The notes under the pieces: generated by a model | Seen by the model: only the letters and a program-made list of their open reading frames with translations | What the model was told of the DNA's origin: nothing | The model's database searches: none | Part shown: in pieces, positions 1 to 64,000 of the stretch | Layout of the letters: every line of letters begins with the position of its first letter | Numbering within the stretch: position 1 is the first letter of the stretch | Program-made: the position numbers and the translations under genes | Origin: Lonicera japonica | Lineage: Eukaryota > Streptophyta > Magnoliopsida > Dipsacales > Caprifoliaceae | DNA length: 64,000 nucleotides | Direction of reading: 5' to 3' | NCBI GenBank assembly: GCA_021464415.1 | Contig: CM038466.1 | Span: 51,556,039-51,620,038, forward strand

Positions 1-1691
1 CAAACCCCTATGGAACAAAATTCACCACCCAAAGTGAGATTTATAAAGGATTTGTGCTAAAGTGGTGAAATTAACTAGTAAAGTAAACATGGGTGTTACA
101 ACTGAACCTTCAAAGATATTAAAATTTGGCACTTTATCTTTGAATTTAAAAAAATCAACACTAAACCCCCTAAACTATTAGTTGTTATCACTATATCTAA
201 GAACATAATATTAAAAGGGCAAAGGTATGAGATAAATGTTTCCTCTTTAAAAATTAAGTTTTTATATTCAAAAGGGTCCTGATACTCTAATTTTTTTAGA
301 TTCTCAATTATTCCATTTCCTGATGTTAGCAATGTACAACGGTCAAATAGGATCATTATCTGCTTTGGACCTTTTACTTTTTTTCATCTTGTGGTAGTTA
401 TAACTGATTTCGGTTTGTCTCCTTTTATCTATGTGAGGCAAAATAAGATATTTGATTTTTAAAAGCCATCAAACATATTTAAAATCTCTAAAATCTTAAT
501 GGACATACCACCTATTCAGATTTAAGAGGTGCAAGCAAGCAGCACCTAACATGACAAGGTCTAAAGTCTATAATTTTCGAAATAGTTCTAATATTATGGG
601 AGAGAAATGAAACTCACAAGTGGCAGGGAAATGGGAAGTGAAACCGATGTCGCTTGAGTTAAAGCTCTTAGCAAACCGCTTGACCAATATGCCATTAAGC
701 TATCACACTTGTACCTTAAGAGCCCTTAAACTACTTTTGTACCCTCGGCCTTCACACTTTACCCTTCATAACTCAATGCCCCCGAAGGGTTTATGACTAC
801 GAATCTTCTAGCAACGTGTATAATGATATTTGTTAGCGATGAAACATGCGGATTTGTCACTACACTTATGGCGACAATTGCATATTCTGCCGCTACATAT
901 ATAAACACTCTAATTTTGTGACGACTGCATGTTTCATCACTACGAAATTCATAGCCATAAACTTACAGCACGAAGTGTATAGTTTAAGAGTGATAGGGTA
1001 CAAAAAATAAGTTTGAATTCTACTTTGTAACGTTCAAAAATAAAATAATCAGTTGGGGCTCTGCCACTATTATAATAAATGGTATCAATAATGATGGACC
1101 TGATATATATGGGCTATGTGCAAATATAAAATAGTGTCCGTTTCTCATATAAAGAATATTTCTTGGGGTATATATATTTACATGTCATATGTAGAATATT
1201 GGGCCCAATATATAAACTTATAAAAGTCTTTATTGTAACAACGGTCATGTGTGATTGCCCACATATCAACCCTTAAGATCGGCCCTTGGTTTCGAAAAGG
1301 ACGCCACAACCCGCAAACACTGATGACATTTGTTTCATTGGATTGATCACGTAGTCATGAAGAATAATTTTAGCCACATTAAAATGTGTATAGAGGTGTA
1401 GGTGTCACCTCATAATTAAAAGAAAACAAAGTACTTATTGTTTTAATTTTACTTTGAAATAACATTTGATCGATCATGTGCACATTTTCAGGGAATAAAA
1501 CATTATTCGTTTACAAAACTTGTCTAACAGAGAGAATGGACCAAGAGGGAGGACCAAGAGGATTTAGATGAGTTTCCCAGCCCAAAATTCTTTATTAATA
1601 ATCTGCGAATTAAAACCCATCCAATTAAAGGTTAGCCCATTTCAATATGGCCTCTAAACTATTATTGAAATATACAAGAAAAATTAAAACT
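1..1691. other. Intergenic, nothing recognised
   Basis: AT-rich DNA with only short chance reading frames (longest about 86 codons, no family resemblance). I see no repeat array, RNA gene or TE terminus that I can support. Confidence 0.6.
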
Positions 1692-2765
1692 CAACTAGTC
1701 TGATACTTGGCAGCCCACTTCTCTCAATTCTAACAATACCTCTAAGTTTTTTAGGAACATCATCACCATTGAACAACTTATATTTTTTATGCTTACACCG
1801 CAAATGTGCTTGATCTTAGAATTCATGGACGGCATCAGCTGCGTAATATATCCAACATCATAGGCAATTGACCAGGGGAGTGCAACCTTCTTCAGAAGAA
1901 TCTGTGCCAATTTCATCGAATCAACTTCAATATCCACATCAAGCATACCTCTATTAACACACATCTGAAGCCTTTGAAGTAGAGCCTGAGACTCTGCTAC
2001 CACGTTAGAAGCAATGTCTTACGAATCTGCTTGCACCCATACAACGCTACCCAAGTCATCCCTTAAAATACTGTGACGTCCAGTCTGCTCAGGATTCCCA
2101 TTGGAGAAGCGATTCGAATTCGTTTTCCTTCTACCCCTACTTGGAGTGAGCCATAGTGAAAATAAAATCCCTTCTTTTAAGATCAGGAATAGTAACCAAC
2201 AACTTCTGCAGAATACTCTCATCAACTGCACTCCTTAGTATTCCCTATAATCAATCTCACAGAATTGACAACAACATTGAAAATCTGCTGCGCAACTTCG
2301 CTTTTAGAGTTCTCATATCTTCTTTTATTCCTCTCCACCCACAATTCCAAGCAAACACTTGTTAATTAGAATAAGGGATACAACAACTTTGTGACATAGA
2401 GATCTGCTATGAGGGATCTAGTAGAGTTTGAAGCATCCAACCCAAAATTAATTGATAATGGTTGGAGTAGCCCCTATATCTTATATATTGCTTTAGGAGG
2501 ATCCGTTTTTCCGATTTGAGATTTATAATCTCAACAGAGCACCAATCATTGAGTTTCAATTGAAGAACAGAAGCTGTACTGTGAATTTGCATTCTTTGCT
2601 CCAAATCTGACCAAACACTTTTAGCCATTTCACTAACCACAAAAATATGATCAATGGATTCTCTCTGAGGAACCAAGCAACAATCACATCTAGAAACTAA
2701 CTAGCTGCCTTTCTTTTGAATACAAGTGTCTGAGGAATCAAGCTACCAATTACCCTAATGTTTTA
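1692..2765 (-). pseudogene. LINE retrotransposon 3' fragment (zf-RVT and RNase H remnants)
   Basis: Read on the minus strand, three broken frames line up in the order expected for the end of a plant LINE ORF2. At 2692-2407 is a zinc-binding reverse-transcriptase-associated region (RCDCC followed by ESIDHIFV and an AKSVW motif). At about 2150-2019 is the start of an RNase H-like domain (SNGNPEQTG, ILRDDLGSVVW). At 2003-1695 is its continuation (AESQALLQ, DVDIEVDS, LPWSIAYDV, KIKHI). The frames change between blocks and no RT catalytic core is present. It is therefore a truncated, decayed copy. The family assignment rests on motif recognition; a nuclear RNase H-like pseudogene is the alternative. 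Confidence 0.7.
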
Positions 2766-3578
2766 TGTCAGTCTAGCCCTACTCAATAGCGAACTCAGTC
2801 TAGTCCAGCCTAGCCTAGCTCTGCCCAACTTCAAATACTCATATTTCTTTGTAATCTGTCTGTCTATTTTGGCCTCTTGGGCCTTCAGCCCATTTTCTCT
2901 CAATTTGCTTCAAGTACTTCTCTTTCTTCCTCCATTTGTTCTAAAATTTCTACTTATTTTTACTTAAAAAGTAAAAAATAATTTAACTTTACGCATTGAA
3001 TTTGTTAAAAATGTAGTGCAGTTATATAATGTTGAGATATATATATACACTTAAAAATATGTTGCGATTGAATTGAAATTTATGTTGGAATTTATCAGTG
3101 TGTCAATCCTTCTCCCCTAGAACCACCCGGATATATCATTATTTGCGTCAAAATATTTTAATTTTTTTTATGTAATTTACACCCCCCCGGTCTCCTTGCA
3201 CGTGAAATCATGGATCCTCCCTTGACATAATCACAGAAGAATAAGAGAGATCGCAATAATATATATATATATATTGTAATATTAGTATTAGATATATATT
3301 TATAAAAGGGAAAGGTCTAACTCTCTTACATTTATTATAATAATAACGAAAATCCCATCCACCCTTGGATGATAGTTGAACTTAATTAGGATCTTTCCTA
3401 AAATCAAGTGGGTGTCTTACCAATTAGATTAGCCCCCACTCACTCACAACAAAACTATCTCTTTGTACCACAAACACATTTGATGTGAATTATTAACCCT
3501 TTCTTATTCTTATTAGATATCGGCCAACACTTATCACTATGCTACAAGCCGACACTGTACGTAAATTGCTGAAAACAC
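2766..3578. other. Intergenic, nothing recognised
   Basis: AT-rich sequence with short AT runs near 3258-3275. No coding or repeat signal that I can support. Confidence 0.55.
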
Positions 3579-3581
3579 TAA

Positions 3582-4023
3582 GGGCCTGTTTGGTTGCATA
3601 AATTACCTAATTTTAGAATTAGTTCATTTTCGATTGAAGAATTGTGAATTTGCTCATTTATGAATAATTCAATTCTAATTCAAGTAGTGTTTGGAAAACT
3701 TAAACAAGAAATTATGATTGTTAGAATAAAAACATGTTCTCTATTGTTATATGTTATTTAAATTTTTTTCTAGATGCATCAACATCACAGGTAGAAACTA
3801 GATCTTCTCGAAAAATAGAGTTGGAATGAATTATCTAATTCTAGAATTAGGCAATTTCAAGTTTTACTTGAAATGACTTAATTTTTGTTTTTGTGAACCA
3901 ACTTAAATTATCATATTTACAATTGTTCAATTTACACAATCAAACACTAATAAATGAAAATTTTGTAAATTACTTAATTGTAAATTATCTAATTCACAAT
4001 TTACAAAACAAACAAACGGGCCC
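3582..4023. mobile_element. MITE, Tourist/Harbinger-like (about 442 bp)
   Basis: The ends are inverted repeats: GGGCCTGTTTGGTT at the left and AACAAACAAACGGGCCC at the right. The flanks are TAA (3579-3581) and AAA, a possible one-base-decayed TWA target duplication of the PIF/Harbinger type. The interior is AT-rich, non-coding and itself partly self-complementary (repeated variants of CTAATTCTAGAATTAG). Superfamily assignment is inferred from terminus and target site only. Confidence 0.6.
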
Positions 4024-4148
4024 AAATAGTTGGTCTAGCGTTCCAGTCATGCAAGCTTTAAATAAAACTTGAAATTTTGCTTTCATATTTTCCACCGCTA
4101 TATCACGAGATTTGAAGTCTTCATCATTATTAATAATGAAATGCTCTA

Positions 4149-4183
<35 letters not shown>

Positions 4184-5518
4184 ATATACACATATAAGTC
4201 CTATTTTAATGTGGATAGTCATCGCTTAAAAAAAGATATAATCGTTCTTCAAGGGTCAAAAATGATTTTTCTTTTTTTTCTTTTTCTATTTTCTTTTTTG
4301 ATAATTTTTTTTAATGTAAAAAAATAATTTACGTAAGGAAAAGATGAACATAATAACATAAAATCATATTGATGAATGTAAACAAAAACTCTAAACAGTT
4401 TTGAGAGATCTTTTGTTGTTTCAATTAAAGTAACGATATCCTATTCACTCTTTTCAATTATGTACGGGCATATTAGGGATATTCTAGAGGATATTATCAA
4501 TTTACCCAATTTGTTTAAAAAGGAATCTTTTCTATTTTTATTTTTTTTAATTTACTTAATTTGGTTTAAAGAGAGTTGACAATCAAACTATTTAAAAGAC
4601 ACAAAATTTGAAAGAGACATTGATGAATTTTAATAGGAGAATCTTAATCTCCTTCCCAAAGTGGGCCAAGTAAGAAGTATTTGAATAATTGGTAAATGTT
4701 TAATCATTTTGCTTTCATCATCAATTTAATTGAACACTGATGGTGACGGATTGCCATTAGGTCCAACCTTTACATTTTCAATTAATTACAATATTGCACC
4801 CAAAAAAAGAAAATTTATGTGATCTATTAATCAAACTGCTTTGCATTTTAAAAAGCACAATTAAAATTGTCAAATTTATTAATTGAAAAAATAAATTATT
4901 GTTGTTTTGGTAAATATGAAAATTTTTGCAATGGAGAGTACATATGATCATTTTTCTGCCAACGGTAAGGGTGTTGAGGACGGCTTGCGCACACCTCGAT
5001 TAATTTTATTTTCTTTTTCAGGTCAAAAGTAGGCCATCTACGTCAAAATTAAGAGATTTACAAAATATTATATCTAGTCTATCTCACAATATTTACATAT
5101 GGTGAGCTTAAACTCATCAAATATGCCACATGGTCAAAAATTAAATTATTCTTTAGAATCCAACAACTATATACATTAGTAGTCTTTCTCTGAACCAAAA
5201 ACTAATTAAAAAGAAAATTGCAATGCCAAATATACTGATTCAACACATAAAATATCAATATTTTCAGTTTAAAATCATAACCAAAAGGTGAAAAATTACA
5301 AATCATACATTGGCGCTAAAAATATTATTTATTGAGTGTAGAGTCATTGGTTAATTTTAGTCCAATGAAAGAAAGCATACAAATGAGGCTTATGGGTCCA
5401 AAAATTATTTCTTTTTATCTAAACGATACACTAAACAGTGGTGAAATTGGGATTTCAACTTAGTCAGAACTTGATTAACCTTAAACAATTTTTTCAGTTA
5501 ATTGCATGGAGTAATAAC
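4024..5518. other. Intergenic with a short AT/GT microsatellite
   Basis: Contains a TA run followed by GT repeats at about 4149-4183. Otherwise AT-rich DNA with no gene, RNA or TE end that I can support. Confidence 0.5.
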
Positions 5519-5974
5519 CAATGTTTTAAAAAATGAGAGGCATATTCAAAGCGTTTTGGTTGAGTGAGGCAAGGCGTAAGCCTCGAGGTAGGACGAGACG
5601 TACGCCTCAATTTTTAAAAGAAAAAATTATAACTTTATCACAAAAATTACAAGTGCAAAACAGAAAACCATATATATTGATTGAAAAAAATAATAATAAC
5701 AAAAATTATTAGTAAAAGTTAAATAAAAAAAAAATTTATCCTTTTCATTCCTCCCCTAATAACTTTATAACAAAAATTACAACTCCAAAACAGAAAACAT
5801 ATATATTGATTGAAAAAACATATATATTATGCAAACTTTGGGTGCAATAATGCAATGAAGTAAACGTTAGTAGCAATTTTGTAACTAAGCAAAAATAGAT
5901 GGCATTTTAGTACTTGCTACATGTTTTGATAAATCTTGGCCCACATAATCTTGGTGGCAATTTTGTAATTAAGC

Positions 5975-6118
5975 AAGTAGAGTATAGTATGTGGCAGGGG
6001 TAATGTAGTACATGAAAGTAGAGTGTAGTACATAGTAGGTGTAATGTAGTACATAGAAGTAAAGTGTAGTACATAGTAGGTGTAATGTAGTATATAGAAG
6101 TAGAGTGTAGTACATGGC
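5975..6118. repeat. Tandem repeat, 41-bp period, about 3.5 copies
   Basis: The phrase AAGTAGAGTGTAGTACAT recurs at 5975, 6016, 6057 and 6098, each 41 bp apart, with a few substitutions per copy. Confidence 0.85.
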
Positions 6119-6130
6119 AAGTCTATTTAT

Positions 6131-6182
6131 TCTTCTTCTTTTTCTTTTTTTTTTCTTCTTCTTCTTCTTCTTCTTCTTCTTC
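6131..6182. repeat. CTT/TTC microsatellite
   Basis: Pyrimidine tract that ends as an uninterrupted run of TTC triplets. Confidence 0.9.
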
Positions 6183-6411
6183 ACGAGTTCTTCTGCTTCT
6201 TATTCTCAAGAAGAATAAAAAAAGGTAGAAAAGGAAAATAAAATATTTAAAACACTACAAACTTGACACGTCTTCCTCGAACGAGTTGACTAGATCCCGC
6301 TTTGACTCGGACACCTCACTCAAACGAAGCGTAAGGCTCAAGGCTTTGCTTCTTCGCGTCGCCGCGACTCACAAGTCAACTCATATGAGTCGACTGTTTT
6401 TAAAACAATAA

Positions 6412-7735
6412 TGGTAATAACACCAAAAAATTATTATATATTAAATATCTATTATATAAAGAGATGTACAAAAAAACACACAAACAAATTTTCTTTTATG
6501 AATCTTCATATCTTGAAAACATTGAAAGACGTCTTAATTTTTAATGTTTTTCAATATAACTTTCTCAATGTTTAGCGTTTGACAAATATACACATTTTCA
6601 TATATATATTTCATACAATTTTCCTATGCAGTTTGGGAGGTTTTCGTTGTTTATAACTATAATTAAAAAAGAGACCTAAACCTTCCTTTTATTTAGCTAA
6701 AAAGAAATAGGATAAGAGAAGATAAAAACATATTTCAAAAATATAATAGGAGTCTTTGTGCTCTTTTACTCTAAAAATTGGTTATTACCTAGATATTTAA
6801 TTGTTCTTTCAACTGTTAAATTGATCAATGGATAGAATCTTATATAAGGGGTAAACCAACAATCTGTAAAATTTTGAAGGTCAAATTATTTTTTTTGTAT
6901 AATTAATGGGTTCGAAGGTAGAAGATCAATCTTTTTTGTAATAATGCATACAAATTAAACCCCATATTTCTAAAAAATTTACAAAAAAAAATATACTTGA
7001 ATATCACAAAAAGGCCCCTATAGCAATTTTAAAATACCATACTTACTATGAGGGGAAAAAAAGTTTGACGAGGGGCTTAAGCTCCCACTTGTCTTATGTT
7101 CATAAGAAGATAAGGTAGTGTGTGAAAAAACTAGTGTGTGCGGAAGAAAATTAACAAATTAACCTTGGGTTTGTCATTTGGCGATTGGATTCTCAAAAAC
7201 CAATTTTAATCGAATCAATAAGTAAACCTTAAAAGTTTATTGATTTTAATTCTAGAAAACCTGTTTAATATTTTCTAAAATGAACTAATTAGTAAATCAA
7301 TTAAGCAAATAAACAAACACTAGAATTAACAATGTATCCTTGCAGTGTAGGACTAATTCTCAACATTCCACTATATGCACAAAAGTTTACAGACTCGATT
7401 AATTACAAATCACAAAGACTTACAAAACTTAAATAGTACAAATCGCTTACAAAAGTCTCCACCTTCTGCACATATAGTCCTCTTATTTGAATCACACGAA
7501 TAGGTTCCCAACAAATCACTAACCATGGTTTAACACTATTCTTCAACTCTTTTTGCAAATCTCACACACTTTGGGATATAATTTAATTGGTCTTTAAAGA
7601 AATAACGCATATTTTGGCATGAGTAAAAAAAACCCTAAGGTGGATTTTATGTTTTGAGGTTTTAATCTCTCTTTAAGGTTTTAAAAATGGTGATGTTATA
7701 TACACCCCTAATTTGCAGCCAAGACACTACAAAAC
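6412..7735. other. Intergenic; inverted similarity to DNA beyond 20.0 kb at its right end
   Basis: No gene is seen. The last part, about 7680-7730, is related in inverted orientation to 20070-20120 on the other side of the LTR element (shared CAAATTAGRGGTGTATATAA and CACC-TTTTTAAAAC blocks). Confidence 0.5.
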
Positions 7736-10432
7736 TGTAACGCCTCGAATCCCGTTTCAAAATTTTTACTTCCGAGACCCAGTTAATCACGGATGCCGTG
7801 CGCGACAGCGGGTTAAAATATTAAAATCAAAGCCTTTTTAAAATCTTTTTCTTGGATAAAAATTGATCCATTTGAAAAACATGTTTTATAAAATTTCGGC
7901 ATGAGGTGTTCGTTTGAACAACAATTCACCCTGTAAAATTTGAAACAATTTTCAAATAAATAAAATTTTCAATCACAATTCCTCCAATGAGGTCCTAATT
8001 CAAGTTAAAATATTATGCACCATTTTCAATAATTATACATATAATCAACTTGAAGGTCAAATATACAAACAATATTTGAAACTAGTAAAAGACAAATCAT
8101 TTACGGACGACTATACATATCTAAGGTAATCAGAGGTCCTAGACTTCAGAATCGTGCAATCCCCCAAGATGTACCTGCAAAACTGGGTTGAAAAATGGGA
8201 GTGAGCCAAACACGGTCTCAGTGAAAACTATATAGATTGTATATATAAAAATATACGTTGCGAAATAATGCGTGTGAGGTATAGTAATGAAAGCAATTTC
8301 ATTTGTAATAAAAATCATATTATTATATGTCTGCCAATGCTTTTTCATCCCCGAAATATCATAAGATATACACTCAATAAAAATACAATTGAAAACTAGC
8401 TACAAACTTAAAATAGCTATAAACTCATCCATACAGTGAAAGAAACATCATTCAGATACAAATAACCTTTAGTAAGGAATATATATATATAAGAATCCGT
8501 TGGCTAGTTTATACAGCGTGGCATCATAATTGTATCATCTAAAAACCTCTCTCTCTCTCTCGGCAATCATCTCAAAAACTCGCAACTATCCAAACGTCCA
8601 CTAGGTCTGCATTTCGTGGCCTTTCACCTATGCGGCAGCAGGGCCTCTCGTTCTTTTCCGTACACGGTTTCAGGTCTTTCACCGAGGGGTATTTGGTCCT
8701 AACTTACGGCCCCAACCATTAAAGATCAACCTGGGACCGACCATGGACTAGCACAATAACACATATATCTATATATATACAACTGTGTATCAACTCAACC
8801 GATGAACCACTGTATCAAATAACTAATGTAACGGTTCCTATCGAACCCATCAACTAGCCAACAAGAATAAAAGTTATGAAAAGCTATCTTTAGTTCAAAC
8901 ATATAGTTAATACACCCATACTTGTGTAAAATCATAATTATCACTTACAACATCATAAAATATCAGAAATCTTCATACTTGACTCAAAGATGCGTTCAAC
9001 ATGTATATACATCAAGATACAGATATATATATATCTGTGAGAATCCAAAAATGCGACCCCAGGGTCTCAGCCTCTAGTTTGGGAGTCTGAAACATCATAA
9101 AAGATTTCGTTGTTCCATTTGCTTCTATGTGTTGATAATTCATATCAGGTGTCCCTCTATCCTATTTCTAGATGCAAGAGGGTTGATTCAGAGTTGCCAG
9201 TACATTTTACGAGAAAACGGACAAAATAGTTATGTAAGAGAAAAGGCTACAGATAAGCCTTTCTTTACACGTTTGTCTACGAAACCAGGATTCTATAGGG
9301 TTTAGGAACTATATTACGGTTTGGGAAGGTGTTAAGCACCCATTCCGCCCTTTCGGTCTCTAGTAGTTTTATATGTTTATTCTATGTTGAAAAACTTTGA
9401 TGCTTTTACTGATATTCTACTACTTTCTGGAAATAACTAATGAAAACCTAATTTTGGGAAAAACGGGGAAAGGGATGAAAACCTTGTATTCCGTGATCCG
9501 ATGTTTTGGATTTTGTCGAAATCTGATTACTAGTAACGAAAGTTTATCTTATCAATTTTGAAATGAGAGTGATTCGGTATTATTTCCTCAGATAACAATA
9601 TCAATTGTCTCGTTTATTTAATTTAGAAAAGATCGGATCTTATCAGAATTGATTTGATATGAAATTGAACTCTTGAAGAGAGTGTATCAGATACATTACA
9701 GTCTATATGGAAGACATAATATATCTTAATTTAATTCCTAAGTAAGCTTTTTCAGTCCGGGTTTTGAAAACTTGTTTTAGCTGGATGATAAATGGTCTTA
9801 CTTCTTTGGTTTTACAAATGATTTTATCAAGTTGTTTTGTTTGAAAATGATAGAATATCAGTAACTTGACAATAAGTTTATCCAGCTAGAAAGTGGACAG
9901 AACAACAGATAAAAAGAGTCTACAAAACAACTTAAATTTCGAGGATAATGGAAGTAAATGCTTTCGGTTTATGTTGGCCTAAGAAAGCCAGCTCCCTACT
10001 CACTTATAATACTTCCGAAGATAACAAATACGTATATATAGTAAAATTAAATAAGATTTAAATAAATCTAAAATTACTAAATAAAGTACAATAAAACTAG
10101 TATGTAGATATATTATTTGATTACTAGAAGAGACTTTAGTTACCTTCCCGACGATATATATAAGAATGAAAGAGAGAAAATATAATACGGCATAGAAGAC
10201 CTTCGGCGGATATAAGCTTTTATCTTTGAAATATTTCCAACGGTCTGACTCTAGAAGGTGGCACTCTGGGTGCCAAGATTAGATCCGAGCTCTTGCAGAA
10301 ATAAATGCTATTAAAGGTGCTTCCGAAGAAGGCTTAAAGATTAGAAATGTAAGAGAGAAATAAAGATATTCGGTGTTAGAACCATGTCCTTTGTGGTGGG
10401 GGATGGATGCTTAGAACCCATGGGGGTGTTGG

Positions 10433-10670
10433 CCTATTTATGGTACTCGAAAGTGATTGTCGCAGGACATTCCTCCAGAAAGGGCAAGTGTCGCGCGACA
10501 TATACATATGTCGTGCGACAAATATCCGAAGTGATGGTTCTGACAGATTGATGTGTCAGAAAGTGGTTGGTTGGTGGTTGGGATTATCGCACGACATGAC
10601 AAGGTTTGTCGTGCGACATATGGGTTTGTCGTGCGACAAATTGTATTTGCATTGGGTTTGTCATGCGACA
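10433..10670 (-). promoter_or_regulatory. LTR promoter: TATA box with six to seven TGTCGYRCGACA palindromes
   Basis: On the minus strand an ATAAATAGG TATA box (10441-10433) is preceded by copies of the palindrome at 10458 (degenerate), 10489 (perfect), 10509, 10585, 10607, 10627 and 10659. A separate inverted repeat, TCTGACA-N8-TGTCAGA, sits at 10539-10560. The arrangement parallels the LTR promoter at 48442-48589. Confidence 0.6.
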
Positions 10671-10931
10671 AACCCATCTGGTAAGGTGCTCTAGTGTATG
10701 GGTGAGTTCCAGACTCAATGTGAATTCTATGAGAGTTTTTAATATAAAAAATAGACATTTAATTAAAGTTAAACAAGTAATAAACTCAATTAAAATAATA
10801 AACAAATATGCATATAATAAACTCAATTAAAAGAAATGGTCGGATAATAGTGGAAGTAAATGCTTTCGGTTTATGTTGGCCCAAGCAAGCCAACTCCCTA
10901 CTCACTTATAATACTTCGGAGAAAATAAAGA

Positions 10932-11277
<346 letters not shown>

Positions 11278-13493
11278 CTTAAATAAAAGAAAGGGTCAAA
11301 TGATTACCTTCCCGACGATAATATAAATAAGAGAGAAGTAGACAAACCTCCGGCGTTGACAAAGACTGACACTCCAAGTACAAACTTTATACTGAAAAGA
11401 TTCTTATTTTCTAAGAACCTAATAAAATTGACTAGAGCATAATTCTCGACATCTCTAATAAAAGAGTAGGAAAATCTTTTAGTAATAAAAATTGTGGGTT
11501 CAAAGGCTAAAAAAGCTCTTACATGATCCTTCTCATTTGGCCATCCTCAAACTACAAGCCTTAGGCCCTTATTTATAAGGAAACCCAAGGCCTCACTTTT
11601 CACTCCCATCCAATATGGGATAAAAAGTGGGCAAAAACAAGAAAAATGCAGAATAAGCCTAAAAAGGGCCAAACTACCAAAATCAATATTTAAGCTTAAA
11701 AAATTGAAAAATAACCTAGTAATAATATAAGGGTTCTTGTGGGGGTCTCAAATTGAAGTGTGTCTACAATATCAAACTTACTTTTTTAAATATCACATAA
11801 GTTATGTCCTTCAAGGACAACTCATAGCTCACGTAGCCACCAAGGCTATACGTTACAGTAATAACCAAATGGTAAGATATGGTGTCCAAGTCCATGAATA
11901 TATATATGTTCCAACATATATGGTTATGTCTCATATATATATACCGCAGATTAAAAGGTTGTGTATATGTTGTACTTAAACTCACTTCGCCCAATCCGTT
12001 AACTATTAACTTAATAAAGAAAACATCCGTATGGGGAGTCTCATAGAGTGTCATTGCATAGGCTCCAAGCCAGGTATAATATATTTTACAAAATTTAAGT
12101 TCAATATAAACTTTCCCATATGTTTACTGTATTTAGTTTATTCAAAATAAATTTATAAATCTGCCCAGCATAGTTACGGACTGGCAAGTAGTTAAAAAAT
12201 CTCATAAATAAGTGGATAATAATCAAAGTACAACAATAACATCACAAACACAAGTAATTAACTAATTATACCCATATCATACTTTTAATTCTATATATAT
12301 AGGATCTCATATATATATATATATATCAAAGTTACTACTCGCTATTGTACTCCCATAAGTGGGTCGTATGCGAAACATGCTTAAAACTCGCTTGAAATTG
12401 GGGCTTTTGGTACAAACATCATAATCAAGTTATAGGCAATGCAAATCGACTAAATAATCGAAATAAAACAACCCAAACCCCATGAAAATGCTAATTTCAA
12501 AATTCAAGTTAAAAGTTCAAACTTTGTTTTGATTCTTAGCCAATAATATGTAAAACTAAATAAATGAGTTTATATACTATTGTTCCCACCTATTGAGGGT
12601 TAATCCCTCGAAGAATCGTGACAAAATCAAGCCGGGCTGAGCAAACAGCGAGCTTTCCCATTTCAACCATGGAAGAAGGTGGAGAAGATGGAGGAGACGA
12701 TGAATAGTGCTCGGTGGTGGCGGAGAAGGAAGAGCGTATGTTGATACCTCAAATCATTCGCAAAAACCCCCCGAATCACCTCTCCTTTCTCTCTTTATGA
12801 GCTCTCATGAGTTTGTGAAGAAATGAGGAAAAAATGGAGAAGTTACGTATATATATATAAACTGTTGCTGCTTTAATTTTACGGAGTACTGTTCACGCGC
12901 GTGGGTTTGTGGCACTGAACTTTGAACGTCCGTAACTTCTCGCTTGGAAGTCCGATTGAGGTGATCTTTATGTCCACGGAAAGCTTATTTGGAGCTCTAC
13001 AACTTCCTAGAAGGAAGTTTTTCCAAATTCTGGACAGATAATTCTCAAAAATTTGATGAAGTCAGCGCGTTAATGTTACTGAATGAACAACTGATAGCGA
13101 TTGACCTATTTCGCACTAAGTTTCGACCCAGTAGAAGTCAAAATTTACCTTTGGAAAAAACACGAAAGTTGTAGATTGCTTAAAAATCTAAGGTATTTTG
13201 CGAACATAAACTCAATTTGACAAGGAACGAATGAGTAACGCTTCTTCTAAGTTAACCAAAAATTATGAAGTCGAGTAAATCGAAAACTTGCAATTTACAT
13301 TCAAATTTCGACTCGAACCACCCGAAATGATTTACAGTTATTCTAACATGCTTAAATATACTAACGTAGCTCGTCGGAAGCCTTCAAGACATTCCGATCC
13401 TTTCAGAGTAAAATATGACTACCCAAAGTCCATGTTTACCTTACACGCGACTTGTATCGCGATTTCCGATAAATGGAGGCACGGGGTGTTACA

Positions 13494-13505
13494 GCCTTCC
13501 CTCCT
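13494..13505 (-). other. Polypurine tract of the minus-strand element
   Basis: The minus strand reads AGGAGGGAAGGC immediately before the LTR start TGTAACACC, the expected position and composition for plus-strand priming. Confidence 0.75.
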
Positions 13506-15142
13506 TAAGGAATTTCGTCCTCAAAATTCTAACACGATAGTTCCGAGAACAAGGTATGCGCGGTTCCTGCGTAATTACTCTCTCTCTCTCTTCCTTAAAC
13601 GGAAAACCATAATTGCAACTGTAATGGATTTCAAACTTCAAGAATCAAAACAAGAAAGATAATCTTGTTGGACAATAAAGAAGAAAGGCCACATCATTTA
13701 GTTATCCAATTCACTCTTCCCCACAAGCAACAACTTCTTCAAGAGTCTCAATCGAAGAAGATACTAACTGAACACAAGGATTTTTCACCAGCCGATTCAC
13801 ATAAACGAAGTACTTGAAAATAGAACTTCTTTTCAATACCTTTTCTCCCTCATCCAATTTATCGAGCAATGCATCAATCCCATCCTCATCAACCTGTTCC
13901 TTAACCGTCACGTTCTTCGAGAGAGTTTTCAACTGTGAGCGTCCACACAAGCAATTTCATCAAAACTTATCTTGAATCATCTATCGAGTTTCTCTAACTC
14001 AAAAATCTCATGTTTTAACGCTCGGTTAATATTGAGAAACATGGTGAAGTCAACAAATCCAAGGAACTATTCAGAAAATCACCCTCATAATAGTGAAGAA
14101 CCTTGCTCGTCATTTCCTGAAGATCTTAAATAACAGTTGCCTTCCTTATGAAATCATCATCTTTCAGCAAAGTGCGCTCTACCCACTCGTAGAACTCGTC
14201 GTTCGTACACTACTTCAAAATTTTCTTTGACTCGACATAGACATTCTACTCAAAATCCGCCTCTTAATGGCTTTAGAAGTTTCCAACTTAAGAAACTTGG
14301 AATGATCATTTCAAAACACGGGGATAGTTATGCTAGCGAATGTATTACTTCCTTGAAGGCTGTTCTTAGCTTTAGGCAATTTCTGAATAAGAAATGAAAT
14401 TGGATTTTACATTTTCTCTTCCAAAGGCAACGAATGTACGTCTCTGGGAATTTCATTAGGGAATCCCATACGCATAAAACAAAACAAACAAAATATGGTA
14501 AATTATTCTAGTCAAGCTCTTACGAGGTTCCACAGTTTTTCGAGGGCATAACTCATGCCTACTATGATAATTCCAACAACTTCTTGAGCTAGGACAAGTC
14601 TCGACCTTTATGTAAATATAAGACGGAGGAGAAATGGCAGTGGAAACAAGGTCTTCCTCTCATGGTCAAGTGTTGAATCCCCTCCTGAAGGGTTTGTCAA
14701 AGATAAGAACTAATAATAATGGAATTCAGAGTACTGATTCAATCTTTAGGCTAGAATCAAGTATGAAATAGGAAAATCCCAAACTTTGAAATTTCTAACT
14801 ATTCAGTACCTAAATTATTGGAATGGAGTAGTAAAATTCTCACCTGAATACTCATTCTGAACTTAAGATATTACTTTATGCTCCAAACTTCCTTTAGTGA
14901 AATCTCGCTTCACTACTATCCCATACACCACCATAGGTAGTTGCCCGCTGAGAAAGGTGAAAACAATTCTTTGAAGTATTCATATCATAGGTGCTAATTG
15001 TGTAAAGGCCAAACCATAGCCCGCCTCATCTCTCAAAAGCGCTATACTTTCCTATTCTGAGGAAAGTTCTGAAAACATGGTTCGCTCAACCACAACTGTC
15101 AAATTTTTCCAAGAGGATTCACTTCTAACCCCTTTCTAAATA

Positions 15143-15520
15143 GAATCCTTATGGCCTTTTTTTGTAAATGTTTTGAGATTAGTTTTTAAGTTGAGTTTTT
15201 AAAATATGGTGTTTGGTAGAATTTAGAAGTATGTTGAAAAGTGGATTTGGTTTTTTTTTTTGTTTTTTCGACCAACTAAAAATCTCATAAAAAAATTTCA
15301 AAAACTAGTCAAAATGGATTTTATTTTATAGATCTGGATGAGTATGTTTTAAATATATATTTTTTATTTAATTTTGACTTTTGAATTTAAAGTTATGGCG
15401 TTTTAAAAGTTTTTTTAGAGAGAGAAAGTAAAGTTAAGGTTTTTTGGAAAGTGTAAAAGTATAGTTGATTTTGAGTTAAGTTTTTAAAATTTGGATAAAA
15501 ACAAAAAATAGATAGGTACC
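15143..15520. mobile_element. Possible MITE inserted in the internal region
   Basis: A markedly AT-rich block begins GGCCTTTTTTTGTAAATG and ends GGTACCAAACAGGGGC. The ends are only weakly inverted repeats (about 12 of 17 positions). The sharp composition change against both flanks is the main support. Confidence 0.3.
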
Positions 15521-15989
15521 AAACAGGGGCTTAAAGTCTAGATACGATATAATAAACAGACGTAGGAACGCTTCGAAAGATTAGTCACCCTGACCGTAAA
15601 TCGACAAGTCGCCGAGCTTTCACTGCGTTACTCTGATAGGTCCATCTAACCAAAAAGGAACGAAATCTCACTTCAAACGAATTCGTGGTGTGCTTATATC
15701 ATAGTGGAAGAATAAGTTCGCAGACTAGTAAAAAGTGTGACACACCTCGAGGATACTACTGAGGATTTTCTCCCTTCACCATAGGGAACCAAGTATTTCA
15801 TAGATAAATCGAATACAATGGTTATTAAACGGTTCTCTCATCTTCCATGCAAACTTTCTTAGCTAGAAAAACGAGAATTAGACTCAAGAAAAATGAATAA
15901 ACCAGCCTCAAAGGAGGACACGTTGGGTAAATCGTATCACATATATATGTCTTCTACTTCGAGGAAACAACAGATATAGGAACTTACAA

Positions 15990-16095
15990 GGCACTGGAAC
16001 CATAGGAGGTTCACATATCATGTATGTAGATATAATATATCTCAAAGGGCATGATTGATGTAAATGATACGTGAACATCCTATGGTTCCAGTGCC
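15990..16095. repeat. 25-bp near-perfect inverted repeat (hairpin)
   Basis: Arms 15990-16014 and 16071-16095 are complementary at 24 of 25 positions (GGCACTGGAACCATAGGAGG core) around a 56-base loop. Confidence 0.9.
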
Positions 16096-16759
16096 TCGCC
16101 TCCAAAAATTGGAAGCAGTCTTTTAACGTAGGCATTCTCTCAAGTTTAGTGATCTCTAATATAATATGAAAGTTCACCCGTATTAGTATAATCGGGTAGG
16201 AATGATCCTTATGGTCTCACTTCGCAACTAAACTAACAAACTTAAGCGCGGCCGTACGAATAAGGAGAAGAACGATCAACCATATACTAGGATGAGAATC
16301 AAAGAAAAGCAATGGGTAAGCGTAAGGAATGGGACTTTAGCAGCCACTCTGATATGAGTATACCACGTTCTAGCCTCAGCCAGCAATAGTGGACTGGCGA
16401 TTTATAAGATAGTCAACCGTTGACCGGCGGATAACTATAACATAATCCATCAGTCGCCTTTTTGCTCACTTGGTGGTAGAACTAATCCTGAGTACAAAAC
16501 TATATGTATAACAGGTGAAATAGGAGTCAATAACTAAAATAGTTTGCAAGGGAGGCCAAAAGAATTAGACAAAAACTTTGTAGGTGGATGTAGTCAAGAT
16601 AGACTAACATATCGCTTCACGATTCTCCTATTTTTCAATATTCTAACGGTAGAAATATCTATTGCACGAAAATTTATCAATATCAAGGAACACTGCCATG
16701 GTTCACCTCTTTAAATTCGGATCTACCCATAAACCCCGCGAAGAATCACCAAACCTATA

Positions 16760-16771
16760 CCTCTGATACCA
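16760..16771 (-). other. Primer binding site, tRNA-iMet type
   Basis: The minus strand reads TGGTATCAGAGG, 3 bases after the LTR end. Eleven of twelve bases match the 3' end complement of plant initiator tRNA-Met (recalled TGGTATCAGAGC). Confidence 0.8.
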
Positions 16772-16774
16772 ACT

Positions 16775-19700
16775 TGTGACGCCCCGAATCCCGTTCCGAG
16801 ATTTTTACCTCCGGGACCTGGTTAATCACGGATGCCGTGCGCGACAGTGGGTTAAAATATTAAAATCACAACCTTTTTAAAATCTTTTTCTTGGATAAAA
16901 ATTGATCCATTTGAAAAACCCGTTTTATAAAATTTCGGCATGAGGTGTTTGTTTGAACAACAATCCGCCCTGTAAAATTTGAAACAATTTTTAAATAAAT
17001 AAAATTTTCAATCACAATTCCTCCAATGAGGTCCCAATTCAAGTTAAAATTATACATCATTTTCAATAATTATACATATAATCAACTTAAAGCTCAAATA
17101 TACAAACGATATTTGAAACTAGTAAAAGACAAGTCGTTTACAGACGACTATACATATTTAAGGTAATCAGAGGTCTTAGAATTCATAATCGTGCCATCCC
17201 CCGAGAGGTACCTATAAAACTGGATTGAAAATAGGAGTGAGCCGAACACGGGCTCAGTGGAAACTATATAGATTGTATATATAAAATTATACGTTGCAAA
17301 AGAATGCGTGTAAGGTGTAGTAATGAAAGTAATTTCATTTATAATAAAAATCATATTATTACATGCCTGCCAATGCTTTCCCATCCCCGAAATATCATAA
17401 GATATACACTCAATAAAAATACAATTGAAAACTAGCTACAAACTTAAAATAGCTATAAGCTCATCCATGCGGTGAAAGAAACATCGTTCAGATACAAATA
17501 ACCTTTAGTAAGAAATATATATATATACAAGAATCCATTGGCTAGTTTATACAGCGTGGCATCATAACTGTATCATCTAAAAACCCCTTTCTCTCTCTCT
17601 CGGCGATCATCTCAAAAACTCGCAACTATCCAAGCGTTCGCCAGATCTACATTTCGTGGCATTTAATCCACGTGACAGCAGGGCCTCTCGTTCGTTTCCG
17701 TGCACGATTTCGGGTCTTTCACCTAGGGGCACCCAGTCCCAACTTACGGCCCCAACCTTTAGAGACCAACCTGGGACCTACCATGGACTAGCGCAATAAC
17801 GCATATATCTATATATATACAACTGTGTATCAGCTCAACCGATGAACCACTGTATCAAATAACTAATGTAACGGTTCATATCGAACTCATCAACTAGCCA
17901 ATAAGAATAAAAGTGATGAAAAGATATCTTTAGTTCAAACATATACTTAATACACCTATACTTGTGTAAAATCATAATTATCACTTACAATAAAATATCA
18001 GAAATCCTCATACTTGACTCAAAGATGCGTTCAACATTTATATACATCAAAATACAGACATATATATATATATATATCAAACTTACTTTTCCAAATATCA
18101 CATAAGTTATGTCCCTCAAAGACAACTCATAGCTCACGTAGCCACCAAGGCTATACGCTACGGTCATAACCAAATGGTATGATATGGTGTCCAAATCCAT
18201 GAATATATATATATATATATATGTTCCAACATATATGGTTATGTCTCATATATATATACAGCAAATTAAAAGGTTGTATATATGTTGTACTTAAACTCAC
18301 TTCGCCCAGTCCTTTAACTATTAGCTTAATAAAGAATACCATCCGTATGGGGAGTCTCATAGAGTGCCATCACATAGGCTCCAAGCCGGGTATAATATAT
18401 TTTACAAACTTTAAGTTCAATATAAACTTCCCCATATGTTTACTGTATTTAGTTTACTCAAAATAAATTTATAAATCTGCCCAGCATAGTTACAGACTGG
18501 CGAGTAGTAAAAAAATCTCATAAATAAGAGGATAATAGTCAAAGTATAACAATAACATCGCAAACACAAGTAATTATACCCATAACATACTTTTAATTCT
18601 ATATATATAGGATCTTATATATATATATCAAAGTTACTACTTGCTATCGTACTCGTATAAGTGGGTCGTATGCGAAATATGCTTAAAACTCGCTTGAAAT
18701 TGGGGCTTTTGGTACAAACATCATAATCAAGTTATAGGCAATCAAAATCGACTAAATAATCGAAATAAAACAACCCAAACCCCATGAACATGCTAATTTG
18801 AAAATTCAAGTTAAAAGTTCAAACTTTGGTTTGATTCTTAGCCAATAATATGTAAAACTAAATAAATGAGTTTGTATACTATTGTTCCCACATATTGAGG
18901 GTTAATCCCTTAGAGAATCGCGACAAAATTAAGCCGGGCTGAGCAAACAGCGAGCTTTCCCATTTTAGCCATGGAAGAAGGTGGAGAAGATGGAGGAGAC
19001 GATGAATAGTGCTCGGTGGTGGCGGAGAAGGAAGAGCGTAGGTTGATACCTCAAATCATGCGCAAAAACCCCCAAATCACCTCTCCTTTCTCTATTTATG
19101 AGCTCTCATGAGTTTGTGAAGAAATGAGGAAAAAATGGAGAAGTTACGTATATATATATAAACTGTTGCTACTTTAATTTTACGGAGTACTGTTCACGCG
19201 CGTGGGTTTGTGGCACTGAACTTTGAACGTCCGTAACTTCTCGCTCGAAAGTCCGATTGGGTGAACTTTATGTCCACGGAAAGCTTATTCGGAGCTCTAC
19301 AACTTCCTAAAAATAAGTGTTTCCAAATTCTGGACAGATAATTCTCAAAAATTCGATGAAGTCGGCGCGTTAATGTTACCAAATAACAACTAATAACGAT
19401 TGACTTATTTTGCGCTCAGTTTCGACCTAGTAAAAATCTGAATTTTCCTTTGGCAGAAACACGAAAGTTGTAGATTACTTAAAAATCTAGGGTACCAAGT
19501 TAGCGGAAACTCAATCTGAAAAGGAATGAAGGAGTTATGCTTCCTCCAAGTTAACCAAAAATTATGAAGTCGAGTAAATTGAAAACTTGTAATCTACATT
19601 CAGATTTCGACTCAAACAACCCGAAATGACTTACAATTATTCTAACATGCTTAAATATAGTAATGTAGCTCATTGGAAGCCTTCGAGCCATTTCGATCCT

Positions 19701-19792
19701 TTCGGAGCAAAATATGACTATCCGAAGTCCACGTTTGCCTTACACGCGACTTGTATCGTGATTTTCGATAAATGGAGGCACATGGTGTTACA
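16775..19792 (-). repeat. 5' LTR of the minus-strand element (3018 bp)
   Basis: Uninterrupted copy of the LTR. It preserves the pre-insertion sequence at 18060-18090 where the sister LTR carries the 2.7-kb insertion. Within it, 18180-18260 and 18600-18630 hold AT dinucleotide runs. Confidence 0.85.
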
Positions 19793-19847
19793 TTGGTGTT
19801 GTGGCTACATAATTAGGGGTCGAAGGTGTTTTGGCTACATAATTAGG

Positions 19848-19981
19848 GGACATTTGATTCGGTGGCAAGTTGCCAGGTTGAAGGTTCACATCTGGTGACA
19901 ATTTACCGAGTTAGTAATAACAATTCGGCCAAAAGTTGCCATTTAAGTCAAGTCAGTGAAACATTACTGAATCAAATGTCC
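19848..19981. mobile_element. Small MITE (134 bp)
   Basis: Perfect 13-bp terminal inverted repeats, GGACATTTGATTC at the left and GAATCAAATGTCC at the right, enclose a non-coding interior. Just upstream, the phrase GGCTACATAATTAGGGG occurs twice in tandem (about 19803-19848). Confidence 0.6.
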
Positions 19982-22808
19982 AATTTCGGCAATGAGCCAC
20001 CAACTCGGTGTTTAAATTTTGAGTGTCCTTTGTGATGGTATTGATCATTAATGATAGAAAATATAGTGTTAGGGCTACATTGGTGTCCCACTACAAATTA
20101 GAGGTGTATATAATGTCACCCTTTTTAAAACTCTCTCAAAACATGTGTAAAAATATATGTCTTAAAGTCCCTTACCCTATGGGTCTTTTTATATATATAA
20201 AAGTATATAGACCAACTCACTTTAGGAAAATGTTTTATTTATAGCCAAAAGCATAATTAATTTAAAATCCTTTTCAAAATAAAAAACTTGCTTTAAAATG
20301 AATTTTTGCAATAAAAAATTCCTCAACGTAGAAATTGGTGCCGGATCAGTTCACATTAACAAAATGTGTACTGGTTCACCATTATACGTCGGACTGGTCC
20401 AGAAACACAAATGTGTACCGATCCAAATAAATGAAAACCAATTTCTTTAAACGCTGAACTAGTCTAACAATCAAACATGTACCGGTCCGATTTGGGCTTT
20501 TTCAAAACTCTCAGAAAATTTTTAAAACTTATGAAGTTGATTTAAAAACACATTGAATTTAGCTTTTATGAAAATAACCGACACCTTAGGAAAAAACAAA
20601 TTCAAATGCCAATACTCACCGTATCTATCTTGATGTAATCTTTTAATGCATTACTTCAATAGCTTAGCTTGCTTGTAATTCTTCAGATTTAATCTTGAAC
20701 GACTCAAACAACTTATAAGAAAACAAGTTTTTGTTGAAGGAATACAATCAATACAATTTTAAACTTTACAGTGTGCTGAGGTGGCCATGCATGAATAGTG
20801 AGGTTCATGTCCATTGGGAACCATGAATTGTGCTAGTTTATTAGTGGGCCTTACAGGATTCTGATGACTATGGTTTCTTAAAAGCCCTTGAACCGTGTGG
20901 TTCTTTCTCTAAAGTTTATTCTATATTATAAGAGAAGGAAACATCACATCATCAATTTATCAACTCAATGATCCACGTTTAGTTACAATAAACAAGATAT
21001 TTTTTGGGCCATTGGATGTGTTTTCAAAACGCCAAATCAAGTAAATCAACAATTTTTTCTCCCTCTTACTTTTCCAATCTATTCTCTCTCCCACTTTTCT
21101 CTCTCATTAACTTATTTCTAAAATTTAAAATACAATAACTTTAAATACAAAAGATAGAAATTATTAAAATTTGCATATTTGAAATTTACTAATCCATGCC
21201 TATATATTTATGTATAAAAGAAAAAAAATTAAAGAAAAGCTATTGTAACCCACTTTTCTCTCTTTAAACATATATATTTTTTCTTCATTTACCTACATTC
21301 AAATCACTTTACACAATTTATTCGTTTCAAATCCAGTTATAACCTAATTCTTCTTTTAATTTAAAAATATAAAAAGATCGATATATGTTTTTATTTAATC
21401 TTTTACAAACTTAATAGTTTATTTTATTTTATTTAAAATATATATATATATATATATTACTTTTGTATGCCAATGTTACTACCAATGGTACCATATATTT
21501 ACAATTAAAATTTGAAAATATGTAATGTTGTTATATGTATGGTGAATGAATAGGGATGGAAAATGGCACAACCCTTCCTTCTCTGAAAATGTTTAATCTT
21601 TTAAATTTTTTAATATTTTTAGAGAACATTACTTTTGTAAACTAACATTAATACCATATGGTACCATCTGTTTATAATTAAAATTTTATAAATATATAAT
21701 GTCATTGTAATAATAATGAGATATATTAATTTTTCAAAATATTTATTTTTATATATATTAGTGAATGATTAGTGATGACAAATTAACTCAACAAGACCTT
21801 AATAAAGTGGTGAAACGGGGGCAAATTCGAGTTTTTCAATTAAAAATCACATCAATCTGATCGGATCCAATATATCGTTTGGTATCTCGAGTTTAGTTTT
21901 AACAAACTCCTCCCCCCGGCGCTTAACAGTTAAATAGGTTATGTATACAGTTTTCTAATTATATGTTTTAAGTTGCATGTTGTTTAAATATTAAGCATTT
22001 TTTGCTCAATTTCACTATTTTTAATTATTAATATTTTTTACATCGCCGTGCCGTTTGGCATGAATAATAGTGGAAGAGAAGTCCGGTGATATAGATGATG
22101 TTTTAGAAGGACGGTTATCCTGGACTAGGGTTTAATTTTTTGGGTTAACTTAGATATAATAATATGATATGTTAGATACTTTGTAATTGGTTAACCTATT
22201 AAGTAATAGTATAGTTATGAGAAAAGATGTTTCTGAAAAAACTAATATTAAAAAGAGTGGGTTAACAGCTTAAGTTTGGTTAACCTATTCCATATATTTT
22301 CTACATTACTTTTATTTTGTTCATCCATATTTACTTGTTGGCTTATTGATGATTGTAAATTCCTTTTGTTGCCTTTGTTGGGTGTTATATATATATTTAA
22401 ATACTTTCTATAACTTCTTTACTAAAATACATTAACTTTAATTTAAGATATTTGTGCCAATAAGGAGAGAAAAGATAATCCAAATCAAAAGAATTTAGAG
22501 AGAAGAGTTATAGTGACAGTCATAATCAAGGGCATGCAGTCTGTTTAGTAACATTGCCCTTGTTTTTTCTGTTTTTTTAACTTGCAAATTAAAATATCCT
22601 AAACTTCAAAATTACAAGCAATTACATTATTGGAGTTTAAGCACACTCAAATTTATGTAATCCACAATGGGGCTGCAGGGCCATGTTGTGGTTGCCTTCC
22701 AGCTCTTCTATGGAATGATTAATTTTAAGGGACATAAATTTTTGGCATTACAGCTGGTTAATTGATATAAGGGCATTGTATTGGTTCGACAAGTATTATA
22801 ATAATATT
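19982..22808. other. Intergenic; diffuse duplications only
   Basis: No gene recognised. 20070-20120 is inverted relative to 7680-7730. Around 21460-21570 and 21630-21790 two related segments share CAATTAAAATTT and ATGGTACCATNTNTTTA phrases, suggesting an old local duplication. Confidence 0.45.
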
Positions 22809-23700
22809 TAGAGTAAACTAGACAAATAACTCATAAAGTATGAGTTCGGTTTCACTTTGGCCTCTCACGTTTCGCTTTGACTCTTTTGTCCACTTTGGCA
22901 GTTAAAATTGACAAAATGGTCATGTGCACCACATGAACATTTTCAAGAGCACTTTGGTCAAACTACTAAAAACTAACACGATCCTTCCCAAAAAGAGTGA
23001 AAAAAACTATTATGAGAATTGAAGGCACAAAGAAAAAAAAACAACTATTATGTTTACGGATATTTTAGTACAAATAAGAGTTTATTTGCTTTTATCTTTT
23101 TCACCTTTTCTTCTTTTTTCCTTTGTCATAGAAGGAAATGTTAGTTTTCAATAGTTGGACCAAGATACTTTTAAAAATGGTCAAGTGTTATGCACAAAAT
23201 CATTTTCAATTAACTTAATTTAACAGCCAAAATAGACAAATGGCCAAAGAAAATGGTCATTTGCACCACACATGACCATTTTTAAGAGTATTTTTAGTCA
23301 AACTGCTAAAATCTAACTCATTCCTTCCATGAAAGACCTAAAATAATCAAGAGAATGCACATAAAAAAAAGAAAAAAAAATACTACTAACATTTTTAGGG
23401 ATATTTTAGTATAAATAAGAGTGTTTTTTTTGGCTTTTATCTTTGTTGCTTTCTCTTATTTTTTTTCTTTTTTCATGGAGGGAAATGTTAGTTTTCAATA
23501 GTTAGACCAAGACATTTTTAAAAATAATCATATGTGATGCACAAGACGATTTTCAATTAACTTTAACAGCTAAAGTGTCTTGAAGGGTTAAAAAGAAACT
23601 CAATCAATAATTTAATTAGTTAAATGTCACTTTTAAAGTTGAAGGCCAAAGTGAAACTATTCCCGTAATTTAGAGGTCATTTTCATAGTACTTTACACTA
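22809..23700. mobile_element. Foldback-type element containing a tandemly doubled hairpin
   Basis: The left end (TAGAGTAAACTAG then TTTCACTTTGGCC) is the imperfect inverse of the right end (GGCCAAAGTGAAA then TACTTTACACTA). Inside, a unit of about 335 bp occurs twice (about 22900-23228 and 23229-23580). Each unit is itself an imperfect hairpin: a TGGTCAAACTACTAAAAACTAAC arm is answered by GTTAGTTTTCAATAGTTGGACCA. There is no coding capacity. Confidence 0.6.
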
Positions 23701-26150
23701 ATCTTTAAAATAGCGGGTCTGGCCAGACTTTAAAAACTTTTCTCCTTAGCTATCATGGTACATTATTTGTTGCCTTTTTTCTATTTCAATGTCTAAACAT
23801 TTAAATGTTAAATGTAATTTTTTTATTTTTTTACTCTTAAATATATTTTCATTGTTTAATTTCATTCATACAAATTTAATTGACTGGATATTAATAATGG
23901 AATTAACTCCTGAACTATCATGGTATATTATTTGTTGCTTTTTTTGTATTTCAGTGAAACATTTAAATGTTGAATGTAATGAAATTTAAAAAAAAAATTA
24001 TGTTGGATTAAACTTTAAATATATATTCTTTGTTTCATTCGTGCAAATTTAATTGACTGGATATTAATAATGGAACTCCCGGCAACAAAATTTAACTAAA
24101 TATAGAAACTGAAAATAAAGAAAAATTCTTGTCGTATTTAGAGTTGCATATATAATGGTTTAAATTACACCTGATGTAAAAAAAAAATAGTTTTAGACCT
24201 GTTAATAACTTTTTCTTAACTTCATAATTCATCAATCTAACAACTAAATTAGATCAATCATTGTTATATATCAAAGATCCATGCAAAAAATCAAATTAAT
24301 TGGAGATGCAAAAATCCTCCATCATAATGATGTTATGTATATATTAAATTATGAGCCTTTAAAAAATTAAGAAAATTAAGCATCGTAATTATATGTTTAC
24401 ACATATCTGATTGTTTTGAGACTTTACATAATTGATAAACACGATAAAAAAAAAAGGGTTTTATCTAGCAGTGGAATCGACAAATTATAAATATGAGAAA
24501 AAGTGGCAAATGGGTATAAATTTTTTTAATCTTATATCAATATAACTTAAACATTCCCATATATATATATATATATATATTTCTACTTATTTAAATTCAA
24601 ATTAAAATTTATATATATTTTTCAAACTTAATCATTGCATCAAACTCACATAGAAAACTTGGTCACTGTTGCGATCTAAGTAACTGTTCCTTATGCATCA
24701 ATTCATTAGACTTGTTTAATGCATGTATAATATTTTATTCTTCTGATGAATGAGGTAACATGATGTATTTTTAATTTGGGACATCTTAAAAGAAGTATCT
24801 TTAATCTATTTAAATTGATGGCCCTATTATGATTTCATTACGCTTTAAGGAAACACTCATTTTGACATAGTAAGATAATTCATAAATATATGTAATATTA
24901 GATTCAACTTAATTTATAATGAAAATATGTACAAATTATCTTATGTTATGAAATTTAGCGTGTATATTTATATATATAATATGGAGTTAAGTTATAAAGA
25001 GGGATTATATCACTTAAACAAAAAGAATGAATTACCATTTAGAGCGATAAATCGATAAAATTTTTTTATAAGAATTTGTAAAGATGATCTATATAGTGAG
25101 TAGATTACCTCCACAAAAATTCAACCTAGAAGTTATTGTTTTGAAAAATTGATATATATATATATGTACATTTTTGGATGTTAAATTTTTTGATGATCAT
25201 CTAAGTTGAATTTTTTTTTATGAAATTTAGTGGAGGTGATTTACTCATAATATAAATCACCTCTATAAAATCTTATGAAAAAATTCATCCAAATACTCCT
25301 CCAAAGCAAAACTATTACTTTGGGACAGTAGATATTATAATTTGAGAGGACAGTAAGTCCTAATATCTGCCTCTTAACGTAGAAAAAAAATGCATATATA
25401 TAATATTAATAATTCTATATTTAAGATGAATTGTCATCCCATAATTATATAAAGAGTTAAAGTGAAACCCCTCTTCCCCAAATAATGAGGACATACCTAG
25501 CTCACTTAGTGCGTAATATTACTTATATAATATTAGTAAGTACCATATATGTATTGTGTTGACCTCTTTTGCATTATGTTAAATTTTTTTAAAAAAAATT
25601 GATTCACAAATATATTTTTTTCAAATGCACTAATTTAAATCCACCGATAGTTGTATCACTTAACCATAATAGAGTAGTTTAGTGGTTAGACGCCTTAGGT
25701 TGAAAAAATCGACTCAATTTGAAGCTTCTTAAATCGAGTATCGACAAATACCAAAAAATTAGTGGCCAAAAGTTGATATATTTTAAGAAAATAAAGTAAT
25801 TGAGATGTACAAAAGTTGATCCAAACATTTTTAATATAAATAAACAAAAAGTCATATCACTTTAATTAGGAAAGTGCCAATGCCAAAAAAAGAAAAAAAA
25901 AAATTAAGATAGTGCTAGGTGTATTTATTATGATGCATTTTGTGTGTTTTACATTTGTATGCAAAACTGTTAAAGCCAACCAATCATATTCAATTTGACT
26001 TGTCAGATTTGTAATGCAGGAGGGGGTCATATCATGATGGGATTAAACTTGGCTTAGGAAGTGGACATTTTATTTTTTTTCTTTATATATATATATAATT
26101 CACAACAAAGTGATGGTTGGTCGTCATGAGTTTATAAAATCGAGTTCGAC
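23701..26150. other. Intergenic, nothing recognised
   Basis: AT-rich DNA with several AT dinucleotide runs (24560-24580, 25152-25165). Two related segments at 23760-23890 and 23920-24075 share ACATTTAAATGTT and TTTAATTGACTGGATATTAA. No gene. Confidence 0.5.
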
Positions 26151-26153
26151 TAA

Positions 26154-26616
26154 GGGTGTGTTTGATTGGGAGTATTTTTCATGGAAAATATCCATTTTCC
26201 ACTTGATTTGACAACTTAAGGTGTTTATTGGCTTTTTTTTCTAGGCAATTGAATCCCACTTTTGCCTCACACACTTACATTTTCCTTGTAAACAAGGAAA
26301 ATATTTTCTTTGGGGGGGCTAGTTTTTATTTTCCAGGCATTGCACGGTTTTCGAGACAACATTTTATCCATTTTCTACACTAAAAATGATCAAGATCAAT
26401 TAAACAAGATCCATTGACTATAAAATTATGTAAAAAAAAAAACCCATTTTTTCTACATTAAAAATGCCACAATACAACCAATATTTTCCGGGTAGAAAAT
26501 TAAGGCAATCAAACACACTACACTTCATTTTCCATGCAACTCAATTCTAGGCAATTCAATTACCGGTAACTTATTTTCTTTCCATGCAAATTCCACGCTT
26601 GCAATCAAACGCACCC
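26154..26616. mobile_element. MITE, PIF/Harbinger-like (463 bp) with TAA target duplication
   Basis: Termini GGGTGTGTTTGATTG and CAATCAAACGCACCC are inverted repeats with one mismatch. TAA lies directly outside both ends (26151-26153 and 26617-26619), as expected for TWA target sites. The interior is non-coding and rich in ATTTTCC/GGAAAAT self-complementary phrases. Confidence 0.75.
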
Positions 26617-26619
26617 TAA

Positions 26620-27621
26620 GAGTTTTTTAAGTTGAATCTCGATAGATACAAAATCTCTAGTAGCCAATGATTAGCACCATGAGTTACACAAAAATTAGTC
26701 CGAACACTTCTGGCTTAGACCAAAAAACATGTAAATAAATATTATAAATACTTAATTTTTATACAAATTGATGTAATACATTTTACTAAATTAATTGGGT
26801 CAAATGAGGCCACATATTTAATGAGTTATTTGTATTTATTTTATCCTCTTGATATAACTGTTTATACAAAAAGTTTGTAATAGTAGTTACTATATATATA
26901 TATATATATATATCACATGGACGATCCTCATTTAAAATTTTAATTGCCGTATGACATTCACTTTTAAATTTAATTTCTCAATAAAATCTTGTGAAATTAA
27001 TTTAACATATATAAAAATTATTTATACCATATTTTTATAAAAAAGCCTGTATTTTTAGTTTTTAAAATAGAAGATATTTTTTTCCTTAAAAGAAATTACC
27101 GTTTTCTTTAAAACCAACGTATTTATGGTTAATAAATGATTAATTGAATTAAGTGAATAAATTAATTTAACCAATATAAAATTTAGTAAAATTTTTTGAA
27201 ATTAATAAATTTAATTTTTTGAAATTAATTTAAATAAAATTTTGTACTAATTTTTATAAAAGAAATGACCGATTTCTTTAGAACCAACTTAATAAATGTA
27301 TATATTGTTAATACTTGATTAATTGAATTAAGTGAATAAATTAAGGGCAAGAGTGCTTAATAACAGTGAGTGGAGAGTAAGGACAGCCGGCAGAGAGAAG
27401 GTGATGATGTGGACGAACCCAGTGACGTGGCCGGACAGTAACAATAAATGAAAGAGAAAGAAAGACCGGTCAAACTTTCCAATAAAACTCTGCCTTTTTT
27501 ATTTTGAATGGTTCCGTTAACTCAGTCGTTAATTCCACAAAAGTTTTGGTGTCATCATCTTAGTTTAGTTTAGTTTAATTTGGAAACTAAAATGCCCTTT
27601 TCAACTACTGAATTTTCATTT
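26620..27621. other. Intergenic with a local duplication
   Basis: Segments near 27100-27170 and 27260-27345 repeat AATGATTAATTGAATTAAGTG-type sequence (GATTAATTGAATTAAGTGAA). The sequence turns less AT-rich at 27360-27480 without a recognisable coding region. Confidence 0.45.
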
Positions 27622-27884
27622 CGATGATTTCAATACCAATGGCATCAAATCTCTCTCTCTCTCCTCTCGCTTTCGGCCGTTCTATTAATGTACTTAATGT
27701 TAACTCTAAGAAGTTGGCTTAGCGGTTATAACAAGTTTAAAATATGTAAGTTAAATGTAAGTCTCATGTTCAATAAAAAAAGTTTTACTGGTTTTTTATT
27801 TCAATGATTTCAATACAAATGGCATCAAATCTCTCTCTCTCTCCTCTCGCTTTCGGCCGTTCTATTAATATACTTAATGTTGAT
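27622..27884. repeat. Direct duplication, 83-bp copies offset by 180 bp
   Basis: 27622-27704 and 27802-27884 are near-identical (CAAATCTCTCTCTCTCTCCT, then CGCTTTCGGCCGTTCTATTAA). They flank a 97-bp spacer that looks SINE-like. Confidence 0.85.
27705..27785 (+). mobile_element. Possible tRNA-derived SINE fragment
   Basis: Contains GTTGGCTTAGCGGTTATAAC (A-box-like) and, about 40 bp later, GTCTCATGTTCAAT (B-box-like), then an A-rich tail. The box pair and spacing are suggestive only. Confidence 0.3.
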
Positions 27885-27984
27885 ATTGTATACTCACCGC
27901 TCAAATATGTGTCATGTGTGTGCATATTGTTTTTGATATTGTATACTTGCCACTCAAATACTCATCATGTGGGTGCATATTGGT

Positions 27985-28019
<35 letters not shown>

Positions 28020-29654
28020 ATGTATGCATTATATTTATTTTCAAATAAAAATAGGTTGCGATTGTTTGCACTGCGCATAAGTTTCTATTGGTCCATAATA
28101 TATCACAAATGCAAATAAAATGTCTCTACAAGGAAGGATCTAGGGGGTGAGAGGGAGATCGGGTCTCCCAAAAATCCGAAAATTTTAAAAAATAGTAGCA
28201 TCGCATATTTTTCACTGCTAAATATTTAATGGAGACCTAGAGGCAAAAAATAAAATAAAATATGCCACTAAAACAATTAATTGAAAAAAAAATGATCAAA
28301 ACCTACTTTTTTGTTACTTTGAATTACATATTTTTTTCGCCCTTAATTCATAAAATGAAATCATCACTCGTCTCTGGAAACATACAAAAAAAAGTATTAG
28401 TAAAAATCATATTATAATATTTGAGGTATAATTTGGAGGCTAATATTAGATGGAGATGTTTAATGGTGAGATATTCTCTTTCCAACTAAGATGTCCGAGC
28501 TCAAGTTATTAGTTAGTACTAAATTTGGAGTGATAACGCCTAAGAGCTACTTAAGTGTAGCTAAAAAAATCATTAGAACCAGTGGTATTTTCGATTTTCA
28601 TCAGGGTAGAAATTAAGAGATCTAATTTCAAATCGAATTTGAAAGTTCGGTTTTGATTTTTAAATCTTTTAAAGCCAAACTTAAACCCCAACTAATGGTT
28701 CGATTTTATTCGGTTTTCATTTATATTTGTTAAAAATAAATAAAATGTAAGGCAACGATTATTTTGGTGAGGAAATAATAACTTTATAACTTCTCTTACT
28801 TATTTTGGATAGAAAAAATATGATAACTCAAAGAGTCTGACTCTCATTAGAGCTTCTAATTTTAATAATATAAAATTTTAGGTAGTGAAGTAACATTATT
28901 TTCAAGTCATATATGCAATGATTTGGTTTGATTCGATTTTGCAATATCGAGCCCCAAATCCAAATCAAACATGTTCAGTTTCGGTTAAGTTTCTTTATTT
29001 TAGTTTCGATTTTTAATAGATCGATTCAGTGCGGTTCGGTCGTTCGGGTTCGCCACAACAACCCTAAAAATGGTTAAGAACTTATTTTTCCTTGATAATA
29101 TTTCCAAATGTAAAGAATCAAATCTAGAGTCCGTTCATGTTGCCGGTCTATGAAACTCTACTTAGATCTTCTCACTTTTAGAACTACCTACTCGCTTTTC
29201 TACACTAAATTAAGATTAGTGAATGAGAAAATAATTTGTGGTGCCCCAATCTACCATATAATATATATACATATATATATATATGTGTGTGTGTGTGTGA
29301 AATCATATTTTCCATTTTTCTCCTTTATGGCTATATTCCCAATCTCTTTCATCATTGTCATGTCAATATATATACGCATAAATATTATATGAACTTCTTT
29401 TTTAAGATATTTAACTTTAGTTGGTAACTTTTAATTGTTGGGTTGATTACATTTGCACATTTAGTGAAGTTCGGCAAATTTATTTTTTTGCTTCTTCAAA
29501 TACTTAGCTGTAATTTTTTGTTTAAAAAAGTGAGAAATTGTCAAAGTAATAAATGTATAATCCAAGCCTGTGTTATATGTTCTAGAATTTTCAGGCACCT
29601 TACTTATTTAATGTTTCCAAGTATATATGTATATATATACACATAAATAGTTAC
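27885..29654. other. Intergenic; 30-base poly-T at 27986-28015
   Basis: Apart from the homopolymer and a TA/TG run at 29260-29300, no feature is supported. The 28600-29060 stretch is enriched in GGTTCGGTTTT-like phrases on one strand, possibly an eroded TE. Confidence 0.5.
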
Positions 29655-30090
29655 AAATTTAATCTTATTGCGCTGTGAATTACTATGAAATAATACTAAA
29701 TTAACAACTTAAACCTATGATCTTAAATTTGAAAAGTGCATCTAATGACCAACCGATGTCTTAAACTTGGGAAGTGACGTTCTAGACTAACTTTTGAATG
29801 TTATTTTCTAACAAATTTAATTTTATCGCGCTATAAATTATAATAAAATAATATTAAAATAACGATTTGAACTCATAATCTTAAATTTGAAAAATGCATC
29901 TAATAACCAACGTCCGATGTCTTAGACTTGGGGAAGTGATGTTCTGGACTAACTTTTAATGTTATTTTCTAAGCAGACTTAAGTTTGAAAAGTTTGTTAG
30001 TTTATTTATTTATCTATTTATTTATTTTTCATCTAAGCTGATTTGGGGAAGTGATGTCCTGGACTAACTTTCAAATGCTATTTCTTCCAA
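29655..30090. repeat. Tandem duplication, 158-bp offset, with third partial copy
   Basis: AAATTTAATCTTATTGCGCT at 29655 recurs with changes at 29813. Both copies contain GATCTTAAATTTGAAAA and GGAAGTGAYGTTCT-GACTAAC. A third partial copy (GGGGAAGTGATGTCCTGGAC) starts near 30044. Confidence 0.75.
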
Positions 30091-30468
30091 TTTAATATAA
30101 GTGTTTACTTTTGACTTTAATAAAAATAAAAACAATCTTATTTTATCTTACACAAATGAATCGTTTATGATATTATCATCTCCCAAACAGAAATTTTTTG
30201 GTACTTGCCGATTTTTAACAATGTTTTTTCATTATTAAAATTATCTCTCCAATATTTTAAAGACGAAAAAATATCACTAAAGATCGTTCCGCACGAAAAT
30301 TATACTTAACTTTAAAAGGATATATATATTTGCACTTTTACTTGCATTCTTAAAACACATGTAATGTAATTAACTCAGTATATAAATATAGAGTTTATTT
30401 TTAGTATGAACTAATCCGCAATTAAAAATTTTCGTATAAATATATCTAAATTTATATTGTTGTTATTG

Positions 30469-30521
<53 letters not shown>

Positions 30522-31234
30522 ATAGCCCCAAAATGCCAAAATCATAGAGCCTCTATGAATTGGACAACTCAACCTCCCTAGCACATGGTGGTGCTGTCTT
30601 GGCACCATCCAACTAGCTCCCCCCCACCCCTCTTCATCTATCAATAAAATAGCATATACTTTCATCTCATATATAAATGACACTTGTTATTCAGGTGGTT
30701 CAGGGAATCATCCAAAGAGGGCACACATTTTAATACTTTTTTCCCTTTAAAGTTGGGTATTATAGATCTAATTAATCAACAATTTATTAGAAAACAATTA
30801 ACTTCATGGAAATTTTTTAAAACAAAAAAAGAAGAAAAAGATATGAGTGATTTTGTAAAAAAATTTTTTTAGCTATTTCTCCTTTTACATAGACAAATTA
30901 GGTAGTTTGCTTAGTTTGTTTTCCCAATCCTTTTATGACCAAAAAGAAAAAAAAATGCAATTAAATTAAGTGCAAGATAAAAAATAGACAATTTTTAAAA
31001 AGACAGGAAAAAATGTCATTAAAAAATATATTATAGAGTGCTAATCGACTCATTGAAGTACTAATAACTAATAATTTTTTTAATATAACTATTAACACTC
31101 TTAATGAATATTTTATCACTCTGAAAAATATTTTAAGTATATAATACTTCTTAAAAAGATACGTATAAAATATTAATAAAAACACTTTAAAAGATGTTGT
31201 ACTCATTTAAAGTACTAGTAACAAAAAAAAAATT

Positions 31235-31274
<40 letters not shown>

Positions 31275-31510
31275 GTTTTTGGAAAGATACATATAAGTTT
31301 TTTAAACCATACATATAAAGTATTTTTTTTATTTTTTGTTTACGCCGGACCGTATTTTGGTCAGGTTTCAAACATCTCGACTACTCTTTTTACGTACCAA
31401 TAGAAAAAAGAATAGTATTATATAAAATTTATAGAATAGAAGTTGCTGGAAAAACTGCGACTACAGTGAATTTTGCCATTATTGAAAACTCTGATTAAGA
31501 CTCTGCTCCC
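30091..31510. other. Intergenic upstream of NSP2, with two microsatellites
   Basis: TTA repeat at 30471-30521 and AAT repeat at about 31236-31274. No coding region recognised. The last few hundred bases would hold the NSP2 promoter, but I see no diagnostic site other than the TATA box. Confidence 0.55.
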
Positions 31511-31519
31511 TATATATAA
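31511..31519 (+). promoter_or_regulatory. TATA box of NSP2
   Basis: TATATATAA, 122 bp before the ATG and followed by a CT-rich leader (CCCACCTCTCTCTACATC), a typical plant core promoter layout. Confidence 0.7.
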
Positions 31520-31595
31520 CCCAAACTAATCCCACCTCTCTCTACATCTAATCATCATTTACTAATCCTTTCTTTTCTTAATTATTATTATTATT

Positions 31596-31604
31596 ATGCC
31601 TTAA
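31596..31604 (+). promoter_or_regulatory. Minimal upstream ORF (ATG CCT TAA)
   Basis: Two-codon ORF in the leader, in frame with the main ORF and ending 36 bases before its ATG. It will be in the mRNA if transcription starts about 30 bp below the TATA box. Any effect on translation is inference. Confidence 0.5.
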
Positions 31605-31640
31605 TTGAACTCCTCCTCTCTTACTTCCCTTCTTTTCCCA

Positions 31641-33074
31641 ATGGCTATGCTAGTCCACGATAGCTACGGTGAACTCGATTTATCCGATTACAGCACCACC
31701 ACCACCACCACCACTGCCACCACGGTGGAGGACGAAGATTACTTATGCAGCTGGAACGACTGGTCGCCGGTCGTCGACTGGGACGCACTCTCTGGTGACC
31801 ATCTTGGATTCGATAACCTTGTCGCTCCAATGATGGAAGATGTCGCCGGAATAGATTTTCCGGCGGAGTCCCCGGAGACCGGCGACAATTCACCAACGGT
31901 GGCGCCAGATGGCAAGGGCCTCAGGCTGGTCCACCTCTTGATGGCAGCAGCCGAGGCCCTCACTAGTGCTGACACAAGCCGTGACCTGGCTCGGGTGATA
32001 TTGATTCGGCTCAAGGAGCTGGCTTCCCCGGCCGGCACTTCCAACATGGAGCGGCTCGCGGCTTATTTTAGCGACGCGCTCCACAGTTTGCTAGAAGGCG
32101 CTGGTAGTGCGCACGTTAAGAATAACTTGATAGAGTGTGGGCCTCACCGTCAAACGGACGTGTTTGCTGCGTTCCAACTGTTACAGGACATGTCACCCTA
32201 TGTTAAATTTGGACACTTCACTGCAAATCAAGCAATTTTAGAGGCTGTGGCACATGATCGTAGGGTCCATATTGTGGATTATGATATAATGGAGGGGATT
32301 CAATGGGCCTCATTGATGCAAGCATTGGTTAGTAGGAAGGAGGGCCCACCGGGCCCGCATCTCCGGATCACGGCCCTATTGCGGGGCAAGAGCGGTCGAC
32401 GATCGATCGCCACGGTCCAAGAGACCGGCCGTCGCCTGACGGCTTTCGCGGCGTCGATCGGTCAGCCGTTCTCATTTCATCAGTGTAGATTGGACTCTGA
32501 TGAGACGTTCAAACCGTCCGCGTTGAAACTAGTGAGAGGCGAGGCTCTTGTAATGAATTGTATGTTGCATTTGCCTCATTTTAGTTACCGTGCACCGGAT
32601 TCTGTCACTTCTTTTTTGTCCGAAGCTAAGAATTTGAGTCCGAGATTAGTAACCTTAGTCGAGGAGGAAGTTGGACCTGTGGTGGATGGAGGGTTTGTCA
32701 ATCGTTTTATGGACACTTTGCATCATTATTCGGCGTTGTACGACTCGCTTGAGGCTGGATTTCCGATGCAGAATCGGGCTCGAACGTTGGTAGAGCGAGT
32801 GTTCTTGGGACCACAGATATTTGGGTCCTTAGCGCGGCTCTATTGCGCAAGAGGGGACAATGAAAGTTGTTCTTGGGGCGATTGGTTAGGTGCAGTGGGA
32901 TTTTGCCCCTTTAAAATTAGTTTCGCGAATCATTGTCAAGCTAAGTTATTGTTGGGACTTTTCAATGATGGATATCGAGTCGAAGAGTTGGCCACCAACA
33001 AGCTTGTTCTTGGTTGGAAATCTCGACGATTGCTCTCGGCTTCTATTTGGACTTCTCCTGATTCGAGTTTGTAA
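31641..33074 (+). CDS. NSP2: NSP2-type GRAS transcription factor (477 aa)
   Basis: Intronless ORF of 477 codons. The frame is open a little further upstream, but the first ATG is at 31641. The N-terminal 90 residues are variable, with a Thr run and an acidic stretch. The GRAS domain follows: leucine-rich region I from about residue 93 (GLRLVHLLMAAAEAL), the VHIID-equivalent VHIVDYDIMEGIQW at about 209, a PFYRE-region LVEEEVGP at about 339, and the SAW end WKSRRLLSASIW at 459-470. The run FANHCQAKLLLGLFNDGYRV is characteristic of NSP2 and its Arabidopsis relative SCL26. NSP2 is a nuclear regulator that pairs with NSP1 in rhizobial and mycorrhizal signalling and activates strigolactone biosynthesis genes. 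No stop or frameshift is present, so the gene appears functional. Family call is strong; orthology would need a tree. Confidence 0.95.
   Translation: MAMLVHDSYGELDLSDYSTTTTTTTATTVEDEDYLCSWNDWSPVVDWDALSGDHLGFDNLVAPMMEDVAGIDFPAESPETGDNSPTVAPDGKGLRLVHLLMAAAEALTSADTSRDLARVILIRLKELASPAGTSNMERLAAYFSDALHSLLEGAGSAHVKNNLIECGPHRQTDVFAAFQLLQDMSPYVKFGHFTANQAILEAVAHDRRVHIVDYDIMEGIQWASLMQALVSRKEGPPGPHLRITALLRGKSGRRSIATVQETGRRLTAFAASIGQPFSFHQCRLDSDETFKPSALKLVRGEALVMNCMLHLPHFSYRAPDSVTSFLSEAKNLSPRLVTLVEEEVGPVVDGGFVNRFMDTLHHYSALYDSLEAGFPMQNRARTLVERVFLGPQIFGSLARLYCARGDNESCSWGDWLGAVGFCPFKISFANHCQAKLLLGLFNDGYRVEELATNKLVLGWKSRRLLSASIWTSPDSSL
31993..32013 (+). promoter_or_regulatory. miR171h-type microRNA target site within NSP2
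   Basis: The 21-nt site includes GATATTGATTCGGCTC and encodes RVILIRL in the first leucine-rich region (residues 118-124). Against miR171h as I recall it from Medicago, only the two outer regions differ (one end base and one G:U-type position). miR171h is known to cleave NSP2 mRNA. The microRNA gene itself is not in this window. Confidence 0.75.
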
Positions 33075-34346
33075 ACGTAATTTTTATTTGCAATTTTTCT
33101 TTTATGTTTGTCCAATTTAGCCTATTTTGATGATTTTTTCTATGGACATTCTAAGCAAAATTTTGAAGCAAAATGTTAGTATGTAATTTTAGTTGTAATC
33201 ATGGTCATTATTATTAGGCACGAAATGTATAGAGTTTGAGCTTGTAATATGATCTCTATAATATTAGCCTTGTACTTGTGCTACAAAATTTCTAGAAGAT
33301 TTTCTGCAATTATATTATATATTGTGATATATATTTTAATAATTTAAATATTAAAATGAATTTCAATTTCTTGAAATTGTAACTCTGAAAATTTTGATTG
33401 AGTACAAAAACATAGGAAAAGGGGATTACAGGTATTTGAATTGTAACAAAAAGAAAAATAGATCAAATTAGTATGGAAAATGATAGTACGTTTTACTAGT
33501 TTTGTACACAGAGTAATTATATGGAATTCATTAATGAGTTATGCATTTTAAATTTGTATAATTATGAATATATCTAATATGAAAAATTGATAAATAAAAT
33601 GTAGTATTATTTTTATATTGCACATTAATTGATTGTATTTGGTTATAGTGGCCATTTGCAAACTGAACCAATAGATGAGGAAGATGTTGACTTGTACAAT
33701 TGGCATTTTACCAAGTGGCCAAGTGCGTCAGCACAATGAGGAAATATTTTAGTCTTTATTTTTCAATTCCAGTTTATTTTTAAAGCATTTCAGCCATTTA
33801 AGCTAATTTAAGCTAAAATATTATGATTTGGTTGATTTCAATTATAATTATTCTTTGGTATTCAATTTTAAATGTCTTCAACAATGAGGCATAAATTGAA
33901 GTGATAAAATACCTGAGTATTTATTTAGGTATAGTTCTCAAATTTGAGCTCCGTGTTCTCTCCCAATCCCTTTTTAAATCACCCAAATGTATCTATTGTC
34001 TACATCAAAAGTTTAAATTCCTTTGATTAAGAAAAAAAGACCATTCAATTTGATTTTGTGGGTGTTGATTTTATAGTTTTTTTTTTCTCATGCAAGTCTC
34101 TTCACGTTGTAATCTGGAATGTCAATACCCTCATATTTAGCACAATAGTAATGTTAGTTGACACGGGAATTAAGACCGAAGATGTTAAGAGTTTAATTCA
34201 TGGAATGTATTTCAAAAAAGAAAATTACAAAAACCAGTAAATAATGTTTTTAGTTGACCGGTCACTATTTACATTTAAGGTTTTTTAATATTATTAATTT
34301 TTTATCTTTTTTTGGAGCAAATTTATGTTAATTTGAAGTGTTTGTC
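33075..34346. other. NSP2 3' flank and intergenic DNA
   Basis: AT-rich. No sharp polyadenylation signal stands out; T-rich and ATAATATTA stretches lie 150-200 bp after the stop. No further gene seen. Confidence 0.5.
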
Positions 34347-34672
34347 AGAGAATCCACAGTGGGTACGGTAAAATGATAAATTTACCCTATCCAAACTACA
34401 TCGGAAGAAATTGTACGGCAAAATTTTAGCAAGTAGGGTAGAGAACGAGTAAATTTACCTTATGGCTAAATTTTACTCATACGAATGTGGCTCATTAGTA
34501 TGACCTTTTTTCTTTTCCTTTTTTCTTTTTTTAACCCATATGAATGAGCTTCATTCGTATGCATCATTTTGTTATTTTTTTACCCTATCCGTTGTATATA
34601 TTCTGCTCTAAAATATAATTAAATGTATGTTAAATTTAACCTAAATTTTTTTAACTCCGCTGTGGATGCTCT
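34347..34672. mobile_element. MITE (about 326 bp)
   Basis: Left end AGAGAATCCACAGTGGG and the reverse complement of the right end AGAGCATCCACAGCGG are inverted repeats. The interior also has an inverted pair (ATACGAATGTGGCTCATTAG versus CATATGAATGAGCTTCATTC). Non-coding; target duplication unclear. Confidence 0.6.
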
Positions 34673-37095
34673 TATTAGGAGATTATTAATTCAACTCTTG
34701 AATTACTAAGTTCAAGCTTCAAACCTATCCACTCTGGCGCTTTTAAAAAAAGAGTTGGCCTCATGCTACCTCACAACGATTTGAATCTTGAGAACCCTAA
34801 TTTCCTCTACTCCCCCTCCCAAGATCGTATCAAAATATATACATAACAAAGCGGAACGGGAAAAGCTTAATTTGTTTACTGTTGTGTTGACATGAAAAAG
34901 GAAAACTATTTATTTATATTGAAAACAATTACTAGTACTTGAAAAACTAGTGTAGTTCGTTTTCTTTATTTCTAATAACAACGAAACTAACAAAAAATTT
35001 AATTTACATGAAAAAAAAAATTACATTGAAAATAACTTTTACAACATTGAGTTTCAATGTCCCAAAATCAACTATATATTCAAAATTTAATGAGTGACTT
35101 ATTTTAAATCAACAAAAATTATACATGTTTTTTCCATGTGTTTCTGGGAAAAGAAAAGGAAAGAGGGTCAAAAAAGGTTAGCCCTAAATAATATACATAT
35201 AGTACAACTACGAATCTTATCTGGGGATTTAGAAACACACTAATCAAAGCTTAATTTTAAAGGTTGAAAGCCAAAATAAACAATGGTCCATTTGTTTATT
35301 TTAAAAGCATGCTTTCCACACGTACATATTTCATGCTGCAAAGGAGCAGCATATATATATATATATGTTGCAACTCAAGAACACCTGTGCATTGTACGTG
35401 TTAAAATTAAGATAAAAAAAATATGCTATATTTGAGAAAAGGAGCTCACTTCAACCTTTGTATATAATCTTATATATATCATGAGATTGGACCTATTTGT
35501 ATTGTGTAGATTCACGGTCGTCTCCAACAAAATAGAGATTGCTAAATTCACTTTTTTTTTTCAGATATTTTTTGGTACCATAGGGTGTTCGGTCTAATTT
35601 TTACACATCTCGACTAATCCATGTTTGCGGAATAATGGCCAGCCACTGGCCATCGAATGCTCACTTCACATAGAGCTTCTTAGTACCACTATGATGTTAG
35701 CTAGAGAGACTGAAAGTGTTTGATAGATGTCTAATATATCATAGCAACTTTTGGCCCCTTAATTAGCAGCTATTACAATGAAAAAGTTCTTTATTCTCTT
35801 TATCTTAAATTAAGAGTGTACAATTTGTTTTAGACATATGGACTTTTAGTAAAATTGGTATGGGTATAAGTAATTTTAGTTGTTTACTTCCATTCAACTG
35901 AAAGTCAATTTACAGAAAATTCATGAAGAATTTTTATGACGCTTGTGTAGTAAAATACTATAAAGATTGTACATACAACTTCAAAAAAAAAAAGAAAAAT
36001 AGATGGATTGTAAGTAGTCAATATACTGTGGGTAAAAAAATTCTTGGTGCCTTTAGCAATCACCATAATTGTTATATATATATTTTTTTAAATTTGTAAA
36101 AATATCGGGTACCCTAAATGCTTACTCTAGAAGTAAAGGACTCCTTTTTATAATGACAACTGACAAGCTAGTTTCACCTTGGTTTTCTATTGAGAAAAAA
36201 AATTTGTTTTACTTTCTTATATTTTATTTAAAACAGGTTAAATATTTACTAAACTTTGGAGATAATACCATTTTAGCTATCAAATTTTAAAATAAATCAG
36301 ATTGGCAATTAAACTTTCGAGTGAATTTTAATGTGCCCAATCCATCCAATCCACCTGTTAATAGTGGACGGAACGAGGCCATGTGATCATATCATTTAAG
36401 GTCTTTTTGTCAAAATGTAATAAACTAAAAATGCATTTACATTAACAAATTGAGATAGACCTTCATATGCTCAAATCAAAACCTTCATCTGCACAAATCT
36501 TTTAATATTCAAAGAACTCGATTCGTAGTTGTCAACGTAATCAAATTATGATAAAGAACTGAATGTAATGTAAACAGGTCATCTAATTTGTTTTAAATCA
36601 TTTTGTTGTTCGACGAATATGCCTTGAAAAGAATTCATGTGAGTTACATGTGTTGGAAGACAGTGAGTTATTCAGCCGGAAAAGCATAATTGGATATTTG
36701 ATTGCTACAAATTGAATGTCTATAGTGCAATTAGTCCAAAAAAATGTTTAGGGTATATATTGAATTCCTGTGTTAATTTAGGGTGCAAGGTGCTATGTAG
36801 TCAAATTTAAAATTTCACTACTTTTGATTTGATTATTGGACGAAGTTTCTATAGTCGGTAAAGATCCGGGTCTTGGTTTAAATGGTTGCCTAGTGGAAGT
36901 GATATATATATGTATTTACATAAGGAATTAGGGTTCGGGACCATCGCTGGCATTTCACTCTTCAATGGAAACAGAAAATCCGTCGAACTCAACGGCGTGA
37001 CTGTCATCATTTAAGGCGGCAAAACAGATTCCTCTGGGTCAGACGTGGGAATTCAAGAAAAGAAGAAGAAGAAGAAGAAGAAGAAGTCATTTTCA
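34673..37095. other. Intergenic; possible gene fragment at its right end
   Basis: Mostly AT-rich and featureless, with an AT run at 35351-35366. At 36940-37086 composition rises in GC, a short ORF starts ATGGAAACAGAAAATCC, and a GAA microsatellite follows. This may be a captured or degenerate gene 5' end, but I cannot name it. Confidence 0.4.
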
Positions 37096-37399
37096 GGCTC
37101 CGTTTGATAACAACATAGAAAATGAAAATAAAAACACTTGAATTAGTAAGAAGATGGAAAATAAGTTGAGGCATGTGATAAGTTGATTTTCATTTCATGC
37201 TCATTTTATGAGTAGATGTTTTTAATCCTTCATAATTTTTTGGAAAATATTTTTCTTCCTCAACCACCAAAGAAAATTTCTTCATGGAAAAAGCCACAAA
37301 GTAAGGAGACATCTCAGCACATGCCTCAACTTATTCTCCAACTTCTAACAAATATCAACTGTTTTATTTTCCTTTTCCATGTTGTTATCAAACGGACCC
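37096..37399. mobile_element. MITE, family member 1 (304 bp)
   Basis: Ends GGCTCCGTTTGATAACAACA and TGTTGTTATCAAACGGACCC are inverted repeats, with TCA just outside both (37093-37095 and 37400-37402). Internal phrases (AAATAAGTTGAGGCATG, ACCACCAAAGAAAATTTCTT) recur in the two elements near 39.4-40.0 kb. Confidence 0.75.
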
Positions 37400-38325
37400 T
37401 CAAAGTAAACACAACCTGCTAGTAATCAACACCTCACAGTTTTGTCTCATTTCCCCAATTATCAGCAACCCCCCCCCACACACACACACAAAAACACACA
37501 TCTTGTCAAGAGAAAACAAAAAGAGAGAAAGTGCGCAAATATATTATGTGTTTACATATATATATATATATATATCTTGCGTAGGTTTGATTTTGGATTT
37601 TAGAGAGAGAGAGTGCGTGTGTGGTGAATTTGTTCCAAATTAGAATTGAGAGAGAGAGAGAGAGAGTGTGTGTTGAAATAAGGGTTAGGCTTAGAAGAAG
37701 ATGAATAATTGTAGGGAAGAAGACAAGGGTATCTTGATTAGTCAGTATAAAAACATTTTGGATGGAGTTAAACTGTCGTTAGATTTTAGGGGTTAAGTCA
37801 AAAGATTCATAAAATAAAGGGGTAAGTCTAATATTGTATTAAGAGTAGTATGTAACTCAAAAAAAAAAGCCTTTTTTGTATCACATCATTAATCCAAATC
37901 TTGAAATTTTAGAACTGCATGTATAAAAATTTGTAAATGAATCGCCAAAGTATAAATTAGAATTACATATCCTATTTTTAGACTAAAATTAAGAGTCCAA
38001 TTTATTTGTCTCACTTTCTCAAGAATATATTAATTTCAGTATAATCGATAACTAGCAGTAAAACTAGTTTATAGTGACGAAATTTCATACATTTAGCCAT
38101 GTCATGAAAGGAAAAAAAAATCTTCATTTAAAACATCTAAAAAACATAAGTATAATCTTAATTTGAAATCAAGTCGGCACATGTTCTTTTAAATTCAGTA
38201 TACACATGGTTTTACCTTTGTTAATTAATGCGTGTAGTCATAGATCTAAAGTTCAACCATGGAAGAAGAGGAGGAAAGATAGGGGTTTAATCAAGAACCA
38301 AACAGGTGGACCTTACAAACCTAAC
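37400..38325. other. Intergenic; leader-like GA/CA repeats
   Basis: Contains C and CA runs at 37471-37500, an AT run near 37560, and GA tracts at 37600-37670. A 31-codon ORF follows at 37701. It looks like a promoter and leader remnant, but no gene product follows. Confidence 0.4.
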
Positions 38326-38781
38326 GGGGTTGTATTCAATTCACATTTCAAAAGATTGTAACTAAGTTTTTATAATTTGTAGATTTTGCTAAATCCATGA
38401 ATTGTTTTAATTTCTTATAGAGTCTGATACTTTTTAATAAATGGATTCTTTAATTAGGAATTCATTAAATTTCAATAAGTTCATCGATTCTCATAATAAC
38501 AATAAAAAAAATAAAAAATTGACCAAAAGACAAAAAAAATAAAATATAATTACAACTTTAAAGTAACTCTAGCTGAAAAATGTTTATCACATCATCATTT
38601 GAAATTTAAAATCCCAGTTTGTACATGAAAAGTAACATATTCTCTCTCTATCTCTGTTTATTTATTTATTTATTTATTTATTGTAATGATATAATTTAAT
38701 GAGTATTTTTTATTTCAACCATTCATGTATTATAATTTACAATTACTTAAAGTCAGTATACTCTCTTTATAAGTCATACAA

Positions 38782-38813
<32 letters not shown>

Positions 38814-39436
38814 TTGGTTTGAGATGTTGCATCAACTCCATTTAGTATATGTCTATATAAAAAAAAATTCAAGGGGGGGATGGGGGGGGTGCATAACATC
38901 TCCACTGAGTACCACATTTGTTATACATATATGCATATTTATTATGCCAAAAATTGTAATTATACAATAGTAATTGCTTGAAATTTAAAACAACGAGTTA
39001 TTTAGATAGAAATTCAACAATTTTTCTCGCATTCTTCCACCTCTTCAGACATATATTTGAGATAGAAAAAATATTGCAACTATAATGCATGATGACTAGA
39101 CTATTGAGGAGAGAGAAGAAAGACTTACGAAGATGAAGAAGAAAACCTATACCATCATCAAAGAATCATAGCTATGGTTTTGAGGGGGAGAGGTATAGTA
39201 GGAGAGTGTTGAGGAACGCTCTGTTCAGCAAAAGAGATAAAATCTTTAGGTATGTGACAAGATTTGTTATACCAATTACCCGGCCCCCAAAATCCATCAA
39301 AATTCATTAATAATAAAATCCTCCAAATTAAGTCATTAGAGTCTTGAATATTACAATATTTATAAGGATATTTTAAAATCCTAATTGAATGCAGTAAGAT
39401 TTTAATAGACTTTCATAAATCTTAATTGAATACCCG
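38326..39436. mobile_element. TIR element with GGGTGTATTCAATT-type ends (about 1.1 kb)
   Basis: The left end GGGGTTGTATTCAATT pairs with the right end AATTGAATACCCGC. Subterminal sequence on both sides consists of AAATCT/AGATTT-rich phrases. No transposase frame is visible; target duplication not found. Same family as 43464-46690. Confidence 0.5.
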
Positions 39437-39442
39437 CTTTAA

Positions 39443-39750
39443 GGCCCCCTTTAATAACAAGATAAAAAATAGTAGGAAAAACAATGTATATTTGTGAAAA
39501 GTTGGAAAATAAGTCGAGAGATATAATGAGATTAACTCTTACCTTTTGAGTTGTTCCATTGAAATTTTTTCTTTTGGTGGTGGTGAAGAAAAATTTTCTA
39601 CTAAAAATTAAGCAGGATGGATGACATATACTCACAAAAGTAAGCATGAGATAGAAAGTAGAGTCGCCACATTTCTCAACTTATTTTCTATATTCTCACC
39701 AAATTTAGTTGTTTTTCGTATCATTTTTTATGTTACTATCAAACAGAGCC
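39443..39750. mobile_element. MITE, family member 2 (308 bp)
   Basis: Left end GGCCCCCTTTAATAACAAGA and right end TTACTATCAAACAGAGCC are imperfect inverted repeats. The interior shares the AAATAAGTCGAGAG and GGTGGTGAAGAAAAATTTTC phrases with the 37.1-kb copy. Confidence 0.6.
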
Positions 39751-39751
39751 A

Positions 39752-40022
39752 AAACAACTAATGTGGATGACAAGATGAAAAATAAGTTAAGGAATGCGAT
39801 AAGATGCTCTCAATCTCATACTAATTTTTGTGAATAAATATCTTCCATCATACTCTATATTTTGCGGAATTTTTTTTCCACCACCACCCAAAGAAAATTT
39901 TCTATATGGAAGAAGTTAGAAAGTAAGAATTAATCTCACCACACCCTTCACCTTATTTTTTATATTCTCATCCAAATTAATTGTATTTTATTTCATTTTT
40001 AATATTATTAAACGGTGTCTAA
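39752..40022. mobile_element. MITE, family member 3 (about 271 bp)
   Basis: Begins AAACAACTAATGTGGATGAC and ends ATATTATTAAACGGTGTC. The interior (AAATAAGTTAAGGAATGCGA, CCACCACCCAAAGAAAATTT) matches members 1 and 2. It is directly adjacent to member 2. Confidence 0.5.
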
Positions 40023-41577
40023 AATTTTAAAAAAATTCTAAATACTCTAAAATGTATATATTTCCCAAAGATTTGAACAAGTGACCTCGGCAAACCTAAG
40101 ATTTAAACAACTAATAAAATATGAACTCTATACTACGTATTATTATAGATGCTAGCAAGTCGAGATGCAAGATGGGTGGTGGGTGGCAAATCCCTCTCTT
40201 ACATGTGTAGGGTAACCCCCTAGTTTTGGGAGTATCACAAAATTACACATAAATTAAGAATCATAGAATGTGCCTTTCAATGACAAACCCTAATTCTATA
40301 TTTTATTTTTGGAAACAAAAATATTGGTTTTTAATAACAACAAACTTCATTTTTTAAAAGCAATAGATGCCTATTGTGATGCAATCTCCCTCTCAGCATT
40401 TCTATTTTAAAATACTTTGATTCTGTTTTATTAGGCTTCAGCATGTTTCATAGTCAGCTGTTACGTACCCCAAAATTTTTCATTTGAATAATTATTGGGA
40501 GACGCAATAATGTAATAGGAGAGAAAAATGCTTTTTTTATCTATAATTTTTATCATTTATTTTTGAGTGTATTATATGAGTGTACCCTTATTCTATCTTT
40601 TGAATGTGCAATCCATGTAATTAGTGCCGATAAAAGTAAGTAATAAGAATATGAGATAAATATATCATTGCTCAATAAGAGAAATTTTTTTGAGTACATA
40701 GTAAATTTGTGTAGTCCTCTTTAATTTATATTAGACTTATTAGTGTATAGTTTACTGATAATTTACTCAGTTTAGTGACCAATAAATTAATTTAGTGACC
40801 AATAAATTAATGACGCATCATTGTATTTCCTCAGTAAGTCCCAATGCGTGGGTAGACTGTGCTGAGTTACTCAAATTTTGAGATTTTTTTTAGAGTTTAA
40901 ATATGATTAGATTCCATAAACTTTTGTAATAACTATATATGTCTCTTTCCATAATTGCATCATCAATGAGCCACGAAGTTTGTCATTTGATTTCAATTCT
41001 TTAAACGAGAACTTTAATTAATGATAAACATAAAATAATTAGTTTGTAGGTAATTTATTAATCTGGAATAAGGCTAACCTAATCATATCCTTCTTGGCCT
41101 TTGAACCACTTGTACAGATTTGCATCTTTTTTCTTGATAAAAATATCCAAATTTATATATATATTTTTTCATGTTTCTATTAATTTTTAATTAAAGAAAC
41201 TCTAATTTTAACAAATTTAATGATAAAAAATATAACTATTTTTTGTATAATTTGATTTCACATATATATATATATATATTGATTATATATCACAAAAATG
41301 AAATTATTAATTTATCAAAATTCAAAAAATAAAATTGATAAGAGACAGAAGAATTATTTAATAATAGAATTGGTGGCACACTTGAGACATATACAATAAT
41401 AGTTAGTAATTCTTGACATTATGTATAGACTTGTAATACAAATAAACAACCATGATATTTGGTATTCAAGTTGTAATTATTTACGTTTATTATGTTTAAA
41501 ATTATGAGCTCGAGTTCTATATATATATGTGCCATTCAAAAATTGTTTGCCCACGCTTAATTAATAATTAATTAGTA

Positions 41578-41613
<36 letters not shown>

Positions 41614-43463
41614 TCAGATGGTACGCGCTTTTTACTATAAGTTATGGCAGATACTGCTCCAATTTAACACATTTTTAAGTTTTAATCTGATGATTTAACA
41701 TTTTAATTATGTATACATGATGTTAAAAAGACCAACTATTTAATTTGAGAATTTTTTTAGAACTAAAATTATTTATTTTGACTTTTTAAGTAATATAGAG
41801 TAGTCACTATGGTGTATGCACGTATATCATAATAAATTATATCGCACCATTATTTACCACAAATTAGTAAGAATATTAAGTGTTTATCATATCAATCATC
41901 TTATATAAAGCTAATTTAACAATATTTGACAGATTTAATTTTGTTGAGTAAAAATACCCACTATAACCTAGAGTGAAAAATATCCCCTATCCCGTTACTC
42001 TGTCTATAATATATACATATTAAATATTACTAAAATGTCAGATTTAATTTTGTTGAGTAAATCAAGACCGGCCGTGATTGGCTCAACTTTGTCCTGCGCA
42101 TGTTGTGGCCACGAACGTTGTTTGGTTATGGGACGGCTCATATAAAAAATACATTTTTTTTGAAATATATTATATTCAAAATTAAATATTATATTATATT
42201 ATATTATATTAATTGAAAAGAGTAAATAGTGGCTTAAGTTGTAAGCATAACCCCATATGTTATACATTTTTAGAAAGATCTTTTGTATAATTTAAGGTTT
42301 ATTTTTTGTTCATTGAAAAAATGTATTCCTTCGCTTCAAATTTTTTAAATCGAATAGGGAAAACAGAGATATACTTAGATAAAATAGGAATTAAAAACCA
42401 TTTTGTTCAAAATTCAATTATGTTCTTGATTCCGGTATGTATTTCATTTTAATTTTTCACATTACAATCACTTTATAGAAAGCCAACATTGATTTCACAT
42501 TTAAAATTATTACATTTCTAAAACATTAATTTTGGCCATGCCCTTTTTTTTTTGCCAAAAAGATTCAAATGAAAAGTTAATGTACTTGCCTTCCCACTTT
42601 CTTATAATATTTGACTCAATTTATTTATTTATTTGTTTAAAAAAAGTTCCTTACGTGATTAACTTTTTATAGTCATTTTAATTATATTCTAACTTCATAC
42701 TCTAGTGCTCTAAAATTGTTTCTGTTGTATTAAAAATTTCAAAATAAATAATAAAAAATAATCATTGCAATTCATACATTTTAGTCGTATATTTGTTATA
42801 CAAAATATTAAGAATTTTCTTTGGGCACCAAGATCTTATGGGGGAGCTTGAACTCATTGCTGTGCAAGGTATGTGTATATGTGTGCAGACCCCGCCGGCC
42901 CAAAAGATTTAGGGTCAAGACAAGTTTGGAAAATTAGGGCCTTTCATATATAAATGTTTAAATATTTTTTTAAAAAAAATATTGGAGTTCAATCACCTGA
43001 TATTACAAGAGTTTTCTCATTAATTAGGGAAGAAACTAGTTCATATTTTTAAGATTTTATTTTTATTAAATTTGGATGCTTTCTGAAATTTTGAATTCAA
43101 TCATCTGAATAATCCAACTCAATCCAATCAAATACTGAATTCATTAGAAAGTGATAAACCTAGTAAATATAAAAGGTTCTTCGTTGAACCCTAAATACTT
43201 CAAAAACTTGGAAGGATGAAGAGAATTCCAAGCAAAAGAAAAGCTTACCCGATTCACAAGCTAGGTTTATGTCATTTAATTTGACAGCAAAAACAGCTAC
43301 CAATCAACCGAATGTTGTACACTCAGCGAAATCAACAAGGGCTCCACCAGGATTTGGGCATTGGCCCGCTTTCGATTCGAAGTAGTTGTGTGGGAAAAAT
43401 GAAGAAAGATAATTCTAGGGCGCCAATATTGCCAAAGTACTTTGCTTTAACAAAGAGATTATG
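40023..43463. other. Intergenic, nothing recognised
   Basis: AT-rich, with AT runs (41265-41280, 41578-41590) followed by a GA tract at 41591-41613. A TTAGTGACCAATAAATTAA phrase is doubled at 40775-40811. 42830-43440 is slightly richer in GC without a supported ORF. Confidence 0.5.
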
Positions 43464-46400
43464 GAGGATGTATTCAATTTAGAATATGTAGGATTTTTCT
43501 GGATTTGTAAACTTTACGTGTATTCAATTGAGATTTTAAAATATCTTTTAAAATCTTATAGTATTCAATTAGAATTTTGAAAAGTTTTTTAAAATCTTAT
43601 GGTATTCAATCAGGATTAAAAATAGTCTTTTAAAATCTTATAGTATTCAAAACTAAATAAACTTTGAAGAATTTTATAAATTGATAAATTTTGATGGATT
43701 TAAGAGTATTTTTATGAATAACAAATCCACCAACAAATCTTCTCTTTAAGTGGAAGATTTCACATGGATTTCTCTTCCATCCTTCACCCAAATCCTAGAT
43801 ATTATTTCTTCTTCGTCTCTATAAACTTATTAAACCCCTTCCACTCAATTCCCTCTATCTAAAACCTTTTTCTTCTCCAAACCTCTATGTATTATTTTTT
43901 CTTTGTCTTTGTAATCTATTTAAATCCCTCCACTCCATTCATTATATCTAAAACCTCTTTTTCTTTTACTACTACTTTCAAAGTTTTTATTATCCAACTA
44001 ATCATCTTCTTAAAAATTATAGATCTCCCCCCATGATTTTTTTTAAATAGAAAATGAAAATCAAACATAAAGGGAGGGTGATTAAGCTAAAATATTCCAT
44101 TTTTATACATGTTTGGATGGCTTAATAAGCATGAATTTTATTCTAATTATCTTAAATTGTTAAGAATTGAGTTTTAATCATGAAATGGGATAATATGTTT
44201 GTTTCTAGTGCATTTTAGCCTTTTTACAGGGTAAAAAATGAGCAAGAACAAATTCATAAGCAAATTCCTCCAAAATTAGTCATTGCCGGTCAAATTTGGA
44301 GCTAAATTGAGTTCAAGAAGTGAATTAGAAGCAATTCCGAAGCTCAAGCATGAAGGTAGTGGATGGAAGAGATTAAGAGAAGCCAATAGAATAATTCCAA
44401 GCAAAGAAAAGCCATTTGAATCAATTCGAAAAAATTTCGGTTGAAGAAGAGATCCACCGCGCGCATTGCTTCTGTTCCAGCAAATTCTGGTATTTATCCA
44501 TACTGAATTTAAAAAAAAACTCCAAGACAAAAGTTGTAGATCTCTGAGTTAATTACGCAAGGGCGAAAACCTTGCGTCAATCGGAGTTCGAAATACAAAG
44601 TTATGGCCAAAATACGAACAGTGCATCTGAAAAAGAGATTCCTGCATGAATAAATAAAATAATTGAAGGTGTAAGAAATTATCGAAAGTGGGCTTAGCCC
44701 AGATGGTTTGCATGAGAAGTTCCTTCCTTGTAGTCTCGGATTCAAGTTCCATGCATAGCAATTTATTTTTAATCAATTTTCAGTCTCAAATTGGGCCAAG
44801 CCCATGACTCATTGGCAAACCTAATTAAATTAGGTTTTCTCACATGTATTTACATATATATATATATATCATCAAATCATCATCAATCAGCCCCAGCAGC
44901 CACAGCCGTGCATCATCAAGAGCAGTAGCAGCAACAAGGAGCCCACGGCTCCATTGATCTTTCTTCATTCTTCTTTTATTATTTAAATTTTTATTCTACA
45001 CATTAAGGCTTTATTTTTACCGCTTCCATTCTTTTTCTTTGGCATTAATTCGGAGTTAGAGACGAAGGGTTTGAGTATATCATTGAAGATTAATTTCAGA
45101 CTTGATCATTATTTACGCGTTGGATTATTGCTTCAATTCCAGGTTTTAATTTTAATTAATGCTTTGTTAATTATTCGTATAAATTTTGTATGCTTAGTTT
45201 GTTAATTCCTTTTTCAATTTATATAGGCTTTTTTTTGTTTTTTATGATTTATTGAGCATGAATTTATTAGATATATTTAACTAGTTCGTTAGTTAGGAGT
45301 CCGTAAGGAACGGGCATGCCAACGCGATAATTTTTAGGATCCAAATTCAATTCTAATTAATTTTTCATTGGTTAATAGGTTATTATAAATCTGATTTTTA
45401 TTAAATTATTATTCTAGTATGCTAACCACATATTTTTATAATAAACTTAATAAAATCTTTATGACAAAAGAACCAAACTAGTTTGAATCATTGTTTTTGC
45501 GCTAAACCTTAACCGGTCGAGTTAGAGAGTGGTATATACTCTCTAAATTAATTGATTTTGTATATTTTTAAATTTTAAATTAGAGTGCGTTGTTTTTGGT
45601 ATATGTTTTAATCCTTACTTATTGATACCAAAATCGCTAATTTTGTATTTTTACCGTCCGTTTTAGTTCAAATTTGATTTTAATCATGTTTTAACCTATT
45701 TGAATTAAATTGCGATTTTTACTTAATATTTCTAAACTCACTTTTAATAAAAGGTTTTGTAGTGTCAAGCACTACTTCACTTTAATAAACATGTGTTTTT
45801 AAAATTAAGTAATGCGAATTTATTCCATAATTAGTATTAGTACGTATAGTTCATGTTACGCATGAATTATTACGAAAAATACGAGTTTATGATACCAATT
45901 AGCTTGTGAAAAGTAGGCTGATTTTTAAAGAAAAATTAATTAGAAAATGATTCTCGGTCCATAGAATTGCCCGTTGTATTGCCCGAAACTTATGAATATC
46001 CCTAGCGCTTTTTATTCTTAATTTTAATTAAAGTTTTTCACTCGTTTAATTAATTTAGCACGCTGTTTTTATTATATTCTTGTTATGCTAGTTTAGTTTT
46101 CTATATCATAGTAATGTTTCGCTACCTTAAAGTTTAATTTTATTTGCATGTTTTATTTAGTTATATTGCCACTAGTTACTTTAGTTATCAATTTACATTC
46201 CATTCCCTCCATATTTCATCTTTTCTTTATTTTTCTTCATCTTCCTCTTGAAAGAGACTTTCCTAACTCAAAGAACTACCTTCCTCCTCGTGGATCGACT
46301 TCGGAGTTATCGAGTATTTATTACTTGACCGACCACCTGTACTTGGGTGTAATAACTCGCGTTGTTTTCGCCGAGTCAGAGGGGGGGAACCCAACCAGCT

Positions 46401-46690
46401 GTGTTTTTAAACTTGATCCTAAACGTTTGAGGCGGGTTTATAATTTACTTTTTACTTTAAAGTCGTAATCAAATTTCTTTTATAATTTATTTTTAGATTT
46501 TTTTATTATAATTAGAAGAATTAATGAATTTTTTTAAAATATATCAAAATACTAAAGAGTCTATGCCATAAAATATGTTAGATTATGTATGGATTTATTA
46601 AAATTTATTAGAATCTATATAGATTTAAAATAATCTATAGATTTTAAACAATCCATAAAAATCTTTAAGGTCTTAATTGAATACACCCTC
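43464..46690. mobile_element. TIR pair of the GGGTGTATTCAATT family enclosing an LTR-like block
   Basis: Left end GAGGATGTATTCAATT and the inverse of the right end GAGGGTGTATTCAATT are terminal repeats; flanks are TTATG and TTATT. The outer zones (43464-43760 and 46490-46690) are the AT-rich ends. The middle is unrelated sequence, so the element was probably split by a later insertion. No transposase frame seen. Confidence 0.45.
44100..46490 (+). mobile_element. Probable degenerate LTR nested in the TIR element
   Basis: Holds phrases typical of plant Ty3 LTRs: AAAAGTTGTAGATCTCTGAG, TCAATCGGAGTTCGAAATAC and AAAGTTATGGCCAAAATACG. It also has a late CTCGTGGATCGACTTCGGAG then GAGTATTTATTACTTGACCG block. 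Exact ends, primer site and target duplication were not found. The 84-106-codon frames here are not supported as genes. Confidence 0.35.
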
Positions 46691-46956
46691 TTATTGCTTT
46701 GGCTAGAAATGGGCAACAAAAATCCACCATGAGAATATTTGAGAGAAAATTCTAGGGAATGATTTTTTGATGAAATAAGGGGCCGCTTTCTAATTCTTGT
46801 TACCGTAGGATCCCTGTATATCTAATGCTTCTATTACCTACAATTCTTATCACCTATATATTCTTACTGGGTGCATTAAATGAGTTGTAACCTTATTATA
46901 TCTTGTGAATATACAACCCATGTAATGCATGCCCGTGGGAATAGGTGATAAAAATT

Positions 46957-48311
46957 GTAACACTTTGTTCATCCGTTTCATCATAATCACTTTCATTCGT
47001 TCGTCCATTTCACTTTGAGTGGCGAAATCAAGATTTATGGAGGTTCGTAATGTTCTAGCACTTTTTACTAGTCTCATTAGTATACTTACACTCATGTGAG
47101 CAATCATTTTGCAATTTGGGTAGTCCGAATTAAAATCGAGATGTTAATCTCATGTTTTCATTTTACGTAATTTCTTAATTTTAGTTAACTTTAAGGTTTC
47201 GTAACTCCTTCATCTCTTATCCAATTAAGTCCTTGTTTTCATCTATGTCTATATTTTTATGCATTCTACAACTTTTGTGTTTTTACCAAAAGCCAATTCA
47301 CACTCCTAGTTGGTCAAAACAGCATGCGAAGTAGGTCGGTTAACAAAATATGATCGTTTTGTAGTGCTTCGACAGAGCGCCATCTTCGAAGAATTTTGAG
47401 AAATTATTCATCTAGAATTTTGGAAAACTTCCTCTTAGGAAATTGTAGACCTTTGAATTACCTTTTCGTGGACATAAAAATCTTCTCAATCGGAGTTTCG
47501 AGTAAAAAGTTATGGCCAAAATACTAACAGTGCGCCATATTTCACCCATCAGTCAACTGATGGGATAGATCAATCGACTGAGGGGTCCTGAGCACTATTA
47601 AATAGGGAAAAAAATCTCATTTCGTCCCTAACTCATTCACCAACCTAGAGAGCTTCAAGGGGGAGATTAAGGGGCAATTCTTAGGGCTTTTGTGAGGGTG
47701 TGTTTACCCCTAACATAGATTTGAGTAGATTATCATCCGATCATCATCATCATCATCTTCCTCCTAAATTTCCTTCCTCCATTAATGAGGGTTTCAAGCT
47801 ATACTTTGGGGGATTTATTAATTTCTCAGGCTACGGCTCGATCCACCGCTCAAAACCTCAGATTATCGGCTTAATTAGGTGGGAATACTTGTATTCAAAC
47901 TTCTTTTTAAAGTTTATGTGTTGCTTCTCTCTTTTTAAAGAAAAATTGGGCATTTTTTATATGAGCTTGTTGATACACATACATAGGGCTTTGAGTTTAA
48001 GATTTGTGTTTAGTTTTCTTAATTTATACATGTTGTTATAATTTCATGTTATGGTGAAAGAATCCCATCATATGCTAGTATAATACAAGCCCTAGATATT
48101 ATCCGATAGCGCGTATGTACGTATACCCATTTGATGGTTAGATATATCATGTTATAATCCAGGAATAAGGATTTATATAAGAAATTTCATGTTGTTACAT
48201 ATTTTACTCGATTTTGTCTTAAACCCTCATTTATACACTAGTGTGATTGACTAGCACTTGCATACGACTGTAAATAGGTTGGAACGAATTTGATATACGA
48301 AATGGGGTTGT
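46957..48311 (+). mobile_element. LTR-like fragment truncated by the Tat element
   Basis: Starts TGTAACAC and follows the same order of blocks as the minus-strand LTR of 7.7-19.8 kb: TCTACAACTTTTGTGTTTTT, then GGAAAACTTCCTCTTAGGAA, GTGGACATAAAAATC and CAATCGGAGTTTCGAG. It runs directly into the TGTAGACAC start of the next LTR. A 113-codon frame near 47700 lies in its R/U5-like part and is not a gene. Confidence 0.5.
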
Positions 48312-49776
48312 TGTAGACACCCCGATCCGTGACCCCCGCAAGAACCCTAACGACCTTCGAGAACTATTGTTTTTGGAGTTCGGGACCCACCCGAGCACCC
48401 GAAAGGGTTTGTTGACCAGCAAACCTGTTTTTAAGAGGGATTGTCGCACGATATATCAGTATGTCGTGCGACAATCACTCCTACGTCGCGCAACAAACCC
48501 CTCTGACCCCGACCATCAACTCTCTGACACATCAGTCTGTCAGAGACATCACTTCAGCCGTTTGTCGCGCGACATTGGACATAAATAGGCCAACACCCCC
48601 AAGGGTTCAAGAAACAGCAGTTGGGATTTGGAGAATTATTGGCTTATATCTGATTTTCTAGTCTTTCGTCGAGCATTTTCTATTATAATCTTATTTCTGA
48701 AGAAAATTATCGAATCTATTCTCGACACTCGACGTGTCCCGTCTCTGGAATTGCATTCTCGGAAATATCTGAAGAAGGAAAAGATCATTATCGCCAGAGA
48801 TCTCTCTGCCGCATTATATTTTCTTTCTTATTGCTATTATTCTCGTTGGGAAGGTAAAGAAAATCTCTTCTAGTATCTAAATTATATATTTGTGTGCTTG
48901 TTTTACTTCTGTTGTTTTGTCCACGTTTTATTTGAATAAAATTATTGCCAAGTTACAAAGTAGCCTACCGTTTCCAAAACAAAAGACCCTGATAAAACCA
49001 TTTCCAAAATCAGAAGTATAAGTACATTATCATCCGGATAAAATTCTGCTTTCAAAACCCGGACTGATAAGACTTATCTAGAAATTAAAATCAACATATC
49101 CTGTCTTTTCTATAGACCGCGATGTGTCTGATAAAACTCTCCTCAAAGAGTTCTAGTTCCATATTAAATTAGTTCCGATACAAAATCCGAACTTTTACAA
49201 AAGTAATCACAACACGAGAAAACCGTCATTATCTGAGGAAATAATACAGAACACCCTTTTAAAATAAAAAGGTTTTGTCATTTGTATTTACATCTTTTAA
49301 TAATAAAAACATTGGATTTCGGAACACAAAGGTTTTTATCCCTTTCCCCGTTTTTCCCAGAAATTAGGGGTTTTTACTTGGAAAGTAATAGACTGACAGT
49401 AAAAGCATCCAAGTTTTTCAACATAGAATAAACATATAAAAGACCACTAGAGACCGAAAGGGCGGAATGGGTGCTTAACACCTTCCCAAACCGTAATTTA
49501 GTTTCCGAACCCTATAGAATCCTGGTTTCGCAGACAAATGTGTAAAGAAAGGCTTGTTTGTAGCCTTTCCTCTTACACAACCTTTTTGTCCGTTTTCTTG
49601 TAAAACGTATTGGCGACTCTAAACGAACCCCCTTGTATCTAGAAATAGGATAGAAAGACACTCGATATGAATTATCAACACCTATAGAAGCAAATGGAAG
49701 GACGGAATCCGTTCTGACGTTCCAGACGCCCAACGATGGGAGCGAGACCCGGGGGTCGCATTTGCGGATTCTCACA
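48312..49776 (+). repeat. 5' LTR of the Tat element (1465 bp)
   Basis: Runs from TGTAGACACC to GGATTCTCACA. Ends were set by comparison with the minus-strand copy at 9036-11768, which shares both termini and has a clean target duplication. U3 contains the palindrome cluster and TATA box. Confidence 0.85.
48442..48589 (+). promoter_or_regulatory. LTR promoter: palindrome cluster plus TATA box
   Basis: TGTCGCGCGACA-type sites start at 48442 (TGTCGCACGATA), 48462 (TGTCGTGCGACA), 48484 (CGTCGCGCAACA) and 48563 (perfect). A separate inverted repeat TCTGACA-N8-TGTCAGA lies at 48523-48544. The TATA box ATAAATAGG is at 48581, 6 bp after the last palindrome. Sense transcription of the element should start just downstream. 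Confidence 0.65.
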
Positions 49777-49777
49777 G

Positions 49778-49795
49778 TGGCGACTCTGCTAGGGA
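49778..49795 (+). other. Primer binding site, tRNA-Arg type
   Basis: TGGCGACTCTGCTAGGGA, one base after the LTR. It differs by two transitions from TGGCGACTCCGCTGGGGA, the tRNA-Arg-complementary site I recall for Ogre/Tat elements. Confidence 0.7.
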
Positions 49796-50529
49796 CCTAT
49801 TAGAAAACTAGACTCTTATATGTTAACTTTTGTTTATTTGTTGAATATCTGCTTTTACTGCTTTCCCTACTTATGTTAATTGATTGGGAAGAAACCTTTT
49901 TCTAAAAATGGGAGTTTTTCAAAAATATGTAATAAAGAAAATGATATTTGTGAAATCAACCTTTTGAACTTTGCACACACTTTCACAAATCATGCATTGG
50001 TTCTACGAGTGTGAATTTACCCCAAACCCTCGGAAGTATTATAAGTGAGTAGGGAGTTGGCTTGCTTGGGCCAACATAAACCGAAAGCATTTACTTCCAC
50101 TCTCCTTGGCCAAGTACGCCCCCGAGGTATATTGAGTGACGAGAACACTCACGTACCCGGGAAGTATATCAAAAGACTCTTGCACGTACCCGCCCTTGGG
50201 GTATATCGCAAGGTCTCGCCAAATAGGAGGGAGCCTCAAGCCTTAACCGTTCGTACACCTGTGCTGCATATAAATCGAGTCGGCTAAAACACTTGTCAAA
50301 CAGCCGTAAGGGATGTACCACCTTACGGCTTACTTTACAACACCTTTTTAAAAACCCGAGTCTTTCCTCTGCAATTTTTAGTGGTTCTTTTGGCAAAAAT
50401 CGAGTCGCATCGTAGTCTTCCTTCACCTTCGCCACGTGGTTTCGTCTACAGCCGCAAAACAACGACAGACTGGAAAGTTGGGCCAGTCGAGATCATACCG
50501 AAAAACTAGTAAGACCAAACACACCCGAA
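49796..50529 (+). other. Untranslated leader between PBS and gag
   Basis: Non-coding. 50031-50099 (CGGAAGTATTATAAGTGAGT, then CCGAAAGCATTTACTTCC) is also present, inverted, twice in the solo LTR at 9949-10019 and 10851-10919. Between 50100 and 50220, ACGTACCC and GGTATAT phrases recur. Confidence 0.6.
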
Positions 50530-51927
50530 ATGGCCGATGGACGCGAGAATCAAGAGACCGATCAGAGCCTAGCCAAGGCGTCTGCAGTTCAACCAACTTT
50601 AGCCGAGATGCACCGTTTGTTGATGACAGTCAGCATAAATCTAGCAAGCCTCACAAACGAGCACCAGAATACCCGAGTTCGAGTAGAAGAATTATCAGTC
50701 GGACGGGCCGCACCACCGGGGTTTGAACGATTACCACCAAATCGAGATCAGAATCAAGGGCAGTCATCGCAAGTACTTCCCCCAGTTCAAGGAACCAACC
50801 CGCCCCAAACAGGCCCTGTCATGGCCGGTCCTGTTCAGACCGATCCCAACAATCAGAACCAATGGGCCCCGGATTCAGGCCCCACTTACCAACAACAAGA
50901 GCCACCCATCATCTGGCCGCAACCTCAGCAAGGCCTTGATCCCCAATACCAGCCATGGCCACAAGTCCCCACAAGGCCTATTCCACCACTGGCCCCAGTA
51001 GCCCCTCATAATGAGTACCCAGACATCAACCGACTTCGGGCAGTATATGCAGAATCGGTTATAGCTCGGGAACAGCCCGATGAGGTGTCAAGAGAGAGTG
51101 AAGAAATGAAGAAACTGAAGGAGCTGATGAAGGTTCTGCAAAGGGGGATTTCTTTAATAAAAGGGACAGACGAGATCACAGATATGAATGCCTTCTCCCT
51201 CTACCCAGAAGCAAGACTACCTCAGGGATTCAAGCTCCCTTCCATCACCAAATTCACAGGAACCACACCTCCTAAAACTCATCTTCAATCCTACATCAGA
51301 TCCATGCAAGTGTCCGGTTGTGGAGAGCCGGAGTTGGCTCAAGCCTTTCACATGACTCTCACGGGGGCCGCCCTGAGATGGTTTTTCGATTTGGAGAGAC
51401 ACCACACAAAAACTTGGGAAGATATCGTCAAGAGTTCATAACCAAATATGGGTCCAACGAGGATTTGGAAATTACCCGTAAACACTTGGAAATGGCCAAG
51501 TAAGGCGAGAAAGAAAGCTTCAGGGATTTCGTCACACGCTGGAGAGAGATGGCCTCCCAAATGTCCAAATGGCTCGATGAAGAAGAATAGTTGGAGATCA
51601 TACAGAAGAATTTCACTCCAGCTGTATTGAGTTGTATGGGAAAGCATGTGTTCCCACACTTCAGAGCCCTGTTAAGCATGGGGTCTCAAGTAGAGGAAGA
51701 ACTGGCAAAGAAGGCAGAGACCGATACCAAGAAAGCCTCATACACCGGGAGAAAGATAGCCACTCCAGCCGTGAATCAACTAAGCTCATACCCATATCAA
51801 CAAAACCCATTCCAATAGTCACAACAAGCCCCTCCGATGAGTTGGCCTGCACAAGGAGACTCTTCGAGTACCGAGGCCAAGAAAAGGAGAAACTTCTGCA
51901 CCCTTTCCCACTACCCTGGTCAAAAGC
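50530..51927 (+). pseudogene. gag: gag (capsid polyprotein), broken
   Basis: ATG at 50530. The first 200 residues are Gln/Pro-rich with an early helical segment. A retrotransposon gag domain follows (LQSYIRSMQVSG, AQAFHMTLTGAALRWFFDLE, KTWEDI). The frame shifts near 51430 and gag continues as EFITKYGSNEDLEITRKHLE and NFTPAVLSCMGKHVFP. In-frame stops are at 51501-51503, 51588-51590 and 51816-51818, and two further frame changes lie between about 51890 and 51925. Gag packages element RNA in cytoplasmic particles; this copy cannot make a full-length protein. Confidence 0.85.
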
Positions 51928-53923
51928 TTGGAACTACTCCGAAAGGCCGGGCTGATCACTTCACTCAACCCACGCCTTCCACCAAATCCTATTCCCAGCA
52001 CCTGGAGGATGAATGAGAACTGCGCATACCATCAAGCAGCGGGCCATGACACAGAACGCTGCTTGGCTCTTCGCCATCGTATCCAGGATCTCATTGAAGC
52101 CGGAACCATCCCCACACCCGGCGGGCCCAATATTACCAACAATCCCCTTCCTAACCATGCTCCACCTGCGGGGATTAATGCCTTGACCACCAATGAAGAA
52201 GGTTTTGATCTCGTAGGACTCATTCAAGATGACCCAGCCTACAAAGCACCCACCGTGCTGCCAGCAAAGAGTCAAGTTACACCAGGCCTCAATCCGATAA
52301 TCGACCAATGGATGGCTAAAATGAACTTCCTACCCGGGCAGGGGTTAGGAAAGGCTAATCAGGGGATCCCACAACCACTCACAATCAAAACCAATCTCGA
52401 AAAATCTGGGATAAGGTGGACCCAGGAGAAAAAGAAACAACCATGGAAGCCCCGAGGCCTTCCCAAGGAAACAATCTGTATGACAGAGACCTCCCCCAAA
52501 ACTTTCAGTTGGTCGGCGGAATCAAAATCATCGGAAGCCTCAGAGGGGTCAGACCCAGCATCCCTTTGGATACAACAAATTACCCGTTCAGGAGGGGTAT
52601 ATCAGCCAACACCAGTAGATGTCGAGAAAGCACCTCCCCCTAAGGAAGTAGGAGAGGATCGGGTACTGGAACAGTTGAAGAATGCTCAGGCACACATCAC
52701 CATTTGGGGCCTCCTGGTTGCCTCCAAACCTCACAGGACCGCTTTCATCAAACTCCTAGATGAGGCTATCATATCACCAGAATCTACGCTCGAACAACTG
52801 CCCAACATGATAGGATCGCTTACAGTCCAAAAAAGTTTGTCATTTTTAGATGAAGACTTATCCCATTTGGGAAGGAAACACTGTCTGGCCCTCCATATTA
52901 CTGTCCGGACCCGAGGGAAAATCCTTTCACAGGTCCTCATTGACAACGGGTCAACCATAAATGTGTGCCCTTTGAAGACCGCTAAATGTCTGGGTATCTT
53001 AGACTCAGAACTTTCTCCGTCAGCTGTGACCGTTAGAGCCTATGACAACACCAGAAGGGTCGTTCTGGGTTCCCTAAAGCTGGATCTCATGGTCGGTCCG
53101 TCGATCCCGAAAACTTTCCAGCCGACTTTCAAATTATAGACATCCCCTCCAGTTTTAACCTCCTGTTGGGAAGAGCATGGCTACATGACATAGGAGCACT
53201 CCCTTCCTCCTTACACTAAAAGATCAAAATACCACTCGAAGGGAATATAATCACCATCCAAGGAGATCCTGAGAGGACCTTGGCAGATCTGGAATTACCT
53301 ATTTTGGGTATCGGGAGCCAGAGCATACGGCTGGGGGGATTTTCCTACGAGCCTCAAGTACAAGCTCTCACCACCCAGAGAATCAAGTATCTACCCCCTG
53401 ATAATATTCCCGGTCTCAGCACCAAGATCACAAATATGCTGAGAATGATGAAATACTTACCTGGAGCCAGTCTGGGAATGGGACAACCAGGATTACTTCA
53501 GGCCTTAGAACCAGTAACGAGGCATGAAAGAGAAGGGTTGGGGTACCGTCACACCGGAGAAGACAACCAAGAGAAAAGGGGTCGAGGGCATCAGTATCCA
53601 AATTTTAGCTCTCTGAATGGGTCTTTTGTCAAGGAAGGAGAGGACTTCCCCTTTTTCGGCTTTCAGGAGCCTTAGAGAAACAGCGATGGAGATAACCTTC
53701 CAAGATGGGAAATCTTCTATGAAGAGGACCTTTTTCTCAAAGAAAACACTATACACAGCTTCTCTACCAAGTTAACGATCGAGCCAAGGGAAGAAAATTA
53801 AGACAAGGAAGATGAAGAGGAAGAACTGATTGGAGATCTCTTCGACATCATGGCTCTAGGGGATGACGAGCCAAGAGACGACCCTGTACACTTAATACAC
53901 GCTAATCTGGATTACTAAGAAAA
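51928..53923 (+). pseudogene. gag C-terminus, G-patch-like segments and retropepsin, broken
   Basis: Opens with a zinc-binding CAYHQAAGHDTERC motif. Two G-patch-like stretches follow (NFLPGQGLGKANQGI, later KYLPGASLGMGQPGL). Retropepsin lies between them with the active-site run VLIDNGSTINVCP; the catalytic Asp codon is at 52942-52944. Tat proteases characteristically have DNGS here. A frame change occurs near 53115 (DIPSSFNLLLGRAWL continues in the next frame). Stops follow at 53217-53219, 53673-53675 and 53799-53801, and an acidic tail ends at TAA 53916-53918. The last stop may be the natural gag-pro/pol boundary seen in this lineage; the others are decay. Confidence 0.8.
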
Positions 53924-55664
53924 GGGGGGAAATAGTAAAATTGTAAGGGTGAGAGATAAGAGTGAGGGTGAGGCTAGGGAGGAGTCCCTCCTAGATTTAC
54001 TTTTTAAACTTGTACCTGTAAGCACTATTATCAATGAAGAAGACTCTATTTTGCGTTATCCTGTTAATTTTAATTATGTAATTGCTTATATGGAGCTGGA
54101 AAGACTAAACGAACACCCTGAACGGGACAAGCAGCGTATACAGAGCGAGGAAGGAGACACTCTTGTAATTAATCTCGGGACGGAAAAGGAAAGGAAAGAG
54201 GTCCGTATTGGGGCAAGTCTAAATAAGACAGAAAGAGAAGAATTCACACAAACTCTGAATGAGTACGTGGATATCTTCGCCTAGACCTATGCAGATATGC
54301 CAGGTTTGAACAGCCAGATAGTCATGCATGAGATACACACCAAGCCGAAATTTAGGCCCGTCAAGCAAAAGTTAAGAAAGCTTACGCTAGAGTGGTCCCT
54401 GAAAATGAAAGAAGAAGTGATGAAACAACTGAATGTGGGGTTCTTGCGAGTGATCGAATACCCTTCATGGTTAGCCAACATTGTACACGTCCCAAAAGCA
54501 AACGGGAAAGTCCGCATGTGTGTAGATTACCGAGATCTCAATAAAGCTTGCTTAAAAGACGATTTCCCATTGCCCAACATTGATTTAATAGTAGATAACA
54601 CCGCTAACCATGCCTTAAAGTCATTCGTAGACGATTTCGCCGGGTATAACCAGATCAAAATGCACCCGGATCACCAGGAGAAAACAGCATTTAACACGCC
54701 ATGGGGAACTTATTGCTACACCGTTATGCCATTCGGACTGAAGAATGCCGGGGCAACATATCAAAGGGCAGCTACAGCTATTTTCCACGACATAATTCAC
54801 AAAGAAGTAGAAGTATATGTGGACGACATGATAATCAAGTCAAAAGAGAGAGAATGCCATATACCAGCCTTGCGAGCCTTCTTTGACCGCCTCCGCCAGT
54901 ACTAGATGAGACTTAATCCACAGAAATATGTGTTCGGGGTAACCAAAGGAAAGCTCATGGGCTATGTCGTCAGTAAAAAGGGAATCGAGGTAGACCCTAC
55001 CAAAGTTCAAGCTATTCGAGACATGCCCGAACCTTGTACCGAGAAGGAAGTCCAGGGATTTTTGGGTAATTTACAATACATCAGCATGTTCATCTCTCAG
55101 CTTACTCAGACTTGCGAACCTATCTTCAAACTCCTAAGGAAGTCTTCACCAGGAGAATGGGACAATCAGTGCCAGGAGGCTTTTGATAAAATAAAAGACT
55201 ACCTCTCCAAACCCCCAGTGTTAGCCCCACCACAGACCGGACTGCCACTAATTCTGTACCTAACCGTCATCGATTCGACTGTGGGAGCCATGCTAGCCCA
55301 ACATCTGACCGATACACAAAAATTGTCCCCATTTGAGATAAACTACACGCCATTGGAGAAATCATGCACTACTCTCGTCTGGGTAACACAAAAATTACAG
55401 CACTACATGCTGGTTTTCCCGGTCATCCTGGCATCACGAATTGATCCGTTGAAATACCTCTTCGAGAAACCAGCTCTCTCGAACCATATGGCAAAATGGT
55501 TATTCTTGCTCTCCGAATTCGACATCACCTACATGACCCAGAAGGCAGTCAAAGGCAAGATCATAGCTGATTACCTGACCCACAATCCAATATTGGGGGA
55601 CATGCTAGAAGAAGCCGAATTCCCAGACGAAACTATCATGAATGTTGAGATCGATGAAGACTGA
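53924..55664 (+). pseudogene. pol: pol: reverse transcriptase and RNase H, broken
   Basis: Stays in one frame from about 53949. RT motifs appear in order: KVRMCVDYRDLNKA, FVDDFAGYNQIKMHP, TVMPFGLKNAGATYQRA and the catalytic YVDD (54816-54827). The thumb region follows (FGVTKGKLMGYVVSKKGIEV, FLGNLQYISMFI), then the native RNase H (LILYLTVIDSTVGAMLAQ; KLQHYMLVF). Stops interrupt at 54282-54284 (where most relatives have Trp before SYADMPGL), 54903-54905 and 55662-55664. The active-site aspartates remain, but the protein is truncated. Confidence 0.9.
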
Positions 55665-57398
55665 AAATTGTACTTTGACGGGGCCGCCAACCGAAATGGG
55701 AACGGGATAGGCATCCTGTTAGTCTCTCCAGACCAAACCCACTCCCTGGTATCGTATCGTCTAGACTTCTTCTACACCAACAACATGGCCGAGTATGAAG
55801 CCTGCATAATTGGATTGGAGATCGCACTCCAAAGGGGTATAAGGAGAATACAAGTGTACGAAGATTCAGCATTAGTGGTCCACCAAGTTCTGAAGGAATG
55901 GAAGATCAGAGATGAGAAATTAGTCCCTTACCTCGCCCGACTAGAGGATGTCGCAGGAAGGTTTGAGCATTCAGAGTTTTACTATGTCTCCAGGTCACAA
56001 AACAGTTTTGCTGACGCACTAGCAACCCTGGCGTCCATGATCGATATCCCGGAGGCGATGGAAGAAATAACTCTTACAGTACAAAGAAAATCAGGACCAG
56101 CACATTGCATGGCCCTTGAGGTAGAGAATGAAAGGAACGGAGACTTAACCGTTTGGTTTTACGACATCTGGAACCTGTTGAAGAACCATCAGTATCCCGA
56201 GCGAGCAGACAAGAGAACCCGGGTTACACTCAGAAGATTAGCATTAAGATTCATACTTTGCGCCGGGAGGCTATATAAGAGAAACTACGACCGAGCCTAT
56301 CTCCAACGTCTCACTAAAGAAGAGTCTGTCGAAGTGATGGATCAGATACATGGAGGTGACTGTGGACCTCATATGAGCGGCCATACACTTGCCCGCAAAA
56401 TCATCAGGCAAGGATATTACTGGTCTATCCTGCAGAACGACTGCGTTAACCATGTACGCCGTTGTCACAAGTGCCAAATCTACGCTAAATCTCAGAAACT
56501 TCCTCCAAAAGAGTTGTACAATATGACTGCTCCCTGGCCTTTAGCAACTTGGGGAATCGACGTCATTGGGAAGATTTCGCCCAAAGCCAGCAACGGCCAT
56601 GAGTTCATACTAGTGGCCATCGACTACTTCACTAAATGGGTAGAAGCCGAGTCTTTCCAAACCCTTGACGCCAGGAAAGTTGCCCGATTTATCAAGCGAA
56701 ATATCATCTGCCGGTATGGGGTCCCACATGAGATCATCTCAGATAACGGCACTCACTTCGAATGAGAGGTTAATATAGTCATGGAAGAATACGGTATCAC
56801 CCGACACAAGTCTTCGCCGTATAGACCACAAACCAATAGGGCAGTCGGGGCCGCCAACAAAAATTTAAAGAATATCCTAAGCAAGATGACCGACACTTGT
56901 CGGGACTGGCCAGAGAAATTACTGTATGCATTATGGGGATACCGCACCACCGAGAGAGTCTCCACCGGGGCCACCCCATTTTCACTTACATACGGGATGG
57001 AAGCAGTCCTCCCTGTTGAATTAGAGGTCCCCTCTCTTAGAGTAATGCTAGAGAATCAAGTCAATGAACTGGAGTGGGTCCAGGCACGTTATAACGAGCT
57101 GGCCCTACTAAATGAAAAGAGATTGAAAGCCGCGTACCACCACCAAGGGTATCAGAAAAGAATTGCTCGAGCATTTAACCAGAAAGTTAAGACGCGGGGT
57201 ATCAATGAGAACGACATCGTGTTAAAAGAAATTTGAGAGCCAGCCAGAGACCCAAGAGGGAAGTTCGGGCAAAAGTGGACAGGGCCATACATCGTCAAAG
57301 AGATTGATACAGGGGGTGCCGCTATACTCACTGACTTAGACGGACAGTTACTGCATTCACCAGTCAACATAGATCGACTGAAGAAGTATTACCAATAG
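55665..57398 (+). pseudogene. pol: archaeal-type RNase H and integrase, broken
   Basis: Begins with a second RNase H (LYFDGAANRNGNGIG, MAEYEACIIGLE, VYEDSALVVHQ, FADALATLAS), the extra domain that defines Tat elements. The integrase zinc finger follows (GHTLARKII, CVNHVRRCHKCQ), then the core Asp motifs WGIDVIG and SDNGTHF. At the third catalytic position the sequence is AVGAANKN, where relatives have AVEAANKN: codon 56847-56849 is GGG instead of a Glu codon. The C-terminus (KWTGPYIVKEI, LHSPVNIDRLKKYY) ends at TAG 57396-57398 without a chromodomain. Stops at 56763-56765 and 57234-57236. Confidence 0.9.
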
Positions 57399-57566
57399 AG
57401 GTAACATGTATAGATAAGAACTACGTAAACCTGAGCCCCAACTCAAATTTGTGTTTTTTTTGAAAAATCAAAAAGGGGAACGTAGGCAACCTGAGAAGTG
57501 ACTTCAGGCCTGGTTTAAACTTTGTAAAGAAATTTATTTCCCATAAAAACAGTCCCTCGTATATTA

Positions 57567-58845
57567 TTAAGGTGGTTCAGAACACCGAAAGTTACAAAGG
57601 AGATACAGCATACAGAAAAACCTAATCCCTAGGGGTTTGCCAAGCAGGGTCCTCAGTAGCCAAATCAATTCGAGCCTCATCAAGAATCTGGTACGCAAAG
57701 ATAATGTTCTCCTCTGTGGGCTCAGAATCCATGAGCCGAAACCACTCTCCATTTGGAAGGGATCATCAATTAACTCCCCTTCCAAAGACCCCCAACAAGA
57801 ACAGATGATGTCAGCCCGGAGGGGCCTGGCAATACCGAAACGGGCATAGTTGAATTGAAGAGTCAGTCGAGCACGCCACATCCTCTCTACCGATAAAGAA
57901 ACATGCGGGGTCACAAATTTAGACTCAAAGGAGAAGTTGTTCAGACCAAGGGGAATGTCCTGAGGAACGTTGAACTGCTAAAGAAGACGTCTTGGGAGAT
58001 AAAAGGAGGTAAACCAGAGCCCGCGGAGCCGAACATAGTTCTGACCACCTGTACTAAGCACCATCGCCCTCAGCTTCCACCAAGGAATGTTCCACCGGAT
58101 AGCCCAAAAGTTCTCCGAAAAGCACCAAAGAGGGGACGACGAAAAAAGTGCGTCGGGTTGTCAAGCCGCACCCCGTTGAAACCCACCGACCGAAAATGCT
58201 CTAACAGCCACATGTATAGAAAATGAGGGCTTCCCTTGAAGAAGGATGAGGCTCCCCTTTGAAGATCATCTAGGCCATTCAGAGTCTCTGCAAGAACAAT
58301 TGGCACTATAGACTCCCCGTTCCTAGCATGGTAAATCAAACCAGAATAATCGGATCAACACGGGAAGAGCCCGTCACCAGTAACATATCAGAAACAAAAC
58401 AGATCAAGGCCGCCGCAGTACGCCCCACACTATAAGAAGCTCTCTCTTCGTAACGATGAAAGAACCTCACCATTTTATGGAGGTCAAGAAGCCCGTCGAC
58501 AATAAAACCATCACAGGCCGCTTGGGGAATAGCTAACAGGGCAATCAGCATGTCTCGAGGACCGATTTCTTCTATGGGAAAAGTCATCGAAAGACGAACA
58601 TCAGAACGCAACAGCCAGGAGAACTCTTCATAAGTCGGGCAGAGCTCATCTAGCCCGAAACGGAAAAGATGATCCACAGGGCTCCAAAAATACAAAGCAC
58701 CAAGCAGAAAGGAAAAATCTACTGGACGATGGCACCAACCCACTAAAGGGCTAAAAGCACCAAAGTTCAAACCATTCTCAGAAGATATCAGAGCATCTCG
58801 GGTTTCAACATAAGAAAAATAAAAAATTGTGCGATAAGAAGACAT
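57567..58845 (-). pseudogene. Antisense gene A of the Tat element (plant-mobile-domain-like/DUF7745-like), broken
   Basis: The minus-strand ATG at 58845 opens a 169-codon frame (YFWSPVDHLFRFGLDELCPT, YEEFSWLL, RDMLIALLAI). It continues after a frame change near 58337 (SIVPIVLAETLNGLDDL, SPHFLYMWLLEHFR). After another change near 58075 it goes on as WWKLRAMV, QDIPLGLNNFSFESKFVTPH and SVERMWRARL. The pattern (FRFG, CPTYEEF, LPIVLAETL) is that of extra antisense ORFs carried by Tat elements, filed in databases as uncharacterised plant-mobile-like proteins; the DUF7745 name is from memory. Function unknown. It has its own TATA box and palindromes 40-117 bp upstream and ends about 170 bp from the end of pol. 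Confidence 0.65.
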
Positions 58846-58884
58846 TTTGGGAAAGGTGTGGGGATGAAGGAAGGAAGATGGGTG

Positions 58885-58962
58885 TATTTATAGCAAAAAG
58901 AAGGGCCATGTACTTGTTTGTCGCACGACAAACCCATATCCAGGAGGGATTGTCGCGCGACA
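58885..58962 (-). promoter_or_regulatory. Promoter of antisense gene A: two palindromes and TATA box
   Basis: On the minus strand: TGTCGCGCGACA (58962-58951), then TGTCGTGCGACA (58930-58919), then GCTATAAATACACC with its TATA at 58892-58885, and the ATG 40 bp later. Confidence 0.6.
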
Positions 58963-59325
58963 ATCCTATTTTCTATACCCTGTGTTTGCCTTTCTTACAC
59001 GTAAGAGTCATTCTTGCCAAAAGAACCACGTTTGTGTGCACTGTACTTACTTTGTTCTTTTCCAGGAGGCCTAAAAAACTTCCGTATCACACGGTATGAT
59101 TCCTAGCCCCCCTAAATTTTGTGTATAGATGTATATAAGTTATAAATAAACTATTATCACAAATGCAAACAGAAAATAAAAAAATATCATCACTACAAAT
59201 AAGAGTTTTATAAATCCAACAAAACAGTTTCCGAAAAACTAGAGAAAAAACTAAAACAAATGTTTGTCTACCCTTTATAAAACTACATATCTATTTCAAA
59301 CTAACAAAAAGTGCAGGAAAGAAAG
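58963..59325. other. Spacer between antisense genes A and B
   Basis: Non-coding. The left half lies upstream of the gene A palindromes. The right half is AT-rich and would be the 3' end of gene B. No other feature seen. Confidence 0.5.
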
Positions 59326-62300
59326 CTAATCAACTCGAGCGGGCTTTGACACACTCCCACTATCACCCGAGCCCTCCTCGGGAGTACGATCAACCGCTGG
59401 GACCCCCTAAGTAGGAGGGACTACCGCCTGAGAAGGCCCCATCGACTAGACAGGAGCCGTAGGACGGATCACCGAGGACCGAGAGCGCCTAGAAGTCCGA
59501 CTACTACTCCTCCGAGACTCCATCCGGGCATGAGAAGAAGTCAGAGGGTTGCCTGACCGTAAAGAAACATCAATCTCCCTCTGATGTATGCTGGACGGTC
59601 TCGACCAACGTGCTGGAGAAGGTTCCAGTTGTAGAGATGCTGGGCGTGCCAAGCCATCAGATCCGCCACCCGTACACTCACCCGCTATGAAAGACATAAG
59701 ATAAGAGAATCAGCACAGTCGAAATAAATAAATATAGATATAAAAGTATCAAGAAAAGCTGAAGTAGGTACCTCATCGCTAGAGCGACCACGCAAGAAGT
59801 CAAAAGCGTCCTCAGGAAGAGGATACTCAGGAACAATGTATCGACATAAACCGGCACCGACATAAGAGATATCTCTGGGAAGTGGAGGAAGATCTACCGA
59901 AGGAATGGATGAGCCCGCCGAAACATCAACAAAAGTGGACCCACCCTCCTCGCGAATCGGGAACAAGGGAGGCCGAGAAGATGAGCTGCTGAGACCCGGA
60001 TATCGGGCCGAAGGGCCCATGACAGTCGACGGAAGAGGGGTCAGTGTGGCGTAGGTACAAACACTTGGAGGATCCACCATAGCTGTCACTCTCAAAGGTG
60101 GAACCCCGCTAGAAGGAGTGGTCGCAGCAGCAGGAGGGGTCTGCCCAAACTGCTCATAGTCAACCCCAAAGTCCGAAGGCTCCCAGGATCGCTCCAAAAA
60201 ATCCGCTGCACCTCCCTCAGCAGCCTCAAAAATAGCCCCCGGAGATGCTGACGGACCGGTGGGGAACTCAAAACCCTCAGCAGGCTGCTCCTCTCTAAGC
60301 ATAGTCTGAGAAGGCTGCTCTGGAACAGCCGTTGTCCCACCCCCCTCACTGCCCTCGGGTCTATCATCACCTCCCTCGGACCTATCATCGCCTCCCTCAG
60401 CACCAGCAGGGAGTCCCTCTCTCCCTCAGGGTCATCATCGTCGAAATCCAAAATGTTGTCCCTTCGATCGGGGACAGGCGGCAACTGACAGGAACTGTCC
60501 GGGACAAATGAGTCTGTCCTCATATGTAGTTGGGATCACCTCCCAACGCTCGGTACCTCTCATAGAAGACTCGTCCTCGGGTCCCCTTCGGCTCCCTCAT
60601 CAAGTAACGGGCAGCGAAGACATCATAATCTCCCCCCTCGGTGAACGTCTAAAAATCGAGCCCGTCAACCAACGCTTGCACCGTCACCAGATTGATCTCG
60701 CCCGTCCGCCTCATCAGAACTGACAGAAATGAAGGAACTCTAGGCCACTGGGCCGGTGTATGCTGGCGAATAACTCTCTCACCCAAGTAGAAGTGGAGGT
60801 CGTACTCATCCCTGATGAGCCGCCTGGTCCTCGAGGCAGTCAGAGCACGGCCATATCAAAAATGGAGATCCAAATCACCCCAGGGGGCCCACTCAATCTG
60901 AACAAGAACAAATTTTATTTCAGTTATTTGTATTCTATTTTTACTAGTTAATTATTAAAAAGAAAGAATACTAAGATATTTACCTGCTCCTCCAACAGGT
61001 CATGAACGGCAGCAGCTCCGGTCTCCCGAGTCCGGTATACATAGGGAGCCCTGTAGTTCCCCGCAATGAATCGGCGGAGAAAAGAAAACTGATCCTCGTT
61101 CTCGATGAGGAGATCCACTTAGGCACGACCCAGACGGGTATACGCCACGAACCAACTCTGAAGAGGAGACAGAAAGAATATCAGCAACAATAGATAATAA
61201 ATATAAGGGACTGAAACAAAGATAAGGGAACAAAAGTGTATACCTCCCACAGCAAAGAAAAGCCCTTGAGGTTCAGGGCTAGATGGCGAGAAACCTGGTC
61301 CATAGCATCAAACAAGACAGCCAGAATAAAGCCCCCCAGTCATAGTCAAACATAATGCTGAAGTCTCTGAGATAAGGCAACCACCAGAGATGGGCTGTGT
61401 CCCCCCCTCTGGCCTCGAACAGATCATGGAGCGTCAGCAAGAGAAGAACACGGGCATACTGACGTGCCTCCTGACGGGTCATCGGCGCTCCAAAAGCAAC
61501 TAGCTGGGCTCTCTCTGTAGCCAGGCGCGTAACCAGGACAGCCCAAGGAATCGTGTCACCCAAACTCTGTCGCTCAGGAAACCACCCGAGTGCGCCCACG
61601 ATGCCCTCTGCCATCAGACCCAAAGGGACATCAATCTGGATAGGGACCCCCCCTGAAGGGATCCTGGTCAGAGCAAATAGGTCCAGGGGGTCATCGTCAT
61701 CTCCCCCCAACTCTAGTGAAAGGTATGAGTGGTGTCCCATCAGTGACAGGCCAGAGCCGACACCAACACAGCCGCCCTAGATACCCGCTCCGAGAGGGCA
61801 TCAAAGAGAGAACCAAAAGAAGTCGCAAGGAGCAACTCCTAGACAGGGGCCGGTGCCTGTCGCCACTCTAAGGAGATAGTGTTGGGAGAACCCCAACCTT
61901 GGCCGACCCACTACAGACAAAGCGGAAATATAAAAATATGAGAAACCTAAGGGTACTTTGGTGTAATTACGAGAGATATAGGGTTATAAGGGTAAATTAT
62001 GTAATTTTCTAAACCTGAGGGTACTTTGGTGTAATTATGAGAGATATAAGGTTATAAGGGTAAATTATGTAATTTTCCAAACCTGAGGGTACTTTGGTGT
62101 AATTATGAGAGATATAAGGTTATAAGGGTAAATTATGTAATTTTCCAAACCTAAGGGTACTTTTGTGTAATTATGAGAGTTATAGGGTTATAAGGGTAAA
62201 TTATGTAATTTTCCAAACCTAAGGGTACTTTGGTGTAATTATGTGAGATATAGGGTTATAAGGGTAAATTATGTAAATTTTCCAAACATGAGGGTACTTT

Positions 62301-62946
62301 GGTGTAATTATGAGAGATATAGGGTTATAAGGGTAAATTATGTAATTTTCCAAACCTGAGGGTACTTTGGTGTATTACGAGAGATATAGGGTTATAAGGG
62401 TAAATTATGTAATTTTCTAAACCTGAGGGTACCTTGGTGTAATTATGATATAGGGTTGGTTATAAGGGTAAATTATGTAATTTTCCAAAACCTGAGGGTA
62501 CTTAGTGTAGTTATGAGAGTTATGGAGTCATGAGGGTACATTATGTAGTTTTCTAAAACCTAAAAGGTATCACAGGTAAAAGTATGTGTTCGCTAAAATC
62601 GGACGTTATTTCTAGGCAGACATGCATACTAACATTGTTTAAAATACATGCAAGAAACGACATAAATAAATACACGAAGGAAAGGAATTCCCGGAACATA
62701 CCAGAGACCGTCGACGGATCTCATGAGAAACAAGCTCCATCAAGAGCCACGAACATCCGGGACTAAAGCAGCCCGGGTAACGTCTCGGTAGACCACCGCC
62801 CGACCGCGGTCCACCCTATCCTCACCAATACCAGTCGAGGTCCGTCCAGTCGTCATGATGAGGGCTGCACCGGATAACTCCCTGAGCATCGGTAAAAGTG
62901 ACCTCCTCTGGTCACCCTCCAGTCTATCGGGCTGAGCAGGGTCCAT
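59326..62946 (-). pseudogene. Antisense gene B of the Tat element: spliced plant mobile domain protein, decayed
   Basis: Exons are inferred from frames and GT-AG sites on the minus strand: 62946-62702 (MDPAQPDRLEGDQRR), 61910-61244, 61157-60984, 60897-59772 and about 59684-59326. Junction reading is coherent, for example LLWE joined to SWFVAYTRLGRA across 61243-61158, and HDLLEEQ joined to IEWAPWGDLD across 60983-60898. Plant-mobile-domain hallmarks are THTFHLSWGEMTMTP (about 61740), ARQYARVLLLLTLHDLF, LWWLPYLRDF and YDWG (about 61340), and FYLGERVIRQHTPAQWPRVP (about 60770). The tail is acidic then Ser/Arg-rich and probably disordered. Several in-frame stops and at least two frameshifts (near 61335 and in 60.3-60.5 kb) show decay. 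Plant mobile domains occur in TE proteins and in host silencing factors MAIN/MAIL1. Confidence 0.7.
61943..62570. repeat. Tandem array, 68-bp period, nine copies
   Basis: AAACCTRAGGGTACTTTGGT begins copies at 61943, 62011, 62079, 62147, 62215, 62284, 62352, 62419 and 62488, and a partial copy at 62556. Spacing is 67-69 bp. It lies within the predicted first intron of antisense gene B (62701-61911). Variable tandem arrays in the 3' region are known in Tat/Ogre elements and can seed satellites. Confidence 0.95.
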
Positions 62947-63080
62947 CTGTGTATAGGGAGTAGTGAGAAAGTCAGAAAATCAGAAAAGCGGCAGGGCTTC
63001 CGCGCTTGAGAGAAGAGAGAAAGAGAGCTAGAGAGAGAAAGAAAAATGAGAGAATGAGGTGAATGAGCTCAGCAAGGGAC

Positions 63081-63163
63081 TTATATAATGAATCAGTTTG
63101 TCGCACAACAAATGGGCTCATTGTCGCGCGACAAAGAGCCTTGCACCGAAATGTCGCGCGACA
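63081..63163 (-). promoter_or_regulatory. Promoter of antisense gene B: three palindromes and TATA box
   Basis: On the minus strand: TGTCGCGCGACA (63163-63152), again perfect (63133-63122), then TGTTGTGCGACA (63110-63099). A CATTATATAAG TATA box follows at about 63088-63081, and the ATG at 62946 is about 135 bp further on. Confidence 0.6.
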
Positions 63164-64000
63164 TATTGGTCCCCTCCCTGATTTTTTGACCTTTGTCTCA
63201 TTTTATCTCTTGCAGGGGTACTTCAGAGAGACAGTTTTTGAAAAAACTTGCTAAATACCGCACACCCAGGATGAAAATTTCGAGGAAAGGACTTCCAAAT
63301 CATCTCTCCGAAAAATGCAAGGACGAAATACAACGGCTAAAAGTAATCTCTGATCTCCCAAAAGGACCGAGACGATCAATGAGAAAAGCAAAATATCAAG
63401 ATGGGACGGGAATAGAAAAAATTGAAAGAGTAGAAAAGAGAAAGAACCCGCATGAGCACCCAAAGCGAGCGAGAGAAACAGAAATGCAGAGTGACAGGGA
63501 GAGCCACACCAAAAGTGACAGCCAGGCCAAAACCGGCTCAGGGCTTCGTTTTGGGTGAGTAACGCTCCTGATAACGATAAAGGGACAAAAAATACTCCTG
63601 ATAAAAAACAGAGAAGGCCAGGAAAAGTCTTTCCCAAAAGAGGGAAGAAATAAGGGCATCGAAAAACAGAAAACGATGCGGGCCCACCAAAAGAGAAAAG
63701 AGATCAGAGATTGAACTTTCAAACAAATTTTCTTTTCAGCATGGCACAGAAGAGATGGTTTGGAAAACCTCAAATCATCACTCTGCGGAGAGAAAAAGAA
63801 ATTCGAAAACTGCCTTCTGAGAGAAGTATCCTCACTCGGGGAAAACATGAGAGTAAAGTTCAGAAAGATACAGGAAAACGGACATTCCAGATAAAGATTA
63901 GACCCCGAGAAGCTCTCTTTTTTACCCTCATTAAATTTCTCTGTCTCACTCTAGCAGTCTAAGAGAGACAACAAGCGAATTCACCAGATTACAGCACAAG
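63164..64000. other. Tat element 3' region, no gene recognised
   Basis: Purine-rich on the + strand (GA-rich). Frames of 83-150 codons on both strands are compositional and show no family signature. CTCCTGATAA occurs twice (63566 and 63592). The 3' LTR is not reached. Confidence 0.45.

Follow-up and report, generated by a model that had tools for sequence, protein, structure and literature searches.

Why should one short palindrome stand before three TATA boxes of a single retrotransposon, two of them belonging to antisense genes? The window (the whole 64-kb stretch of DNA that was analyzed) contains TGTCGCGCGACA-like palindromes four times in an LTR, twice before one antisense gene (gene A) and three times before another (gene B), and these counts from a preliminary description of the locus were reproduced here. 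With up to two mismatches allowed, we recovered 16 sites across the 64 kb, where 0.35 would be expected; the largest number in 100 shuffles was 3. They are divided among an LTR at 10.4 to 10.7 kb (seven), the LTR at 48.4 to 48.6 kb (four), gene A (two) and gene B (three), with no other site at this threshold, as had been claimed. The nearest copy precedes the TATA box by 6 bp in the LTR, 26 bp in gene A and 11 bp in gene B, in keeping with the range of 6 to 26 bp reported earlier; in the solo LTR at 10.4 kb, the nearest site, one with two mismatches, lies 16 bp from the TATA box. Among TGTCG/CGACA inverted pairs, scanned with spacers of 0 to 20, the spacer was exactly 2 in 10/10. When the full set of 10 short spacings is considered, neighboring palindromes also display suggestive helical phasing (R 0.80, P 0.0016), which is not significant (P 0.08) once the homologous second LTR is excluded.

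These promoters belong to a single disrupted copy of an LTR retrotransposon of the Tat type, large, abundant and probably Ogre-like (Table 1). Its 5' LTR is followed by GTGGCGACTCTGCTAGGGAC, a putative tRNA match; a tRNA-Arg primer binding site is a criterion for the Ogre subclade. Profile searches recovered an RVT_3 match (E 5.4e-17) in the open reading frame (ORF) at 55785-56765, positioned after the RT_RNaseH ORF and before the integrase zinc-binding and core matches. The Tat clade is recognized by an additional RNase H of archaeal type that lies after the first RNase H and before integrase (PMC6317226), and the element thus belongs to this clade of Ty3/gypsy elements (Ogre/Retand type). 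The Retand criterion, a PF04195 (TRP28) match, found no counterpart in the scanned pieces of genes A and B (E up to 0.01 in one scan and otherwise up to 10, with HMMER filters that drop weak matches), and a TRP28 identity of the antisense genes was dropped. The array of 68-bp repeats in gene B is apparently intronic. The CATAAATAGGCCAACACCCCC of the LTR TATA box is also present in the solo LTR.

Table 1. Features of the retrotransposon copy and of the related solo LTR, in window coordinates
Feature	Position	Strand	Remarks
Target site duplication	48307-48311		GTTGT, 5 bp; again after 3' LTR
5' LTR	48312..49778	+	TGTAGACA...CTCACA
U3 palindromes, four	48442-48453, 48462-48473, 48484-48495, 48563-48574		
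LTR TATA box	48580..48587	+	CATAAATA
gag region ORFs	50530..53139	+	50530-51441; 52009-53139 with G-patch
pol	54297..57236	+	RT, RNase H, second RVT_3 RNase H, integrase; several ORFs
Antisense gene A	58336..58845	-	DUF7745-like; 169-aa ORF
Gene A TATA box	58885..58892	-	TATAAATA
Gene A promoter palindromes, two	58919-58930, 58951-58962		Span 58919..58962
Antisense gene B	59685..62946	-	PMD-like; frame broken here
Gene B pieces	61279-61740; near 62946	-	PMD piece; first exon, ATG
Tandem repeat array	61898..62557		68-bp unit, inside gene B
Gene B TATA box	63081..63087	-	TATATAA
Gene B promoter palindromes, three	63099-63110, 63122-63133, 63152-63163		
3' LTR of same element	64786-66326		Outside window
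Related solo LTR	9036..11768	-	5-bp duplication ATATC on either side
Solo LTR promoter	10458-10670; 10435-10441		Seven palindromes; TATA box

On the scale of the host genome (886 Mb), the motif is enriched: exact TGTCGYRCGACA occurs at 39,282 sites versus 96 for the reversed control, and perfect palindromes number 29,561 versus 1, with no enrichment of arm spacers of 3 to 12 bp (2006 versus 2085). Palindromes placed 3 to 33 bp before a TATA box are likewise abundant genome-wide, both for ATAAATA (2796+2806 versus 2+3) and for TATATAA (578+602 versus 1+2). In 200 sampled kb, all 10 exact sites (10/10) fall within LTRs of this family or its gene B promoter, and the even scatter that the preliminary description had named as a refuting outcome is not seen in these stretches. 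The motif is also present at other copies of the family, some with an open gene A frame among them, rather than being absent from intact members.

The distance to the TATA box is nearly fixed. Among the first 100 matches listed for each of ATAAATA and TATATAA, all from contig C1, the gene B palindrome lies 11 bp from its TATA box in 96 of 100, across 40 different spacers, and the LTR palindrome lies 16 bp from ATAAATA in 69 of the 76 LTR-like matches. The 6-bp gap in the 5' LTR of the window is therefore atypical; in the 3' LTR of the same element, the last exact palindrome is at the usual 16 bp before ATAAATA. In five further copies of this family (family 1), the gene A TATA box occupies position -46 or -47 relative to the ATG. 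Comparison of six family-1 gene A promoters revealed that the palindrome columns are 97.2% pairwise identical (350/360), the remainder up to the TATA box being 58.7% identical (770/1312, with gaps counted as differences). Genome-wide, the central CpG is altered in 9,721 sites and the outer CpGs in 2,496 and 2,589, a pattern suggestive of constraint on the TGTCG arms, these copies being related and the events not independent.

Gene A appears to encode a functional protein under selection, given its low dN/dS (0.06 to 0.10 in three pairs) and the absence of a stop in the matched stretch of 147 of 150 scored copies out of 3109 candidates; the 150 include the window copy. Its ORF measures 416 to 421 aa in the four other copies translated. 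The family-2 version matches DUF7745 (PF24924) just below the cutoff, with an E value of 9e-6 (25.4 bits, cutoff 26), and two family-1 copies do so more weakly, also below it (E 0.03 and 0.026). For gene B, PMD (PF10536) is matched, again below the cutoff, by a family-1 copy of this genome (E 0.0013) and by the homologue P0006 (E 9e-7). Besides these two domains, A and B gave a few weaker, unrelated Pfam matches, and the Pfam scan recognized no DNA-binding domain in either. Structure models of a gene A piece, with a mean pLDDT of 38 and 51, were of too low a quality to be informative, and membership of A and B in one homologous family was set aside when hhalign of two shallow alignments gave nothing. 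Searches of viral contigs with RT and gene A, and of a contig collection of genomes with gene A, recovered no relative; one viral contig (L001) contains a palindrome-pair match.

Three diverged families of the same genome lack the family-1 palindrome, and each has its own dyad at the LTR, gene A and gene B promoters (families 1 to 4 were delimited from protein and promoter sequence, not from a tree). In family 2, GTTGTCCCC is found in 13/13 gene A, 4/4 LTR and 6/6 gene B promoter segments; it occurs in 0/10 family-1 segments, and the family-1 motif occurs in 0/23 family-2 segments. The latter is found in 9/10 family-1 segments, the tenth (gene B of L005) being misplaced; the L005 gene B promoter itself bears three palindromes. 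The four family-2 LTR segments come from six downstream stretches: in L048 there are three LTR sites, with the TATA box beyond the stretch; the L051 stretch contains no LTR site; and the LTR of L055 runs in the opposite direction and could be part of a different copy. The family-3 dyad, TTGTC-CGCG-GACAA, occurs in this form, as variants or as half-sites, and is weakly enriched genome-wide (481 versus 286); one of the two gene A promoters examined (L030) has the variant TGTCTGTAGACA in place of the family-3 12-mer, and in L047 the motif array is not upstream of the nearest antisense TATA box. For family 4, whose dyad is CCATTTGTC-WTGKG-GACARATGG, a prediction for the LTR written beforehand was borne out in arms and position and only in part in the core. 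In a relabeling test on four elements, picked post hoc after the motifs were known, the true family labels were the unique best of 576 relabelings (score 228, mean 156). The own-family score was best in 11/12 rows; the family-3 gene A promoter scores 16 with the family-4 gene B promoter versus 15 with its own. The TTGTC/GACAA arms are common to all four dyads, and the core between them is family specific.

On the basis of the enrichment, the near-fixed TATA spacing, the footprint conservation and the different shared motif in each of the four families, the earlier proposal of a regulator common to the LTR, gene A and gene B promoters is strongly supported. That the dyad changes together at the same three places in each related family favors a coevolving regulator encoded by the element and suggests that the element makes its own switch protein. 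We envisage that one antisense protein, the DUF7745-like product of gene A or the PMD-like product of gene B, alone or with the other, would bind the TTGTC/GACAA dyad just upstream of each TATA box and control the three promoters as a set, most likely by activation or desilencing in a positive loop. The specificity of the protein and its target would have changed together in each family, leaving dyads that differ between families and match within them. We consider this reading, with binding, joint switching and coevolution taken together, somewhat probable; in it, we infer the element-encoded binder, the protein that does the binding and the positive sign. Desilencing in the manner of VANC, suggested from the outset, is likewise drawn by analogy.

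Other readings of the same dyads have to be weighed. A host transcription factor family might bind them, with the element parasitizing it, as LTRs commonly use host factors. The conservation of the TTGTC/GACAA arms in all four family motifs would suit a single family of host proteins that tolerates variation in the core, and the TGTC core resembles auxin response factor sites (TGTCNN), here as inverted pairs. However, a single host factor would not predict a core that is family specific and yet alike at three promoters per family, 0/10 sampled sites fall outside the element family, and the spacing of 4 to 5 bp is apparently unlike that of auxin response factor inverted repeats, a point on which a literature search gave nothing; we regard this explanation as unlikely. 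More doubtful still is an element-encoded binder acting as an autoregulatory, copy-number-limiting repressor next to the TATA box in each of the three promoters, its own included. The near-fixed sites, 11 to 27 bp upstream of the TATA boxes of the LTR and the antisense genes, suit steric repression and activation alike, but thousands of sites would titrate a repressor, and VANC, the nearest system in logic, removes silencing according to the sections cited (PMC5735166).

It is also conceivable that, with no coevolving regulator, the arrays spread between promoters by duplication or gene conversion and were kept by chance. The A and B promoters of families 2 and 4 are alike over about 50 bp, which indicates that local duplication may have helped. 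Against this, once the palindromes of family 1 are masked, its LTR, A and B modules have no clear similarity (P 0.04 for LTR-A, >0.2 for the others), so that copies of one duplicated stretch are not seen there; further, the palindromes are conserved while their flanks diverge, the TATA spacing is held over the 40 different spacers among the matches listed, and arm spacers of 3 to 12 bp are not enriched. We view this reading as very improbable. Returning to the self-encoded switch, we judge about as likely as not the broader claim that Ogre/Tat-type elements possess a complete self-made circuit, in which antisense PMD and DUF7745 proteins would be sequence-specific DNA binders coevolving with a private family dyad.

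For the antisense ORFs of Tat-clade elements, long on record, the literature offers no established function: regulation is only proposed in the sections cited (PMC7264820, PMC11963269), and another survey poses the question of whether extra ORFs of this kind are functional at all (PMC6317226). Family-specific shared dyads offer a concrete target sequence for the proteins of each family. If the circuit is real, self-regulation through specific sequences, as in DNA transposons, would also be a property of plant retrotransposons that are large and abundant, in a counterpart of the VANC system; the conserved antisense ORFs would gain a function, and the four families would provide matched protein-motif pairs for studies of specificity.

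Parts of this arrangement have precedents. In Retand, Grande and RIRE2, too, the region from pol to the 3' LTR contains antisense genes and, in many elements, tandem repeats; a promoter lies upstream of Grande gene23, and a regulatory role has been proposed; unlike the present element, in which no TRP28 was found, Retand mostly encodes that protein, and the sections cited describe no motif common to LTR and antisense promoters (PMC11963269, PMC7264820). Ogre elements with PMD extra ORFs, a feature of 57% of those surveyed and hence not universal, share the additional RNase H that precedes integrase, the large size and, in many nonchromovirus elements, tandem repeats; the parts cited mention neither a second antisense gene of DUF7745 type nor dyads common to several promoters (PMC6317226). 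Genetic evidence ties the PMD proteins MAIN and MAIL1 to a short motif in the promoters of genes whose expression they maintain, but they are host proteins, the MORC1 promoter motif CATGCAGTTT differs, and direct binding is not shown in the sections cited (PMC7156037, PMC9899485); the MAIL1 DOWN motif, being a different sequence, was rejected as the identity of the palindrome. VANC proteins, the anti-silencing proteins of the Mutator-like VANDAL transposons of Arabidopsis, have demonstrated binding and effects on methylation (PMC5735166). They are encoded by DNA transposons, whereas the LTRs, reverse transcriptase and integrase mark the present element as an LTR retrotransposon, here with dyads at a near-fixed TATA distance and two antisense genes. 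The logic is nevertheless shared: as in VANDAL (PMC5735166), short motifs are repeated in the noncoding DNA of the element and differ between related families. The VANC6 motif AGTTGTCC even recurs, possibly by chance, within a number of the family-2 sites at the LTR and gene B.

The 886-Mb Lonicera japonica assembly that we searched carries, in the window (G000:C4:51556039-51620038), one large LTR retrotransposon copy running from 48312 past the right window edge and flanked on both sides by a GTTGT duplication. Its two LTRs differ at 55 of 1,463 aligned sites (K2P 0.039), which, assuming some 1.3e-8 substitutions per site per year, places the insertion roughly 1.5 million years ago. Pfam matches within it are to G-patch, RT, RNase H, a second RNase H, and integrase domains, the domain order that PMC6317226 gives for angiosperm Tat elements. 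Both antisense genes, the DUF7745-like gene A and gene B, which resembles plant mobile domain (PMD) proteins, sit between pol and the 3' LTR. By eye, the related solo LTR holds two copies (near 9944-10020 and 10850-10930) of a leader stretch found after the primer binding site of the full element, at about 50030-50100. Elsewhere in the window, two pairs of long direct repeats (7728-8840/16767-17880, about 9.0 kb apart, and 11769-13385/18074-19684, about 6.3 kb apart) are 85-97% identical and bear no relation to the palindrome described below; the host GRAS-domain gene is presumably NSP2-like.

Features of the window and of the retrotransposon that extends beyond it
Feature	Position	Strand	Remark
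Related solo LTR	9036-11768	reverse	5-bp duplication ATATC on either side
Host GRAS-domain gene	31641-33074		single open frame, 477 aa
5' LTR	48312-49778		
Gene A	start 58845	antisense	169-aa ORF in window copy
Gene B	start near 62946	antisense	
3' LTR	64786-66326 (window coordinates)		beyond window; sequence fetched separately

The preliminary description had confined a GC-rich palindrome to promoters of the LTRs and both antisense genes, and this holds: all 16 window sites within two mismatches of TGTCGCGCGACA (0.35 expected) fall in the four promoter modules. When inverted TGTCG/CGACA pairs were scanned in the window with spacers of 0-20, all 10 had a spacer of 2. The sites are longer dyads, with symmetry at 37 of 80 flanking positions versus 19.5 expected. 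Across the genome, TGTCGYRCGACA occurs at 39,282 sites versus 96 for the reversed control, and perfect palindromes number 29,561 versus 1; spacers of 3-12 show no genome-wide excess (2006 versus 2085). The proposed clustering was likewise borne out in twenty 10-kb samples spaced regularly along three contigs, where 10 exact sites occur in 3 of the 20, all in family-1 LTRs or a gene B promoter (family 1 being that of the window element).

The palindrome is tightly coupled to TATA boxes. On both strands genome-wide, it lies 3-33 bp before ATAAATA 5,602 times versus 5 in the control and before TATATAA 1,180 times versus 3. Among the first 100 matches listed per TATA type, all on contig C1, the distance to TATATAA is 11 bp in 96 of 100 gene-B-type cases, where the spacer takes 40 forms with a mean pairwise identity of 0.53; the distance to ATAAATA is 16 bp in 69 of 76 LTR-like and 27 bp in 16 of 22 gene-A-like cases, the other 2 having a 9-bp gap. 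In all five scored gene A copies on C1 below 17.55 Mb (5/5), a palindrome-TATA module that points the same way as gene A immediately precedes the gene, and LTR modules pointing the other way flank it on both sides; for four of the five, the gene B module is also among the matches listed.

In six family-1 gene A promoters, palindrome columns are 97.2% pairwise identical versus 58.7% for other columns up to the TATA box (MAFFT alignment, with a single row defining the palindromes and gaps scored as differences). Across the genome, changes affect the central CpG at 9,721 sites and the outer CpGs at 2,496 and 2,589, these being nonindependent events in copies that share descent. With palindromes masked, the two LTR modules of the window are alike, and the LTR, gene A, and gene B modules show no clear mutual similarity (lowest P 0.04, LTR-A).

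The window copies of both antisense genes are broken. Elsewhere gene A is open: of 3109 candidates, 150 matches were scored, and 147 of these lack a stop codon over the matched stretch. When five other copies were translated, the ORF spanned 416-421 aa in four (L056, L057, L059, and L060) and 212 aa in the fifth (L058). Pairs of three family-1 copies give dN/dS of 0.06-0.10 at dS of 0.26-0.70. A family-2 gene A matches DUF7745 at E 9e-6, just under the cut-off, and family-1 copies do so more weakly (E 0.03 and 0.026). Two of four gene B homologues match the PMD (E 9e-7 and 3e-6, below the cut-off), as does a gene B copy of the host genome at E 0.0013, below the cut-off. No DNA-binding domain was recognized in either protein, and structure models were too weak for use. 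A 68-bp tandem array (61898-62557) separates the first exon of gene B from its PMD part; in the family-2 and family-3 copies examined, the arrays are different ones and lie between gene B and the LTR. Segment 63413-63570, on the stretch from the gene B promoter to the 3' LTR, is about 73% identical between families (L046:3414-3577 and L047:1665-1849) in poorly aligning surroundings, with no reading frame common to all three by eye.

Through P0015, a gene A relative in a public protein set, we reached further gene A families of this genome that have diverged from family 1, and their promoters carry different motifs. Among 20 gene A promoters, the palindrome is present in 5/5 of family 1 and 0/15 others. 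Family 2 has GGGGACAAC repeats in 13 gene A promoters; in one of its elements, GTTGTCCCCGCGACAAC and GTTGTCCCCACGACAAC precede CTATAAATAG in the LTR U3, and GGGGACAACTRG occurs three times in the gene B promoter. GTTGTCCCC is found in all family-2 windows (gene A, 13/13; LTR, 4/4; gene B, 6/6), where the family-1 motif is found in 0/23; conversely, family-1 windows have their own motif in 9/10 (the tenth being misplaced) and GTTGTCCCC in 0/10. The 17-bp family-2 LTR form occurs 175 times genome-wide versus 0 reversed. Family 3 has TTGTCCGCGGACAA or a variant in its gene A promoters (n = 2), TGTCCRCGGACA in the LTR, and half-sites TTGTCCGC upstream of an antisense TATA box before gene B (L052); its 12-mer is weakly enriched genome-wide (481 versus 286). 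TGTCTTGTGGACA is common to the family-4 gene A and gene B promoters, and the family-4 LTR dyad, predicted in writing beforehand, has the arms and position foretold, with a core differing at 2/5 bases. In one family-2 element, the stretch separating the gene A promoter from the gene B promoter contains a family-1 LTR (L048:838-1085) that has nine palindromes, one of them mismatched.

We summarized this co-variation with one element per family, taking 150 bp before each TATA box and summing the best within-family matches. The true labels give 228, a sum that no other among the 576 relabelings reaches (mean 156, sd 17; shuffled background, 8.6 per pair), and the own-family score is top in 11/12 rows, the exception being family-3 gene A (16 against family-4 gene B, 15 within its own family). 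Because the elements were picked after the motifs were known, this result serves to describe the pattern more than to test it blindly.

A motif kept at three TATA boxes and differing at all three from family to family is the trace expected of a trans-acting regulator that co-evolves with its sites. The element itself, whose two antisense genes both stand under this motif, is the obvious source for it. A putative element-encoded protein would bind the dyad beside the three TATA boxes, with protein and sites co-evolving in each family. We consider it somewhat probable that such a binder is element encoded and has a positive or de-silencing effect, as in the antisense-protein model of the preliminary description; that it is element encoded and acts as a repressor seems quite improbable. 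Binding of the dyads by a host factor is also unlikely: the TTGTC arms common to the families speak most strongly for it, and the family-specific cores most strongly against.

Parts of this arrangement have precedents. Antisense ORFs with a guessed regulatory role and a promoter upstream of Grande gene23 appear in PMC7264820 and PMC11963269, and the PMD in Ogre elements appears in PMC6317226; no report of a motif common to LTR and antisense promoters was recognized in a search of open-licence papers. The VANC6 target motif AGTTGTCC, as given in PMC5735166, lies inside several family-2 LTR or gene B sites (L046, L048, L049, L050, L051, and L055), which may be chance. Nearest in logic are the VANC proteins with their family-specific motifs (PMC5735166).
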